A DNA stretch of 57,531 bases from Thermodesulfobacteriota bacterium (GTDB lineage: Bacteria > Desulfobacterota > Anaeroferrophillalia > Anaeroferrophillales > Tharpellaceae), in assembly GCA_024763535.1 (NCBI GenBank), contig JANTFH010000001.1, positions 71,337 through 128,867 of the forward strand, written 5' to 3'. This document shows, in pieces, positions 1-57,531 of this stretch. Position 1 is the stretch's first letter. Every line of letters starts with the position of its first letter. The position numbers and the translations under genes are program-made. A model generated the notes under the pieces. That model searched no databases and was not told where the DNA came from. It saw nothing but the letters and a program-made list of their open reading frames with translations.

Positions 1-126
1 GATGGCTGCGCAAAAATTCCGCTATACTGCGTCAGTTCTCAGTTTCTACGTTCGACATACTGTATGTATGGTCTCACGCAGAAACTGAAAACTTCCTTGC
101 CTAGCGAAATTTTTGCTTTGCCATTC
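1..126. repeat. Long imperfect palindrome of about 126 bp
   Basis: The left half reads almost as the reverse complement of the right half, centred near base 63 (CATACTGTATGTATG). Matching arm segments include CAGTTCTCAGTTTCTACG near 33-50 against the complement of the segment near 80-97, and GCAAAAATTCCGC near 10-22 against the complement of GCGAAATTTTTGC near 105-117. As RNA or single-stranded DNA it would form one long hairpin. No reading frame is evident. It directly precedes a second, different repeat, so this end of the window looks like a place where short mobile repeats collect. It may continue to the left of the window. Confidence 0.6.
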
Positions 127-140
127 GCGTTGGCAGAGTT

Positions 141-251
141 TTCTCGATGTGGGGACAGAATTCAATTCTGTCCCCGGTAACGGTCAGCGAAGCGGAGTTT
201 GCGCTGTTTGCTGCAGCTTTACGGTATGACGGTAAGCAAGTCGAATATTTA
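141..251 (+). repeat. Dispersed palindromic repeat, copy A
   Basis: The core at 151-175 has two 12-base arms (GGGGACAGAATT and its complement) around one central base. A conserved tail follows with AGCGAAGCGGAGTTTG and, about 40 bases on, GTAAGCAAG.CGAATATTTA. The same arrangement recurs near 47619, 53908 and 56490, always in this orientation. It resembles REP-type elements mobilised by IS200-like REP transposases, but no such transposase is in the window. The rest of 1-355 shows no gene; a ribosome-binding site for the next gene lies at 342-348. Confidence 0.75.
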
Positions 252-355
252 AGCAGGTTTTAACAGAACAACAATTTTTTCGTACCGGACCGGCGGGGGG
301 ATGCTTTTCGGCCCGGTTGCAAATTAACCTGAATCAGGATTAGGAGGAAGAGAAG

Positions 356-1534
356 ATGCGTACTCGACTATGGTGTGGTTTAATTGTGGGGTTGTGCTTG
401 AGTATGGCGGCGGGAGCTGCCTGGGCGGGTAATCCGATTAAAATCAGCGCCCAGCAGCCTTTGACCGGACGTTTCGCTTTTGCCGGGAAACATATTCATG
501 CCGGTCTGGCCGATTCTCTGGCTTATGCCAATGAGCAGGGCGGGGTTGACGGCATACCGATTAAGTATATTTACGATGATACCGGCTACGATCTGAAACG
601 GGCGGTTGCCTCCTTCAAGAAGGTGATGGCGAAAGAGAGCCCGGTTATGAATTACGGTGAGTCAACCGGTGAAGGTAAAGCTCTGGCACCGGAGATCAAC
701 AGCAAATACAAAATTCTTTACGGTTCGACCTCCTTTTCACAGGAGTTGGCGGATCGTAGCAAAAACCCTTATATGTTCGTCTCCGGGCCGACCTATGCCG
801 AGCAGTTCGGCCTGCTGCTTAAATACATCTCCAAACATCCGAAAACCAAGGGCAAAAAAGCGACCGTGGCTTTTTTCTACAGCGATACTGAATTCGGCCG
901 CGACCCGATACCCTATGCCCGCAAGATGGCGAAAAAATTCGGCGTAGAAGTGGTGGCTGAAGAGATTACCAAGGTTGGTGCCGTGGATGTCTCGAGTCAG
1001 ATCCTGGATCTTAAACGGCACAATCCCGACTACTGTATCTTTCAGGGTTATGTTGTGCCGCCGATTCCGTCAGTCATTAAGGGGGCCCGCGATTTCGGTA
1101 TGAAGACCACCTTCATGGGAACCTTCTGGGCCATGTCGAAGATGCTTCTGGGGAAACTTGGACCCGATGCCGAAGGCTACATGGGCGTCAATCCCTATGC
1201 CTACTGGCAGCAGACGGATGTGCCGATGATCAAAACCATTCAGGCCTTCAACAAGAAGCATCATCCGGAAATTAAATACCGCCCCAACTCCTATATGCAG
1301 GGCTGGTTTACGGGTATGGTTTTTGTCAAACTGGCCAAGATGTGCAAGGCCAAAGGCCTGCCGATTACCGGGCCCAATCTCAAAGATATGATTCCTCAGG
1401 TTAAAGACTGGGATACCGGTGACTTTGCCGGCAAGATCAGTTTTAGCGGCAGCAACGCCACCGGTGTTGGTAAAGTTTTTGTCGCCAAGAGCGGCGAGTT
1501 CGTACCGGCTTCGGACTGGATCTATCTGCAGTAA
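356..1534 (+). CDS. Branched-chain-type ABC transporter substrate-binding protein
   Basis: This is a periplasmic binding protein of the LivK/Peripla_BP_6 family, which captures branched-chain amino acids or similar small acids for an ABC importer. The first 24 residues are a typical Sec signal peptide (basic start, hydrophobic core, AWA-G cleavage site). The mature part opens with IKISAQQPLTGRFAFAGKHI, as is common in this family, and 392 residues is normal length. The start ATG follows AGGAGGAAGAGAAG. A LivF-like ATPase and an acyl-CoA synthetase follow, an arrangement often seen in deltaproteobacteria where the ligand may be an aromatic or short-chain acid rather than an amino acid. The partner permeases and LivG are not in the window and probably lie to the left. 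The ligand cannot be told from sequence. Confidence 0.9.
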   Translation: MRTRLWCGLIVGLCLSMAAGAAWAGNPIKISAQQPLTGRFAFAGKHIHAGLADSLAYANEQGGVDGIPIKYIYDDTGYDLKRAVASFKKVMAKESPVMNYGESTGEGKALAPEINSKYKILYGSTSFSQELADRSKNPYMFVSGPTYAEQFGLLLKYISKHPKTKGKKATVAFFYSDTEFGRDPIPYARKMAKKFGVEVVAEEITKVGAVDVSSQILDLKRHNPDYCIFQGYVVPPIPSVIKGARDFGMKTTFMGTFWAMSKMLLGKLGPDAEGYMGVNPYAYWQQTDVPMIKTIQAFNKKHHPEIKYRPNSYMQGWFTGMVFVKLAKMCKAKGLPITGPNLKDMIPQVKDWDTGDFAGKISFSGSNATGVGKVFVAKSGEFVPASDWIYLQ

Positions 1535-1539
1535 AATAT

Positions 1540-1626
1540 GCAATCAGGGGTCGAATAGGTCTAAAAGGTCGAAGTGGTTATCCTCTTCGACTCTTTTAAC
1601 CCTTTCGACCTCTTCGACCTATTAGA
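1540..1626 (+). repeat. Cluster of GGTCGAA/TTCGACC inverted repeats
   Basis: Between the binding-protein and ATPase genes the sequence is built from GGTCGAA and TTCGACC words. GGTCGAATAGGTCTAAAAGG near 1549-1568 pairs with TTCGACCTATTAGAC near 1611-1625, so a hairpin of about 75 bases can form. There is no T-run after it, so it is not a classic terminator. It could slow exonucleases or lower expression of the ATPase relative to the abundant binding protein. No gene is present. Confidence 0.5.
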
Positions 1627-1667
1627 CATTAAGCGAACAACTCAATATGATCGAGCAAGAGGAAAAA

Positions 1668-2468
1668 ATGGCCCTTCTGCGGGTTAATAATATCGAGGTT
1701 ATCTATAACCACGTTGTCCTGGTGCTGAAAGGGCTGTCGCTCGAAGTACCTCAGGGTGAGATTGTCGCCCTTTTGGGCTCGAACGGGGCCGGAAAGTCGA
1801 CGACCTTAAAGGCGATCAGCGGTTTTCTGCCGTTGGAGGATGGTGAGATTCGTGATGGTTCGATCGAATTTATGGGGCAGGATCTGGTTGGCCTGGCCCC
1901 GCACCAGATTGTTCGTCGGGGAATCTTTCAGGTGCTCGAGGGCCGCCGGGTTTTTGAGGATTTGACGGTGGAGGAGAATTTAAGCTGCGGCGCTTATATC
2001 CGGCGGGATCGGGCTCAGATTAAAGATGATATTGAGAAATGCTTCAGCTATTTTCCCTCACTGAAAGAGCGCCGCAAAAGATTGGCGGGCTATCTTTCCG
2101 GCGGTGAACAGCAGATGCTGGCGATCAGCCGGGCCCTGCTTGCCCAGCCTAAACTGATGATGCTGGATGAGCCCTCTCTGGGACTGGCGCCGCTTCTAGT
2201 GGATGAGATCTTTGCCATAATCAAAGAGATCAACCAGCGTGAAGGAACGACCATCCTGCTGGTTGAACAGAATGCCCAGATTGCCCTCTCAATCAGTTCC
2301 TACGGTTATATCATGGAGAACGGCCGGATGATGCTTGACGGCCCGGTTGAACAGCTGCTCAATGATCAGGATGTGCAGGAGTTCTATCTCGGTTTCGGCC
2401 AATCGGGCGAAGAGAAGAGTTATCGCGACGTGAAACATTATAAACGGAGAAAACGGTGGCTGAGCTGA
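1668..2468 (+). CDS. livF: LivF-like ABC transporter ATP-binding protein
   Basis: This is one of the two cytoplasmic ATPases that power branched-chain-type ABC importers. Visible motifs are Walker A GSNGAGKST (about residues 38-46), the signature LSGGEQQ, Walker B LMMLDEP and a switch histidine replaced by LLVEQN, which is normal in LivF. I chose ATG 1668 because AAGAGG lies just upstream and homologues begin near this MALLRVNNIEV; an in-frame ATG at 1647 lacks a good ribosome-binding site. The end overlaps the next gene by 13 bases, so the two are translationally coupled. About 20 basic residues at the C-terminus, with KRRKRW near the end, are longer than usual. Confidence 0.9.
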   Translation: MALLRVNNIEVIYNHVVLVLKGLSLEVPQGEIVALLGSNGAGKSTTLKAISGFLPLEDGEIRDGSIEFMGQDLVGLAPHQIVRRGIFQVLEGRRVFEDLTVEENLSCGAYIRRDRAQIKDDIEKCFSYFPSLKERRKRLAGYLSGGEQQMLAISRALLAQPKLMMLDEPSLGLAPLLVDEIFAIIKEINQREGTTILLVEQNAQIALSISSYGYIMENGRMMLDGPVEQLLNDQDVQEFYLGFGQSGEEKSYRDVKHYKRRKRWLS

Positions 2469-4252
2469 GCGGCAAGACAATCTGTCAGGCTTTTCTGGAG
2501 ATGGCTGCCAAACGTTCCGATCAGGTGGCTCTGCGGGAAAAGGAGTACGGAATCTGGCAGCGGATTACCTGGCAGCAGTATCGTGAACATGTCACTAATT
2601 TTGCCCTGGGCCTGAAGGTTATAGGTTTTAACCGCGGCGATCATCTGGCGATTCTCAGTGATAACTGCCGCGAGTGGATCTACGCGGAACTGGGCACCAT
2701 CGCTTTGGGAGGAGTGACAATCGGGGTCTACCCCACCAGCCCGGCTCCGGAAGTACAATATGTGATAAACCATGCCGACGCCCGGTTTGTCGTGTGCGAA
2801 GATCAGGAACAGACCGATAAAATTCTTGAGGTCTGGGATGAACTGCCCCTGGTAGAAAAAATTATCGTTATAGATATGAAGGGCCTGCGTAACTATGACA
2901 AGGAAAATATCATCTCGTTTCAGGAGATCGAGGGTCTGGGTCGGGAACTGGCCGCGGAAAATCTGGGCCTGTTCGCGGCCGAGGTGGCTCAGGGTGATGC
3001 GGAAGATGTCTGTATCATGATCTATACCTCGGGTACCACCGGCAAACCCAAAGGGGCGATGATTAATCATCGGAATATCGAGGCGACGACCTTGAGTACG
3101 ATCAAGGCGATTGCTCCGACCGTCGATGATACGGTGGTTTCCTATCTGCCTTTATGCCATGTCGCCGAGAAAATCTTTACCCTGTTTTTACCGATATATG
3201 TCGGCTTCACGGTAAATTTTGCTGAAAGTATCGCCACCATTCAGTCGGATCTAAGGGAGATCGCTCCGACAATTTTTCTGGGTGTGCCCCGTATCTGGGA
3301 GAAACTGCAGTCGTCGATTATTATCAATATTAAAGAGACCTCGCCATTTAAACGCTGGCTCTATCATCGCTGCATGGCGATCGGCCGGCGTCGGAGTGAG
3401 CTCTCACTGTGGCCCGGACTCAGGATACTTGACATCCTGGCTTACTGGTTGATCTTTCGCTCTCTGTTGAATTATATCGGCCTGCGTAAGGCCCGCTTCT
3501 GCTTCTCGGCCGCCGCCAAGATCAGTCCGGAGGTCCTGCGTTTTTTTCACGATATCGGTCTGCGGGTCAAAGAGGGTTACGGGATGACTGAATGTACCGG
3601 GCTCTCCTTTATCCATATGGGAGATGATATTAAACTCGGTACGGTCGGTAAAGCGATCGATGTTATCGAATTCAAGATCAGCGAGCAGGGCGAGCTGCTG
3701 AAGCGGGGGGATTCAATCTTTGTCGGATATTACAAGGATAAAGTTGCAACTGAGCGGGTGATTATCGACGGCTGGCTTCACACCGGTGATGTTGCCACCC
3801 TGGATGAGGACGGCCATCTGCGGATCATCGACCGGATGAAGGATATCATCATCACCTCGGGCGGCAAGAATATTGCTCCTTCAGAGATCGAGAATGCCCT
3901 GACTACGAGTATCTATATCAAGGAGGCAATCGTTGTTGGTGAGGGCCGCAACTACCTGGCGGCGCTGATTCAGATCGATTTCGACAATGTCGGCAAATGG
4001 GCGATTGATCAGGACATCCCTTTCACCAATTTCAAGAACCTCTCGATGCTGCCCCAGGTTTATACCCTGATAAAGGAGGAGGTCGAGCGTTTCAACAAGC
4101 AGTTTGCCCGGGTTGAAAACATCCGTCGTTTCAAGCTTCTGACCAAAGAACTCGATCACGACGATGACGAGATGACCGCCACCATGAAGATTCGCCGGGC
4201 CAATGTCTATCGTAAGTTTGCGGCAGAGATAGATGAGATTTATCGTGCCTGA
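2456..4252 (+). CDS. Long-chain acyl-CoA synthetase (AMP-forming)
   Basis: This enzyme activates a carboxylic acid to its CoA thioester with ATP, through an acyl-adenylate. The 598 residues match the FadD15-like long-chain branch of the AMP-binding family. The P-loop YTSGTTGKPKG lies near residue 190, GYGMTE follows in the second half, and WLHTGDVATLDEDG and the hinge RMKDIIITSGGKNIAPSEIE are intact. Translation starts at GTG 2456 inside the livF end, preceded by CGGAGAAAACG. Its place after an ABC importer suggests uptake linked to activation of an imported acid. The true chain length or aromatic preference cannot be read from the sequence. The 87 bases after it, facing the convergent letB-like gene, hold no clear terminator. 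Confidence 0.9.
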   Translation: MAELSGKTICQAFLEMAAKRSDQVALREKEYGIWQRITWQQYREHVTNFALGLKVIGFNRGDHLAILSDNCREWIYAELGTIALGGVTIGVYPTSPAPEVQYVINHADARFVVCEDQEQTDKILEVWDELPLVEKIIVIDMKGLRNYDKENIISFQEIEGLGRELAAENLGLFAAEVAQGDAEDVCIMIYTSGTTGKPKGAMINHRNIEATTLSTIKAIAPTVDDTVVSYLPLCHVAEKIFTLFLPIYVGFTVNFAESIATIQSDLREIAPTIFLGVPRIWEKLQSSIIINIKETSPFKRWLYHRCMAIGRRRSELSLWPGLRILDILAYWLIFRSLLNYIGLRKARFCFSAAAKISPEVLRFFHDIGLRVKEGYGMTECTGLSFIHMGDDIKLGTVGKAIDVIEFKISEQGELLKRGDSIFVGYYKDKVATERVIIDGWLHTGDVATLDEDGHLRIIDRMKDIIITSGGKNIAPSEIENALTTSIYIKEAIVVGEGRNYLAALIQIDFDNVGKWAIDQDIPFTNFKNLSMLPQVYTLIKEEVERFNKQFARVENIRRFKLLTKELDHDDDEMTATMKIRRANVYRKFAAEIDEIYRA

Positions 4253-4339
4253 TAAGGGTTTTCTTTTTGTTTTTCCGGTAGCATTTATGCTTTTTCCCGC
4301 TCTCGCTTTTTCATGACCTGATCGTCACTTCCTCTTCCC

Positions 4340-7018
4340 TTATTCCAGAGCGATTACCGGCTGCCATTTAAGCCACTCCTCTTCCGGCTCACTATAGAGC
4401 TTGAAATGCTGGCCGGAGAGAGCTTTAAGGCCCATCTCCTCCCGGTTCGGGGTTGCCAGGCTGATGCCGCCGGCAATCAGGGCTTCGACCGATTCCGTAT
4501 CTATCTTGACTCCGGAGAATAGTCCGGCTTTCACCCGGACACCGCTGCTGTTCCAGAATCTGGAGTTGGCGTGCACCAGACGATCATAAGGAGGCCGGAT
4601 ATTAATATGAATCCAGACCTGCTGGGAGGTCGGTGCCAGTTGACTGCCGATGACGTTGCCGATCTCAATCTGACGATAATAGACTGGTGATCCCTTGCTC
4701 AGGGACCCGAGGCGGTCGGCTTCAAGAATGAGGTTCAGTCCGCTGTCATTCAGTGCTGTTATGGGGGCCTGTTTCAGGGCCGTGAAATTGGTAGCGGGCT
4801 CACCGCTGCCGGGGTAAATGGTGATATAGGCTCCTCTGATTACGGTGTCCAGGTTCCTGACACCTTTCAGGCTGATTTCGGGCTTAACCAGCCAGACTCT
4901 GGTATTCGCAGTGAAAAGCTTCCGGGCTTTTTTGTCGATCAACGCCTGGCAGATAACCGCATCCATCTCCGCGTTTAAGTTGATCTCTTTAACTTCTCCG
5001 ATAATAATGTTTTGGTAACGTATTTTAATCCCCGGATGTAGATTATGGGAATCAATAAATTTAATGGTAATTATGTCTTTATCGATATTTAAGGCATCCT
5101 CCCGGCTGTCGTAGAGGATGTATTGCTGATCCCGGCTGATTTTGACCGATTCCGGGTTTTCAGGATCCGGTGTAATAAAGGCGATGCCGCCGGCCAGCAT
5201 GCTCCTCAAAGAGCCGGTTTTGATTTCAATACCGGAAAGATCACCCTTAACGGAAACATTGCTGATGTTATAGAACAGGCTTTCCGGGCTTAACAGGTGT
5301 ACATATTTTTGCGCGATAAAGGTATTGATGAGAATCCATTTGCCGTTTTGATCTAGGCTGAATCCGGTTATCTTGCCGACCTTGATGAATTTATAGAAAA
5401 CCGGGGACCCCTCCGAGAAGTCTTTGGCATTTTCAGCCCTGAGTTGGATGGTGATACCCTGTTCGCTGAGTGCCGGGATCTGCTTGGTAGCCTCCTCTAC
5501 GTCGTCATAGACGGTGAAAGAGTGGAACTCTTCAGCCGGTTTCATCGGACTGCCGTCATCCGGGTTGGTGAAGGTGAGTCCGCCGGTCAGCATGGTGTCC
5601 ATGGTTCCGGTCTCTATATTGATGCCGGTTAAGTTTGCTTTAACTTTGACGCCGCCGATCTTCCAGAAAACCGAGTTCTTTTGAATCAGATGGGTATATT
5701 TTTTATAAATAAGGATCTGACCCAGTACCTTGCTGCCGTCGGAGCTTAATCTAAAATCTATGATTTCACCGATTTTCAGCTTGCGATAGAGAATCGGAGC
5801 GGCGATGGCAATTGAACCGGAATCGCTGGTGATGATGGTGAATTTTTTGCCGGCCGGCAGGATACTGTCCGTAGGAGGCGCTTTCTGGACATCAAAATAG
5901 TCTTTGAAAATTCCATCTCCCGGTTCAAAAGCGATATAGACCCCTTTAATCAGAGTCTCAAGGTTACGAATCCGGTTGATTGATATCTCCGGCCCCACCA
6001 CCCAGAAGCGAGTATTTTCCCGCAGGATAAATTCGGCCCGCGGATCAATATTGATGGTTGCCGTAACCTGGTGTTTAACCTCGTCAAAATTTATATCGGT
6101 AACCACTCCGGCCTCAAATCCGCGATATATTACCTTAGTGGTTCCGGCCTCAATCCCCTGGGCCGAGGGCAGGCGCAGAGTCATCTTGAGACCGAATTCA
6201 GCGGCGTCGTAATCTTCATAAAGAGAAAAAGTTCGGTTATTTTCCGCCGCCGGGCTGTCGGCCTGGTAGGCGGGTGTGTAGAGGCTGATACCGCCGTAAA
6301 CCAGAGAGGCCATACTCTCCATTCTGAATTTGAATCCGGAAAGTCCCCCTTTAAAATTGATGCCGCTGCTGTTCCAGAAGCGGGTTTTGGTTTTTATAAG
6401 GTGCTTAAATTGAGGCTCAACATAAGCGTTGATGATTACGCCTGGTCCCGATTCGTCCAGGGTGTAGCTCTGGACGGAGCCTACCGCAATATTTTTGTAA
6501 TAGAGCTTGGTGCCGCGTTGAATCGAGCCGAGGTTTTTGGATAACAGTTTAAGGTGCAGGCCGGGAGCTTCCATGGGAATCGGCGGCGGTTCCGACAGAC
6601 CGACAAATTCGCGACTGTCCTGCTTGGAAGTCCCCCGCCGAACCTCAATATAACTGCCCGAAAGCAGGGTTTCAAGGCCGCGTATCTGGCCGGCTGAAAC
6701 TTCCGGCTTGACAATCCAGAACTTGGTATCTTTGACGAGCCCATGTTTTGCCCGTTTATTCATCTCTATAGTTATCGAAACACTGTCAACTCCGGGGTCT
6801 ATTTCAATATTGCGGACGACACCTATTTCGATGCCCTTGTAGATAACCTTGGTTTTGCCTACGGTGATGCCCTCGGCGTCGGGGAAATGGACAACTATAT
6901 CGATACCGGCATTCTGGAAACTGTCGAAGAGCAGCCAGCCGCCTATCAGCAGGGCAAGAAAAGGTAAGATCCAGATCGGAGATACGCCCCGGCGTTTTTT
7001 TACTATCGGTGTTTCCAT
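4340..7018 (-). CDS. letB: LetB/YebT-like protein with seven MCE domains
   Basis: MCE proteins of this type form stacked hexameric rings that make a tunnel across the periplasm for lipid traffic between inner and outer membrane. One N-terminal membrane helix (about residues 14-31, ILPFLALLIGGWLLF) anchors the protein. Seven MCE/MlaD repeats can be counted from recurring segments such as GKTKVIYKGIEIGVV, GTKLYYKNIAVGSV, GTTKVIYRGFEAGVV, APILYRKLKIGEI, GSPVFYKFIKVGKI, GIKIRYQNIIIGEV and GSPVYYRQIEIGNV. Seven repeats and 892 residues fit Escherichia coli LetB (seven, about 880 residues) rather than PqiB (three). It is the last gene of a minus-strand operon, 37 bases after a LetA half. Start ATG follows AAAGGAT. 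Confidence 0.92.
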   Translation of the reverse strand: METPIVKKRRGVSPIWILPFLALLIGGWLLFDSFQNAGIDIVVHFPDAEGITVGKTKVIYKGIEIGVVRNIEIDPGVDSVSITIEMNKRAKHGLVKDTKFWIVKPEVSAGQIRGLETLLSGSYIEVRRGTSKQDSREFVGLSEPPPIPMEAPGLHLKLLSKNLGSIQRGTKLYYKNIAVGSVQSYTLDESGPGVIINAYVEPQFKHLIKTKTRFWNSSGINFKGGLSGFKFRMESMASLVYGGISLYTPAYQADSPAAENNRTFSLYEDYDAAEFGLKMTLRLPSAQGIEAGTTKVIYRGFEAGVVTDINFDEVKHQVTATINIDPRAEFILRENTRFWVVGPEISINRIRNLETLIKGVYIAFEPGDGIFKDYFDVQKAPPTDSILPAGKKFTIITSDSGSIAIAAPILYRKLKIGEIIDFRLSSDGSKVLGQILIYKKYTHLIQKNSVFWKIGGVKVKANLTGINIETGTMDTMLTGGLTFTNPDDGSPMKPAEEFHSFTVYDDVEEATKQIPALSEQGITIQLRAENAKDFSEGSPVFYKFIKVGKITGFSLDQNGKWILINTFIAQKYVHLLSPESLFYNISNVSVKGDLSGIEIKTGSLRSMLAGGIAFITPDPENPESVKISRDQQYILYDSREDALNIDKDIITIKFIDSHNLHPGIKIRYQNIIIGEVKEINLNAEMDAVICQALIDKKARKLFTANTRVWLVKPEISLKGVRNLDTVIRGAYITIYPGSGEPATNFTALKQAPITALNDSGLNLILEADRLGSLSKGSPVYYRQIEIGNVIGSQLAPTSQQVWIHINIRPPYDRLVHANSRFWNSSGVRVKAGLFSGVKIDTESVEALIAGGISLATPNREEMGLKALSGQHFKLYSEPEEEWLKWQPVIALE

Positions 7019-7055
7019 GAATTGTATCCTTTACAGTGTGGCTGAGTTTGTGAAC

Positions 7056-7682
7056 TCACGCATCCCATAGCAGTCTGGGGTCAAAGGTTATAGCCGCAAA
7101 CATTGTGCTTATGACTACTCCGACAAAGTAGGGAGCCGCTATATCGGCGGTAATCGTTGTAATATTTGTAAAATTTACCAGAACCTGAAGCAGGGCGATA
7201 ACGAAAATGTCCAGCATTGACCAGCGGCCGATAAATTCAATGATACGGAAAATCAGGGCTTTATGGCGCATCCAGCTGTCCCAGCGGAAATGAATTGAGA
7301 GCAGAATCAGAATCAGGCCGATTATCTTGAAACAGGGTACCAGGATGCTGGCCGTGAGAATGACCATGCCGATACCGTAGGAGCCTTCCTGAAAAAAGTA
7401 GATAATTCCGTCCATGATTGTCGAAGCTTCGGCGTTACCAAGATAGTTAACGTTCATGATCGGTAGAATATTGGCCGGAAAAGTCAAGATAAGAGCGGTT
7501 AAAACCAGGGCCCAGGTGCGATTCAAACTGCCGGGTTTGCGTAGATGAAGAGTGGCCCCGCAACGCGGGCAAACAGCCTCATCGGTAGAGGCTTCCGGCT
7601 GCCGGGGCGTGAGTTTACGGCAGTCGTGGCAGAGTACCAGATTGGCATCACGAGCGGTTGTAGTCATGGTTGAGCTGTTCAT
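7056..7682 (-). CDS. PqiA/LetA-like membrane protein, C-terminal half
   Basis: LetA and PqiA are inner-membrane partners of MCE tunnels, made of two similar halves each with a zinc ribbon and a four-helix membrane bundle. This 208-residue protein is a single half. A zinc ribbon sits at about residues 17-44 (CHDC...CPRC), followed by four hydrophobic segments. Its start overlaps the end of the preceding half by four bases (ATGA). Gene order, channel - half - half - LetB, implies this is the second half. Splitting LetA into two genes is a variant of the usual fused form; both halves look complete, so this is not a broken gene. Confidence 0.88.
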   Translation of the reverse strand: MNSSTMTTTARDANLVLCHDCRKLTPRQPEASTDEAVCPRCGATLHLRKPGSLNRTWALVLTALILTFPANILPIMNVNYLGNAEASTIMDGIIYFFQEGSYGIGMVILTASILVPCFKIIGLILILLSIHFRWDSWMRHKALIFRIIEFIGRWSMLDIFVIALLQVLVNFTNITTITADIAAPYFVGVVISTMFAAITFDPRLLWDA

Positions 7683-8365
7683 CGCGAGGCCCTCCCGGCT
7701 TCAATCTCCTCCCAGAACTCTTCCTCACTGAGGGATAAAGATGAACCAACGGTGGTTGCCATAAGAGCGATAAAACAGAAAAAACCAACATTGTAATGGA
7801 TACTGGCCATATGATGCATTTTAATGATGGTGACAAGGATGCCGATCATCTGCACCTCGGTCATTCCCCACTCATCAATTTGAATATAGATACGCATCAT
7901 TTTCGGCAGATAGTTGGGGATGCGTTTGAATTTAAGGTGGAGGCTGATCCAGAAGACCAGACAGAGTTTTGTCAGGGGGAACACTACACTGGTCAGGACC
8001 AGAGCGATTGCGATAGTAAAGTAGCCGGTGTGCCAGGTTGAAATTATCCCGTCGAAGATAGTTCCGGTATTTTTCAGGCCCATCGTATCGAGAGTCATGA
8101 TCGGCATGAAAACGGCGTAGGGAAAGAGCAGCAGACCGGTCAGGGAGAGCCCCAGGCTGTGGTCGATCGAATTTCTTTTCGGGGCTCTGAGAATCTCATC
8201 ACAGCGCGGGCAGACAAGTTTTTCTCCCGGTTGAACCGGGATATCTTCAAGCAGAAGATCACAGCCGGGGCAGGCCAGTACCTGAGACGGATCAAGCTTG
8301 TCGAATCCTGAATCGGTTTGCTGTTTGATGGTCGATTGCTCGGAAAATGTTTGATTCATGGCCAT
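7679..8365 (-). CDS. PqiA/LetA-like membrane protein, N-terminal half
   Basis: This 228-residue PqiA-domain protein has a zinc ribbon at about residues 32-57 (CPGC...CPRC) and four membrane helices, beginning with SLTGLLLFPYAVFMPIM. It pairs with the following PqiA half to make what is one protein in E. coli LetA. The family's role is to deliver or accept lipids at the inner-membrane end of the MCE tunnel. An extended polar N-terminus of about 30 residues precedes the ribbon. The ion-channel gene upstream stops at the base next to this start, so all four genes are probably cotranscribed. Confidence 0.88.
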   Translation of the reverse strand: MAMNQTFSEQSTIKQQTDSGFDKLDPSQVLACPGCDLLLEDIPVQPGEKLVCPRCDEILRAPKRNSIDHSLGLSLTGLLLFPYAVFMPIMTLDTMGLKNTGTIFDGIISTWHTGYFTIAIALVLTSVVFPLTKLCLVFWISLHLKFKRIPNYLPKMMRIYIQIDEWGMTEVQMIGILVTIIKMHHMASIHYNVGFFCFIALMATTVGSSLSLSEEEFWEEIEAGRASR

Positions 8366-9055
8366 CTACTCTGCGTCCCGGGTGAAACTCTGGGCGACTT
8401 GAATACCGACCAGCCGGGCCACCAGGACAGCGGTGAAAAACTGTCCGATGATCGCTTCAATATGACAAAAAGCCATGGCCGCCGGGGTCTGCGGGGTGAT
8501 GTCTCCGTAACCTAAAGTCGTCAGGGTGACAAAACTAAAATAGTGAAAATATTCAAACTGCTCTCGGAAAGGGATGCCGTTTTTTATCCCCGAGAACGAG
8601 CCGGGATGAATCTCTTCGAGCAGCATTAAAGCTGAGGCCCAGAGCAGACCCAGTAAAATATAGAGACAGAGAGCGGCCGCAATGAGTTCGGAGTCAATTT
8701 TGCGGGCGTGAAAAATATAGCGGCTGAAAGCCAGAACCAGAAGCAGCAGATAGGTAACCAGAACGGCATTGATTGCAATCTCGTTGATATGCATCAGCCT
8801 GAAGGTGCGGCTCCAGAGTATAACTGTCACTATCGCCAGCAGAGTAAACCCCGGCAAGCTGATAATCCTGCTCTCCTGGTGAATTGTATAGACCGCCGCA
8901 AAGAGAACGATGGAAAATAGGAATTGGACGGCTACGTCGGTGTGGGGGGCGGCATTTAAGAAAGGGCTGATAAGAAAATAGAGTAAAAGCCAGACCAGTA
9001 AAAATTTAAATTTGAAATGAAAACGAGTTCTCTTTTTTGAATTGTTACTATTCAT
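8366..9055 (-). CDS. Two-pore-type ion channel protein (potassium channel family)
   Basis: The C-terminal third carries the Ion_trans_2 pore: a helix, the selectivity filter TLTTLGYGDITP and a final helix IEAIIGQFFTAVLVARLVG. TLGYGD is the potassium signature. Upstream are about four further hydrophobic segments, so the protein resembles a six-helix channel without a recognisable charged voltage sensor or a cytoplasmic RCK domain. At 229 residues it is short but complete. It is the first gene of the run leading into the LetA halves, directly abutting them. The link between a potassium channel and a lipid tunnel is only positional. No obvious strong ribosome-binding site was seen. Confidence 0.82.
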   Translation of the reverse strand: MNSNNSKKRTRFHFKFKFLLVWLLLYFLISPFLNAAPHTDVAVQFLFSIVLFAAVYTIHQESRIISLPGFTLLAIVTVILWSRTFRLMHINEIAINAVLVTYLLLLVLAFSRYIFHARKIDSELIAAALCLYILLGLLWASALMLLEEIHPGSFSGIKNGIPFREQFEYFHYFSFVTLTTLGYGDITPQTPAAMAFCHIEAIIGQFFTAVLVARLVGIQVAQSFTRDAE

Positions 9056-9138
9056 ATTGAGAGAATCCTTAAATTAAAAAAACTGGTCCGGCTCAGATTA
9101 TTTACTTGCCTTTTCGGAGGCTCGTATTGGTTGGATGA

Positions 9139-9975
9139 TTATTCGACGTCAGGTAATTTTTTAACCCAGTCACCATTTTCCAGCCAGAAATCGGTTACCC
9201 TTTTCAACTCGCCGCTGCCTTTGAAAGAGATCAGTAAATTGTTCAGCCAGTTGACCAACAGCGGGTCATTGGCCGGGGCGGCAATGCCGATCGGTTCAAA
9301 GGTGAAAGGCTTCAACATGGTGGAGAGTTCCTGCTCGGGAAAACGAAAGGCGGTTATCAGACAGATGGGATAATCGGCCACCAGAGCATTGACCTGACGC
9401 TCAAATACCAACTTGACGGCATCGTTGTAAGTCTCGGTTGTAACCAGTTTTGCCTTAGGCAGCATGGTTTCAACTACCTGTTGACTGGTTGAGCCTTTCA
9501 GCGCTGCTAGAGAGATATCAGATTTATTGAGTTCAGCTCCGCTGTTGAAGGAGGCGATGGCGATATCTTTGGTCAGGATGGATTTGCCGGAGATGAAATA
9601 GGGCCCAACAAAAGCGACCTTAAGGTTGCGTTTGCCGGTCATGGTCATATTCGACATTACTAGGTCAATTTCACCGGCCTCAAGTGCGGGCAGCAGTTCA
9701 TGAAAGGCCATCGGTTTCATGGTCAATTTAACCCCCATGCCGCCGGCGATAAAGGTGGCGATATCGGGTTCTATGCCGATGATTTCTCCGCTTTTGGTGG
9801 TCATGTTGAGCGGCGGCATTGAGGCGGCGGTACCGACAATAAGTTCACCCCGACAGAGAATACGTTCCAGGGTTGGTGATGCCGCCGCATTTTTTTGGTT
9901 CTCTAGACCATTGCAGGCAGCCAGTAACAGGGGAATTAAAGCCGCGAGGGCGATAATTTTACAGATTCTGATCAT
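9139..9975 (-). CDS. Amino-acid-type ABC substrate-binding lipoprotein (SBP_bac_3)
   Basis: A signal peptide ends in the lipobox LLAAC with the lipidated cysteine at residue 20, so the protein is anchored to a membrane facing the periplasm. The mature part has the family 3 solute-binding layout: GELIVGTAASMPPLNM near the start, GIEPDIATFIAGGMGVKL, then LVMSNMTMTGKR. This family binds polar amino acids and similar small ligands. No permease or ATPase is next to it, so it serves a transporter elsewhere or acts as a sensor. GAAGGAG lies just upstream of the ATG. It ends 83 bases before the channel gene on the same strand. The 191 bases upstream hold no clear gene. Confidence 0.85.
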   Translation of the reverse strand: MIRICKIIALAALIPLLLAACNGLENQKNAAASPTLERILCRGELIVGTAASMPPLNMTTKSGEIIGIEPDIATFIAGGMGVKLTMKPMAFHELLPALEAGEIDLVMSNMTMTGKRNLKVAFVGPYFISGKSILTKDIAIASFNSGAELNKSDISLAALKGSTSQQVVETMLPKAKLVTTETYNDAVKLVFERQVNALVADYPICLITAFRFPEQELSTMLKPFTFEPIGIAAPANDPLLVNWLNNLLISFKGSGELKRVTDFWLENGDWVKKLPDVE

Positions 9976-10166
9976 TTCTTCTCCTTCAAAGTGGTGGGGA
10001 TAACCGCAATAATTATAGAATCTCAGTCAGTAGAATTCGTAGCATTTTAATAGGTTAGCTGTCAAGTGAAAAGCAACAAAAAAGGTCTTCTTTATTCAAG
10101 AAATGGGTGGTGTTCGTTCCGTAAGAAATTTTTTTAATTTCAGTTTCCGGGTTTTACCGGTAAGTT

Positions 10167-11510
10167 TCAGGAGGGTTGAACCAGCTGATCCCAGAGCAGG
10201 CCTTTGAAACCGAAACGCTGCATGACCTGCATCCGCTCCAGGGCTTCACCCGGGGGAAAGAGCCTAAGCCTCCGGCCCTTGCAGGCGGCGCTGATCTCTA
10301 AATTCATCGCCTCGTTGTTGATCATCGGAGAGAAGTAGTAGGTTGGGCGCAAAAGTGAGGTCGCAGGTGTTATTACACCCTCTTTCAGGGACCGCTGGTA
10401 GAGATTGGTGCCGGGCAGAATCCGCAGCCCGGAAAAGAGAAAAAGCACCCCGCCTGAAAGTTTGTCCAGATTTTTGAGGCCTTGAGAGAGGGTGGCCGGG
10501 GTTTCCTGCGGCCCGCCGAAAATGAGATAGTGGGCGATCGGCAGTTTAAGCTTACGGCAGAGATTGTGGGTTGTCAAAATATCCTCAAGCGAGAAATCCT
10601 TGCCCAGTCCCTCGAGGGTCTCTGCGGTAATAGCGTCACTGCCGGATTCCAGGGCCGAGAGTCCGGATCTCTGAAGCAGTTTCAGGGTTTTACTATCCAA
10701 TCCGGCGGGTCGGAAAAAGGCGCTCCAGTTGATTTTCAAAGAACGGTTTAAGATCTCTTCGGCAATGGCCAGATGGTGCCCCTGATTATCATTGAAGACG
10801 GAATCAACAAAGAAGATGGTTCTGACATCGTAGGTTTTAGTCAAATGTTCAATATCATCCACTACCGCGGCCGCCGGGCGCCGGCGAAAGTGGTGGCCTT
10901 CAAGACCGGGGTAGGTGCAGTAGTGGCAATGGTGGGGACAGCCGCGTTTGCTCTGCAGGTTGGCGATACCGCTCTGCTGCTGATAAAATTTGAGGATTTC
11001 CGGGTGAAACAGAGGTTTCGCAAACTCTTTGCCGGTCAGCGGTTTCCGGCCCTGGCTGATGGCCGGTGGTCGGCTGCCGGAGTTGATCTCACTTAAGAGT
11101 CGAGGCAGAGCCTCTTCGCCCTCCCCGGCAATGCCGTAATCGGCGGCCAGATAATCAAGGATGGCCTCCGGCATCAGAGAGAAGGCGGGGCCGCCGATAA
11201 TCGTCGGGGCCGAACTTAGAGCCCTGATTTCGGCAATCGTCTTGCGGGCCGTTTCCAGATACCAGCCTTCATCCCCGCTTAAAGAGTCGGTGTTGTCGAT
11301 ATTGCGCAGGGAAAAACAGATAAAATCCGGCTTGAGCCCCGAAATCATCTCTTTCAGAGCTGCCTGGTTATTTTCCGCCGCGAGCAGATCGAACTGCTCA
11401 ACCTGATGGCCGCTGTCAGTCAGGGAGCGGGCAACCAGTGCCATCCCCAGCGGGTAGACGGCATACGGCGCGGTCGCCAGATTGGTGGAAATCAGGAGTA
11501 CCCGACTCAT
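10167..11510 (-). CDS. B12-binding radical SAM enzyme 2 of the KS operon
   Basis: The N-terminal 140 residues form a cobalamin-binding fold (MSRVLLISTNL, GHQVEQFDLL, PTIIGGPAFS, GEGEEALPRLL). The radical SAM core follows with C191, C195 and C198 (CPHHCHYC), which bind the 4Fe-4S cluster that cleaves S-adenosylmethionine. Enzymes of this class methylate unreactive carbons or rearrange rings. HpnJ, HpnP and HpnR are hopanoid-linked relatives. It overlaps the previous radical SAM gene by four bases and ends the operon. Association with ketosynthase genes suggests a lipid or polyketide substrate. I recall a database family labelled as lipid biosynthesis B12-binding radical SAM proteins that may include this one, but could not check. 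The reaction is unknown. Confidence 0.85.
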   Translation of the reverse strand: MSRVLLISTNLATAPYAVYPLGMALVARSLTDSGHQVEQFDLLAAENNQAALKEMISGLKPDFICFSLRNIDNTDSLSGDEGWYLETARKTIAEIRALSSAPTIIGGPAFSLMPEAILDYLAADYGIAGEGEEALPRLLSEINSGSRPPAISQGRKPLTGKEFAKPLFHPEILKFYQQQSGIANLQSKRGCPHHCHYCTYPGLEGHHFRRRPAAAVVDDIEHLTKTYDVRTIFFVDSVFNDNQGHHLAIAEEILNRSLKINWSAFFRPAGLDSKTLKLLQRSGLSALESGSDAITAETLEGLGKDFSLEDILTTHNLCRKLKLPIAHYLIFGGPQETPATLSQGLKNLDKLSGGVLFLFSGLRILPGTNLYQRSLKEGVITPATSLLRPTYYFSPMINNEAMNLEISAACKGRRLRLFPPGEALERMQVMQRFGFKGLLWDQLVQPS

Positions 11511-12775
11511 GCGGAGACCGCGTCGCTGCGCTTGAATTTACGTGATTTTTTCGGGTCATAACGGCGGTAGGTGCCATCCGCCATTTCCCGGGCGATAACA
11601 TTCTGAAAAAGGGCCCCCATCTTGATCTGATAGCCGCCGTCGGCGTAGAAGGTGTCCCAGGCGTAGTGAAAGAGCTCCTGAAGTTTGTCGGGAGAGAGCT
11701 GTCTGGGCTGGAAAACCACCTTGTCGGTGGTGTATTCAATCCAGTTGTTATTTAAGATACGGTTCTCTTTCTCCAGCTGCCGGCGCAGCGGGGTGTGGAG
11801 AAAAGGTGTCAGAATCGTGAATTCGGCAACATCAAGGTTGATCCCCATGAGAAAATCGACCAGCTTGCGGATGTAGGTTTCATCCTGATCGTCCGTGCCC
11901 AGAAGAATGGTTCCTTCGACTCCGATACCGTGCTCTTTTAAGCGTTCGATGCGGCGGACTATGACCGGTGAGGTATCGATTATTGCCTGATAAACGTACC
12001 AGCAGCCGGCCTCGGCCGCCAGTTTGACAACCTCTTCATCATCTAAAATCGGATGTGAGACCCATTTTTTCTTGAGCGGTTTCATGGCCGTGAAGAGTTC
12101 GATGAGCCAGTCGCGGTCCTGGGCCAGAGAGTTATCGACCACGAAAAGGCGGTTGTTGGGAATCTGCTCCATCTCGGCAATGACCTGTTTAACCGGCCGC
12201 GGCCGGAATTGACGGCCCCCGAGATAGGCGGTGCTGCAGGGGAAGCAGTTAAATTTGCAGCCCCGTGAGGCGTGGACCAGATCAAGCATCTGCACGCCGC
12301 GATAATTGTAGAGTTCGCGGTTCAATATCTCCCGCCGGGCCGGGCCGACAAGTTCGATGTCGGGATGATGGTTGAGATAGTCATAAACCGGTTTCAGCTT
12401 TCCGGCCTTAAAATCATCTATAACCATACCGTAGCGGCCTTCCGATTCGCCCAGAAAAATCGAATCGGCGTGCTCTTTGACCTCCTCGGCATGCAGCATG
12501 GTGGCGATGCCGCCGAAGATTACCGGGATCTTCCGGGCCCGGAAATGGTCGGCCAGAGCAAAAGCCCGGGGCAGTTGACAGGTGAGCATCACCGAAACCA
12601 CTACCAGATCGGGCGTCTCTTCAAGATCAACCTCTTCCAGGTTGTCATCGGTAAATTTAATCTCCACCTCTTCCGGTACGGTCGCGGCAAAGACCACGGG
12701 GCCGTGCGGCGGCAGGTGAAATTCGGTCTGCTGTTTCAGTTTGGGCCAGCGGGGGTAGATAAGTCGCATCTTCAT
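11507..12775 (-). CDS. B12-binding radical SAM enzyme 1 of the KS operon
   Basis: This 422-residue protein has a cobalamin-binding-type N-terminal domain (residues 1-140, with PVIFGGIATMLHAEEV and SIFLGESEGRYG) and a radical SAM domain with C173, C177 and C180 (CKFNCFPC). The C-terminal 80 residues are basic. It is clearly different from the second radical SAM enzyme, so the pair is not a recent duplication. It starts 22 bases after the chain-length-factor-like gene and overlaps the next gene by four bases, so it is cotranscribed with the ketosynthase genes. By family it could add methyl groups to, or cyclise, an acyl chain; the substrate is not known. Confidence 0.85.
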   Translation of the reverse strand: MKMRLIYPRWPKLKQQTEFHLPPHGPVVFAATVPEEVEIKFTDDNLEEVDLEETPDLVVVSVMLTCQLPRAFALADHFRARKIPVIFGGIATMLHAEEVKEHADSIFLGESEGRYGMVIDDFKAGKLKPVYDYLNHHPDIELVGPARREILNRELYNYRGVQMLDLVHASRGCKFNCFPCSTAYLGGRQFRPRPVKQVIAEMEQIPNNRLFVVDNSLAQDRDWLIELFTAMKPLKKKWVSHPILDDEEVVKLAAEAGCWYVYQAIIDTSPVIVRRIERLKEHGIGVEGTILLGTDDQDETYIRKLVDFLMGINLDVAEFTILTPFLHTPLRRQLEKENRILNNNWIEYTTDKVVFQPRQLSPDKLQELFHYAWDTFYADGGYQIKMGALFQNVIAREMADGTYRRYDPKKSRKFKRSDAVSA

Positions 12776-12797
12776 GGTTGACAGGTTCCGTAAAATT

Positions 12798-13538
12798 CTA
12801 GCCGCAGATCCGTTCGCAGATGGAGAAGATATCCGGGCAGGGTTGATGGTTGATGTAAAAATTTCCGGTCTTAAGATCGCAGCTTAAAACGGCGTGCACC
12901 CGGGCCGGGGCCTGCGTCTCTTTCTCTAAAACCAGAAAAAGCGCCCCCGAGTACCGGGGCGCGGCTGAAGTTTGCGCAAAAAGGTTGCAGATTCCAGCAA
13001 CAACCACCTCGTCGTCGCCGGTGATCAGCTCTTCCAGTGCCAGTTTAAGGGCGGAGTCGGCCCGCGGTTGGGATTCGAGTACCGTCATGCCGGCTCCGGT
13101 CAGAGAGAAGCGCAGAGCCGCTTCACCTAAAAAACTGGTGGCCAGAGTATAGACGAAAAGTCCGGGGCTGGCAAGGCCGGGTTCTTCCTGAATGGTTCGA
13201 TAAAAATCCCGGTCGGTAACCCCGCAGCTGCTGGTGGTGGCACTGATCAGAGCGATGGAAGTCTCAGCTGCCGGTTGTTTCGCGGGGAGATAACCGGCAT
13301 CTTCCAGAGCCAGGCCGATTGCGGCCACGCCGATTCGGGAAAAGAGATCGAGCCGGCCGAAGCGGGAACCGCCTTTGAGTGACTTAAGCATCGCGGCGGG
13401 TACGGTCGGGGTGCCCACATCCCATTCGGGCTTGCACCGGTCAGAACCCCGGCCCGCATTGACGGCGCTGATCCAGCCGATACCGGTAATCGGCACATTT
13501 ACGATAGAGGGTGAATGAAAATTATTGATCAGGTTCAT
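12798..13538 (-). CDS. Chain-length-factor-like ketosynthase partner
   Basis: This 246-residue protein resembles the N-terminal half of a ketosynthase (VPITGIGWISAVNAGRGSD near the start; GDDEVVVAGICNLF later) and matches the short ketoacyl-synt_2 type of protein found beside ketosynthases in aryl-polyene clusters. Where an active ketosynthase has its TACASS nucleophile region, this protein reads LTGAGMTVLES, without a cysteine. It therefore cannot condense chains itself and likely shapes the pocket of the neighbouring ketosynthase, as a chain-length factor does. It begins one base after the ketosynthase stop codon. That position and the lost cysteine make a heterodimer with that protein the best guess. 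Confidence 0.78.
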   Translation of the reverse strand: MNLINNFHSPSIVNVPITGIGWISAVNAGRGSDRCKPEWDVGTPTVPAAMLKSLKGGSRFGRLDLFSRIGVAAIGLALEDAGYLPAKQPAAETSIALISATTSSCGVTDRDFYRTIQEEPGLASPGLFVYTLATSFLGEAALRFSLTGAGMTVLESQPRADSALKLALEELITGDDEVVVAGICNLFAQTSAAPRYSGALFLVLEKETQAPARVHAVLSCDLKTGNFYINHQPCPDIFSICERICG

Positions 13539-13539
13539 T

Positions 13540-14700
13540 TTAACTTTTACTCAGAATAAGGGCGGCGTTAATCCCGCCAAAACCGGAGTTGGTAAGGAGC
13601 AGATGGTTGCCGGAGAAGTCCTGTCTCTGCGGTTCGATCCGGTTGCAGCTTGCGGTTTCAGGCTGCCGCAGACCCATCGTCGGCGGCAGACACTGTTCCT
13701 GAAGCGAATTGACGGCAATGGTTGTTTCCAGAGCGCCGGCCGCCCCCAGGGTGTGACCGAGAGCGCCTTTGACCGAGTGCAGCGGTATCTTTTTCGGAGT
13801 GGCGGAATTGTCGAAAAGATGGTTGAAAGCGGCAATTTCCATCTCGTCGTTATGGATGGTGGCGGTGCCGTGAGCATTGATGGCTGCAATCGCTTCAGGT
13901 TTCAGTCGGGCCCGGTTCAGAGCCCGGCGACAGGCTTTGAGCAGACCCCGACCGTCCCGGGCCGGGGCGGTCAGATGCACCGCGTCATTGGCAATGCCCC
14001 AGCCGGAGATTTCGGCCAGAGGTTTTAATCCTTCTTGTTGTGCCTTCTCCTTTGACATCAGGAGCAGGGCGGCTGCGGCTTCACCCAGAATCAGACCGTT
14101 ACGATGCTTATCGAACGGGCGGCAGCAATCGGGAGTCAAGGCCTTGATCGAGGCAAAACCGGCAAAGACAAATTCGGAGATAATTTCCGCCGCCCAGACC
14201 AGAATACAGTCATCAAAGCCCGCGGCAATCCGGCCCGCGGCCCGGTTTAAGGCCACGGTTGACGAAGCGCAGGCGGCATTGATCAGCAGGCCGGGTTGAT
14301 TCAAAGAGAAGTGTTCTGCCACCAGCTTCGCCGTCGCTGCCGGAGGAGAGATCTCCTCCGGCAGCGCTGGTTTACCGTCGGCTGCTGCCTGCTGCCACTT
14401 TTTTTCCTGAAGATCGATGGCGCCTTTGAGGGTTGAACCGATTAATCTGCAGGATGCGGGCAGGGTCGGCGGCAGGTTTTTGAAAAGTAGCTGTAAAAGG
14501 TGCTCCAGCCGCCCTGCCGCCTGCGGTCGGGAGTCAAGTTTTTTAATCCCGGCGGCGATCCTGCAGTAGTAGGGGGCGGGGTCAAAGCCGGTAACCGGGG
14601 CCGTCCCGGATTCTCCGGCCAGCAGCTTATGCCAGGTTTGAGAACGGTTGTCACCTAAGGCCGAGACCGCTTCCGCCGCGACAATTACGACTTCATTCAT
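13540..14700 (-). CDS. Beta-ketoacyl-ACP synthase (FabF-type)
   Basis: This condensing enzyme joins acyl and malonyl units on an acyl carrier protein. The catalytic triad is intact: cysteine 144 in NAACASS, histidine 277 in NAHGTAT and histidine 316 in GALGHTLGAAG. Length (386 residues) is slightly short for FabF. I use ATG 14700, which overlaps the stop of the thioesterase gene; a TTG codon one triplet earlier is less likely. It is paired with a cysteine-less partner downstream, as in type II polyketide and aryl-polyene systems. No acyl carrier protein or ketoreductase is in the operon, so these must come from elsewhere in the genome. Confidence 0.88.
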   Translation of the reverse strand: MNEVVIVAAEAVSALGDNRSQTWHKLLAGESGTAPVTGFDPAPYYCRIAAGIKKLDSRPQAAGRLEHLLQLLFKNLPPTLPASCRLIGSTLKGAIDLQEKKWQQAAADGKPALPEEISPPAATAKLVAEHFSLNQPGLLINAACASSTVALNRAAGRIAAGFDDCILVWAAEIISEFVFAGFASIKALTPDCCRPFDKHRNGLILGEAAAALLLMSKEKAQQEGLKPLAEISGWGIANDAVHLTAPARDGRGLLKACRRALNRARLKPEAIAAINAHGTATIHNDEMEIAAFNHLFDNSATPKKIPLHSVKGALGHTLGAAGALETTIAVNSLQEQCLPPTMGLRQPETASCNRIEPQRQDFSGNHLLLTNSGFGGINAALILSKS

Positions 14701-15182
14701 CAAGGGTTACCGGGGTCGTCGGGGAGCAGGTTTTCCCGCCAGCGTTTGAGGAAGGTTTGAAAAAAAGGCGGCGGCACCATCAGTACGCTCTTATCTTTAA
14801 GATCAACCATCATCTGGATTGAGTAGCCCGAGGTGGTCGTCTCGCCCCGGTCATTTATGATCTCGTAGGTTAAATTGAGACGGGCGGCCTCGGACCAGTG
14901 CAACTCCGCTTTGATGGTGAGATCCTCGCGTAAACAGAGCGGTTTTAAGTAATCAAAATGGAGCTGGCGCAGGGGGGCGGCAACCTCGGCCTGGAAAAAA
15001 TCGAGATAACCGATGCCGTAGTGGTCGCCTAAAGCCTCCCTCACATCCTCGAAATAACTGGGGTAGCGACCATGCCAGACGATGCCTAAAGCATCAACCT
15101 CTTCAAAACGCACCTTTCTGTTAACCGCAAAGGTGAGTGGTTTCGGGGCTTCGGGGATGGTTCTGAAAGGATTTTTTTTCAT
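14700..15182 (-). CDS. 4HBT-family acyl thioesterase
   Basis: The hotdog-fold thioesterase motif VDALGIVWHGRYPSYFEDVRE is of the YbgC/4-hydroxybenzoyl-CoA type, with the catalytic aspartate near residue 31. The enzyme hydrolyses acyl-CoA or acyl-ACP thioesters. At 160 residues it is slightly longer than YbgC, with an extra tail ending DDPGNP. In this operon it probably releases the chain made by the ketosynthase or proofreads stalled chains. It starts 78 bases after the dehydratase-like gene, the widest gap in the operon, and overlaps the ketosynthase start. Thioesterases of this type also occur in aryl-polyene clusters. Confidence 0.83.
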   Translation of the reverse strand: MKKNPFRTIPEAPKPLTFAVNRKVRFEEVDALGIVWHGRYPSYFEDVREALGDHYGIGYLDFFQAEVAAPLRQLHFDYLKPLCLREDLTIKAELHWSEAARLNLTYEIINDRGETTTSGYSIQMMVDLKDKSVLMVPPPFFQTFLKRWRENLLPDDPGNP

Positions 15183-15260
15183 CGCAGAATAGATATCTTC
15201 AAGTTCTCAGCCGCCGCTTGCAAACACAATCCGGAAAACGGAGTTGGGGTGAGTTTCGCT

Positions 15261-15641
15261 TCAGACCGGCTCTAGGATTAAAGTCATGCTAGATACTTTT
15301 TTTTGGGCTGTAAAAATTGTGATTTCAGTCTTGATTTCGGCTGCCGTATCCGTCGCCGGACGCCGGATGTGGCAGATTATCGTCAGGGTGTCATTCGGTT
15401 TGATCGGCACCATGAATTTAGCTTTATCCAGTTTTTTTAAGACCAGACTGCCATTGTATAACTCTTCCGCCACAACCACCCCGAAAAGAACCTGCAGCAT
15501 GGCGGGCATGATCGGATAACCGGGGAAATGGCCGGAGAAGCCGGCGAAATCGGTGGTCGGCTGAAAGGTTTGTGAACCGGAATCGGGTGCTGTCTGACTG
15601 AATTTGCTGATTGCGGTTTTACTGATTTTCCGGCGGATCAT
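15261..15641 (-). CDS. Hotdog-fold 3-hydroxyacyl dehydratase-like protein
   Basis: The 126-residue protein has the FabA/FabZ core GHFPGYPIMPAMLQVL. The catalytic histidine (38) of GHFPG is kept. The glutamate that normally follows in PGVLxxE is a leucine (residue 52), and the usual PG is PA. In FabZ both residues act in the dehydration of 3-hydroxyacyl-ACP, so this protein is either inactive, uses another residue, or has another role such as thioester binding. Small FabZ-like proteins also occur in aryl-polyene clusters. It overlaps the lipoprotein gene by four bases. I cannot tell whether it is catalytic. Confidence 0.75.
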   Translation of the reverse strand: MIRRKISKTAISKFSQTAPDSGSQTFQPTTDFAGFSGHFPGYPIMPAMLQVLFGVVVAEELYNGSLVLKKLDKAKFMVPIKPNDTLTIICHIRRPATDTAAEIKTEITIFTAQKKVSSMTLILEPV

Positions 15642-16285
15642 GGTTGTTTAATTTCCCGGGCCTGATGCAGCCAGAGGGTTAGTTTATAGTTCGGTTTACG
15701 GCTTTGTAAAATAATCTTTTGCGGCAGCCGGCCGCACGGATATAGATGGTAATCGCCGTAGCTGACCACCCAGTCGGGGTGGGCTCCTTCCGGGCTTAAA
15801 CCGCTGATTTCAGTCGGTATGCCGCTGAATTTAAGCTGCAGCGGCGGCCTGTCTGAATTTTGTTCTTCAGACTCTTTGAGGCTTAAAAATATATGCTGCA
15901 CCGCGCCTGCCACCGCTTCGGCAAAATGGTGTCTGCGGCCGGTAGCGGCATTTGATTCCGGCGGCAGTTTGAAGCTTAAACTGCTGATTTCAATGTTGAG
16001 CAGGGTTACTCCCAGGGCCGTAAAAATTACCAGATGGGCCCGGTTTTTTTTGAGGTCAAGTTCCATGAAGCCCTCCAGGATCTCCTTCTTATCCCGATAC
16101 TCAAGCGTGGCGCTCTGCCGCAGACGGTAGACGACCGGTCGCGTAAGCCAGCATCCGGCTGCGGTTTGGGTTATGGTGAGTTCATTCTTTGCGGAGTCAA
16201 CCGGAAGTTTCTGCGTGCAGGAGATAAGGCTGAGAAAGAGCAGCGGAATGATTTTGCAGCTGATTTTCGTTTTTTTCAACGTCAT
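15638..16285 (-). CDS. DUF3261-type outer-membrane lipoprotein
   Basis: The signal peptide ends with a lipobox (LSLISC, cysteine near residue 23), so the protein is a lipoprotein. The rest, with VVYRLRQSATLEYRDKKEIL and YPCGRLPQKIILQSRKPNYKLTLWL, fits the DUF3261 family that accompanies aryl-polyene and related clusters, where it is thought to help place the product in the outer membrane. I start at ATG 16285; the codon before it is TTG and could also be used. No strong ribosome-binding site is seen. It begins 13 bases after the stop of the preceding membrane-protein gene. Its presence suggests the operon product ends up in the outer membrane. Confidence 0.7.
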   Translation of the reverse strand: MTLKKTKISCKIIPLLFLSLISCTQKLPVDSAKNELTITQTAAGCWLTRPVVYRLRQSATLEYRDKKEILEGFMELDLKKNRAHLVIFTALGVTLLNIEISSLSFKLPPESNAATGRRHHFAEAVAGAVQHIFLSLKESEEQNSDRPPLQLKFSGIPTEISGLSPEGAHPDWVVSYGDYHLYPCGRLPQKIILQSRKPNYKLTLWLHQAREIKQP

Positions 16286-16298
16286 CAAAGTTAATCAT

Positions 16299-17198
16299 TC
16301 ACGACTGATCGATAATCATGGGTTTGGAGTTGTCATCATCAGGGCGGGATCGTCCGGTTAACTCATGAATATTGTTGAACGAGAGAACCCGGCCGTCCTG
16401 GTTCATGACCCGGCCGTCACCGATCAGGATGAGGCCGGTTTTGTCGATTACATCTTTTTTGTACTGGAACTCGTATTCAAGCGTCTTCTTGCGCAGATTA
16501 TAGCTTAAGAACATCCAGATCAGGCCGACGACGAAGGCGACTGCCAGAACCACCGCCAGGCCGATAAAAAGGTAGTGGGCGGTGCGTTCGCCGACATGTC
16601 CGACGACCGCCAGAATGTCGTTCAGTTTGTAGGCCACAACCGAGAGTGCCAGCAGCGTCAGCAGCCCCAGGAGAAAAGGAAACTGGCGCACGACATAGAG
16701 CGTCGCGTGCAGCTTGTGGATGCGACTTCGGGTTTCAGAGGCGGACTTGAAGAAGTCTTTGAATTCATCTCCGGAACTTTTGTGCCCGAAGATGTAACGG
16801 TCAAAACTCAGGATAATAATTCCCAGCAGAAAGGTGATGGTTACCGGGGTTGTAAAAGCGACGAAGAAATAAGATTTCCAGGGGAAAGGTACGTTTTCCG
16901 GGCCGAGCTGGCTTAAAAAGCTGACAAAGAAGATGAAGGCTTCAATGACAAACATGGTGACCAGGTAGCTGCGGAAGAGACTTTTCAGCTCGTCTTTGTC
17001 AAATAGGGCGGCGACCCCTTTGGTTTTATGGTGGCTGGTTGACTGGTCGGGCTCTGCGGCCGGGCCGGTTGCCGCTGCTTCGGGATTGGCGTTTTCCGGA
17101 CGAGGCTTTTCGTCGTCAGGGATGGGGTTGGCGGCACCCTGATTTTCAAGGTTTTCGGAGCCTTGATCTAAAAGATTGTCAGTTGGCGTTTGCTCCAT
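16299..17198 (-). CDS. Unrecognised membrane protein heading the KS operon
   Basis: I do not recognise this 299-residue protein. Residues 1-60 are polar and rich in proline, glutamate and asparagine. Four hydrophobic helices follow (around residues 75-100, 108-135, 165-195 and 205-235), with a basic stretch NLRKKTLEYEFQYKKD after the last. The C-terminal 65 residues are polar (VIDKTGLILIGDGRVMNQDG). It is the first gene of the operon, 13 bases before the lipoprotein start, and lies divergent from the cytochrome bd-like genes. It may be an anchor or export partner, or may merely share the promoter. The ribosome-binding site is weak. Confidence 0.65.
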   Translation of the reverse strand: MEQTPTDNLLDQGSENLENQGAANPIPDDEKPRPENANPEAAATGPAAEPDQSTSHHKTKGVAALFDKDELKSLFRSYLVTMFVIEAFIFFVSFLSQLGPENVPFPWKSYFFVAFTTPVTITFLLGIIILSFDRYIFGHKSSGDEFKDFFKSASETRSRIHKLHATLYVVRQFPFLLGLLTLLALSVVAYKLNDILAVVGHVGERTAHYLFIGLAVVLAVAFVVGLIWMFLSYNLRKKTLEYEFQYKKDVIDKTGLILIGDGRVMNQDGRVLSFNNIHELTGRSRPDDDNSKPMIIDQS

Positions 17199-17373
17199 CG
17201 GCAGTAACGCTCCCCCGGTTGTGGGTTATTCAGGGATTAACCTGTTTGGACTCGGGGATTTACATCAGCTGGCTATTCCTGTCAAGAACAATGTCGGACT
17301 TCAGATCTTTCGTCGGGGCATTATCCGGTGGTCATGTTTGTTGAGTGTTTTATTAAATTCAGACGGAATTTAC

Positions 17374-17402
17374 TTGACATACAAAACTTTGTTTATTATG
17401 TT
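17374..17402 (+). promoter_or_regulatory. Candidate sigma-70 promoter for the bd-like operon
   Basis: TTGACA at 17374-17379 and TATGTT at 17397-17402 are 17 bases apart and end about 58 bases before the start codon. The spacer contains the small palindrome ACAAA-AC-TTTGT, which could be an operator. The rest of the divergent gap (17199-17460) is AT-rich with no gene. Confidence 0.5.
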
Positions 17403-17460
17403 TATTTTGTATATGGTATATTTTTTAAGGGTTAATCATTTGTGACAATGGAGGTCGTTT

Positions 17461-18831
17461 ATGCTCTATCCTATCTTTGAATTTCCAGGCGTCGGCGGGG
17501 GGATGATTATTGCTGCCATTGCGACCTTTCATATCCTGCCCTGCCATCTGGCCACCGGAGGTTTCTGGATGGCCTGGTATCTCGAACGTCGCGGGCACGC
17601 CACCCATGATCAGGAGCTGCTCGATTATATCAAGCGTTTTGCTCTGCTGATCCTGATTTTCTGTTTTGTTACCGGTTCAATTACCGGGGCCGGGATCTGG
17701 TTCGCGAGTACGATTATCAGCCCCCGGGCGATCTCCGGTCTGATTCACAACTATGTCTGGGGCTGGGCGACCGAGTGGGTGTTCTTTCTGATTGAGGTGG
17801 TGACGATCTATACCTACTACTACACCTTCGGTAAGGTTAAACCCAAAACCCACATGCGCATCGGCTTGATCTACGCCTGGTCCGCCTGGATCAGCATGGT
17901 GATCATCACCGGCATTCTGGCCTTCATGATGACCCCGGGCAAATGGCTTGAGACCGGCGGCTTCTTTGACGGTTTCTTTAATCCCACCTACTGGCCTCAG
18001 CTCTTCTACCGGACGATGATGATGCTGGCGATCTCCGGCATGTTTGCGGCTCTTCTGGCCGGCTTTATGAAATCGGGGCCGACCAAAACCTACGTCATCA
18101 AAACCGCCGGACGCTGGGGCCTGATAAGTTTGTCCTTAGGGGCTCTGTTTGCGGTCTGGTACTATTTCAAACTTCCGGCCAACGCCCACGAAACCCTCTC
18201 CGGGGTTCCCTATGATCAGATTATGTTTAAGATCTCGCTCGGGATCGGCGCCGTGATGGCGCTCTATTTTGCGCTGCTTTTGACCGGGCGTGAAATCCTG
18301 GTGAAGCCGGTTCTGGCCCTGTTGATGATTGTGGTTATGTTTGTCGGCATCGGCGGCGGGGAAAGTGTTCGTGAGTACTCCCGGCGTCCCTATCTGATTC
18401 CCGGAGTGATGTATTCGAATCAGATAGTTGCCCACGATCTTGAAGCCAAGGGGATTAAATCCGAAGTGACCCGTTATCAGGAAGAGGGCTTTTTGCAAAA
18501 CAACTATTTCGTTCCGCCCGAATGGCGCCGGATCGATGAGAAAAATTACATGCAGGCCGGGATGCTGCTGACGAAAGCCAACTGCGTCATCTGTCATACG
18601 ATGGAGGTTAACGGGCGCAGTTCGCTACCGGGGTTGGTGACGGAGATGGGGTCGACTTCGGCGAGTGAACTTAATGATTTTCTCGAAACTATGGGTGAGG
18701 ATTATAACTTTATGCCGGCTTTCTCCGGCAATCCCCAGGAGCGCCGGGCCGCGGCCGCATTTATCGCGTCAATCGTACCCGATAACGAAAATGAGCCTCC
18801 GACAGCGGAGTGGGTTGTCAATGGTGAATAA
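17461..18831 (+). CDS. Cytochrome bd subunit I-like protein with C-terminal heme c site
   Basis: This 456-residue inner-membrane protein belongs to the cytochrome bd superfamily. Histidine 24 in FHILPCHLATGG sits where the bd heme b595 ligand lies, and WGWATEWVFFLIEVV carries acidic residues like those of the proton/oxygen site. After about nine helices, a periplasmic tail has C375-V-I-C378-H379, a heme c site, and methionine 418 (NFMP) as probable sixth ligand. Typical CydA has neither a heme c domain nor this length, and the usual quinol loop is not evident. By recollection, bd superfamily branches with a fused cytochrome c exist and may take electrons from a cytochrome rather than quinol. 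The reaction is therefore uncertain. The next gene is homologous. Confidence 0.8.
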   Translation: MLYPIFEFPGVGGGMIIAAIATFHILPCHLATGGFWMAWYLERRGHATHDQELLDYIKRFALLILIFCFVTGSITGAGIWFASTIISPRAISGLIHNYVWGWATEWVFFLIEVVTIYTYYYTFGKVKPKTHMRIGLIYAWSAWISMVIITGILAFMMTPGKWLETGGFFDGFFNPTYWPQLFYRTMMMLAISGMFAALLAGFMKSGPTKTYVIKTAGRWGLISLSLGALFAVWYYFKLPANAHETLSGVPYDQIMFKISLGIGAVMALYFALLLTGREILVKPVLALLMIVVMFVGIGGGESVREYSRRPYLIPGVMYSNQIVAHDLEAKGIKSEVTRYQEEGFLQNNYFVPPEWRRIDEKNYMQAGMLLTKANCVICHTMEVNGRSSLPGLVTEMGSTSASELNDFLETMGEDYNFMPAFSGNPQERRAAAAFIASIVPDNENEPPTAEWVVNGE

Positions 18832-18943
18832 AATAAGCGCTCTTATTTGCGACCTTGGAAGTGCCCTTGGGTGCGGGCCGATAAATCACTTTTGGGTTGC
18901 GGGACTGTTCCCGTATTACTTATAGGATCAGGAGGATCATATT

Positions 18944-20047
18944 ATGGATATCAATACTGCCTTACAGGCTCTGCGTGACCCTTTCGGGGTGCCGTTTTTT
19001 CCTTGGGTTTTTCAACTTTTGATGGTTTTAACCTTTGCTCTGCATATTATTTCCGTAAATCTGGCGGTGGGTGGTATCGCCGTGTCCGTCTATGAACATT
19101 TCAAAGGCGGCGAGTACAATCGAAAACTCTCTCAGATGCTGGCAAAAGTAGCCACGATTTCACTCTCGTCCGCCATTGTTCTGGGGGTGGCTCCGCTTCT
19201 TTTTGTGCAGGTGATATACGATCCTTTCTGGTATGTTTCCAACTCCCTGTCGGCCTGGTGGGCGATAGCTTTTCTTCTCTTTATTACACTCGGCTTTCTG
19301 GCCCATTACGTCTTCTATCTCAAACGCCATAAAAATCCTGCGGGCTACGGCCTTTTCGGGCTTTCAGGGCTGGTTTTTGTGCTCGCCGCCGGAGTAGTTA
19401 TGAGTGCCTTATCGGTGCAGGCTCTGGTTCCGGGAGCCTGGCTCGACTGGTATAGCGCTAACGGAAGTCTGGTGACTACCGGCACGACCCTCTATAAATT
19501 TGAACTTGGTCGTTTCCTCCATTTTATCGTGCCGTCGTTTATCAATATCGGGATTTTTATGATGCTCTATGCCTGGTATTTCCGGCCCCGGGCCGACATC
19601 GACGGGGCCTGGCTTGACTGGGTCGGCCGGGCCGGGGTCAAGGTTGCCAAAATCGCAACTATGATTGAGATTGTCATCGGTTTCTGGTGGCTGGTTATGA
19701 TTCCCGCAGATCTCGGTTTTTTGCACAACCACTGGCTCTGGCTCGGATCACTTTTGGGGCTTCTGCTGATGGTCGGCTTGATGAAGGCGGAAAAAGATCC
19801 GGAGCGTTTTGCCGTCCCCATGGCCCTTTTATCCTTTATTGCCGTTTTCGGAATGAGTGCCGCTCGTGAAGTTTTGCGGATGGTTTACGTCGGGGCCTTC
19901 AAATACTCTATATATGACTATCCGGTAAATGTTGACTGGGGCAGCACCGCACTTTTTCTCGGGACCTTTGTCATGGGCCTGATCGTCATGGCCTATCCCT
20001 TGATTGTGGTTTTCAAGCTGGGGCGGGGTCGGTTGTCGGAGTCATAA
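18944..20047 (+). CDS. Second cytochrome bd subunit I-like protein (CydA'-like)
   Basis: This 367-residue protein has about nine membrane helices. Its opening (H34-IISVNLAVGG) has the same spacing as the previous protein's H24-ILPCHLATGG: histidine, five residues, LA, one residue, GG. The two are thus homologues, not subunits I and II of an ordinary oxidase. No heme c site is present. The pair likely forms a heterodimer in place of CydAB; I know of CydA-CydA' pairs in other bacteria and archaea. AGGATCAGGAGGATCAT precedes the ATG. The 112 bases between the two genes can form small hairpins (for example CGGGACTGTTCCCG). Confidence 0.78.
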   Translation: MDINTALQALRDPFGVPFFPWVFQLLMVLTFALHIISVNLAVGGIAVSVYEHFKGGEYNRKLSQMLAKVATISLSSAIVLGVAPLLFVQVIYDPFWYVSNSLSAWWAIAFLLFITLGFLAHYVFYLKRHKNPAGYGLFGLSGLVFVLAAGVVMSALSVQALVPGAWLDWYSANGSLVTTGTTLYKFELGRFLHFIVPSFINIGIFMMLYAWYFRPRADIDGAWLDWVGRAGVKVAKIATMIEIVIGFWWLVMIPADLGFLHNHWLWLGSLLGLLLMVGLMKAEKDPERFAVPMALLSFIAVFGMSAAREVLRMVYVGAFKYSIYDYPVNVDWGSTALFLGTFVMGLIVMAYPLIVVFKLGRGRLSES

Positions 20048-20079
20048 GCTGAATTGAATCTTGTTACAGGAGAGTAAAT

Positions 20080-20190
20080 ATGGATCTGGAAAAATTTGGT
20101 AAACTCACTTACAGTCTGATGGTTATCTGGTTTCTGCTGGTAGCCGGTCTGGGATTGATCATCTCTTTCAAGAATGGCGTTTTCTTTTAA
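20080..20190 (+). CDS. 36-residue single-helix membrane peptide (CydX/CcoQ-like)
   Basis: This small gene lies 32 bases after the second bd-like subunit. It starts ATG GAT CTG GAA after an excellent CAGGAGAG and encodes MDLEKFGKLTYSLMV followed by one hydrophobic helix (IWFLLVAGLGLIISF) and a short tail KNGVFF. Length, single helix and position match the small accessory subunits of terminal oxidases such as CydX, CydH or CcoQ, although I see no direct similarity. It likely stabilises the complex or a heme site. No gene overlaps it, and both its start signal and codon use look real. Confidence 0.72.
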   Translation: MDLEKFGKLTYSLMVIWFLLVAGLGLIISFKNGVFF

Positions 20191-20228
20191 TTCGCCAAAT
20201 ACTCGACCTATATCCTAAGGAGAGTAAC

Positions 20229-20687
20229 GTGAAAAAAACTGCACTGGCTCTATTATTGATATTGTTAATGGCAATGCCGCTTACCGCAGCCGCCGCCGAT
20301 GGAATGATTAAGGTTAAAAGCTCTTACAGCGTTGCCGAAACCGCCTCCCGACTGGAGAACATCCTGAAGCAGAAAGGGATGACGATTTTTGCTGTCATTA
20401 ACCATGCGCAGGGTGCCGCCAAGGTCGGGATTAAACTCCGGGATACCCGCTTAATCATCTTCGGCAATCCTAAAATTGGGAGCCTTTTGATGCAGTCCCG
20501 GCAGAGTGTTGCTGTCGATTTGCCGCAGAAGGCTTTGATCTGGCAGGATGATAAGGGTGGTGTCTGGATATCGTACAACGATCCTGAATACTTAAAAGCG
20601 CGGCATCAGCTGAGCGGCTGCGATAAGGTTATCGCAAAGATCAGCAAGGCTCTGGCTGCGATCTCTCATAAGGCCGCCTCTAAATAG
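20229..20687 (+). CDS. DUF302 protein, exported
   Basis: A signal peptide of about 22 residues (LLLILLMAMPLTAAAA) is followed by a DUF302 domain: SYSVAETASRLENILKQKGMTIFAVINHAQGA is the usual opening, and FGNPKIGSLLMQ the middle. The domain's job is unknown; these proteins often sit near respiratory or redox genes. Translation begins at GTG after AAGGAGAG. It follows the bd-like genes by 38 bases and probably belongs to their operon, so a periplasmic redox or heme-related role is possible. Its last eight bases overlap the end of the convergent activase gene. Confidence 0.82.
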   Translation: MKKTALALLLILLMAMPLTAAAADGMIKVKSSYSVAETASRLENILKQKGMTIFAVINHAQGAAKVGIKLRDTRLIIFGNPKIGSLLMQSRQSVAVDLPQKALIWQDDKGGVWISYNDPEYLKARHQLSGCDKVIAKISKALAAISHKAASK

Positions 20688-21438
20688 CTTGGGCCGCGAT
20701 CAGGGCGGCGCCGCAGGCACCTACCATCTGCGGATTTGCCGGAACCAGGAGTGCGGTCTGCAGCTCCTCTTCAAGCAGTCGGCACACGCAGGGGTTGATG
20801 GCCACTCCGCCGATAAAGGCGATGCGGGCTCCGGCAACCGGGAAGCGTTTCAGCATGCTGACGGCCCGGTTGGCGATGGCGCGGTGGAGGCCGAAAGCGA
20901 TATCGTGGCGATTTTCGCCGCGGCCGATCAGGGAGGTTACTTCCGATTCGGCAAAAACTGCGCACATACTGTTGATCTGGAGCTCTTTTTCGGCTTTAAG
21001 CGCCTCCTGGCCCAGTTGGTCCAGAGGAAATCCCAGAGACATGGCGGTTAACTCCAGAAATTTACCGGTGCCGGCCGCGCAGCGGTCATTCATCTCAAAT
21101 TTGCTGACCCTGCCGCCGGGCATCAGGGCGATAACCTTGGCATCCTGACCCCCGATATCGAGGATTAAATCAGCCTCGCTGAACATAAACCGGGTACCGA
21201 CGGCCACAGCTTTAATCTCGGTTACGGTCTCCGTTTTGCGGTCGTAGGTGTCGGCAAAAAGATGCCGGCCGTAGCCGGTTGCCAGCAGCCGGTCACAATG
21301 TTCTCCGGCCAGCAGTTTTTCCGCCTGTTCGACCGGGCTGAAACCGGTTTCCGTCTGGCGGCTGACAACTACCTTACCATCCTCGATGATCACGACCTCA
21401 ATCGTCCGGGAGCCGAGATCAATTCCTGCACAGCGCAT
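20680..21438 (-). CDS. Acyl-CoA dehydratase activase (HgdC/BcrA family ATPase)
   Basis: This ATPase carries one 4Fe-4S cluster between two subunits and fires electrons, at the cost of ATP, into a 2-hydroxyacyl-CoA dehydratase or related double-cubane protein. The ASKHA-fold motifs GIDLGSRTIE and DIGGQDAKVI are present, as are the two cluster cysteines (MNDRCAAGTG and NSMCAVFAESE). I start at ATG 21438; an in-frame TTG 12 bases upstream has no better signal. It follows the dehydratase-family gene by 62 bases and is the last gene of the operon. Only one activase and one large subunit are present, which matters for naming the target. Confidence 0.9.
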   Translation of the reverse strand: MRCAGIDLGSRTIEVVIIEDGKVVVSRQTETGFSPVEQAEKLLAGEHCDRLLATGYGRHLFADTYDRKTETVTEIKAVAVGTRFMFSEADLILDIGGQDAKVIALMPGGRVSKFEMNDRCAAGTGKFLELTAMSLGFPLDQLGQEALKAEKELQINSMCAVFAESEVTSLIGRGENRHDIAFGLHRAIANRAVSMLKRFPVAGARIAFIGGVAINPCVCRLLEEELQTALLVPANPQMVGACGAALIAAQAI

Positions 21439-21500
21439 AGTTTTTCCCAATTTTCGCGATATCTTGATCAGATAAACAGGTTGAATTGCATTGTGGATAA

Positions 21501-22778
21501 CTAACTGATTATTTCGATGAAAGCTTCCAGTCGGGTCTGGAGCTGGCCTACGTCTTCCATGCTGTAGTCGGTCTCTATCCGGAGAAAATTGATATCTTGC
21601 TTCTGTAGCCGGTCTTCCAGCGGCATCGATTCAATAATGTAGGGCTGACAAAACTGCAGACCGTAGTGAACTACGCCATCGGCTTTCAAGGCCCGGCTCA
21701 TTTCGACTATATGACTTTCCCGTTCCGGATTGGGCGTGAAAACGGCGCAGTCTATCTTGAAATAGCGATCGACAATTGCGGCCATAAGCTCCTCCCGGCT
21801 GGTGCCGGTTTCAGCCACCAGGTTGCGGCAGCCGCGCTCGCCGACACAGGACTCTTCACCCACGACGACGGCCCCGGCTTTTTCAATCAGCCAGGGAATT
21901 TTCCAGTTGGGAACCGCCATCGGGCAGCCGGAAAGCAGGATTCTCGGCGCTCCGTCCGGGGCCGCGCCCGAGCGGTTGCGAATCCTTACCTCCAGTTCGT
22001 CGCACAATTTGTTGATAGCTCCGGTGAAACGTACCGGGTCGTCATAGAAGGCCACCTGATTGATCAAGAGAGCGTCCAGGCCTGAAATCGGGGCCGGATC
22101 CGCGGCCCGAAGCCGAGCCAGCCGGGCCAGCGCGGCCCGCTTTTTATTGCTGAGATCAATACCGTGCCGCAGCCGCTCAGCCGTTATTTCAACGCCGGTA
22201 AGTTGCTCAACGGCCGTCAGAAAACGTTGATATTCTGATTGCAGATGTTCCCGCCCGATGTCGGTTTTCTGCTGCGGCAGATCCATGACGTAGAGATTAG
22301 GCTGCAGCTGCTTAAATTGTTCGTAGGCTTTTTTCTTGCCGTCGCAGGTATTTTCTCCGACCACCAGATCAGCGGCTTCAAGGAAGGGGCAGACTTTGCT
22401 CAATTTGAAACCGAAAGCCGATTTAATCAGTGCACAGGTGTTGCGGGGGAGAATCTTTTCCACCTCGGCCATGGCGAAATCGGCTCCCGTACACAAACCG
22501 ACCATGATGGCATCGGCCGCGAGCACAATCTCCTCGGGAACAAAAACGCAAAAAGAGCCGATTACCTTGCGCCCGGAGGCTTTGGCATTGAGCAGTTCTT
22601 TGATTCTCAGGCCGTGGACTTCACTCATGACAAAATCAAGGTAAGCCATCTCTTCCGGCCGGTTTTTCCGGTTCAGGAAAAAATCCCGGTAGCCGGTTTC
22701 CAGGCTGGATAACAAACTGTCGTGCGCGTTAAGATCCAGGCCCAGATCGAGCCACATTTTTTGATAATCACGGTTCAT
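21501..22778 (-). CDS. 2-hydroxyacyl-CoA dehydratase-family protein (double-cubane-like)
   Basis: The 425-residue protein belongs to the HgdB/BcrC/FldB superfamily, iron-sulfur proteins energised by an activase. Cysteine-rich turns include IMVGLCTGADF, KVCPFLEAADLVVGENTCDGK, LLSGCPMAVPN and VGEESCVGERGC. True dehydratases and benzoyl-CoA reductases need two different large subunits, yet only one is encoded here. Single-subunit relatives (E. coli YjiM and Carboxydothermus double-cubane protein) are homodimers with an [8Fe-9S] cluster. I therefore favour the double-cubane type over an amino-acid-fermentation dehydratase. Its selenium/sulfur-handling neighbours suggest a reduction involving small sulfur or selenium molecules, which is inference. 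Start ATG 22778. Confidence 0.83.
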   Translation of the reverse strand: MNRDYQKMWLDLGLDLNAHDSLLSSLETGYRDFFLNRKNRPEEMAYLDFVMSEVHGLRIKELLNAKASGRKVIGSFCVFVPEEIVLAADAIMVGLCTGADFAMAEVEKILPRNTCALIKSAFGFKLSKVCPFLEAADLVVGENTCDGKKKAYEQFKQLQPNLYVMDLPQQKTDIGREHLQSEYQRFLTAVEQLTGVEITAERLRHGIDLSNKKRAALARLARLRAADPAPISGLDALLINQVAFYDDPVRFTGAINKLCDELEVRIRNRSGAAPDGAPRILLSGCPMAVPNWKIPWLIEKAGAVVVGEESCVGERGCRNLVAETGTSREELMAAIVDRYFKIDCAVFTPNPERESHIVEMSRALKADGVVHYGLQFCQPYIIESMPLEDRLQKQDINFLRIETDYSMEDVGQLQTRLEAFIEIIS

Positions 22779-22797
22779 TAGAATACTCCATATTTTT

Positions 22798-23103
22798 TTA
22801 TTTAAGGGTCAGAAGCAGATTGAAGCTGCGATCGGTCTGCGCCCCGGTCGGCTTGAGTTCGTAGATCATAACCGGGCTGGTAAAGCTCGCTTTCGCAAGC
22901 GTGGTTTTAATCCTCTCCAGATCATGCCGGCAGGATGTAAGGCTCATGCCGCAGTCGGAACTCAACTCCCGGGGTACCGGTACCATCTCGATCCTGATAT
23001 CAGCGTCATTGAGCAGCTCCTCGGCCAGCATGACATTGTGGATGGAATGAAAGATGAGAAAGAGATCAGGCCGCGGAATCTCAGTCACGGTAGCCTCCGG
23101 CAA
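22798..23103 (-). CDS. DUF3343 protein, possible Se/S carrier
   Basis: A small cytosolic protein of 101 residues with the DUF3343 pattern: FLIFHSIHNVMLAEELL, then MVPVPRELSSDCGMSL containing the conserved cysteine. The family is annotated in databases as a putative selenium or sulfur carrier because it sits beside YedF-type genes, as here. The first 23 bases overlap the desulfurase gene, so the two are coupled. The short N-terminal MPEATVTEIPRPD may be trimmed in the native protein. Its function is not experimentally settled. Confidence 0.82.
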   Translation of the reverse strand: MPEATVTEIPRPDLFLIFHSIHNVMLAEELLNDADIRIEMVPVPRELSSDCGMSLTSCRHDLERIKTTLAKASFTSPVMIYELKPTGAQTDRSFNLLLTLK

Positions 23104-24235
23104 TAATAGCGATGGCCCGGGCGGTCTCGGTTATCTCTTTAGGGTGGTTAAAATAGCCAGGAGAGAGGCGCACCGTCCCCTGCGGGAAGGTACCGATATT
23201 CTGGTGGGCCCGCGGGGCGCAGTGGAGGCCGACCCGGGACATGATGTTAAATTCACGATCCAGCCGGGAGCCGATGTCGGAGCAGTTAAGCCCGGTAATA
23301 TTGAAGGATATGACCGGTTGTTTTTCATCCTCGGGCCGGGGTTCGTGGAGGGTCAGGTTGGGGATCTGCCGCAGGGAGGAGCGCAGATTCTCAGCCAGTT
23401 CTTTTTCCTGGGCGATAATGTTTTGCAATCCGGTTTTGGCGATAAATTCGAGCCCGGCCTTAAGCCCGGCCAGACCCGCCGTGTTGGGGGTGCCGCTTTC
23501 GTAACGGTCCGGCAGAAATTCCGGCTGATATTCGGTTTCCGAGCGGCTGCCGGTGCCGCCGTAGTGCAAAGGCTCAGGTTCGATGCCCGCTTTCAGATAG
23601 AGGCCACCGGTTCCCGGCGGGCCGAAAAGACTTTTATGGCCGGTAAAACAGAAGATATCCGGGTCGAGAGCCTCAAGATCGATGTTTGCGGCCCCGGCGC
23701 TTTGCGCCCCGTCGATTATCGAGATGATATTGTGGGATTTAAGCAGTGGCAGCATCTTTTCGAGCGGGGCCCGGCTGCCGATGACGTTCGAAGCGTGATT
23801 GATGACTGCCAGGCGATATTTTCGTTTTTCGCACCACTGTTCCATCAGCTTAAGATCGTAATGACTGGTGGCGGTTGCCGGCAGGATATCAATGGTGATT
23901 TGGTGCCTCTCTTCCAGATAGCGTAACGGCCGCATCACCGCATTATGCTCAAGCGAGCTGACCAGAACCCGGTCTTTGGGCTTAAGGAGGCCGAAAAGAG
24001 CCAGATTGAGGGCGGCCGTAGCATTTTCGCTGAAGATTATCCGGCCCGGATCACTTAAATTAAAAAGTCGGGTCAGAGCTTTGCGGGTTTGAAAGAGAAT
24101 GCGTCCGGAGGCCGCCGCCAGCTGATGTCCGGAACGGCCCGGGCTGGCACCGACGTTTGTTAGATAGTCGAGCATGGCCGGGCCTACGCTTTCAGGCTTG
24201 GGGAATGAGGTGGCGGCGTTATCGAGATAGATCAT
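23081..24235 (-). CDS. Cysteine desulfurase-like PLP enzyme (class V aminotransferase)
   Basis: This enzyme takes sulfur (or selenium) from cysteine or selenocysteine onto an active-site cysteine. Hallmarks are MIYLDNAATSFPKP, the PLP lysine region CFTGHKSLFGPPGTGG and the active-site loop GLHCAPRAHQNIGTFPQGT. The loop and ending fit the EF2568-like subfamily (TIGR01977) that accompanies YedF rather than SufS or IscS. It overlaps YedF by four bases and DUF3343 by 23 bases. The set probably moves Se or S from cysteine through YedF and DUF3343. No SelD or selenoprotein gene is in the window. Confidence 0.88.
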   Translation of the reverse strand: MIYLDNAATSFPKPESVGPAMLDYLTNVGASPGRSGHQLAAASGRILFQTRKALTRLFNLSDPGRIIFSENATAALNLALFGLLKPKDRVLVSSLEHNAVMRPLRYLEERHQITIDILPATATSHYDLKLMEQWCEKRKYRLAVINHASNVIGSRAPLEKMLPLLKSHNIISIIDGAQSAGAANIDLEALDPDIFCFTGHKSLFGPPGTGGLYLKAGIEPEPLHYGGTGSRSETEYQPEFLPDRYESGTPNTAGLAGLKAGLEFIAKTGLQNIIAQEKELAENLRSSLRQIPNLTLHEPRPEDEKQPVISFNITGLNCSDIGSRLDREFNIMSRVGLHCAPRAHQNIGTFPQGTVRLSPGYFNHPKEITETARAIAIIAGGYRD

Positions 24236-24864
24236 ATTCTGACGACCTTGTCCGGGCCGGTTAAGAGACCGGCGATCTCAAACATATTGGAGACCTGTCC
24301 GACTTGAAGCTGGTCTTTGAGATTATAGAAGTCAAGACAGGTGCCGCAGACCAGAATCGTGCAGCCGGCCGCCTCGAGGGCTTTTATGGTTTCAAGTTCA
24401 GGGGAGTCACTTACAGCCAGAAAGACGCCTTGATTGAGAAAAATGATAGTTTGCGGCAGACTTTCAAGCTCCGGCAGGGTTTTCAGGAAAGCCTTCATCA
24501 GGATACGCCCCAGCTTCTCATCGCCGCACCCCATTTCCGGTTTGTCGATGTAAAGCAGATAACGGTCTTGAGTGGCGGAGTCCGGGGTCTCAGGCCTCTT
24601 GGGGCTCGGCAGTTCGCAGTTGAACCCCCGGGTGATGGTCAGGGTGAAGATATCGTCCTCGCTGGCCTCCTGAGTAACCATGAAATCCTGGCTTTCGGCA
24701 AACCGGGTAACATTTTCACAGGCGGCCCGGTTGTCAAGCTGAACCGTAACTATTATCTCTTTCGCCTCTCGATCAAGAGCCGCTAAAGCTTTCCGGGTCT
24801 CAATCACCGGTTCCGGGCAGGCTTTTCCCTTAAGATCGAGGTCGATAACCGTAAACTCACTCAT
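24232..24864 (-). CDS. yedF: YedF-type selenium-metabolism sulfurtransferase-like protein
   Basis: The N-terminal TusA-like domain has the CPEP motif (LKGKACPEPVIETRKAL) and the C-terminal DsrE-like domain has CGTCLDFY near the end. This two-domain layout defines YedF, predicted to shuttle sulfur or selenium. I use ATG 24864 with GAAGGAG just upstream. A longer in-frame start at 25086 would add 74 residues unlike the family. The leader holds a 7-base hairpin AGTCCGG/CCGGACT (24891-24919). It is the first gene of the five-gene selenium/double-cubane operon on this strand. Confidence 0.88.
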   Translation of the reverse strand: MSEFTVIDLDLKGKACPEPVIETRKALAALDREAKEIIVTVQLDNRAACENVTRFAESQDFMVTQEASEDDIFTLTITRGFNCELPSPKRPETPDSATQDRYLLYIDKPEMGCGDEKLGRILMKAFLKTLPELESLPQTIIFLNQGVFLAVSDSPELETIKALEAAGCTILVCGTCLDFYNLKDQLQVGQVSNMFEIAGLLTGPDKVVRI

Positions 24865-25050
24865 CCTGTTTTTCTCCTTCACCCCGGCGCAGTCCGGTTT
24901 TCGTGCTGCAACCCGGACTGACCGGTAGTTTCCTTTAGCTTCATAACTGTATATTCTATAGGTTCCGGGGCCCTTTTTACAAATAGTTTTTTCCGATGAG
25001 TGGAAGGCTTTGTATTGTTGAGGACTATCGGGAGGGAGTCGTGTCATCAT

Positions 25051-25092
25051 GTAAACGTGGGGCCAAATCTCTATCTTTGACCCCACGTTTAC
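25051..25092. repeat. 17-bp inverted repeat hairpin
   Basis: GTAAACGTGGGGCCAAA at 25051-25067 pairs with the complement of TTTGACCCCACGTTTAC at 25076-25092 with one mismatch and an 8-base loop. It is a second REP-like palindrome family, different from the GGGGACAG family. It lies between the acetyltransferase and yedF. There is no T-run, so it is not a clear terminator. Confidence 0.7.
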
Positions 25093-25153
25093 TCATTCCT
25101 ACATTTGGGTGCACCACAAATTGGTAGTGGGCAATTCGCAAAGAAAGCAGATC

Positions 25154-25609
25154 TTAGAGGTTACGTTCCAGACTGATAACTGTTTGTGAGGATTGGAACC
25201 TGTTTTTTTCAAAGTAATGCATCATTGCTTTATCGTTTTTTTCCACCAGGGTGTGGACTTTTTTGACTCCGAGCTGTCTTAAATGATCAATGAATTCATC
25301 CATTAAAAGTTCACCGATACCCTGGTTCTGAAAATCAGGGTCAACTCCGATCGTATCAACGGTAGCTCCGTCGTTGGAAAGGCCGTATTCACCGATATAG
25401 AGTTCTCCCATAATGAACCCGACAACCATGCCTTCTGCATCTTCTGCAACAAGTGATGTGGGTAGGTATTCGCCGGATGTAAATAAACGTTCAAATTTTT
25501 GTTCATAATACTCCGGTCTGGAAATGTTCAGTACGAGTTTGTCAATTCTTAAAATTGCGTCCAAATCATTGTTTTGCATAAGCCGGATGTTGATCTCTGG
25601 TCTCTTCAT
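25154..25609 (-). CDS. GNAT-family N-acetyltransferase
   Basis: The acetyl-CoA-binding motif is clear (TIGVDPDFQNQGIGELLMDEF), preceded by NNDLDAILRIDKLVLNISRP near the start and followed by VEKNDKAMMHYFEKNRF. Such enzymes acetylate small molecules, peptides or protein N-termini; the RimI-like shape does not fix the substrate. I start at ATG 25609, which has AAGGAGG five bases upstream, not at the upstream ATG. It stands alone. Upstream is a long, AT-richer gap with repeats, so it may be part of a transferred segment. Confidence 0.85.
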   Translation of the reverse strand: MKRPEINIRLMQNNDLDAILRIDKLVLNISRPEYYEQKFERLFTSGEYLPTSLVAEDAEGMVVGFIMGELYIGEYGLSNDGATVDTIGVDPDFQNQGIGELLMDEFIDHLRQLGVKKVHTLVEKNDKAMMHYFEKNRFQSSQTVISLERNL

Positions 25610-25737
25610 GGGGCCTCCTTTGTCCATAGAATTAATCGGGGCGTTATCCCGCGGTTGCTCTATTGATTTATTCTATCGTTCCCTTCCCGCTCGTACTATA
25701 TCGACAATCTCTTCGGTTGTCATATTTCTGAAATTAT

Positions 25738-25771
25738 GGAGCAAATATCAAAAAATCAACAACGTCCCCTC
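25738..25771 (+). repeat. CAACAACGTCC repeat, copy 1
   Basis: GGAGCAAATATCAAA followed by ATCAACAACGTCCCCT recurs, with small changes, at 32219-32250 and 32443-32476. All three copies lie in the same orientation within AT-richer gaps. The repeat may be the end of a small mobile unit, but no transposase or integrase is nearby. Confidence 0.5.
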
Positions 25772-25846
25772 TTTCCTCAAAGCGAACGTCCGCTATGCAA
25801 GTGAAAGCGCATTTCCACACATGTTAAGGTACTGTTTTAATCAATA

Positions 25847-25953
25847 ATATTGCTATGGTATACACGGTATTATTATGGGAAGTCAAACTAAATTATGTTA
25901 AGATTGATAGATGTTCCAGATGTTTTTTTATACAAATTGATGGAGAAATTTGA
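25847..25953 (+). repeat. Repeat with a 32-codon frame, copy 1
   Basis: The sequence TATGGTATACACGGTATTAT and its extension match 33797-33905 after small changes. Both copies can be read as ATG-starting peptides with shared residues (MVY..LLWEVKLN). Copy 1 has 32 codons and ends at TGA 25951-25953. Many differences are in third or conservative positions, which hints at a real or formerly real small gene. No ribosome-binding site was found. It could equally be a relic. Confidence 0.4.
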
Positions 25954-26129
25954 CGACATATCTCTATTTTTTATTGGAGTGTAAACTCGAGAGAAAAATG
26001 AGGGTGCGAATCTTTATTCCCGACATTTTTGGGGTTGATTGATATTAATGGTAATCTCGTTTTCTAAAGTGATTTGGCTTGACAACCAGCGGATAAGAGA
26101 CTAATTGGCGCTTTCATCATAATAAATTG

Positions 26130-26290
26130 TTCAGGTGCTCATTTTGAGCCTAACAGGGAACCTCGTGCAAGTCGAGGACGGGCCCGCCGCTGTAACCGGA
26201 GACGAACGCCGCAGGTATGCCACTGATTCAATTGGAGTCGGGAAGGCGCGGTGAGTAGGTTTGATCCGGAAGTCAGAAGACCTGCCGGAA
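26130..26290 (+). ncRNA. Cobalamin riboswitch
   Basis: The conserved elements occur in order: CAGGTGCTC at 26132, AACAGGGAA, CTCGTGCAAGTCGAG, GCCGCTGTAACCGG, GCCACTG, GTCGGGAAGGCG and the B12 box AAGTCAGAAGACCTGCC at 26270-26286. This is the adenosylcobalamin-type riboswitch. It senses B12 and turns down the transport and biosynthesis genes after it. The B12 box leads into a terminator about 65 bases later. Confidence 0.92.
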
Positions 26291-26352
26291 CAGAAAATGC
26301 CGAAAATCGTGGAAAGATTTCGGTACTTGTTGATTCCGCCGGATAAAAAAGG

Positions 26353-26404
26353 GAAATCCCCGGGTCGAAACTTAGTTGGTTTCGGTGCGGGGATTTTTGT
26401 TTTC
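26353..26404 (+). terminator. Terminator of the cobalamin riboswitch
   Basis: AAATCCCC at about 26354-26361 pairs with GGGGATTT at about 26389-26396, extended by an inner GTCGAAAC/GGTTTCGG pairing, and TTTTTGTTTT follows. It lies between the riboswitch and the btuC start, so it is the expression platform: B12-bound RNA would favour this hairpin and stop transcription. Confidence 0.75.
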
Positions 26405-26441
26405 AGGATAACCTTAGCATCCGGGAGTAAAGGTAAGCGCT

Positions 26442-27473
26442 ATGGCACGAAAAAATATTGACGGCCTCTCTTATGGGCTCCTGCTGGGCGGCCTGGTGCT
26501 TCTGCTGCTTGCCGCCATCGTGGTTGTGACCGGAATGGGCTATATGAAGATTCCTTTCTCCGAGGTCATCCGGATGATCGGCGAGGCCGCGGGCGTCTTG
26601 AGTGCAACCAAGGTTGACCCGGTGCTGCCGGTAGTCATTTTTGATGTGCGTCTGCCGCGGATTATGACTTCGGTTATGGTTGGCGGCGGCCTGGCTCTTT
26701 CCGGGGTGGTTTTTCAGGGGATTTTATTAAACCCGCTGGCCGATCCCTACACGCTCGGAGTTTCGAGCGGCGCGGCTTTCGGCGCCGCCCTGGCCCTGCT
26801 TTTTAACCTGACGTTCTGGGGGGCTTATTCGGTAACCCTCTGCGCTTTTGTCGGGGCCCTGATTACGCTGCTGCTGGTTCTGCGGCTGGCCGGCTCCGAC
26901 GGCGGCGGCCTCTCTTCCAATAATCTGATTCTGGCCGGCGTGATTATCGCAGCCATTCTTTCCGCCGGTATCAGCCTGATAAAATTTCTGGCCGATGAGC
27001 AGGTTGCGGTTATCATCTTCTGGCTGATGGGAAGTTTCGCTTCAAGAACCTGGGCCGACCTTCTTTTAGTGGCGGTTTTTGCTCTGCCGGGGATGGGGTT
27101 GATTCTCTACTACTCGCGGGAGTTGAATCTGCTCTCTTTAGGTGAGCGGGCGGCGGCGTCCCTGGGGGTCGATACACGTCGGGTGACGATGATTCTGCTG
27201 GTGGCGGCGACCCTGGTGGCTGCGGCCTGTGTTTCGGTTTCCGGGATCGTCGGTTTTGTCGGTCTGCTGATTCCTCATCTGGTGCGCGGGGTCGTAGGGC
27301 CGGACAATCGTCGTTTAGCGCCGATCGCCTTTTTGGTCGGGGCCCTGCTTTTGCTGAGTGCCGATACCGTTACCCGGACGCTGCTGCCCCGGGAGGTGCC
27401 GATCGGGGTGCTGACGGCTTTGATCGGCGGCCCTTTTTTCTGCTATATCTACCAGCGTCGTTTGAAAGGCTGA
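26442..27473 (+). CDS. btuC: FecCD/BtuC-family ABC transporter permease
   Basis: This inner-membrane permease of about ten helices imports corrinoids or iron chelates. The signature segments GSSGAAFGAALALLF-like (here VSSGAAFGAALALLF) and SVSGIVGFVGLLIPHLVRG fit the FecCD family. The 343 residues are the normal length. It is first in a six-gene run under a cobalamin riboswitch, so B12 or a precursor is the likely cargo. The Shine-Dalgarno sequence is weak (GTAAAGGTAAGC). The ATPase gene follows after three bases. Confidence 0.9.
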   Translation: MARKNIDGLSYGLLLGGLVLLLLAAIVVVTGMGYMKIPFSEVIRMIGEAAGVLSATKVDPVLPVVIFDVRLPRIMTSVMVGGGLALSGVVFQGILLNPLADPYTLGVSSGAAFGAALALLFNLTFWGAYSVTLCAFVGALITLLLVLRLAGSDGGGLSSNNLILAGVIIAAILSAGISLIKFLADEQVAVIIFWLMGSFASRTWADLLLVAVFALPGMGLILYYSRELNLLSLGERAAASLGVDTRRVTMILLVAATLVAAACVSVSGIVGFVGLLIPHLVRGVVGPDNRRLAPIAFLVGALLLLSADTVTRTLLPREVPIGVLTALIGGPFFCYIYQRRLKG

Positions 27474-27476
27474 TTT

Positions 27477-28256
27477 ATGTCTCTTTTATCGTGTAAAAAT
27501 TTAACCTTTACCTATCGTCGGAAGAGAGTGATCGAGGCGCTTGATATTGATCTTGAAGCCGGCTTTTTTTATGCGATTTTAGGGCCGAACGGTTGCGGCA
27601 AGACGACCCTGATTGATCTTCTTGCCGGGCATCTAAGCCCTGATAGCGGTTCGGTGTCGCTCCAGGGGCGTGAACTCAGCCGTTTTTCCCGGCGCGAGTT
27701 GGCCCGCAAGATCGCCCTGGTGCCGCAGTTTTACAATATCAATTTTCCCTATACCGCGGCGGAAATAGTGATGATGGGGCGTTATCCGCATCTCTCACGC
27801 TTTGCCGCAATCGATGCCGGGGAGAAGGAGCGGGTTAAGGCGGTGATGCAGGCGACAGATATCGTGTCGCTGGGGCCGCGGCCGGTTACCGAGTTGAGCG
27901 GCGGCGAACGGCAGCGGGTGGTTTTTGCCCGGGCCCTGGTTCAGGATACGCCGATTCTGTTTCTCGATGAAGCGACCGCCAACCTGGATATTAACCATAC
28001 CCTGAAGCTCCTGGGACTGGTCAAACGTAATGTGAAAGAGAAAAAACAGACGGTGGTGGCCGTGTTTCAGGATCTTAATCTGGCGGCGGCCTGTTGCGAC
28101 CGGTTTATTCTTCTGCATCAGGGCCGGGTTGTGGTGCAGGGTGAGTTGGATAAGGTTCTGCACCCGGAGCCGATTGCGAAGGTTTTCGGAGTCGAGGCTA
28201 AGGTTTATGAAGATCCCTGTTTCGGTCGTAAACAGATAATCTTTAAGCACCCGTAA
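27477..28256 (+). CDS. btuD: Corrinoid ABC transporter ATP-binding protein
   Basis: The ATPase partner of the permease just before it. Walker A is GPNGCGKTT, the signature is ELSGGERQRV and Walker B is ILFLDEAT; the Q-loop and switch histidine are replaced by VFQDLN, as often in the FecE/BtuD branch. 259 residues is usual. It starts three bases after the permease stop and ends directly before the binding-protein frame. Regulation is through the upstream riboswitch. Confidence 0.9.
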   Translation: MSLLSCKNLTFTYRRKRVIEALDIDLEAGFFYAILGPNGCGKTTLIDLLAGHLSPDSGSVSLQGRELSRFSRRELARKIALVPQFYNINFPYTAAEIVMMGRYPHLSRFAAIDAGEKERVKAVMQATDIVSLGPRPVTELSGGERQRVVFARALVQDTPILFLDEATANLDINHTLKLLGLVKRNVKEKKQTVVAVFQDLNLAAACCDRFILLHQGRVVVQGELDKVLHPEPIAKVFGVEAKVYEDPCFGRKQIIFKHP

Positions 28257-28310
28257 TTGATAGCCCGGGTTGCATTCTTAAATTGGATACCACGGGTGAG
28301 GACGTTTGCT

Positions 28311-29243
28311 ATGAAGAAAATGTTTTGGGGAAAAATTATCCTTCTGTTATTTTCAGGATGCCTGTTTTTATTGCCGCAGACAGCGGGAGCAATTTCATGC
28401 AGGAAGGTTGTCGATGCCGCCGGGCGGCAGATTCCCGTGGAAAAACCCTTTGTCAGGATTATCTCTCTTTATGGTGCCCATACGGAAAACCTCTTTGCTT
28501 TAGGGTTTGATAAATCAATTATCGGAGTGGCTCCGCATGAGGTTTATCCGGCCGCGGCAAAAGAGAAACCGGTCTTTTCCTATCATGACGGCCCCGAGAA
28601 GTTTATTGCCGCCCGGCCCGATCTGGTGCTGATTCGGCCGATGATCGACCGGGGTTATAAGCAGTTGGTCAAGCGTCTGGAAAAGAGCGGGATTGTTGTT
28701 GTTTCGCTGCAGCCGCACGGGATTGATGAGGTTTATGAATATTGGCGGAAGCTGGGCTGTCTCGGCGGCCGGCCGCAGGCGGCGGAGAAAATGATTGCCG
28801 ATTTCAAACAGAAAATTGCCCTCCGTCAGGCCAGCAGTGCTCAACTGCGGCATAAGAAAAAAGTCTATTTCGAAGCTATTCACCGACGGATGAAAACCTT
28901 TGCCCCCGGGGCCCTGGCGCTCTTCTGTCTCAAGGTTGCCGGGGGTGAAAACGTGGCGGCTGATGCCGTGCCGGTGCGGCCGGGCGTGCTGATTGCCCCT
29001 TACGGAAAAGAGCGGATTTTAGCGCACGCCCGGGAGATTGATGTCTTTCTGGCCCAGCGGGGAACTATGAACCGGGTCGATGTCGCAACGATTGTCAATG
29101 AACCGGGATTTAAGGTGATTAAAGCGGTCGGGCAACATCAGGTTTATGTCATTGATGAGCCCATTATTTCCCGGCCCACACCCCGGCTGCTTGAAGGTAT
29201 CGACCGGATTTCCCGGGTTCTCTACCCGGAAACCGCAAACTGA
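28311..29243 (+). CDS. btuF: Corrinoid-type periplasmic binding protein
   Basis: This Peripla_BP_2 family protein captures a corrinoid or metal chelate in the periplasm. I start at ATG 28311 with a signal peptide (KMFWGKIILLLFSGCLFLLPQTAGA); an upstream in-frame start at 28257 is possible but lacks a signal. RIISLYGAHTENLFALG and APHEVYPAA-type segments are typical. About 310 residues. It belongs to the BtuCD operon. A binding protein with two histidine-rich bends could also prefer iron chelates, but the riboswitch supports a corrinoid. Confidence 0.85.
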   Translation: MKKMFWGKIILLLFSGCLFLLPQTAGAISCRKVVDAAGRQIPVEKPFVRIISLYGAHTENLFALGFDKSIIGVAPHEVYPAAAKEKPVFSYHDGPEKFIAARPDLVLIRPMIDRGYKQLVKRLEKSGIVVVSLQPHGIDEVYEYWRKLGCLGGRPQAAEKMIADFKQKIALRQASSAQLRHKKKVYFEAIHRRMKTFAPGALALFCLKVAGGENVAADAVPVRPGVLIAPYGKERILAHAREIDVFLAQRGTMNRVDVATIVNEPGFKVIKAVGQHQVYVIDEPIISRPTPRLLEGIDRISRVLYPETAN

Positions 29244-29289
29244 TCTTGCGGGCAGTGCCGCCCGCAGCAAGACACTATTGGGAGAAAAT

Positions 29290-29994
29290 ATGAAGTATGG
29301 AAAATTTTACGGAGTTGGTATCGGTCCCGGCGATCCGCGTTATCTGACGCTGATGGCGGTCGATGTGTTTCGCCGGGTTGACCTGATTTTCAGCGTGGTT
29401 GGCCGCAACTCAAAATTCAGCGTTTCGCGTAAGGTTATTGACAGCGTTTCTGACGTCAAAGCCGAAAAGCGGGAGTTGACGTTCAGCATGGCTCGGGACT
29501 GGGAAGAGCGGCGGGCCGGGGTCAAGGCCAATGCCGAGGCCATCCTTGAGGAGCTGAAAGCAGGGCGCGACTGCGCTTTCGCGACGCTGGGCGATCCGAT
29601 GACCTACAGTACGTTCGGCTATCTGCTCAAAATCCTGCAGGCGGAACTGCCGGAGATGGAAACTGAAGTTGTGCCCGGCATTACCTCATTTGCCGCTCTG
29701 GCGGCGAAATCGAAGACGGTTCTGGTTGAAGATGACGAATCCCTGCATGTTTTTCCGGGGCAGGATGTCAGTGAGCCCGAAACCTTGAAGCTGTTACCCA
29801 AATCAGCGAACGTGATCATGAAAAGCTACAAAAACCGGAAGCGGCTGGTTGAATATTTCGCGAAGGATCCGGGCTGCTCTATCGTTTACGGCAGCCGTCT
29901 CTGCCTTGATGGTGAATTTACCGCTACCGATCCGGCAACCATCAACGCCCATCCGGATGAGTATCTCTCGCTGATGATTATCAAAAAAGAGTAA
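29290..29994 (+). CDS. cbiL: Precorrin-2 C20-methyltransferase
   Basis: This enzyme methylates C20 of precorrin-2 or cobalt-precorrin-2 with S-adenosylmethionine in corrin synthesis. The start YGVGIGPGDPRYLTLMAVDVF is the tetrapyrrole-methylase glycine-rich loop, and ATLGDPMTYSTFGYLL and EVVPGITSFAALAA are family motifs. I use ATG 29290 with GGGAGAAA upstream; the upstream in-frame extension would overlap btuF. At 234 residues it is the usual length. It joins corrinoid import with corrinoid synthesis in one operon. Confidence 0.92.
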   Translation: MKYGKFYGVGIGPGDPRYLTLMAVDVFRRVDLIFSVVGRNSKFSVSRKVIDSVSDVKAEKRELTFSMARDWEERRAGVKANAEAILEELKAGRDCAFATLGDPMTYSTFGYLLKILQAELPEMETEVVPGITSFAALAAKSKTVLVEDDESLHVFPGQDVSEPETLKLLPKSANVIMKSYKNRKRLVEYFAKDPGCSIVYGSRLCLDGEFTATDPATINAHPDEYLSLMIIKKE

Positions 29995-30002
29995 TTTCAG
30001 TA

Positions 30003-31106
30003 TTGGCTCATTCTCACAGATCAAGACGCGCAAAGTCCGGCCTGCGGCTCTGGCTCTGGCGGGGCTGGTGTCTGCTGGCGCTGCTGCTGATTGTTGCAGT
30101 GCTCTTTTATCTGCCGGCGGCAACCAATTTCAAGCTGTTTAAGGGAGCCTTGCGCCTGCTGCTGCTGGTTGGCATTGCGACATTTATCGGCACGGTTTTC
30201 GAGATTCGCAACTGGGTCGGCCTGATTACGGCCCTGTTTAAGCCCTTGATAAATTTTGCCCGCCTGCCGCCGGTTGTCGGGGGCACTATGATCACCGCGC
30301 TTTTTTCAAATTTTGCCGCCAGCGGCATGCTGGCGGGACTCTTTGACGAGGGGCGGATTACCCGGTTTGAGATGCGGGTCGGGGCGCTTTGTAACTCCTA
30401 CGTCGCTTACCTGTCGCACTCCTTTCGGATAATGTATCCGGTGATCGGCGCTCTGGGACTGGTCGGGGTCTACTATTTCGGCATGATGTTCGGGGCCGGT
30501 TTGGTTATTGTTCTGGTTGCGGTTGTCGTCTGTCGTTTTCGACCGCCTGCTGCAAGATCCTTTGGCGGTGCCGGCCCGGTTGCTGCGGCCGGGAGGCCGG
30601 ATTCAGCCGCCCCGGATTATGAAAAAAACGGGCCCTTATCCTGGCCTCAGACTTTTGCGAAAGCCTGGAGCCGCAGCCGTGAGATTTTGCTGCGGGTTTT
30701 CTGGATTACCGTGCCGCTCTATGTCGGCGCCCGTTTTCTTAATGAAATCGGGGTTTTTCAGATGTGGAGAGAGTTTATGCCGCAGGTCGCCGCCCCCTTT
30801 TTCCCGCCTGAGGTTCTGGCCATCATGATGGCTCAGTTCGGGGGGCTGGTGAGTGCCGCCGGGGTGGCTTTTGAGCTTCATAATCATGCCGGGCTCAGTT
30901 TCGCCCATATTCTCCTGGCGCTTTTTGCCGGCAACCTGGTCTCTTTTCCGATTCGGCTTATCCGGCGTAATCTGCCGACGGCGATGGGCATCTTTCAACC
31001 GCGGGACGGTTTTTTTATCGTTATGGTAATGCAGTTGGGGCGTATGCTGTTTGTGGCGCTCTACATCACTGTTTTGATTGCCTGGCTCTATTTACAGCAG
31101 GGTTAA
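30003..31106 (+). CDS. Gate/nucleoside-recognition-domain membrane protein
   Basis: This 367-residue protein has about nine membrane helices and two Gate-like halves: TMITALFSNFAASGMLAGLFDEGRI in the first and AIMMAQFGGLVSAAGVAFELHN in the second. Such proteins are related to nucleoside transporters and to YjiH/SpoIIIM-type proteins; what they move is mostly unknown. It starts at TTG eight bases after cbiL, and no better start is visible. Position in the cobalamin operon suggests it helps move a corrinoid, a precursor or a metal. That is inference. Confidence 0.7.
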   Translation: MAHSHRSRRAKSGLRLWLWRGWCLLALLLIVAVLFYLPAATNFKLFKGALRLLLLVGIATFIGTVFEIRNWVGLITALFKPLINFARLPPVVGGTMITALFSNFAASGMLAGLFDEGRITRFEMRVGALCNSYVAYLSHSFRIMYPVIGALGLVGVYYFGMMFGAGLVIVLVAVVVCRFRPPAARSFGGAGPVAAAGRPDSAAPDYEKNGPLSWPQTFAKAWSRSREILLRVFWITVPLYVGARFLNEIGVFQMWREFMPQVAAPFFPPEVLAIMMAQFGGLVSAAGVAFELHNHAGLSFAHILLALFAGNLVSFPIRLIRRNLPTAMGIFQPRDGFFIVMVMQLGRMLFVALYITVLIAWLYLQQG

Positions 31107-31112
31107 GATAAT

Positions 31113-32030
31113 ATGGAAAGTTATCCGGTAAATCTTCTTCTGGAAAATCGCCGCTGTCTGATTGTCGGCGGCGGGGCGGTGGCGCTGCGTAAAGCAGCCC
31201 GGCTGCTGGAGGCCGGGGCCCGGGTGCGGGTGGTGGCGCCGGAAGCGGTAGCCGGCTTGCGTGAGCTGGCTAATGCCGGCCGGATCGAACTGGTTTCGCG
31301 CAGATGTGAAGCTGCAGATCTGGAAGGGGTTTTCCTGCTTTTTCTGGCTTCCGATGATCACCTTCTCAACCGGCAGCTGCTGGAACAGGCTCAAAACCGC
31401 GGGATCTTATGCTGCGCCGTAGATAAAAACTGGTCGGCGGGTGATTTTATCACTCCGGCCAGCTGCAGCGGAGCTGGCTTACAGGTTGCCGTGGCTACCG
31501 GCGGGCACTCCTGTGTGCGCTCAAAATCGGTCAAAAATTTTATCGCCGGGCAGTTGGAAACACTGGGCGGCGGGGTGATTTTGACGACGTTTACCGTGAC
31601 TGTCGAAAAAAATCCCCGGGATGAATTGAATCAGGAATTAATCTTAAAGGCCGGGCCGCTGCTGAAACTGGTAACCGGCGTGCGCGAATTTGCCATCTTC
31701 TGTGATGGCGACGGTCTTGAAATTGTAACCCTGCTCACTCCCGATGAGAGGGTCAAGCGTCTGCTGCGGTTGATTCTTGCGGCTGCGGTTTCCACTCCCG
31801 AGTCCGGCGATAAGGTCAAAGAACGCTGCGGCGAAAAGGCTTTTACCTATCTCTTACGGAAAACTTCAGGGCTGGACGAGGCCTTATTTTCAGTTGCCGA
31901 CAACCCCGATGCGGGGCTTATCGGCAGCGGCCTTAAAAGACTGAGATCTATTTTAATCCAGTCTGAATCCTTGCCGGCTGATCCCATAAAAGGGTGGCGA
32001 GAGTATTTAGATTACTGCAGGAAGTTCTAG
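31113..32030 (+). CDS. SirC-type precorrin-2 dehydrogenase with extra C-terminal domain
   Basis: Residues 1 to about 150 form the NAD-binding precorrin-2 dehydrogenase fold (LIVGGGAVALRKAARLLEAG, AVDKNWSAGDFITPASCSG, VAVATGGHS), which makes sirohydrochlorin. The remaining 150 residues are longer than SirC usually has. Part of them, KAFTYLLRKTSGLDEALF, resembles the conserved AVxHLFxVxxGLDS region of glutamyl-tRNA reductase, with FCDGDGLEIV where that enzyme has STCNRxEIY. It may therefore be a fused, degenerate HemA-like domain. The start follows the previous stop by six bases. It closes the riboswitch operon. Confidence 0.75.
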   Translation: MESYPVNLLLENRRCLIVGGGAVALRKAARLLEAGARVRVVAPEAVAGLRELANAGRIELVSRRCEAADLEGVFLLFLASDDHLLNRQLLEQAQNRGILCCAVDKNWSAGDFITPASCSGAGLQVAVATGGHSCVRSKSVKNFIAGQLETLGGGVILTTFTVTVEKNPRDELNQELILKAGPLLKLVTGVREFAIFCDGDGLEIVTLLTPDERVKRLLRLILAAAVSTPESGDKVKERCGEKAFTYLLRKTSGLDEALFSVADNPDAGLIGSGLKRLRSILIQSESLPADPIKGWREYLDYCRKF

Positions 32031-32715
32031 GCAGCTCAGGCAATCTGCGAGACCAGTTTTGCTCCTTATCGGTGCCGATATCAACCGCCGCGCCCGGATA
32101 CTCAAATAAAAAAACGCTTAGCTGTTCGCGGTCGGTTCTGTATGCAAGTCTTCGGTGATTTCTGCCAATAAATTATTGTTGTGTTTGGATTTTACGGAAC
32201 ATAGTTCACGTTTCTAAAATTTTGGATCAAAAATCAAAAAATCAACAACGTCCCCTAACACTCTCTTTTCGAACTGAGACGGGGGACTGACTTGGAGAGA
32301 GGGCGTTACCCAGCCCGAACGGAAGTCTGTTACCCTCGGCGAAGCAAACTTCCTACCATCTCGAATTAACGCAAAAAGAATAGGAATGATGTTCGTTACT
32401 TTCATCTTGCAGCTTAAATAGGTCACCTTTTCGTTCTTTCGTTTTGGAGCAAATATCAAAATCAACAACGTCCACCTTTTGTCCTTTCTAATGGGAAATA
32501 GATCGTTTGTAAAATTTATCGACTAACTTAGTGCGGTTTGGTTTATTTTATATTAACATTGTGTCGGTTTATTTAACATAAAATAATATATTTTTTGTCA
32601 TGATTTTATAATTTACCGGAAATAAGTGCATAAATTGCTGGTATTTTTTTTGCTTATACCTAATTCAATTGGAGTATGTATTAACAATAGGAGAAGTTTT
32701 TTTAGGAGGTGTGTT
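32031..32715. other. AT-rich intergenic stretch with repeats
   Basis: About 680 bases without a gene I would accept. The CAACAACGTCC repeat occurs twice, at 32219-32250 and 32443-32476, about 225 bases apart, framing a segment with GAACTGAGACGGGGG and GTTACCCTCGGCGAAGC-like text. A minus-strand frame (32214-32468) reads through both repeats and is not believable. The last 150 bases are very AT-rich and probably hold the promoter of the next gene; AGGAGG lies at 32705-32710. Confidence 0.45.
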
Positions 32716-33579
32716 ATGCGTCTTATTTCATTTGTCCTGAGCTTGTTCGTTCTTTTGCTAATCAGCAGTTCTTGTTTTGCCCTGTCTTACACCCATCTTG
32801 ATGCCCAAGCTAATGTTTCAGCACGTTATTCCGATGATGATGTAGATCATGCTCTCATCGAAAACGCTTCATCTGGCAGTGCTTCTGCTGCAGTAGAAGC
32901 TTTTGTTGAGAAAGATAAAACTTATTGGAAAGTCCAAGACGACAAATCAACAGTTAATGCCAGTTTTGATCTGACGCGAGGCGAAGTGAAGTTTGACCTC
33001 TATGCAACAGGATATGGAGCTTACTCTTTCTTGAACATAACCCTCTACGACGAAATATTTCCTCAGTGGGAGGTTGGAACTCTAGGGGATAAACCGATAG
33101 AGGTCACACTCAACTGGAGCATGGATGGTCTTTACGAAATTAGCAGCGGGAGCCTTATTAACTTTACATTGCAAACTGGGGCGGTTGCCAAACTGGATAC
33201 GAATAGTGCTTATGATTTTGACTTTACTCCATACCCCAGCAATACGAATTTAGCCGATGGCTCTGAAACATGGTCGAAGACAATTTTGTTTTATCCAGAA
33301 GTTAATACGCATATTGGATTTCAACTTTATGTAAATGCCACGCTCGACACATATACGACGCAGTGGGCTAGCGCAGATTTTTCACACACGGGGCTACTTG
33401 ATATTCAGTTACCAGAAGGCGCTAGTTTTACGTCTTCTTCCGGTTTTTTATTAACAAATATTGACGATGATCAACAAGGTTCAGATAATAATCCTGTTCC
33501 TGAACCCACAACAATCCTGCTTCTCGGAGGTGGATTGTTCGGTCTTGGTTGGTACGGACGTAAGCGCAAGAGAGCCTAG
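32716..33579 (+). CDS. PEP-CTERM sorting-signal protein, exported
   Basis: This 287-residue protein starts with a signal peptide (MRLISFVLSLFVLLLISSS) after TAGGAGGTGTGTT; an earlier in-frame start lacks a good site. The C-terminus is a clear PEP-CTERM signal: VPEP, then a helix TTILLLGGGLFGLGWYG, then RKRKR. Such tails are recognised by exosortase EpsH/XrtA and mark surface or matrix proteins. The middle, rich in serine, aspartate and beta-strand-like residues, matches no domain I know. Codon use is more AT-rich than the neighbours, so it may have been acquired. No exosortase is in the window. Confidence 0.8.
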   Translation: MRLISFVLSLFVLLLISSSCFALSYTHLDAQANVSARYSDDDVDHALIENASSGSASAAVEAFVEKDKTYWKVQDDKSTVNASFDLTRGEVKFDLYATGYGAYSFLNITLYDEIFPQWEVGTLGDKPIEVTLNWSMDGLYEISSGSLINFTLQTGAVAKLDTNSAYDFDFTPYPSNTNLADGSETWSKTILFYPEVNTHIGFQLYVNATLDTYTTQWASADFSHTGLLDIQLPEGASFTSSSGFLLTNIDDDQQGSDNNPVPEPTTILLLGGGLFGLGWYGRKRKRA

Positions 33580-33608
33580 TGTAAAATATTTCGACAGAAT
33601 AGCAACTG

Positions 33609-33641
33609 AAGCGGGGTCAGCAATGGTTCCGCTTTTTTTGT
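33609..33641 (+). terminator. Intrinsic terminator after the PEP-CTERM gene
   Basis: GAAGCGG pairs with CCGCTT across a 14-base loop, followed by a run of seven T bases. It ends transcription of the PEP-CTERM gene. The next 150 bases show no gene. Confidence 0.65.
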
Positions 33642-33796
33642 TTTAGAAATTAGGGCCCCATAGTTGATAATGGTGTAGCGGAGGTGATAGTGAGTCGCTT
33701 TTTAGCGCCGTATTAAGAATCACAACATTTTCGGAAAACCGACAACTTCGTAAAAATCGCACGGATTCCAACTCGTCCATTTACCGCCTTAATCCA

Positions 33797-33905
33797 TAAT
33801 ATTGTTATGGTATACATGCTGTTATTATGGGAAGTCAAACTAAATTTCGATAAAATTGGCAGGGGTGCCGAATGTTATTTTGTACAAATTGCCGGAGAAA
33901 AATAT
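33797..33905 (+). repeat. Repeat with a short frame, copy 2
   Basis: This matches 25847-25953. From ATG 33807 it reads MVYMLLLWEVKLNFDKIGRG and continues, sharing most residues with copy 1, but its frame runs on into the 3' end of the opposite-strand ATPase gene, so only the first 40 or so codons can be genuine. It may be a relic or a small gene. Confidence 0.4.
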
Positions 33906-33917
33906 AAGGGTATCGAA

Positions 33918-34658
33918 TTAAATGTGGCGGTGGGGTTGTTTGCCGGAGCGGTGGGCGTGTTCGTGGTGGTGGATGTGGAGCTCTTCATCAACCAGGATCT
34001 TGCCGTTCTCCATGGTGTAGATATGTTCGGTGGTTTCGGTTAAAAAATCGAACTCGTGTGAGACCATAAGGTATGAGAGGTCTTTGAAACTGTTGAGCAG
34101 ATCGATGAGTTTATGCTTGGTAGCATGGTCGAGGCCGGCGGTGGGCTCGTCTAAAAGCAGGACTTTGGGCTCCATTGCCAGGACCGTGGCCAGGGCCACA
34201 AGTCTTTTTTCGCCGCCGGAGAGTTTGAAGGTGATCCGGTCGGCAAAATCGGAAAGCCCCAGATTTTCCAGAACTTTAAGGGAAAGAGCCCGGGCTTCGG
34301 CTTTACTTTTGCCCAGGTTCAGCGGGCCGAAAGCGACATCTTCTAAAACTGTGGGGAAGAAAAGCTGGTCATCGGCATGCTGAAAGAGCAGGCCCACCTG
34401 GCGGCGCAGCAGTTTGAAATCCTCTTCTTTACTGATTTCCCGGCCATTATAGATAATCTTGCCGGCGCTTGGTTTCAGCAGGCCGACGATAAGATGAAAG
34501 AGAGTGCTTTTGCCGCTGCCGTTCGGTGCGGCAATGCCGATGTGGGCCTTTTCGTTGAGCACGAAATCGAGCTGGTTGATTATGGCCGGCCGCTCCGGAT
34601 AGTTGAAAGAGAGTCCTTTAAGGGATAGGAGCGGTGCGGATGCAGGGGGTTCAGTCAT
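33918..34658 (-). CDS. nikO: Nickel/cobalt ECF-type ABC ATPase with histidine-rich tail
   Basis: The ATPase of an energy-coupling-factor metal importer. Walker A is APNGSGKST, the signature is KLSGGEKRLVALA and Walker B VLLLDEP. The C-terminus ends in a histidine-rich tail (about 20 residues, HIHHHEHAH then KQPHRHI), which suits nickel or cobalt handling. It is the last of five genes in a nikKMLQO-type operon, 18 bases after the T component. Cobalt versus nickel cannot be decided from the ATPase alone; the nikL and nikK partners favour nickel. Confidence 0.88.
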   Translation of the reverse strand: MTEPPASAPLLSLKGLSFNYPERPAIINQLDFVLNEKAHIGIAAPNGSGKSTLFHLIVGLLKPSAGKIIYNGREISKEEDFKLLRRQVGLLFQHADDQLFFPTVLEDVAFGPLNLGKSKAEARALSLKVLENLGLSDFADRITFKLSGGEKRLVALATVLAMEPKVLLLDEPTAGLDHATKHKLIDLLNSFKDLSYLMVSHEFDFLTETTEHIYTMENGKILVDEELHIHHHEHAHRSGKQPHRHI

Positions 34659-34676
34659 AATTAATTGGGTTTGAAG

Positions 34677-35450
34677 TTAAAAAATGTGCGGCCAGGTGAT
34701 TGCCTGCGTTTCAGCAAGTACGATCAGGGCCGATATGGCCACGATCAGAGCGAGAAAATAGTAGTCCCGGGGCCGGTTGTGATACTCTTCCAGGCTGTGG
34801 AAATGTCCGTCAAAGGCGCGGCAGAGCATGGCTTTGTGGACCCGCTGGGCCCGGTCCGCGGCCCGGACAAAGAGCATTCCCAGCAGATTGGCATAGGTTT
34901 TATAGCAGTGGAGAGAGGTTCCGGGCCTGAAATTTCTAATTTTAGCCGCTTTTAAGAGAGATTGCAACTCATCTTCCATAAGAAAAAGATAACGATAGGT
35001 GATCAGCAGCAGCAGTACCAGTTTCGGGGGCAGTTTGAGGCTGTGCAGAGCGTGGGCCAGATCGGCCGTACTCATGGTTGAAACCAGTGTCAGAAAGATC
35101 AGGAGCATGGCGCAGGTTTTAAGGGTCAGTTCCAGGGCCAGATCAACGCCGATCCGGCTGATGCTTAAGAAAGAGTTCTGCCAGAGGATTTCACCGCCGC
35201 AGGTAAAAGGCAGAATCAGCCAGATTAGGAGCAGAAAACCGGCAATCACCAGCAGGCGGCGGCCGGCTTTCAAGAGGCTGATCCGGGCTGAGATCACCAG
35301 GATTACGGCGATCAGCAGGGCCGTTACCAGGGCGATTAAGTTGTGGCTTAAAGCGACCACCAGCGAGAGTATGATCGCCGCCAGCGTCCGGGTGCGGGGG
35401 GCGAGGCTGTGAATCGGCGAGCGGCCGCTGCTGAAGCTCTCCTGGATCAT
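34677..35450 (-). CDS. nikQ: ECF-type transporter T component
   Basis: The transmembrane scaffold of the metal importer, linking ATPase to the substrate-binding subunit. It has about five to six helices, beginning SLAPRTRTLAAIILSLVVALSHN, with the coupling helix region RYLFLMEDELQSLLKAAKIRNF near residue 165. Length (257) is normal for CbiQ/NikQ. It overlaps the nikL-like gene by four bases and precedes the ATPase by 18 bases. Confidence 0.9.
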   Translation of the reverse strand: MIQESFSSGRSPIHSLAPRTRTLAAIILSLVVALSHNLIALVTALLIAVILVISARISLLKAGRRLLVIAGFLLLIWLILPFTCGGEILWQNSFLSISRIGVDLALELTLKTCAMLLIFLTLVSTMSTADLAHALHSLKLPPKLVLLLLITYRYLFLMEDELQSLLKAAKIRNFRPGTSLHCYKTYANLLGMLFVRAADRAQRVHKAMLCRAFDGHFHSLEEYHNRPRDYYFLALIVAISALIVLAETQAITWPHIF

Positions 35451-36112
35451 GAGTTATTATTCCGTTTCGGGTCGGCTGAGCGTTTGCGACTTTGGAAATA
35501 GGCGGCTATGCCGACCAGACCGAGGATATAGCCGAGGCCGCCCATAATATCCTTAAATCCGGGATCGGGGTTGAGACTTTCGGCAATCATGACCTTGAGC
35601 GGATGCAGTTTCTGATCCAGGGTTCGGGCCATAACCTTTTCCACAACTTTTTCAAGTTCAGCGGTGCTTACGGTTGTCGTTGCCGCCGCATTGGTGAGGA
35701 CTGCCGGGGCGCTCTTTTGGGCCGGGGCCGCAGCCGTTGGTTCGGCGGCCGCCGAGTCGTTGGAATTGGAACTGCCGGAGGCGTCTTTTAATTCCGCTTT
35801 TTTAATCTGCCAGCTGCCGCGGTGGCCGGTTCCGGCCTCAACCACAACCAGCAGGTCATCAACCTTTGGAACCGGGAATGAGAAAGCTCCTTTTTTATCG
35901 CTCTTTCCTTCCAGAAGCAGTTTTTTCTGGCTGTCGTAAACCTCGACCCGGCTCTCCTGCGCCGGCCGGCCGCCGCTGAATTTAGCCGTAGTATAGATGG
36001 TATTTCCTTCAACCCAGGCAAAAACCGAGACCCGATGGGCCTGAGCCGGGGTTGATCCGATCAATCCCCAGCCGGCAAAAACCATCAGTATGATAATAAA
36101 CTGTTTGCGCAT
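35447..36112 (-). CDS. nikL: NikL-type accessory protein of nickel uptake
   Basis: This replaces the CbiN subunit of cobalt systems. After a signal peptide (residues 1-25, ending TPAQAH) comes a beta-sandwich carboxypeptidase-like domain (GNTIYTTAKFSGGRPAQESRVEVYD, KGAFSFPVPKVDD), a low-complexity S/N/A/T linker, and one C-terminal helix with a basic tail (YILGLVGIAAYFQSRKR). That layout is NikL. I start at ATG 36112 with AAAGGAGAG upstream, not the earlier in-frame ATG. Histidines at residues near the mature N-terminus may bind metal. Confidence 0.85.
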   Translation of the reverse strand: MRKQFIIILMVFAGWGLIGSTPAQAHRVSVFAWVEGNTIYTTAKFSGGRPAQESRVEVYDSQKKLLLEGKSDKKGAFSFPVPKVDDLLVVVEAGTGHRGSWQIKKAELKDASGSSNSNDSAAAEPTAAAPAQKSAPAVLTNAAATTTVSTAELEKVVEKVMARTLDQKLHPLKVMIAESLNPDPGFKDIMGGLGYILGLVGIAAYFQSRKRSADPKRNNNS

Positions 36113-36161
36113 AATCTCTCCTTTCATAAATGGCGTCGTCGACGAATTTACTTAAAGCTCT

Positions 36162-36755
36162 TCAACGCAGCATCTCGGGCTTGACCTTTTTCAAGAAACC
36201 GACGCAGAATAAGGTGATAAATCCTTCAATAATCATGATCGGGATATGGGCCGAGGCGGCGATGGAAGCCACCTCGAAGAAGTTTTCGTTGCTGAAATAG
36301 AGAGCTCCGGCGAGCAGAATCGTGCCGAAAAAGACGGCGAGGAAACCGCAGGCGAAGGCGGCAACGGCGGAAACTTTGCCCTGTTTCCGAATGAGCGGGG
36401 CGAAGAGATAGTAACAGATGACTGCAGGCAGGGCCATGATTACCGTGTTGGCACCCAGTGAAGTGAGACCGCCGAACTGAAAGAATACGGCCTGCAGCAG
36501 CAGGGCCACGGCGATGGCCGGGAAAGCCGTCCAGCCCAGCAGCAGTCCGATAATGCCGTTTAGGATCAGGTGGACATTGGCGGGCCCGATGGGCACATGC
36601 ACCAGCGAGGCGACAAAAAATGTGGCCGACAGAATCCCGGTTTCGGCGATATGCTCAAAATCAAGTTTTTTCAGACCGATACCAACCCCGACTGCGGCGA
36701 CGGCAAAACCTGTCGCCATGACCGGCCCGGACAATACCCCTTCAGCAATATGCAT
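36162..36755 (-). CDS. nikM: Metal-binding S component of nickel/cobalt transporter
   Basis: The substrate-specificity subunit. The N-terminus MHIAEGVL is the hallmark; in NikM structures the amino group of methionine 1 and histidine 2 bind the metal, with a further histidine in HVPIGPANVHLILNG. I use ATG 36755 with GGAGAA just upstream, because the extra residues at the in-frame start 36800 would bury this site. About six helices, 197 residues. It is followed by nikL and preceded by the nikK-like gene. Confidence 0.9.
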   Translation of the reverse strand: MHIAEGVLSGPVMATGFAVAAVGVGIGLKKLDFEHIAETGILSATFFVASLVHVPIGPANVHLILNGIIGLLLGWTAFPAIAVALLLQAVFFQFGGLTSLGANTVIMALPAVICYYLFAPLIRKQGKVSAVAAFACGFLAVFFGTILLAGALYFSNENFFEVASIAASAHIPIMIIEGFITLFCVGFLKKVKPEMLR

Positions 36756-36777
36756 ATTTTCTCCAGTTTTCTCTTTT

Positions 36778-37563
36778 TCAATTACTCTGCCAGGGTTCAA
36801 AATGGACCCAGATTATGGCTCCGAGTTCGACCTCTTTGTCGACGCCTTTCTCTTTTAATTTGTAATCAGCCGTATTCAGGGCGGCAAAACCCCACCACCC
36901 GGCTGCCGGCACACTGAAGCTGAAAACCCCGTTGCCGTCAGCCTTGATGGTTTGCGTGATCATATACTCGGTCGGGGCCTTGACCGCGCCGTCGCGGTTG
37001 TTAAACTCGACCTCGATCTCGGCATAGGGTACGGCTTTGCCGTCAAGTTTGACAATGCCCTGAAAGAGATTGCCCTTATAGAGAGCGAAGGGTTTGCTTA
37101 AAGGGACAATCTCGGTTTTCAGGCCGACCTCCTGATCCCAGCCCTCATCGTCTCCGAAAGCCGTGACCACGGTTTTGGTATAGTGGATAATGAAGCAGTC
37201 CTCAGCCGGCTCCCAGTAGGGTACCGGTTCCATGACAAACTGATAGATGCCCGGGCGTTTGATCGCGTAATTGCATCTAAAAGCCTTGTTTTTCATGATC
37301 GTTACCGGTTTCAGGGAGCTCTTCAAATCCTCCCGTTTACCGTTGTGCAGCACATAAAAGCGGGCCGGTGATTTAAGCTCCATACCGACCCGCTCAAACG
37401 GGTGGGAGAAACTCAAATCCAGAGAGATGGTTCGCGGGTCATCCGGCATAACCATATTGTCGGAAGGAATGAGCATGCCGAAATGGGCGGCCGCCGGGCT
37501 GCAGATTAAAAGTATCATCAGCAGGGTTATAGCGCAGGAAAGAGTGGTGGTTTTTGTTTTCAT
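36778..37563 (-). CDS. nikK: NikK-type DUF4198 periplasmic protein
   Basis: A signal peptide (residues 1-26, ending PAAAH) and a DUF4198 domain (AHFGMLIPSDNMVMPDDPRTISLDLSFSHPF; FKGNLFQG-like GNLFQGIVKLDGKAVPYAEIEVEF) mark NikK, the accessory exported protein of many nickel uptake operons. It likely binds nickel outside the cytoplasm. It is the first gene of the operon. Its start lies 49 bases after a terminator-like hairpin in the leader, so its expression is probably set by RNA structure. 261 residues is normal. Confidence 0.87.
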   Translation of the reverse strand: MKTKTTTLSCAITLLMILLICSPAAAHFGMLIPSDNMVMPDDPRTISLDLSFSHPFERVGMELKSPARFYVLHNGKREDLKSSLKPVTIMKNKAFRCNYAIKRPGIYQFVMEPVPYWEPAEDCFIIHYTKTVVTAFGDDEGWDQEVGLKTEIVPLSKPFALYKGNLFQGIVKLDGKAVPYAEIEVEFNNRDGAVKAPTEYMITQTIKADGNGVFSFSVPAAGWWGFAALNTADYKLKEKGVDKEVELGAIIWVHFEPWQSN

Positions 37564-37611
37564 TTTGCCTTCTCCGGTAGTTGTCTGGGTGATTGGTTTG
37601 TATCTCGGCCG

Positions 37612-37800
37612 GGCAAAAAAAAGCCACGACGACGGAGATCGTTAAAGCCGATTTCCCACCTTCGTGGCGTAATACCTGGCCTGCATGGCCGGCAGCAGTG
37701 TGAATAATAAATTGCGATACAGCTGGGATTTATAACCGGCAAACGAATTTTTGTCTGCCAAAAACACGCTTCTTGCGTGTCAGGTAAGCGCTCTATAGTT
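37612..37800 (-). ncRNA. Structured leader with terminator before nikK (candidate riboswitch)
   Basis: On the minus strand, GCCACGA pairs with TCGTGGC (37662-37668 with 37623-37629), followed by a run of nine T bases: a rho-independent terminator 49 bases before nikK. Upstream are further hairpins (GACACGC/GCGTGT, GGCAGACAAA/TTTGCC, GGCC/GGCC). The layout suits a transcription-attenuating RNA that senses nickel, cobalt or cobalamin. I could not match it to the cobalamin consensus or recall the NiCo consensus well enough to assign it. The rest of the 37564-37995 gap holds the porin promoter region. Confidence 0.5.
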
Positions 37801-37995
37801 TATGTTGTAAAGAAAGTCAATAATTTGTCGTTGTAGATTATTTATGTTGCTTTGTTTGTCACAAATAAGATGAAATGATTACAAAAACAAACTTTTAATT
37901 ACAAATTATCCTGTTAAAAAAATGTGAGATATGTTAAGAGTTCCTTTTTTTGTTGATTTTTCAAAACAGCTTTTATTGTCTCAGGAGTTAGAAAC

Positions 37996-39420
37996 ATGAT
38001 GAAAAGATTTGTTACCACAATAATTTTACTGGTTGTTTTCGGGGCGGCAATTTCGGCTTCAGCCGCAGATCTTAGGATCCATGGAGATTTTAATAACCGT
38101 TTTATGGTGTATACCAACCACAACGACTGGCTGCAGTCGGAAAAAGGGGTTATTCATGATGGAACTGTAGCTGAGAGCTGGGGTGAAGTCCGGTATCGTT
38201 TGTGGCTGGATGCGGCGACCAACGACGGTAAAGTCAAAGGGGTCTGGGCCTGCGAAGTCGGGGGACTGGAATATGGAAAACCAGGTTCAGTCGGGAGAAG
38301 TGTCGGCGGCAGTTATTCCGGTGACGCTATAAATCTGGAAACCCGCTGGCTCTATACCGATTTTCAACTTCCATGGGTAACCGGCAAAGCCCGGCTGCGG
38401 CTGGGTCTGCAGCCTTTTAATGTTAATCCCTATCTCTGGAAAGAGACGATTATGGGGGTGACGGCTGATATTGCCTCAGGTCCACTCAATCTTAAATTGG
38501 GCTGGTTGCGTCCCTATCGCGATGAGACCAAAGATCCGGATGATGATGTTGAAGATCTTGATGCCTTTTACGGCCGACTAAATTTCAAACCGTTGCCGAA
38601 CATAAGTGCGGCTGTATTCGGACTCTATATGCAGGGCGATTCCGGGAACCATGATCCGGCAGCCTATGCCACGATTACCTCGCAGCATTATGAAATTAAA
38701 AAATTTGCCAACAAATATGATCTCAATCTCTATACCCTGGGAACCGACGGCAAAGCGAATTTGAGTGGATTTTTTGTTGATTGGGATCTGATGTATCAGG
38801 GTGGCAGTATCGACGGTGCCAACTTTAAGGAGTCTTACAACGGTTGGGATTACAACGAAGGTGCGACCGATAAGAATTTCGATGTCAGTGCCTGGTTTGC
38901 CCATGTGGATGTCGGCTTTGAACTGGATAAAATGAGGTTCACCTATATCTTCTGGTACGCGTCCGGTGATGATGACGGCAGTGACGGCGACTTAGACGCC
39001 TTTATGGCTATCGATATAGACCGGACCGATAACATCTGTATCTTCAAGGCGAAATATGTTGATGATGATTATTATACCGAGAAAGACTATCTGCTCGATA
39101 AGGGCTTTATTATGAACAAACTGGCATTCGATTATAAAGTCAGTAAAAAAATAAAAGTGGGAACCTCGGCCATGTATATGATGACAGCCGAAGATATAGT
39201 CTATGTCGATGACAACGGCCGGGAGAGAAAAGAGGATAGTGTCGGGGTTGAGTTTGACGCTTATCTGCAATATAAAATCTACAGTGATCTTGAATTTGCT
39301 TTTAATGCCGGCTATCTCTTCTGTGATGATGCGATGGATTTTTGGGAGCAGGGACACCGTGACGGCAAAAGCGATGAGGATATCTTTGTCAGCAGCTGTC
39401 GTGTGCGCTACAAATTTTGA
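37996..39420 (+). CDS. Outer-membrane beta-barrel porin
   Basis: A 23-residue signal peptide (ending SASAAD) leads to a 450-residue protein of alternating hydrophobic and polar residues with many aromatic residues and a C-terminal phenylalanine (VRYKF), typical of outer-membrane barrels. Its DLRIHGDFNNRFMVYTN start recalls alginate-type or general porins of deltaproteobacteria. AGGAG lies eight bases before the ATG. Specificity is unknown. Acidic loops (DDDVEDLDA, DDDGSDGD) might bind cations, which would suit the nearby metal uptake genes, but that is speculation. Confidence 0.8.
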   Translation: MMKRFVTTIILLVVFGAAISASAADLRIHGDFNNRFMVYTNHNDWLQSEKGVIHDGTVAESWGEVRYRLWLDAATNDGKVKGVWACEVGGLEYGKPGSVGRSVGGSYSGDAINLETRWLYTDFQLPWVTGKARLRLGLQPFNVNPYLWKETIMGVTADIASGPLNLKLGWLRPYRDETKDPDDDVEDLDAFYGRLNFKPLPNISAAVFGLYMQGDSGNHDPAAYATITSQHYEIKKFANKYDLNLYTLGTDGKANLSGFFVDWDLMYQGGSIDGANFKESYNGWDYNEGATDKNFDVSAWFAHVDVGFELDKMRFTYIFWYASGDDDGSDGDLDAFMAIDIDRTDNICIFKAKYVDDDYYTEKDYLLDKGFIMNKLAFDYKVSKKIKVGTSAMYMMTAEDIVYVDDNGRERKEDSVGVEFDAYLQYKIYSDLEFAFNAGYLFCDDAMDFWEQGHRDGKSDEDIFVSSCRVRYKF

Positions 39421-39429
39421 TGAAAACAC

Positions 39430-40701
39430 TTAAACTGCCGCCTCGGTGAGTATCTTTGCCAGTCTCTGTTTGAGCCAGATGCCGGCGATTGTGGCTGAAG
39501 TGATGGTGCCGCAGAGTGAGGCGATGGCGACCATGCGGAAGTCGTAGTGGTAATAGAGGGTGAACAAGGCCGCCAGCGGCAGGGCCACGAGAAACAGCCG
39601 GACGCCGTTGATTACGAGACCGGGCATGCCGTAGCCTAAGCCCTGTAAAGCCCGGTTGCAGGAGATGGTGACGGCCATGAAGGGAAAACAGAAAATTTCC
39701 AGGCGCAGATAGGAGACCGCCAGCCGCAGCGGTTCGGGTTTGTCGGTGAAAAAGCGGAGAAAAATGTGCGGCCAGAGAAACATAGTGAGGCTGCAGAGCA
39801 GGGCAAAGCTGATATTAACCAGCAGGGCGAAACTGATTATTTTACTTAAGAGCTGGTAACGGCGACCACCGTAAAAGAGAGCGCTTAAGGTTAAAAGGGC
39901 GACCGAGAAGGCGACCATCGGGATAATGACGGCACTGTCGAGCCGGGTGATCAGACCCAGGGCCGCGACCGTATCGGTACCGTAGCCGGAGATCATCCGG
40001 TTGATACCCATCATATAGATTGCCATCAGGAGCATCGTGAAACTGGCGGGCAGGCCGATGGCGAAGATCTCCCGGATGGTGGCCGGAGAAAAATGCCAGT
40101 CTTTACGGCTCAGACGCAGAATCGAACGGCGCCGGAGGAGAAAAGTTGCCAGGATCAGGCCGCAAAAGAGGGCGATATCGGTGGCGATGGCGGCCCCGGT
40201 AATCCCGAGATCAAAGGTGAAGATAAAGAGCGGATCCAAGATGATATTCAAAAACAGCGTGAAAAATTGAACCTTCATCGGGGTTATGGTATCACCCTGG
40301 GCCGTGAAGGTGCTGTTGATGGCGTACATCGCGAACATGAAGAAGGCCCCGGCGGCGATGATGCGCATATAGTCGGCCGCGAGCTTGTGGACGTGAGCCT
40401 GGGCCCCGAGAATGGTCAGAAGCGGATTGAGAAAGATTTCAGCGAGCAGAAAAAGCACGCCGGCACAGAGCAGGGAACTGGCAATGCCGTGCAGAACCGT
40501 GTTGGCGGCGGCCGGGCGGTCGCCGGCCCCGATAAGCCGGGCGACGGTCGAGTTTAAGCCGACGCCCATGCCGACATTGAATGAAACCAGGGTGAAAAAA
40601 AGCGGAAAAGAGAAGGTCAGGGCCGCCAGCGGTTCGGCACCGAGGCGGCCGATATAGGCGGTGTCGACGAGGTTGTACATGGTCTGCATCAACGTCGCCA
40701 T
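39430..40701 (-). CDS. MATE-family efflux protein, 5' end probably frameshifted
   Basis: A multidrug and toxin extrusion exporter with twelve helices, driven by sodium or protons. From the internal methionine at 40701 it reads MATLMQTMYNLVDTAYIG, but homologues begin earlier. The frame stays open for some 30 further codons upstream, reading AKFARAPKRALFHLAWPTL-like sequence without a start codon. An ATG at 40785-40787, three bases after the previous gene's stop, is one base out of frame. One missing G in the GGG of ATGAGGGCT would restore MRGSPIKRELEKF in frame. So the true start is probably 40787, and the gene carries either a real single-base deletion or a sequencing error. Confidence 0.8.
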   Translation of the reverse strand: MATLMQTMYNLVDTAYIGRLGAEPLAALTFSFPLFFTLVSFNVGMGVGLNSTVARLIGAGDRPAAANTVLHGIASSLLCAGVLFLLAEIFLNPLLTILGAQAHVHKLAADYMRIIAAGAFFMFAMYAINSTFTAQGDTITPMKVQFFTLFLNIILDPLFIFTFDLGITGAAIATDIALFCGLILATFLLRRRSILRLSRKDWHFSPATIREIFAIGLPASFTMLLMAIYMMGINRMISGYGTDTVAALGLITRLDSAVIIPMVAFSVALLTLSALFYGGRRYQLLSKIISFALLVNISFALLCSLTMFLWPHIFLRFFTDKPEPLRLAVSYLRLEIFCFPFMAVTISCNRALQGLGYGMPGLVINGVRLFLVALPLAALFTLYYHYDFRMVAIASLCGTITSATIAGIWLKQRLAKILTEAAV

Positions 40702-40790
40702 CAGGGTGGGCCAGGCCAGGTGAAACAGGGCGCGTTTCGGCGCCCGGGCAAACTTCTCAAGTTCTCTTTTTATGGGAGAGCCCTCATTCG

Positions 40791-41363
40791 TTAAAAAATC
40801 CAGATATAGGCAACCCAGTAGCCCACGATGACGCTGAGAATATTCCAGTGGGCGTTGTTGTTGAAGAAGAGATCCCAGCTGAAGCAGTAAATCTCATCTT
40901 TGTCAAGCTTCTTGAACTCGGGGATGAAACGGTTGACCTGGTTGCAGTATTCAAGATAGGCATCGCCGAAGATCTCCTTTAAGACCTCCTCTTCACGGGC
41001 TACCCGGTTGGTCATGTAGAAGTAGTAGATGACGGTATAGACCACCATCAAAAAGAGGCTTCCGGTAATCGCCACAGCTCCCAGAATCAACAGATAGCGG
41101 CCAATATACATCGGGTTTCGAACCACGGCATAGGGGCCCTTGGCGGCGAGATCCTTTTTCTTGTTCAGGGTGGCAAAACACCATACCTGCAAGCCTTCAC
41201 CCACGACTGAGATCAGCAGACCAATCCAGAAATACTGCGGCTTCATCAGCAGGATAAAAATAATCGCCGCCGCGATCGCCAGCGGCCAGCGATAGGTTAC
41301 AAGTTTGGCCCGAATCTCCGGGTCGTTGAAGAGAGCGTTGATTTTGTCAAGAAAATCGTTCAT
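40791..41363 (-). CDS. ICMT/PEMT-like membrane methyltransferase
   Basis: Four to five helices and the motif GPYAVVRNPMYIGRYLLI mark the isoprenylcysteine-carboxyl-methyltransferase-like family, which uses S-adenosylmethionine to methylate membrane-bound groups. The bacterial members have varied, mostly unknown targets (lipid, phospholipid or small molecules). It runs three bases ahead of the likely MATE start codon, so the two are coupled. A NNNAHWNILSVIVGYWVAYIWIF tail gives a last helix. 190 residues is normal. Confidence 0.8.
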   Translation of the reverse strand: MNDFLDKINALFNDPEIRAKLVTYRWPLAIAAAIIFILLMKPQYFWIGLLISVVGEGLQVWCFATLNKKKDLAAKGPYAVVRNPMYIGRYLLILGAVAITGSLFLMVVYTVIYYFYMTNRVAREEEVLKEIFGDAYLEYCNQVNRFIPEFKKLDKDEIYCFSWDLFFNNNAHWNILSVIVGYWVAYIWIF

Positions 41364-41454
41364 TTTGATCTTTTCCTTAGTAAATTGTTAGATAGTTTGA
41401 GGAGTCTTGCCGGGAAAGCGCCCCTGTTAACATAAAATAGATACAAATAGCAAC

Positions 41455-42333
41455 CTATGACAAGATACAGCCGCAGCTGCGGAAATCATAGCCTTTGAAA
41501 GCGGCGGTTTTCAGGGTCAGTTTTTCCGGTTCTAGGAAAGCAAAAAGATCTTTTACGGGCGGGGCGGCGAAAGCCTCCTTCAAACAGACCAGATCGAAAC
41601 GCTCTTCCACCAGCGGGATGAAATCAAGTTTCAAAAGATGGGCGACATACTCAATGCCCATACCGGCATCGGCATCGCCGCGCAGAATCTCAAGGCCGGT
41701 TTCCAGATGGGTGACCTGCTCACGTTCGTAGCCGTTAATCTTATCCGGGGTAAGGTGCTCTTTTTCTAAAAGAAAATCAAATAGATAGCGGGTTCCTGAG
41801 CCTGGGTTGCGGTTGCTAAAACGGGATTTTTTTGCTGCCAGATCGGTAAGTGTCCGCAGGTTGTGCGGATTTCCCGATTGTACCAGCAGCCCCTGCCGGC
41901 GATAGGCTAAATTGACGACAACAAATTTTTTACCGGCCAGATGTTTCTCCACATAGGGAATATTGTACTGGCCGGTGGGGGGATGGAAGAGGTGGACTCC
42001 GGCCACCTGGGCCTTGCCTTCGGCCAGAGCGATAAGTCCTTTACGGCTACCGATAGCGGCTTGAAAAATAAGCTGTTTCGGAAAATGAATCCGGTTGAAC
42101 TCCTCCACCAGATTGAGCAGCAGCGGGTCGTCACTGCCGGCAATCAGGATGCTTTTTGTCAACTCCGTCTGTTCCTCAAGCCAGCGGTTAATCTGTTTTA
42201 AGGGGAAAAGCCATTTACCGACCGCGCGGGTACAGGGAATACTGCCTTCCTGGATGAGTTGATAAACCTTTTTCTCGTTAATCTTCAGGTAGGCGGCGAT
42301 CTCTTTGGTGTTGAGCAGCTCTTTGGTATCCAC
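41455..42333 (-). CDS. HTH regulator with periplasmic-binding-like sensor domain
   Basis: The N-terminal part is an excisionase/MerR-like helix-turn-helix (LLNTKEIAAYLKINEKKVYQLI), and the rest is a PBP-like domain with NRNPGSGTRYLFDFLLE and GYEREQVTHLETGLEILRGDADAGMGIEY. Such proteins resemble molybdate/tungstate-sensing regulators or moco-related regulators. I use GTG 42333 with AAGGTG upstream; an ATG at 42402 would also work. It ends in CGCILS. A perfect inverted repeat lies about 115 bases upstream (42449-42485) and may be its own operator. It stands alone and reads away from ugd. Confidence 0.82.
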   Translation of the reverse strand: MDTKELLNTKEIAAYLKINEKKVYQLIQEGSIPCTRAVGKWLFPLKQINRWLEEQTELTKSILIAGSDDPLLLNLVEEFNRIHFPKQLIFQAAIGSRKGLIALAEGKAQVAGVHLFHPPTGQYNIPYVEKHLAGKKFVVVNLAYRRQGLLVQSGNPHNLRTLTDLAAKKSRFSNRNPGSGTRYLFDFLLEKEHLTPDKINGYEREQVTHLETGLEILRGDADAGMGIEYVAHLLKLDFIPLVEERFDLVCLKEAFAAPPVKDLFAFLEPEKLTLKTAAFKGYDFRSCGCILS

Positions 42334-42448
42334 AGTTTCACCTTGCTGATATTCGGGGGCTTCGGGGCCGAGACGGAGTCTAATTATATTTTGCGGCCGC
42401 AACTCAGGTTTTTGGGAGGGATTGCTTAATCTCCAGCGTATGGGTATC

Positions 42449-42485
42449 GTTATATATCCTGATAAATTAAAATGTCAAATATAAC
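42449..42485. promoter_or_regulatory. GTTATAT...ATATAAC inverted repeat
   Basis: GTTATAT at 42449-42455 and ATATAAC at 42479-42485 form perfect inverted half-sites with 23 bases between, i.e. 30 bases centre to centre, about three helix turns. The half-site looks like those of ModE (which contain GTTATAT). It lies between a molybdate-like regulator and ugd, so control by the regulator of its own gene is a natural guess. The rest of the gap (42334-42832) shows no gene. Confidence 0.45.
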
Positions 42486-42776
42486 TTGACCGGTCAGTTG
42501 TTTTTATTTCGGCGAAAGAGTTTGAACGGGTCTGTTTTCCGGGGAAGTGCAAACCCCGCCGGATTTTGCTTTTATATTGACAATTGCGGGTAATTACCCT
42601 ATCCTGTTGCGCCTTATGAGTTTAGGATTGTCAACTGATTAACGATTAGTGCCTTACAGGTTATTTTCTGGTTTGAAAAACAAGAAAATGTTAAGTGCTT
42701 CACAGGTTCTTTGCCGTCAGGCAGAGGTTCTGATGAAGAAACTTATGCAGAGCTCTGATAAGAGCACTTATTTGCG

Positions 42777-42816
42777 GGCCGAAATGGCCCTTTGGATTGC
42801 GGGAGTTATCCCCGCA
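42777..42816 (+). other. Two small hairpins in the ugd leader
   Basis: GGGCC-GAAAT-GGCCC at 42777-42791 is followed by TTT and by TGCGGG-AGTTATC-CCCGCA at about 42797-42815, right before the AGGAGAG of ugd. They could affect ribosome access. The 42649-42921 frame that reads through them is not a gene. Confidence 0.35.
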
Positions 42817-42832
42817 TTAGGAGAGTTGGTTT

Positions 42833-44140
42833 ATGCATATAACCGTAATCGGTACCGGCTATGTTGGTCTGGTGTCCGGAGCCTGTCTGGCGGAATTCGG
42901 CATGAAGGTTCTTTGTGTTGATCTGGATGAGAAGAAAATTGATGGTTTGCAGCGGGGTGAAATCCCGATCTTTGAACCCGGTCTCGATGATCTGGTCAAG
43001 CGCAATATGGCGCAGAAACGGCTCTCTTTCAGTACCGATCTGGAAGCCGGAATTACGGATTCCCTGGTTATCTTTGTCGCCGTCGGAACCCCCCCGGCCG
43101 AAGACGGCTCGGCGGACCTTTCTCAGATTGAAGCGGTAGCGGCGGATATCGGCCGTTTTATGAACGGCTATAAAGTGGTTGTCGATAAAAGTACGGTGCC
43201 GGTTGGTACCGGCCAGATGGTGCGCCGGATAATTGCAGAAAACCAGGTCACAAAAACTAATTTTGATGTGGTTTCTAATCCCGAGTTTCTGCGGGAAGGT
43301 TCCGCGATTCCCGATTTCATGCGCCCGGACCGGGTGGTGATCGGTGCGGAGAGTGATCAGGCGGCAGCCATCATGAAGGATATCTACAGTGTTCTCTATC
43401 TCAATGAGACGCCCTTCGTTCTGACCAACATTGCTACCGCCGAGTTGATAAAATACTCCGCCAATGCTTTCCTGGCGACCAAAATCAGTTTTATCAACGA
43501 GGTTGCCAATCTTTGTGAAAAGGTCGGGGCCAATGTGCAGCAGGTGGCTAAAGGGATCGGGCTTGACGGCCGCATCGGCAAAAAATTTCTCCATGCCGGC
43601 CCCGGTTACGGCGGCTCCTGTTTTCCTAAAGATACGCTGGCTCTGGCAGCTACCGGCCGCAAATATGATGAGCCGTTATCAATTGTTGAGACCGTGATAG
43701 AAGTCAATCAGCGCCAGCGTCAGCGGATGGTGGATAAGGTCGTGGCCCTTGCCGGCGGTGATGTGAACGGTAAAACCGTGGCCCTTATAGGTTTGGCATT
43801 CAAGCCCAAAACCGATGATGTACGCGACGCTCCGTCTCTTTATATGGTTGAGAGCCTGACGAAAATGGGAGCCCGGATCAAGGGTTATGATCCGGAAGCC
43901 ATAAACTCTTTTAAGAGTGTAAGCCCGGTTGAGATCGAATATGCCGAAGATGCTTATGGCGCCGCCACCGGAGCCGATATCCTGGTTTTGCTGACGGAGT
44001 GGAACCAGTTTCGCTATCTCGACCTTGATCGCCTTAAAGAAGTTATGGCCCGGCCGGTATTTGCGGATCTGCGTAATGTTTATGATGGAGATAAACTCCG
44101 GGAAGCCGGATTTGCTTATGTCGGGGTCGGCCGCGACTAG
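42833..44140 (+). CDS. ugd: UDP-glucose 6-dehydrogenase
   Basis: The enzyme oxidises UDP-glucose twice with NAD to UDP-glucuronate, for capsule, exopolysaccharide or lipid A modification. The NAD loop is GTGYVGLVSG at residues 7-16, and the catalytic cysteine is in GPGYGGSCFPKD. 435 residues is normal and no domain is missing. AGGAG precedes the start. No other sugar gene is nearby; it is transcribed alone as far as seen. Confidence 0.94.
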   Translation: MHITVIGTGYVGLVSGACLAEFGMKVLCVDLDEKKIDGLQRGEIPIFEPGLDDLVKRNMAQKRLSFSTDLEAGITDSLVIFVAVGTPPAEDGSADLSQIEAVAADIGRFMNGYKVVVDKSTVPVGTGQMVRRIIAENQVTKTNFDVVSNPEFLREGSAIPDFMRPDRVVIGAESDQAAAIMKDIYSVLYLNETPFVLTNIATAELIKYSANAFLATKISFINEVANLCEKVGANVQQVAKGIGLDGRIGKKFLHAGPGYGGSCFPKDTLALAATGRKYDEPLSIVETVIEVNQRQRQRMVDKVVALAGGDVNGKTVALIGLAFKPKTDDVRDAPSLYMVESLTKMGARIKGYDPEAINSFKSVSPVEIEYAEDAYGAATGADILVLLTEWNQFRYLDLDRLKEVMARPVFADLRNVYDGDKLREAGFAYVGVGRD

Positions 44141-44276
44141 ATCGGTTGTCTCTGCGTACTCTCCGGGAAGGTTCGGCCACCGCAACATTAGAGAGGCCCT
44201 TTACTGTAGTTGAAAAAAATTCCTCTTGACAGGGGGACACTACTATAATAGAAGCCAGTAATTCTGGTTTGGTATG

Positions 44277-44287
44277 CAGTATACAAT
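44277..44287. promoter_or_regulatory. ATTGTATAC-type motif before the carboxylase gene
   Basis: The bases CAGTATACAAT are the reverse complement of ATTGTATACTG. The same ATTGTATAC core occurs twice before the 2-oxoacid oxidoreductase operon (50321-50360). The motif resembles operators of FadR-type GntR regulators. TTGACA and TATAAT at 44226-44249 are only 12 bases apart, so not a normal promoter. Confidence 0.4.
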
Positions 44288-44326
44288 TTACCGTTTCATA
44301 CAATCTTAACCGTCGGGAGAGAGACA

Positions 44327-45880
44327 ATGTCATTAAAAGAAGCACAACTGGAACGTTTAGAGCAGATGAATAAGGCGGCCGAGATCAGTGGCGGCGAAGC
44401 CCGCATCGCCAAGCAGCACGAAGCCGGGAAGATGACGGCCCGGGAGCGGATGCTCTATTTCTTCGATGAGGGCACTTTTGAGGAAGTCGATAAATTTGTT
44501 ACCCATCGCTGTGTCGATTTCGGCATGGAGAAGAAAAAGATCATCGGTGACGGAGTGGTCAGCGGTTATGGCCGGGTAAACGGACGTTTGACCTATGCCT
44601 GTGCTCAGGATTTTACGGCAATCGGCGGCACCTTAAGTGAAACCAACGCCCAGAAGATGTGTAAGATTCTGGATATGGCAGCGAAAAACGGGGCTCCCTT
44701 CGTTGCCCTGAACGATTCCGGCGGCGCCCGTATTCACGAAGGTGTCTCAAGTCTTGGCGGTTACGCTGAACTCTTTTACCGTAATACCGTCTATTCCGGA
44801 GTAATCCCGCAGATTGCCACCATCCTGGGGCCCTGTGCCGGCGGCGCGGTCTACTCCCCGGCGATCATGGACTTTATCGTGATGACCGAAAAGAGCAGTT
44901 ATATGTTCATTACCGGGCCCAATGTTATCAAAACCGTCACCAATGAAGATGTAACCCAGGAGAAACTCGGCGGCTCGAATACGCACATGAAGATCAGCGG
45001 GGTTTCCCATCTGGCCGGTAAAGATGATAAAGAGAGCATCGACAAGGTGAAAAAGCTTTTAAGTTTTATTCCCCAGAGCAACCGTGAGAAGGCACCTTTA
45101 GTTGAATTTACCGGTGCAGGCGAAGAGCTGATTCCTGAACTTAACGACATCGTCCCGGCGGATTCCCGGCGGCCCTATGATATCAAAAAAATTATTAAAC
45201 TGTCGGCTGACAATGGAGATTTTCTGGAAAGTCAGCCTCAGTATGCGGCCAATCTGGTAACCGGTTTTGCCCGTTTTAACGGTGAGTCGGTCGGGATTAT
45301 CGCCAACCAGCCCAATTTCATGGCCGGTTGTCTTGATATCAACGCTTCCGATAAATGTGCCCGGTTTATCCGTTTCTGTGACTGCTTCAATATTCCGTTG
45401 TTGACCTTCGTTGATGTGCCCGGTTTTCTGCCCGGCAGCGGCCAGGAGTTCGGCGGGATTATCCGCCACGGGGCCAAGATTATCTTCGCCTATGCCGAAG
45501 CCACGGTACCCAAGATTACGATTACGACCCGGAAATCTTTCGGCGGGGCCTACTGTGCCATGTCCTCCCGGCAGCTGGGTGCGGATATCCATTACGCCTA
45601 CCCGACGGCCGAATTTTCAGTTATGGGGCCGGATGGGGCCGTTAATATTGTTTTCAACAAGGAGCTGAAAGCGGCTGAAGATCCGGTCGCCAAACGTCAG
45701 GAACTGGTTGATGAATATAAAGAGAATTTCGCCAATCCCTACCGGGCCGCCTCCTACGGTTTTGTTGATGAGGTGATTAAACCGGAAGAGACCCGGATCA
45801 AGATTATCCGGGCCCTGGAGATGCTTCAGGATAAGGAGGAGCAGCAGCCTTACCGTAAACATGGCAACATTCCGCTCTAG
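44327..45880 (+). CDS. Acyl-CoA carboxylase/methylmalonyl-CoA decarboxylase alpha-type subunit
   Basis: A carboxyltransferase of the PccB/MmdA family (517 residues), which exchanges a carboxyl group between propionyl-CoA and a biotin carrier. SGGARIHEGVSSLGGYAELFYRN and GASIGGAVYSP-like GPCAGGAVYSPAIMDF are the CoA-binding motifs, and GADIHYAYPTAEFSVMGPDGAVNI the second half. No biotin carboxylase, carrier protein or membrane decarboxylase subunit is near, so it could work as carboxylase, decarboxylase or transcarboxylase with partners elsewhere. CGGGAGAGAG precedes the ATG. It starts the methylmalonyl operon, 66 bases before the mutase. Confidence 0.9.
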   Translation: MSLKEAQLERLEQMNKAAEISGGEARIAKQHEAGKMTARERMLYFFDEGTFEEVDKFVTHRCVDFGMEKKKIIGDGVVSGYGRVNGRLTYACAQDFTAIGGTLSETNAQKMCKILDMAAKNGAPFVALNDSGGARIHEGVSSLGGYAELFYRNTVYSGVIPQIATILGPCAGGAVYSPAIMDFIVMTEKSSYMFITGPNVIKTVTNEDVTQEKLGGSNTHMKISGVSHLAGKDDKESIDKVKKLLSFIPQSNREKAPLVEFTGAGEELIPELNDIVPADSRRPYDIKKIIKLSADNGDFLESQPQYAANLVTGFARFNGESVGIIANQPNFMAGCLDINASDKCARFIRFCDCFNIPLLTFVDVPGFLPGSGQEFGGIIRHGAKIIFAYAEATVPKITITTRKSFGGAYCAMSSRQLGADIHYAYPTAEFSVMGPDGAVNIVFNKELKAAEDPVAKRQELVDEYKENFANPYRAASYGFVDEVIKPEETRIKIIRALEMLQDKEEQQPYRKHGNIPL

Positions 45881-45946
45881 GAGGCTGTTGGCAAGTCTTT
45901 ATTACTGGTTGGTAACTGAAGTTTTTGAAATAATTTGAGGTGAATT

Positions 45947-47614
45947 ATGAGTTGTACTGAGAATAAAGCCCGTCTGGCTGAACGTCAGGAGCAGTGGCAG
46001 GTGATGGTTGAGAAGGCTCTGGCCCGTTTTCCGGAGCGCAAAGAGAACTTTGCCACAACCTCCGGGATCGAGATGAAACGGCTCTTTACTCCGGCGGATG
46101 TGGAAACTATCGATTATAATGATGAGGTTGGTTTCCCGGGCGAATTTCCCTTTACCCGCGGGGTTCAGCCGACGATGTATCGGGCCCGTTTCTGGACCAT
46201 GCGTCAGTATGCCGGTTTCGGTTCGGCCAAACAGACCAACGAGCGCTATCGTTACCTTCTGGAACAGGGCCAGACCGGCTTAAGTGTCGCCTTCGATCTG
46301 CCGACCCAGATCGGTTATGACTCCGATCACGAACTCTCCGACGGTGAAGTCGGCAAAGTCGGCGTGGCCATCGATTCACTGGCCGATATGGAGATCCTTT
46401 TCGATCAGATCGCCCTCGACAAGGTCAGCACTTCGATGACGATCAACGCTCCGGCAGCCGTCCTTCTGGCCATGTATATCGCGGTTGCCGAGAAACAGGG
46501 GGTTAGTTCCGACAAACTCCGCGGCACGATTCAGAATGATGTCTTGAAAGAGTATTTTGCCCGCGGCACCTATATCTTCCCGCCGCAGCCGTCGATGAAG
46601 ATTATCACCGACATCTTCTCCTACTGCAAGGATAATCTGCCGAACTGGAATACTATCAGTATCAGCGGTTATCATATCCGGGAAGCCGGTTCTTCAGCGG
46701 TGCAGGAGGTCGCCTTTACTCTGGCTGACGGCCTGGCTTATGTTGATGCGGCGGTAAAAACCGGCCTTGATGTCGATGTCTTTGCCAAACGGCTCTCCTT
46801 CTTCTTCAATGTTCATAATAATTTCCTTGAAGAGGTGGCCAAGTTCCGGGCCGCGCGGCGTTTGTGGGCCAAGTTGATGAAGGAGCGTTTCGGAGCGAAA
46901 AAGGCCTCTTCCATGATGATGCGTTTTCATACTCAGACTGCCGGCTGCAGTCTGACCGCCCAGCAGCCGGACAATAATGTCGTTCGCGTAACCATGCAGG
47001 CGCTTGCCGCGGTTTTGGGCGGCACCAACTCCCTGCATACCAACTCCCGGGATGAGGCTTTATGCCTGCCGACCGAGGATTCGGTCAGGATCGCCCTGCG
47101 GACCCAGCAGATCATTGCTCACGAAAGCGGGGTTGCCGATACGATTGATCCGCTGGCGGGCTCCTACATGGTTGAGTCGATGACCTCCGAGATTGAGGCT
47201 AAGGCCTTAAAATATATTGAGAAGATTGATGATCTGGGCGGTGTGGTGAAAGCCATTGAGGCCGGCTATATGCAGCAGGAGATCGGCGACAGTGCTTACG
47301 CTTACCAGAAATCAGTCGAAACTGTTGAGCAGGTAATCGTCGGGGTTAACAAGTTTACGATTGAGGAAGCGGCTCCGGAAAATCTCCTGCGGATTAAGAA
47401 GGAGATGGAGTTGGAGCAGCTTAAGAGTCTGAAGGCGATGAAAGCCAACCGGGATGCTGCTGCGGTTGCCGCTTCACTTAAAGAACTGCGTCGGGTTGCC
47501 GAATCCGGTGATAACCTGCTGCCGGTGATTGTCTCTGCGGTTAAGACCTATGCGACACTGGGTGAGGTCTGCGGGGTTCTGCGGGAGGTTTTCGGCGAAT
47601 ATATCGAGGGCTAG
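45947..47614 (+). CDS. mcmA1: Methylmalonyl-CoA mutase, catalytic subunit
   Basis: The catalytic (beta/alpha)8 part of the B12-dependent mutase that converts (R)-methylmalonyl-CoA to succinyl-CoA. The protein has 555 residues, without the C-terminal B12-binding domain, which is a separate protein here. Key stretches are [25 protein letters not shown] (CoA tunnel) and [19 protein letters not shown]. The separated form is typical of anaerobic bacteria and archaea. A dispersed repeat splits it from the B12-binding subunit gene. Confidence 0.94.
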
Positions 47615-47618
47615 TAGA

Positions 47619-47722
47619 CAATTTGGGGACAGAATTCAATTCTGTCCCCGTTAACGGCAAGCGAAGCGGAGTTTGTTATATTAATTCTACCGTAGTTTTA
47701 CTGTAAGCAAGGCGAATATTTA
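47619..47722 (+). repeat. Dispersed palindromic repeat, copy B
   Basis: The GGGGACAGAATT arms with the central base at 47625-47649, then TTAACGGCAAGCGAAGCGGA, CGTAGTTTTACTGTAAGCAAGG and CGAATATTTA, match copy A. It lies between two subunits of one enzyme, inside the operon, and in the same direction as transcription. It would be copied into the mRNA as a strong hairpin. Confidence 0.75.
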
Positions 47723-47759
47723 CAATTGTAACCGGTTCAGCCGGGTCAGGAGCTGTAAA

Positions 47760-48158
47760 ATGGATAAGAAAATTAAAGTATTGGTCGCCAAACCTGGTCT
47801 TGATGGTCATGATCGCGGAGCCAAAGTGGTTTCCCGGGCCCTGCGTGATGCGGGAATGGAGGTTATCTATACCGGAATCCGCCAGACCCCCGAGCAGATT
47901 GTCGCCACCGCCGTCCAGGAAGATGTCGACAGTATCGGTTTAAGTTGTCTTTCCGGGGCCCACAATAAGCTTTTCCCCAAGGTGGTTGATCTGCTTAAGG
48001 CGCAGGGTGCCGGTGATGTGCTGGTATTCGGCGGCGGGATCATTCCCGACGAAGATATCCCCGGTTTGAAAGCGGCCGGTGTTGCCGAAATCTTTCTGCC
48101 CGGCACCTCCACCGAAGATACCATCGCTTTTATTAAAGAAAACGTTACCACCGCGTAA
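47760..48158 (+). CDS. mcmA2: Methylmalonyl-CoA mutase, B12-binding subunit
   Basis: The 132-residue B12-binding domain of the mutase. The DxHxxG motif is in [12 protein letters not shown] near residue 17, whose histidine is the lower ligand to cobalt; [11 protein letters not shown]-like [11 protein letters not shown] and [14 protein letters not shown] complete the fold. It works with the large subunit upstream and is protected by MeaB. A ribosome-binding site (AGGAGC) lies before the ATG at 47760. Confidence 0.94.
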
Positions 48159-48188
48159 TTTTTACGGTGTGATATTAAGGATTTAAGA

Positions 48189-49127
48189 TTGAAAGATTTA
48201 GTCACGGGTCTTTTGGCCGGCAAAGTCCGGCCCCTGGCCAAAGCTATTACTGTCGTTGAGAATGACCGGTCGGGGAAAAGAGAGTTACTGAAAGAGATTT
48301 ATCCGAGAACCGGTAACGCTTATCTTCTGGGAATTACCGGCCCGCCCGGGGCCGGCAAAAGCACCCTGACGGACAAGGTTATATCCAAGCTGCGGCAGCA
48401 GGGTAAAACCGTCGGTGTGATCGCCGTCGACCCCTCAAGCCCGTTCTCCGGTGGTGCCATTCTCGGTGACCGCATCCGGATGCAGCAGCACGCCTTGGAT
48501 GACGGGGTTTTTATCCGCAGTATGGCCACCCGCAGTCATCTCGGCGGTCTGAGTAAGAGCGCTGTAGATGTTATGCACCTGATGGATGCCTCCGGCAAGG
48601 ATGTGATTATTATCGAAACCGTTGGTGTCGGTCAGGATGAGGTCGATATCGTCCGCATTGCCAAAACCACGGTGGTGGTCATGGTTCCCGGTCTCGGTGA
48701 TTCGGTGCAGATAGCCAAAGCCGGAGTTATGGAGATTGCCGATGTCTTTGCCGTCAACAAGGCTGACCGTGAAGGCGCTGATAAACTCTTCAGTGAGATC
48801 AGGGCGATGCTGGATATGATTAAGGATAAGGATAAACCTGAAATTTTTCGAACGGTTGCGGTTGATGATGTAGGCATCGATGAACTGGTTCAGGGCATCT
48901 TCGCCCACGGAGACAAGGTGGTTGAGACCGGTCTGATCCAGAAAAAGATAGCCGAAAAGGCGGAAAGTGAATTGCGGGCCTACCTGCTTGACAGTATTAT
49001 GGAACGTTCAACCACCATGACTGACTATGATGAAATCGTCAAACGGGTTGCCGATAAGCAGATTACGCCGATGGATGGGGTTGACGAAATTTTCGCCGGT
49101 TTGGGAATGACTATTAAGGAGAGTTGA
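48189..49127 (+). CDS. meaB: MeaB/ArgK-type GTPase, mutase chaperone
   Basis: A G3E-family GTPase that loads and protects the B12 cofactor of methylmalonyl-CoA mutase. Walker A is GPPGAGKSTL (51-60); IETVGVGQDEVDI and NKADREGADKLF are the switch and base motifs. The start is TTG at 48189 after TTAAGGATTT. 312 residues is usual. It follows the mutase B12 subunit by 30 bases and precedes the epimerase closely. Confidence 0.93.
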   Translation: MKDLVTGLLAGKVRPLAKAITVVENDRSGKRELLKEIYPRTGNAYLLGITGPPGAGKSTLTDKVISKLRQQGKTVGVIAVDPSSPFSGGAILGDRIRMQQHALDDGVFIRSMATRSHLGGLSKSAVDVMHLMDASGKDVIIIETVGVGQDEVDIVRIAKTTVVVMVPGLGDSVQIAKAGVMEIADVFAVNKADREGADKLFSEIRAMLDMIKDKDKPEIFRTVAVDDVGIDELVQGIFAHGDKVVETGLIQKKIAEKAESELRAYLLDSIMERSTTMTDYDEIVKRVADKQITPMDGVDEIFAGLGMTIKES

Positions 49128-49129
49128 AA

Positions 49130-49531
49130 ATGTTGCAGAAGATCGATCATATTGGGATTGCGGTCAAGGATATTGAGGAAACCTCTAAATTTTACCGGGA
49201 TATGATGGGGATGAAGTTTTTAGGTATTGAGGAGGTCGCCGACCAGAAGGTCAAGGTCGCCTTTTTTGAGATTGGTGAGACCCATATTGAACTTGTCTGT
49301 CCCACCAGCTCCGAATCCGCTGTGGCTAAACATCTGGAGAAAAAGGGTGAGGGCATCCACCATATTTGCTATGCCACTGATGATATTGTGGCCGAACTCA
49401 AGCGTCTTAAGGCTGAAGGCGCTCGTCTCGTAGATGAAGAGCCCCGCACCGGGGCGCATGGGGCCAAGATTGCTTTTATCCACCCGAAAACCTCTAAAGG
49501 GGTTTTGACCGAGCTTTCACAGAAGGGCTGA
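49130..49531 (+). CDS. mce: Methylmalonyl-CoA epimerase
   Basis: This small metal enzyme switches (S)- and (R)-methylmalonyl-CoA, so joining the carboxylase to the mutase. The vicinal-oxygen-chelate motifs are seen: KIDHIGIAVKDIEETSKFYRD, THIELVCP and EGIHHICYATDD, with metal ligands histidine 7, a second histidine and two glutamates. I start at ATG 49130, because AAGGAG lies seven bases before it; an upstream TTG is possible. 133 residues. Only three bases separate it from meaB. Confidence 0.92.
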   Translation: MLQKIDHIGIAVKDIEETSKFYRDMMGMKFLGIEEVADQKVKVAFFEIGETHIELVCPTSSESAVAKHLEKKGEGIHHICYATDDIVAELKRLKAEGARLVDEEPRTGAHGAKIAFIHPKTSKGVLTELSQKG

Positions 49532-49571
49532 TGTTATATTTTAAGGTTAATTTTCGGCCCGGCCCGGTTCG

Positions 49572-50171
49572 ATGAACAGCTATCCCGAATCTCTTACCGA
49601 GCTGGTTGATCAGCTGAAAAAACTTCCCGGTGTAGGTCGGAAAACCGCAGCCCGGCTGGCTTTTCACATGGTGCGGATGCCGGATGGTGAAGCCGGGAAA
49701 CTGGCGGAGGCAATTCTTGAGGTCAAGAAACGTCTGTCGCTCTGCTCCTTCTGTCAGAATCTGACGGAAAAGGATCCCTGTTCAATCTGTCGGGATCCCC
49801 ACCGTGAGGTTTATCAGCTTTGTGTCGTCGAATACCCGGCCGATGCCTCATCAATCGAAAACAGCGGCGCTTTTCACGGACGCTATTTTGTTCTGCATGG
49901 CAACCTGGCTCCGATGCAGGGGCAGGGACCGGAGAGTCTGCGGCTCGAAAGGTTGAAAGAGCTGGTTGTAAGTCAGCAGATAAGTGAAGTTATTATCGCT
50001 ACAAACCCGACGGTGGAGGGCAATGCCACCGCTCTGCTCATCAGCCGCATCCTTGAACCGCTCGGAGTTCAACTGAGTCGTCCCGCCTGCGGTCTGCCGG
50101 TTGGGGCCGATCTTGAATATATGGATCCGGTGACTATCCGCAAATCTCTTGACGGTCGCGGGCCGCTCTAA
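49572..50171 (+). CDS. recR: Recombination protein RecR
   Basis: RecR helps load RecA at gapped DNA with RecF/RecO. It has a helix-hairpin-helix (LPGVGRKTAARLAFHM), a four-cysteine zinc site (CSFCQNLTEKDPCSIC) and a Toprim domain (VVEYPADASSIENSGAFHGRYFVLHG). 199 residues is standard. Usually recR follows dnaX and ybaB; here it follows the epimerase by 41 bases, so it may have been inserted in the operon or may have its own promoter. No ribosome-binding site is clear. Confidence 0.93.
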   Translation: MNSYPESLTELVDQLKKLPGVGRKTAARLAFHMVRMPDGEAGKLAEAILEVKKRLSLCSFCQNLTEKDPCSICRDPHREVYQLCVVEYPADASSIENSGAFHGRYFVLHGNLAPMQGQGPESLRLERLKELVVSQQISEVIIATNPTVEGNATALLISRILEPLGVQLSRPACGLPVGADLEYMDPVTIRKSLDGRGPL

Positions 50172-50320
50172 GAGGTCCGCTTACGGATTCCTCATCAAGG
50201 TGTAATTGTTGAAACAGGCTTTGTTTCTAATCTGCCGACCTTGAGAAATTTTTACCCAGACAATTATATTTTATTAATTTTAGCTGTTTTAGTTAAATAG
50301 TGCTTCACATTTAAATTTTT

Positions 50321-50360
50321 ACATTGTATACAGTGTACTGTTAAACATTATTGTATACAT
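50321..50360. promoter_or_regulatory. Two TTGTATACA sites before the 2-oxoacid operon
   Basis: ACATTGTATACAG at 50321-50333 and TATTGTATACATG at about 50349-50361 share the palindrome TGTATACA; their centres are 27 bases apart. GntR/FadR-family regulators often bind such sites. A TTGACA lies at 50376-50381, with no good -10 at the right distance. The 256-base gap (50172-50427) holds nothing else I recognise. Confidence 0.45.
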
Positions 50361-50427
50361 GGCTATTGTTTTCTGTTGACAGCTTCTCGGCAGAAAAGTA
50401 TCGATGAGTAATTAAGGAGAGCTTCTT

Positions 50428-50979
50428 ATGATCGAAGTTAGAGTGCATGGCAGGGGTGGCCAGGGCGGGGTAACCTCGGCCGAAATGTTGGCAATCGCCG
50501 CGATCAACGAAGGCAAATTTGCCCAGGCCTTTCCCAGCTTCGGCCCGGAACGCCGGGGGGCGCCGGTAGTGGCTTTTGCCCGCGTCAGTGATAAGAAAAT
50601 TCGTAACCGGACCAAGGTTTACACTCCGGATGTGGTGATGGTTCTTGATCCCTCGGTACTGTCGATTGTTGATGTTACTGAAGGTTTGAAAAGTGACGGG
50701 ATGCTGGTAATTAACAGTGCTAAATCAATTGCTGAACTGCGGACGGAGTTTGGGTTTAAGACTTCACTGGCCCGAGTTGACGCGACCCATATTGCTCTTG
50801 AGGAGTTGGGACTGCCGATTACCAATACGACAATGCTGGGTGCGGCCGTAAAAGCGGCAACACTGGTGCCGGTGGAAGCTCTGGTGGGGCCGCTTGAAGC
50901 TCGTTTCGGCCGGATTGCGGCCAAAAATATTAGAGCTTTGCGCCGCGCTTTCGCTGAAACTGAAATCGAGATGGTCTGA
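50428..50979 (+). CDS. 2-oxoacid:acceptor oxidoreductase, gamma subunit
   Basis: One subunit of a pyruvate/2-oxoacid:ferredoxin oxidoreductase (four-subunit type). The start IEVRVHGRGGQGGVTSAEMLAIAA and QAFPSFGPERRGAPVVAFAR are hallmark gamma motifs. 183 residues is normal. AAGGAGAGC lies upstream. It opens a six- or seven-gene operon with NuoE, NuoF and NuoG-like partners. The 2-oxoacid cannot be set from this subunit. Confidence 0.92.
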   Translation: MIEVRVHGRGGQGGVTSAEMLAIAAINEGKFAQAFPSFGPERRGAPVVAFARVSDKKIRNRTKVYTPDVVMVLDPSVLSIVDVTEGLKSDGMLVINSAKSIAELRTEFGFKTSLARVDATHIALEELGLPITNTTMLGAAVKAATLVPVEALVGPLEARFGRIAAKNIRALRRAFAETEIEMV

Positions 50980-51004
50980 TCTGGACGATATAAGGAGATA
51001 AACG

Positions 51005-51298
51005 GTGACGAAAAAATTTAATGAAAAAGCCTGGCATGAATATGACCTGGGCTTTATGGTGTCGAAACCCGGCTGCTCGGCCGAGTACCGTACCGGGGAC
51101 TGGCGTTCGCAGCAGCCGCAGACCAATAAAGATAAGTGTATAAAATGCGGAGTTTGTTATCTGGTCTGTCCTGAAGGGGCGATTCAGCTGGCTGCCGATG
51201 GAACTTATGATTTTGATCTTGAGCACTGTAAAGGCTGCGGCATCTGCGCGACCGAGTGCTGGACCGGATGTATCAGCATGGTCGAGGAGGGCGAATAA
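51005..51298 (+). CDS. 2-oxoacid oxidoreductase delta subunit (ferredoxin)
   Basis: A 97-residue ferredoxin-type subunit with two 4Fe-4S motifs: CIKCGVCYLVCPEGAI and CKGCGICATECWTGCI. It transfers electrons out of the oxidoreductase core. Start is GTG 51005 after AAGGAGATAAACG. Its stop codon shares a base with the next start (TAATG), so the alpha subunit is coupled to it. The alternate long frame of the next gene reads through here and is not used. Confidence 0.9.
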   Translation: MTKKFNEKAWHEYDLGFMVSKPGCSAEYRTGDWRSQQPQTNKDKCIKCGVCYLVCPEGAIQLAADGTYDFDLEHCKGCGICATECWTGCISMVEEGE

Positions 51299-52473
51299 TG
51301 GCTAAGCGCGTAGGAATAGAGGTTTCGCTGGCCATCAGCGAAGCGGTTAAACTGGCTAAGGTCGACGCGGTTGCCGCCTATCCGATCACGCCGCAAACGC
51401 ATATCGTTGAACATCTCTCGGAGCTGGTGGCTGAGGGTGAGCTCGATGCGGCTTTTATCCCGGTTGAATCGGAGCATTCAGCTATGAGTGTCTGTGCCGG
51501 AACCTCGGCCGCCGGGGCCCGGACTTATACGGCTACCAGTTCTCAGGGTCTGGCTCTGATGAATGAGATTCTTTTTATTATCCCGGCGTTGCGGCTGCCG
51601 ATAGTTATGACGATTGCCAATCGCGCTCTCTCCGGGCCGATCAGTATCTGGAATGACCACAGTGATATTATGAGTGTGCGGGATACCGGCTGGATTGCGA
51701 TGTTTGCCGAAAACGGCCAGGAGGCTTTTGATCTGACGCTGCAATCCTTCAAGATTGCCGAAGATCATCGGGTGCTGTTGCCGATCAGTGTCAATATTGA
51801 TGGTTTTACGTTGAGCCATGTGATCGAACCGCATGAGTTTTTGGATCAGGATGAAGTTGATAAATTTCTGCCGGAATATAAACCGGCAGTCCAGCTTAAT
51901 CCCGATGATCCGGTGAGCATGGGGACCGTCGGTGTGCCCGAGATCTACGCCGAAGCGAAAAAGTGTCAGGATGAAGTTCTGAAAGGGTCGATAACCGTAA
52001 TTAAAGAGGTATTTGCTGAATTTGCCGAGATGTTCGGGCGTGAATATAAGGTTGTCGAAACCTATCGCTCGGAGGGTGCTGAGACTCTGTTGATGACGAT
52101 GGGCAGTGTCAGCGAAACCGCGATGGAAGCGATTGACAAACTCCAGGAAGGCGGGCGTAAAGTCGGCCTCATTCGTCTGCGTCTCTGGCGCCCCTTCCCG
52201 GCTGATGAGCTCAGGGCTGAAATGGCCGGGGTCAAAACTCTGGCTGTGCTCGACCGGGCCGTATCCTTCGGCGGGGCCGGCGGACCCGTGGCCGGTGAAG
52301 TTCGCTCAGCACTTTATTCGATAAAGGATGCGCCGTATGTTGCCAGCTTTATTGCCGGGCTTGGCGGTCGCGATATTACGGTCGATGATTTTGTGATGAT
52401 GGTCGATCAGGCGGAAGCGATGGCCGAAGCTAATGAAATTCATGAATATAAGATGATAGGAGTGCGGGAATAA
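51298..52473 (+). CDS. 2-oxoacid oxidoreductase alpha subunit
   Basis: The alpha subunit binds substrate and part of the thiamine diphosphate. PITPQTHIVEHLSELVAEG, PVESEHSAMSVCAG and TATSSQGLALMNEILF are conserved; these fit the pyruvate/2-ketoisovalerate/phenylglyoxylate-type oxidoreductases. I start at ATG 51298 with MAKRVGIEVSLAISEAV, because the ORF's upstream part overlaps the ferredoxin gene. 391 residues. It ends one base into the beta start (TAATGG). Confidence 0.91.
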   Translation: MAKRVGIEVSLAISEAVKLAKVDAVAAYPITPQTHIVEHLSELVAEGELDAAFIPVESEHSAMSVCAGTSAAGARTYTATSSQGLALMNEILFIIPALRLPIVMTIANRALSGPISIWNDHSDIMSVRDTGWIAMFAENGQEAFDLTLQSFKIAEDHRVLLPISVNIDGFTLSHVIEPHEFLDQDEVDKFLPEYKPAVQLNPDDPVSMGTVGVPEIYAEAKKCQDEVLKGSITVIKEVFAEFAEMFGREYKVVETYRSEGAETLLMTMGSVSETAMEAIDKLQEGGRKVGLIRLRLWRPFPADELRAEMAGVKTLAVLDRAVSFGGAGGPVAGEVRSALYSIKDAPYVASFIAGLGGRDITVDDFVMMVDQAEAMAEANEIHEYKMIGVRE

Positions 52474-53420
52474 TGGAAAATTTAAACGTTTATGCCGCCA
52501 AGATGACACCGCAGCAGGAGTTTTTAGCGGGTGGGCATCGTGCCTGTCAGGGCTGTGCCGAACTGCTGGCGGTGCGGCTTGTGGCCAAGACTTTAGGGCA
52601 TGATTATATTATCGCCAATGCGACCGGGTGTCTTGAAATTGTGACCTCATCTTTTCCGCATTCGGCCTGGAAGGTGCCCTGGATTCATGTTGCCTTTGAG
52701 AACGCTGCGGCGGTAGCCTCCGGGGTTGAAGCCGCGGTTAAGGTTTTGCAGAGAAAAGGTAAATATCCGGTTGACCGCAAGGTTACGATTTTAGCTCAGG
52801 CCGGTGACGGCGGCACGGTTGATATCGGTCTCCAGGCGCTCTCCGGAGCCCTCGAGCGCGGTCACGATATGATCTATATCTGTTACGACAATGAGGCCTA
52901 TATGAATACCGGGATCCAGCGTTCAAGTTCAACCCCCTACGGGGCAACGACGACGACCTCCCCTTCCGGCAAGGCTGACCCCTTAGGCCAGCATACGATG
53001 AAGAAAAATGTTGTCGAGATCGCCGCCGCCCACAATATTCCCTATGTTGCCACGGCTTCTCCCAGCTTTCCTTTTGATCTGATGGCCAAGGTGAAAAAAG
53101 CCTCTGAAACTCCGGGGCCGGCCTATATTCACTGTTTTGTGCCCTGTCCCACGGGTTGGCGCATGGCGCCGAATCTGGCTGTAAGTATCGGCCGGATCGC
53201 CGCGGAGAGCAAGGTTTTTCCTCTCTATGAGATTGTCAACGGTGAATACCGGATGACGGTGACCCATAAAAACCACCGGCCGGTTAGTGACTACTTGAAG
53301 CCCCAGGGTCGTTTTCGGCACCTGAATGATGATAATATCGCAGAAATTCAGCAGCAGGTGGATAAATCATACGAGCGCCTGTTGAAAAAAGTTAAAATGA
53401 GCTCAATCGAACTTGATTGA
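52473..53420 (+). CDS. 2-oxoacid oxidoreductase beta subunit (thiamine diphosphate)
   Basis: The beta subunit binds thiamine diphosphate and a proximal 4Fe-4S cluster. Motifs are CQGCAEL near residue 25, NATGCLEIVTS and the TPP site GDGGTVDIGLQALSGALERG followed by CYDNEAYMNTGIQRSS. About 315 residues, longer at the C-terminus than average. With the alpha, gamma and delta subunits it oxidises a 2-oxoacid to the acyl-CoA and CO2. Confidence 0.92.
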   Translation: MENLNVYAAKMTPQQEFLAGGHRACQGCAELLAVRLVAKTLGHDYIIANATGCLEIVTSSFPHSAWKVPWIHVAFENAAAVASGVEAAVKVLQRKGKYPVDRKVTILAQAGDGGTVDIGLQALSGALERGHDMIYICYDNEAYMNTGIQRSSSTPYGATTTTSPSGKADPLGQHTMKKNVVEIAAAHNIPYVATASPSFPFDLMAKVKKASETPGPAYIHCFVPCPTGWRMAPNLAVSIGRIAAESKVFPLYEIVNGEYRMTVTHKNHRPVSDYLKPQGRFRHLNDDNIAEIQQQVDKSYERLLKKVKMSSIELD

Positions 53421-53431
53421 AGGGGGCCTAA

Positions 53432-53893
53432 ATGAGTGCAGAAAATATAAGCAGTGAGGTTGCAGCCCTCTACGACAACAATCCGGCAAATCTGATTGCC
53501 ATGCTGCAGGAGATTCAGAGCCGCAATAAAAACCACTATCTGCCCCGGCCCGAGCTCGAAGCTCTGGCTGACTGTCTCAAGATTGCGGTGGCTAAAGTCT
53601 ATCGTATCGCTACTTTTTTCAAGGCGTTCAATCTCGAGCCCAAAGGTGAACATATGGTTTGCCTCTGTGTCGGAACCGCCTGCCATGTACGCGGAGCCGA
53701 TAAAATTTTAACCGCACTTGAGGGTGAATTAGGTATTGCCGATGGCGGCACCACTGACGACCTTAAATTCTCGATTGAAACAGTCAACTGCGTCGGTGCC
53801 TGCGCCTTAGGGCCGGTAGCTGTAATTGACGGAGACTATTTCGGTGAATTGGACGGTGAAAAACTCCCCGAAATCCTGAATCGCTTCCGCTAA
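53432..53893 (+). CDS. NuoE/HydC-like 2Fe-2S subunit
   Basis: A thioredoxin-fold 2Fe-2S protein of the 24-kDa complex I subunit family. The cluster cysteines are in CLCVGTACHVRGA and CVGACALGPV. It works with the NuoF-like flavoprotein as an NAD(H)-reactive module. 153 residues is normal. It starts 12 bases after the beta subunit, so it belongs to the oxidoreductase operon and not to complex I. A dispersed repeat separates it from NuoF. Confidence 0.9.
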   Translation: MSAENISSEVAALYDNNPANLIAMLQEIQSRNKNHYLPRPELEALADCLKIAVAKVYRIATFFKAFNLEPKGEHMVCLCVGTACHVRGADKILTALEGELGIADGGTTDDLKFSIETVNCVGACALGPVAVIDGDYFGELDGEKLPEILNRFR

Positions 53894-53907
53894 CCTCCAT
53901 CGACCTG

Positions 53908-54000
53908 TCTCGATGTGGGGACATGGGGACAGACCTTCAGTTCTGTCCCCGGTTACGGAGGGCGAAGCAAAGTTCGCCGTTACCCGCTTTATTTAATATT
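53908..54000 (+). repeat. Dispersed palindromic repeat, copy C
   Basis: GGGGACAGA at 53925-53933 pairs with TCTGTCCCC at 53942-53950 around a different 8-base loop, then GGTTACGGAGGGCGAAGCAAA-type text follows. This is the most diverged of four copies; the tail shares GCGAAGC but not the ATATTTA end. It sits between NuoE and NuoF genes, in the direction of transcription. Confidence 0.65.
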
Positions 54001-54031
54001 TTGAAAACTTGTTTAATCGAAGGATAAGACT

Positions 54032-55729
54032 ATGAAAAAAATAGAAAATGCCGCGCAACTCGATGCCTATCGAAAACAGTGTGCCGCCGAGCGCGATCCC
54101 GACCGGGCCATGATCGCGGTCTGTACCGGAACCGGTTGTCAGGCGCATGGCTGTGATAATGTGGTTGAGGGGCTTAAACAGGAACTGGTGAACGCCGGAC
54201 TCGGTGATAAGGTTGAGTTGAAAACCACCGGTTGTCATGGTTACTGTGAAAAAGGGCCTTTGGCCGTAGTTCGCCCGGAAGGTATTTTATATCAGCGCGT
54301 CAAAGAGAAACATCTGGCTGATATTGTCAATAAGACCATCGCTAAAGGTGAGGTTCTCGATAAACTTCTCTTTTTTGATCCGGCGACCAAAGAGCGGGTT
54401 AAACTGGAAAAGGATGTGCCCTTCTATAAACTTCAGGAACGTCTCGTTTTCGGGGATAACGGCTATATTGATCCCACCAGTATCGAAGATTATCTCGGTA
54501 TCGGCGGCTATCAGGCCCTGGAAAAGGTTTTGACCGGGATGGATGCCGAAAAGGTTGTGGCTGAAGTTGAAGAAGCGGGTCTGCGCGGTCGCGGCGGCGG
54601 CGGTTTCCCGACCGGTCGCAAATGGGCTTCGGCGGCCAATGTTGAAAGTGAAGTTAAATACGTTATCTGTAATGCCGATGAGGGTGATCCCGGGGCCTAT
54701 ATGGATCGCAGCCTTTTAGAAGGTAATCCCCACGCAATTGTTGAAGGTATGATGATCGGCGCCTTCGCTATCGGCGCGACTGCCGGTTATGTCTATGTTC
54801 GCAATGAATATCCGCAGGCGGTGCGTAATCTCCAATGCGCGCTGGAGAGCGCCCGGGAGTTGGGTCTGCTCGGTGAGAATATTTTGGGCAGCGGTTTTAA
54901 TTTCGACATCCATATCAGCAAAGGCGGCGGCGCTTTTGTCTGTGGCGAATCAAGTGCCTTGATCGCCTCGATTGAAGGCGAGGTGGGTGAACCCCGGGCC
55001 AAGCATATCCATATGGCCGAAAGCGGTCTCTTGGGTAAACCGACGGTTTTAAATAATGTTGAAACCTGGGCCAATGTGCCGTTGATTATTAATCGCGGCG
55101 CGGTCTGGTATAAAGGGCTGGGGACGGAAAAGAGTTCCGGCACCAAGATTTTCAGTCTCGTCGGCAAGGTTAAAAATACCGGCTTGGTTGAGGTGCCGAT
55201 GGGGATCAGCCTGCGGCAGATTATCTTTGCTATCGGCGGCGGGATTCCCAAAAATCGAGCCTTTAAGGCGGTGCAGACCGGCGGTCCTTCGGGCGGCTGT
55301 ATCCCGGCGGAACATCTGGATATGCCGGTTGATTTTGATGCCCTGACGGAACTCGGTTCAATGATGGGTTCCGGCGGGATGATTGTTATGGATGATCAGA
55401 CCTGTATGGTTGATGTCGCCAAATACTTTGTCGGTTTCCTTAAAGGTGAGTCCTGCGGTAAGTGTACGACCTGTCGTGAAGGTCTGCAGCGGATGTACGA
55501 AATTCTCGACAAGATTACCTTGGGAACCGGTACTATGGCCGATCTCGAACTCCTGGAGGAGATGGCACCGGTGATTCAGCAGGCTTCAATGTGCGGTCTC
55601 GGTAAAACCGCGCCGAACCCGGTTTTAAGTACGCTGCGCTATTTCCGTGATGAATATCTGGCTCACATAAATGATAAGAAATGTCCGGCCGGGGTCTGTA
55701 AAGCTCTGACTTCTGATACTCAGGCTTAA
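54032..55729 (+). CDS. NuoF/HydB-like NAD(H)-binding flavoprotein
   Basis: The 51-kDa-type subunit binds FMN, NAD and a 4Fe-4S cluster. An N-terminal thioredoxin-like 2Fe-2S domain ([19 protein letters not shown]) precedes the core. The flavin/NAD motifs [16 protein letters not shown] and [13 protein letters not shown] and the cluster [11 protein letters not shown] with MCGLG are intact. At 565 residues it lacks the C-terminal ferredoxin domain of the longer HydB type, ending after [10 protein letters not shown]. It gives the 2-oxoacid complex a route to NAD. Starts at ATG 54032. Confidence 0.92.
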
Positions 55730-55738
55730 GGGGAGAGG

Positions 55739-56464
55739 ATGATGATTAAAATAACCATAAACGGGAAAAAGAGCGAAGTTGAAGCGGGCACGACGATCTT
55801 AAAAGCCGCTGCCGCCCTCAATATCAAGATTCCGACCCTCTGTAATCACGAACTGTTGGAGCCTTACGGCGCCTGCCGTCTCTGTCTGGTCGAGATTATC
55901 GATGGTGACTGGTCCACGGTTACAACTTCATGCAACTACCCGATTACGAAAGAGATTGTCGTCGAAACCGAGAGTGCGGCCGCCGTCAAAGCCCGGCGCA
56001 TGGTTTTAGAAATGCTGCTCGGCCGCTGCAATACCTCGCCTGAACTCGACCGTCTGGCGGCCGATCACGGTCTCAAAGGCTCACGTTTTGAACTTAATTA
56101 CGACGATTGCATTCTTTGTGGTCAGTGTGAGCGGGTTTGCCGCGAGGTGGTCGGTGCCAACGCCATAACCTTCGCCCAGCGCGGGGTTGACCGGGTGGTG
56201 GTACCGCCTTTCGGGGAAGAGGCCGAGCAGTGCATCGGCTGCGGCGCCTGCGTCTATCTCTGCCCGACCGGCGCCATCCAGATTCAGGAAGACGGCGAGC
56301 AGAAGATTATCGACCGCTGGTCCCGGGTTCTTGAGCTCAAATACTGTAAATCATGCGGCGTCGAAGTCGCTCCCGTTTTCCAGTGCGACTATCTCCAGAA
56401 AAAAGCCGATCTTCCGGAAGACTTTTTCGACCTCTGCCGCGACTGCCGGGTAGCTCAGCGCTGA
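55739..56464 (+). CDS. NuoG/HoxU-like iron-sulfur subunit with cysteine-rich tail
   Basis: The N-terminal 2Fe-2S domain has CNHELLEPYGACRLC and TSCNYPI, then a helical linker, then two 4Fe-4S motifs (CILCGQCERVCREVVG and CIGCGACVYLCPTGAI). It stops before the molybdopterin-like part of NuoG, as in HoxU. The last 45 residues hold another CxxC-C-CxxC set (YCKSCGVE, FQCDY, LCRDCR), like a zinc ribbon. It likely wires electrons between the oxidoreductase and NuoF. 241 residues; it starts ten bases after nuoF (ATGATG). Confidence 0.87.
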   Translation: MMIKITINGKKSEVEAGTTILKAAAALNIKIPTLCNHELLEPYGACRLCLVEIIDGDWSTVTTSCNYPITKEIVVETESAAAVKARRMVLEMLLGRCNTSPELDRLAADHGLKGSRFELNYDDCILCGQCERVCREVVGANAITFAQRGVDRVVVPPFGEEAEQCIGCGACVYLCPTGAIQIQEDGEQKIIDRWSRVLELKYCKSCGVEVAPVFQCDYLQKKADLPEDFFDLCRDCRVAQR

Positions 56465-56489
56465 CCATTGTGATTGTTTCTTATTTCAA

Positions 56490-56580
56490 GCTGTCTCGGA
56501 GTGGGGACAGAATTCAATTCTGTCCCCGTCAATGGGAAGCGAAGCGGAGTTCATACTGTTTATTGCTGCTTTACTGTAAT
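56490..56580 (+). repeat. Dispersed palindromic repeat, copy D
   Basis: The perfect GGGGACAGAATT arms occur at 56503-56527, followed by GTCAATGGGAAGCGAAGCGGAGTT and TTTATTGCTGCTTTACTGTAA, like copy A. It lies after the NuoG-like gene. Two further hairpins follow in the same 419-base gap (56465-56883), so no gene is expected there. Confidence 0.75.
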
Positions 56581-56641
56581 CCGGGGCCGAGGGCGGATTT
56601 TCTCCGCCAGGCGTTAAGATTTCTGTTTTTCTAACACTCGC

Positions 56642-56699
56642 TTCGCCCGCATTGCAAAACTCGCTTACGCTCAGACAGTTGCAATGCTTGTGGGCGAAA
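56642..56699. repeat. Imperfect inverted repeat TTCGCCC...GGGCGAA
   Basis: TTCGCCCGCATTGCAAAAC at 56642-56660 pairs, with a small bulge, with GTTGCAATGCTTGTGGGCGAA at 56679-56699. It forms a long hairpin, of a third kind in this gap. No T-run follows. Confidence 0.5.
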
Positions 56700-56835
56700 T
56701 TTATACCCTTTAGGGTACTCGCCTAAGAAAAACAACGAAATCATTTCCGCAACCGCTTGAGAAAAACCACCCCCGTCCCCTCCAGAAAGACGGGAGATAT
56801 GTTTGGCTGAATATATACAATAATTTTTGTAGAAG

Positions 56836-56873
56836 AAAGGGTTCAGAACCGGCATGAGTTTTGAGCCCTTTTT
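56836..56873 (+). terminator. Rho-independent terminator
   Basis: AAAGGGTTCAGAAC at 56836-56849 pairs, with wobble, with GTTTTGAGCCCTTT at 56858-56871, followed by T residues. It probably ends the 2-oxoacid operon; it lies only about 10 bases before the next start codon, so it may instead regulate that gene. Confidence 0.6.
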
Positions 56874-56883
56874 GGTATGATAA

Positions 56884-57372
56884 ATGAGTCTTAAGAGAAA
56901 ACCGGTAATCGTCGTCAGTCGCTGTCTCGGTTTCGGGGTCTGCCGCTGGAACGGGGCTGTTCTGGAATCTCCTCTGGTGGCGGCGCTGCAAAATGAAGTC
57001 GATTTTATCCCGGTCTGTCCCGAATGTGAAATCGGTCTTGGCTGCCCGCGGCCGCCGATTCGCCTGGTGCGGAAAGATCTCGGCATCTCCCTGATCCAGC
57101 CGGAGACCGGAATCGATTTGACTTCAAGGATGGTCGATTTTTCCCAAAGATTTCTGTGCTCTCTTTCTCATGTCGACGGTTTTCTTCTGAAACGTAAATC
57201 GCCCTCCTGCGGCCTTGCCGATATCCCGATATATGCAGCCCCGGCTGCGGATTCTTATCTCGATAAAACCGGCACCGGACTTTTCGCCCGGGCCGCCGGC
57301 GAACTTTTCCCGAAAACTCCTAAAATTGATGAAGCGTATGCGGCGGAAAGCTTTCTTAAACTTCTGCTGTAA
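56884..57372 (+). CDS. DUF523 protein
   Basis: A 162-residue protein with the DUF523 pattern: VVSRCLGFGVCRWNG, VCPECEIGLGCPRPPIRLV and KSPSCGLADI. Conserved cysteines in these three motifs could bind a metal or cluster. The function is not known. It begins at ATG 56884 with no good ribosome-binding site and just after a terminator hairpin, so its expression may be conditional. A stand-alone gene as far as seen. Confidence 0.83.
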   Translation: MSLKRKPVIVVSRCLGFGVCRWNGAVLESPLVAALQNEVDFIPVCPECEIGLGCPRPPIRLVRKDLGISLIQPETGIDLTSRMVDFSQRFLCSLSHVDGFLLKRKSPSCGLADIPIYAAPAADSYLDKTGTGLFARAAGELFPKTPKIDEAYAAESFLKLLL

Positions 57373-57393
57373 CCCTCGTAAGCTTTCGCAACA

Positions 57394-57531
57394 TCAGGCG
57401 CTGCTTTTTTCCCAGTCGAGGATTTTCTGCTTAAATGCACTGCCCCAGCGATAGTTGCCGAGGCGGCCGTCATTTCTGATGACCCGGTGGCAGGGAATCA
57501 GAAAAGCGATCGGGTTGGCGGCCATGGCGCT
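57394..57531 (-). CDS. O6-alkylguanine-DNA alkyltransferase, C-terminal end only
   Basis: The minus strand from the window end reads SAMAANPIAFLIPCHRVIRN and on to a stop at 57394-57396, 45 residues of the C-terminus. IPCHRV holds the acceptor cysteine of O6-methylguanine methyltransferases, followed by DGRLGNYRWG and KQKILDWE. The gene continues beyond the window. It may be Ada-type (the RWG ending resembles Ada) or Ogt. Repair removes alkyl groups from guanine onto the cysteine. Confidence 0.85.
   Translation of the reverse strand, partial: SAMAANPIAFLIPCHRVIRNDGRLGNYRWGSAFKQKILDWEKSSA

Follow-up and report, generated by a model that had tools for sequence, protein, structure and literature searches.

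A ketosynthase operon with two radical SAM enzymes as a probable piece of a split, aryl-polyene-like gene cluster

Aryl polyenes (APE) rank with the most widely distributed pigments of bacteria, and we know of no ladderane outside the anammox bacteria, for which pure cultures are not available. The roles of the APE genes have been described for the reference cluster apeA-R of E. coli CFT073 (PMC8253772), and FASII clusters with radical SAM genes in Desulfotalea, Geobacter and Pelobacter were noted beside the anammox 'ladderane' clusters by Rattray 2009 (PMC2649909). The function of 'ladderane' clusters in non-anammox genomes is called unknown in PMC9902471. Our searches for APE or ladderane together with radical SAM in these genera retrieved only Rattray 2009 and mining surveys, a text search for TIGR04072 retrieved no paper, and no B12/radical SAM version of aryl polyenes is described in the papers searched. 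Here we compare with these systems an operon located in a 57,531-nucleotide window (the whole stretch analysed) from a Thermodesulfobacteriota bacterium. The original prediction regarded its pathway as possibly undescribed. This is only partly right, since one of its radical SAM enzymes falls in a family already named for lipid biosynthesis and the cluster, in which APE building and export genes are combined with a B12/radical SAM cassette, belongs to a type already noted in Rattray 2009.

Gene content and order of the operon

Eight open reading frames were recovered on the minus strand between positions 10167 and 17198, with the same coordinates as in the original prediction. From 5' to 3', the seven junctions, which span -4 to +78 bases, are +10 (Mem-lipoprotein), -4 (an overlap, lipoprotein-hotdog), +78 (hotdog-4HBT), -4 (4HBT-ketosynthase), +1 (ketosynthase-partner), +22 (partner-rSAM2) and -4 (rSAM2-rSAM1); six of them do not exceed 25 bases, in agreement with the predicted run of same-strand genes nearly all overlapping or closely spaced. 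No hidden ACP reading frame was found in the 78-base gap, and a promoter/terminator scan gave little above shuffled sequence for terminators. An unrelated solute-binding protein (9139-9975) is encoded 191 bases downstream of rSAM1.

The first gene, Mem (16299-17198), encodes a 299-aa membrane protein with about four hydrophobic segments, for which a Pfam search returned no family. Its relatives were found only within the same genus or family (at four loci and, in part, at a fifth), always directly before the lipoprotein gene, a spot occupied by MMPL in other clusters; that Mem and not MMPL adjoins the lipoprotein in this family weighs against the explanation favoured below. The lipoprotein (15638-16288), which holds the position of ApeN and whose Cys24 is invariant within its family, is LolB-like as judged by profile-profile comparison and predicted fold. 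The single sequence scores 14.9 bits against Pfam DUF3261, below the cut-off of 22.3; hhalign aligns it with the DUF3261 family from clusters of this type at 99.9% (E 1e-36), and the top PDB matches of its AlphaFold2 model (pLDDT 82) are the LolB structures 8cm1 and 1iwm.

The hotdog protein (15261-15641) is an ApeI/FabZ-like dehydratase according to its Pfam matches (FabA, 24.7 bits; ApeI-like, 24.5 bits, under the cut-off of 28.5), its PDB profile matches (6qsr and FabZ chains) and His38 of a GHFP motif, which is invariant in 61 relatives. The 4HBT thioesterase (14700-15182), at the ApeK position, matches Pfam 4HBT_2 with 56 bits, has Asp30, Trp36, Gly38 and Glu45 invariant in 73 relatives, and finds 4-hydroxybenzoyl-CoA thioesterase (6fdg) and YbgC in the PDB. 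KS1 (13540-14703), the active ketosynthase, possesses both the N- and C-terminal Pfam domains, and its Cys145, His278, Lys312 and His317 are kept in every relative covered; none of the NCBIfam ketosynthase equivalogs reaches its cut-off. The chain-length-factor-like partner, CLF (12798-13538; ApeC position), comprises the N-terminal half of a ketosynthase only (Pfam ketoacyl-synt, 26.5 bits), no conserved cysteine being seen at the nucleophile position of the alignment, and its profile matches include FabF and the KS-CLF partner chains 6smo_C and 1tqy_B.

The two remaining genes encode radical SAM enzymes. The most conserved gene of the cluster is that of rSAM2 (11507-12775; 58-93% identity), in which a CxxxCxxC motif at residues 173-180, with C173, C177 and C180 invariant, follows a B12-binding-like N-terminal domain. 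Its matches to Radical_SAM (26.2 bits) and to B12-binding (PF02310, 24.7 bits vs a cut-off of 32.1) lie just under the Pfam cut-offs, no NCBIfam model matches it, and in the tree it forms a clade of its own with 100/100 support. The folds closest to its AlphaFold2 model (pLDDT 85) are AprD4 (6fd2), TsrM (6wte), MgmA and CysS; since the nearest of these is AprD4 (TM 0.76), the use of cobalamin by rSAM2 is uncertain. The last gene, rSAM1 (10167-11510), codes for B12-binding and Radical_SAM domains with CxxxCxxC at 191-198, and its nearest solved structures are TsrM, AprD4, MgmA, CysS and TokK. It matches TIGR04072 (rSAM_ladder_B12, lipid biosynthesis B12-binding/radical SAM protein) end to end with 610.5 bits, the cut-off being 360. 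A second tier of this family, at ~280-440 bits, occurs in other ketosynthase clusters and elsewhere; the member partnering rSAM2 here is of the top tier.

Conservation of the block and the probable split of its cluster in this genome

Six of the genes form a conserved block, whose order (ApeI-like dehydratase, 4HBT thioesterase, KS1, CLF, rSAM2, rSAM1) is identical in all 37 named loci that hold all six, over several phyla. Median junctions across loci are -4, -25, -4, +10 and -4, and rSAM2 adjoins rSAM1 in 68 of 68 loci. Conservation of all eight genes in order across distant genomes, proposed as support for a pathway, was borne out for this block and not for Mem, which is confined to this family. 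KS1 occurs in 21 and rSAM2 in 51 of 395 genomes of the phylum, and all 21 genomes with KS1 also have rSAM2 (Fisher p 3e-21; by genus, 14/14). Inspected rSAM2 loci without KS1 still sit among other ketosynthase, ACP, GT2 or LolA genes. The genomes and loci covered thus neither keep the ketosynthase without rSAM2 nor place rSAM2 away from such company, and these results uphold the prediction of one shared lipid/polyketide pathway. The block is not universal: three clusters have neither KS1 nor CLF, and some lack rSAM1. In G325, a complete genome, this cluster is split, with the break exactly between CLF and rSAM2. This separation, seen also in some other genomes, speaks for a ketosynthase block and a radical SAM pair that are unrelated and adjacent by chance; that reading is exceedingly improbable, since the overlapping start/stop junctions count against it and fortuitous juxtaposition was ruled out by the conserved order and co-occurrence.

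The original prediction held that ACP, KR, acyl- or glycosyltransferase, LolA and MMPL genes were absent. They are contiguous with the block in relatives, flanking it in one cluster of ~20 genes with the order KSa-PDS-KSb-ACP-AT-(AMP ligase)-ApeP-LolA-MMPL-LolB/DUF3261-hotdog-TE-KS1-CLF-rSAM2-rSAM1-rSAM3-GT2-LpxL-ACP-KSc-KSd, where PDS is phytoene-desaturase-like, and most of them were located on other contigs of this genome: KSa, PDS, KSb, ACP, AT, an ApeP-like protein (PF22817, 22.2 bits vs a cut-off of 27) and LolA on C15, MMPL on C13, a third B12-radical SAM gene (rSAM3) with GT2, LpxL and ACP on C33, and KSc and KSd on C65, these contigs being joined only by membership of the same MAG (126 contigs, 1.26% contamination). 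The absence of the usual APE genes beside the operon is explained by the splitting of the cluster, of which the operon is a part. A dedicated KR, which in Geothermobacter adjoins KSa, was not located in this genome; nor was a clear orthologue of the AMP ligase (ApeH, the starter-activating acyl-ACP synthetase; best match 28% identity), an enzyme often missing from clusters of the KSa/PDS variant. Genomes of Desulfobacterota, Nitrospirota and Omnitrophota carry full clusters; a planctomycete has part of one. Cultured carriers are Geothermobacter hydrogeniphilus HR-1 and Desulfuromusa kysingii DSM 7343, as well as Halodesulfovibrio spirochaetisodalis JC271, whose cluster is without KS1 and CLF; a gene-to-lipid test is therefore practical outside anammox bacteria.

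Proposed pathway and the radical step

Taken together, the operon is probably the central block of an APE-like type II fatty-acid/polyketide cluster of anaerobes, broken into several loci here, that would make an outer-membrane lipid with a radical-SAM-modified chain. We infer that the scattered parts act jointly. ACP-bound units would be condensed by KS1 and its cysteine-less partner, along with the further ketosynthases encoded elsewhere, and dehydrated by the ApeI-like hotdog protein and the ApeP-like enzyme of C15, which would leave a polyene or another kind of unsaturated chain. Radical modification of this chain or of its head may then follow through rSAM2, rSAM1 and the third enzyme of C33, most likely as C-methylation or ring formation, while the 4HBT enzyme might proofread or release the chain. 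Anchoring to a lipid or a sugar would fall to PlsC-, GT2- and LpxL-like transferases, and transport to the outer membrane would rely on MMPL, LolA and the operon's own LolB-like lipoprotein. An outer-membrane product, as originally predicted, is likely.

The solved cobalamin-type radical SAM enzymes TsrM, AprD4, MgmA and CysS resemble those of the operon in domain layout and fold; however, they share less than 20% identity with rSAM2, and they act on small molecules or proteins and are not known to act on ACP-bound acyl chains. It is unlikely that the pathway is a near-conventional APE one, with radical SAM enzymes that supply or modify an aromatic starter or head instead of the chain and an rSAM2 that is cobalamin-free like AprD4. 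AprD4, the best structural match of rSAM2, is a radical SAM enzyme described as a diol dehydratase, the B12-binding domain of rSAM2 stays under the Pfam cut-off, and the closest solved or named kin of rSAM1, TsrM and BzaD, act on aromatic rings or cofactors, all of which would suit such a pathway; yet the AMP ligase is optional, no starter-forming gene is common to all clusters, and rSAM2-rSAM1 come after KS1-CLF where these are present, not after a ligase. Returning to the chain-modifying pathway, we tentatively suggest, as one possibility, that the rSAM2-rSAM1(-rSAM3) cassette might perform successive radical C-methylation or carbocyclisation of an ACP-bound polyene; the resulting APE-like lipids of the outer membrane would form a new class, peculiar to anaerobes of several phyla, and anammox ladderane synthesis would derive from this cassette as its evolutionary relative. 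A gene-to-lipid test would bear on what non-anammox 'ladderane' clusters make and on whether cyclisation or methylation of acyl chains is among the reactions of cobalamin-type radical SAM enzymes.

Comparison with ladderane and aryl polyene clusters

Like the anammox ladderane FASII clusters and their deltaproteobacterial relatives, this cluster type combines FASII genes, including several ketosynthase paralogues (cysteine-less ones among them), with a radical SAM pair and with phytoene-desaturase-like, phenylacetyl-CoA-ligase-like and glycosyltransferase genes, and the rSAM1 family is named for ladderane. In contrast, the anammox rSAM2 homologues fall in another clade (100/100 support) and score 219-262 bits vs ~690 or more, and no TIGR04072-type rSAM1 was seen in the anammox-like loci read. 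As far as rSAM2 is concerned, its scores and its place in the tree rule out a true anammox ladderane cluster. A broader reading, along the lines proposed for Kuenenia and Desulfotalea, is that radical SAM and phytoene-desaturase-like enzymes desaturate or cyclise an ordinary, non-exported membrane acyl chain, the products being either ladderane-like membrane lipids or long polyunsaturated fatty acids, from which polyunsaturated hydrocarbons derive. We consider it rather doubtful. The 'ladder' lipid annotation of rSAM1, the phytoene-desaturase-like gene on C15, the synteny with D. psychrophila, a producer of C31:8/C31:9 hydrocarbons (PMC2649909), and the grouping of rSAM2-like, ketosynthase, LolA, LpxL and AMP-ligase homologues in genomes with hydrazine-synthase-type genes (presumably anammox) are all in its favour. 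On the other hand, the rSAM2 of the window is separated from its anammox homologues in the tree, D. psychrophila produced no ladderanes (PMC2649909), Kuenenia genes expressed in E. coli yielded no new lipids, although most proteins were insoluble (PMC4790861), and the presence of MMPL, LolA, LolB and GT2 genes implies that the product is exported and anchored.

The resemblance to APE clusters that had been predicted is supported in both building and export genes. KS1 and its partner are adjacent (12798-14703), as in the named loci; counterparts of ApeI, ApeP and ApeK give weak matches at conserved positions; and ACP, PlsC-like acyltransferase, GT2/LpxL-type transferases, LolA-like, MMPL/RND and DUF3261 proteins complete the likeness, all but the LolB-like protein being encoded on other contigs. 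Against PRK09185, which we take to be the model of APE-type ketosynthases, KS1 and KSc score 208 and 298 bits, below the cut-off of 407. Unlike APE clusters, this type encodes two to three B12-type radical SAM enzymes, extra ketosynthases and a phytoene-desaturase-like oxidoreductase, its GT2 and LpxL are separate genes and its AMP ligase is optional; in the present genome, it is split over several loci.

The operon and its conserved core

Positions 10167-17198 of the window are filled by eight minus-strand ORFs encoding, from 5' to 3', a membrane protein of 299 aa (Mem), a LolB-like lipoprotein, a hotdog dehydratase, a 4HBT thioesterase (TE), an active ketosynthase (KS1), a cysteine-less, chain-length-factor-like partner (CLF) and two radical SAM enzymes, rSAM2 and rSAM1; the successive junctions measure +10, -4, +78, -4, +1, +22 and -4 bases. 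Searches of Pfam and NCBIfam uphold the domain assignments, in good agreement with the gene calls of the original prediction, and catalytic residues are kept in KS1, the hotdog enzyme and the thioesterase. Mem is specific to the family of the source organism and occupies the slot held by MMPL in other clusters.

Using rSAM2 as bait, we fetched 80 named loci and mapped the cluster families with HMMs built for this analysis. The order hotdog-TE-KS1-CLF-rSAM2-rSAM1 was identical in all loci having the six core genes (37/37), rSAM2 and rSAM1 were neighbours in 68/68 loci carrying both, and KS1 and CLF were found in 50 of the 57 loci with enough flank. Among 395 genomes of the phylum, rSAM2 was present in 51 and KS1 in 21, all 21 of which also carry rSAM2 (Fisher p 3e-21); by genus, a count that allows better for kinship, the two co-occurred in 14/14 genera with KS1. 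The KS1-less rSAM2 loci inspected still lie amid other KS, ACP, GT2, LpxL, LolA, MMPL or ApeP-like genes. The proposal that ketosynthase and radical SAM genes share a pathway therefore withstands the refuting condition set with the original prediction and holds, and the operon is a real, widely conserved pathway block.

Elsewhere in the window, we recognised two further gene groups by eye. Downstream of the operon, 4340-9055 encodes a PqiB-like MCE protein of 892 aa along with two PqiA-like proteins and one resembling an ion channel; genus relatives retain the SBP-PqiA-PqiB order. At 17461-20047 lies a divergent cytochrome bd-like pair, in the first protein of which a haem-c motif, CxxCH (CVICH), stands in the C-terminal part, where CydA does not usually have one. 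Positions 20680-22778 encode a 2-hydroxyacyl-CoA dehydratase D-component and a BadF/BcrAD-type activator ATPase, and 32626-33579 a protein with a PEP-CTERM sorting motif.

A larger, split cluster

In relatives, the block forms part of a cluster that runs to some 20 genes: KSa, a phytoene-desaturase-like oxidoreductase (PDS), KSb, ACP, a PlsC-like acyltransferase (AT), (AMP ligase, SPASM radical SAM), an ApeP-like dehydratase, LolA, MMPL, LolB/DUF3261, hotdog, TE, KS1, CLF, rSAM2, rSAM1, rSAM3, GT2-DUF2062, LpxL-like, ACP, KSc and KSd. A KR adjoins KSa in Geothermobacter hydrogeniphilus HR-1. Judging from record titles, which may be unreliable for MAGs, carriers include Desulfobacterota, Nitrospirota, Omnitrophota, one Phycisphaerales planctomycete and others.

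The partner genes, originally thought absent, only seem so because the cluster is split. In the source genome, KSa, PDS, KSb, ACP, AT, the ApeP-like gene and LolA lie on contig C15, MMPL on C13, rSAM3, GT2, LpxL-like and ACP on C33, and KSc and KSd on C65; no clear AMP ligase orthologue and no dedicated KR were located there. Such splitting also occurs elsewhere: the complete genome G325 carries the cluster as two loci (L251 and L038) about 2.6 Mb apart, with the break falling precisely between CLF and rSAM2. Three MAGs of the same genus have KS1, alone or together with CLF, on another contig than rSAM2, for which either true splitting or, in some of them, a contig end may account.

On C65 (L105, 8254-12602), the cobalamin-assembly genes cobU, cobS and a histidine-phosphatase-family gene come after KSc and KSd in the same orientation, a suggestive fit to the B12-type enzymes of the cluster. 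The source genome also has a second trio of ACP-KS-KS-like genes, which follows an ABC-2 transporter (L106 on C24, 6256-9980), and a frame of 2826 aa (L112 on C54) whose KS and ACP domains resemble those of a type I PKS or PUFA synthase.

Radical SAM enzymes, lipoprotein and proposed pathway

rSAM1 belongs to TIGR04072 ('lipid biosynthesis B12-binding/radical SAM protein'), which it matches over its full length with 610 bits against a cut-off of 360. For rSAM2, the NCBIfam search returned no family membership; its B12-binding and radical-SAM domains score slightly below the Pfam cut-offs, and its CxxxCxxC is invariant. The AlphaFold2 model of rSAM2 (pLDDT 85) matched AprD4, TsrM, MgmA and CysS; since AprD4, itself a radical SAM enzyme, is not known to use cobalamin, the 'B12' label of rSAM2 is putative. 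Among named families rSAM3 is closest to HpnJ, but far below its cut-off. Methylation is the reaction of most cobalamin radical SAM enzymes characterised so far; OxsB, HpnJ and BchE instead form rings or rearrange them (PMC13142503).

In single-sequence Pfam searches of the lipoprotein, DUF3261 and LolB both fell under the cut-off. Its family alignment matched DUF3261 proteins of sister clusters with 99.9% probability, and LolB structures were the first matches in the fold search (E 7.5e-8). The DUF3261 LolB-like protein of the E. coli aryl polyene (APE) system is ApeN (PMC8253772), and alignment and fold together put the operon lipoprotein in this role.

With the APE pathway as template (PMC8253772), KS1-CLF would condense ACP-bound units, hotdog enzymes would dehydrate them without enoyl reduction, and the thioesterase would proofread or release the chain, which acyl- and glycosyltransferases would anchor and MMPL-LolA-LolB would deliver to the outer membrane. 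Ring closure or the addition of methyl groups would fall to the radical-SAM cassette; we infer product, step order and radical reaction alike.

Relation to known clusters

FASII/radical-SAM clusters are common to Kuenenia, Desulfotalea psychrophila, Geobacter and Pelobacter (Rattray 2009, PMC2649909); D. psychrophila makes unusual polyunsaturated hydrocarbons and no ladderanes (PMC2649909), and Kuenenia genes expressed in E. coli yielded no new lipids (PMC4790861). A Cariaco Basin survey reported 'ladderane' clusters of unknown function in Desulfobacterota and other phyla (PMC9902471).

Could the window cluster be the anammox system itself? In planctomycete genomes whose anammox status was inferred from hydrazine-synthase-type genes, rSAM2 homologues are only distant (219-262 bits). 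They fall outside the rSAM2 clade of the window with support 100/100, and on these grounds we rejected that identity. Two of these loci nevertheless place the rSAM2 homologue beside KS, LolA and LpxL homologues, one also having an AMP-ligase homologue. The two cluster types therefore have parts in common, and probably ancestry, yet their rSAM2 proteins form separate clades. We classify the window cluster, with its uncharacterised radical-SAM cassette, as a variant of the APE-like/'ladderane-type' clusters.
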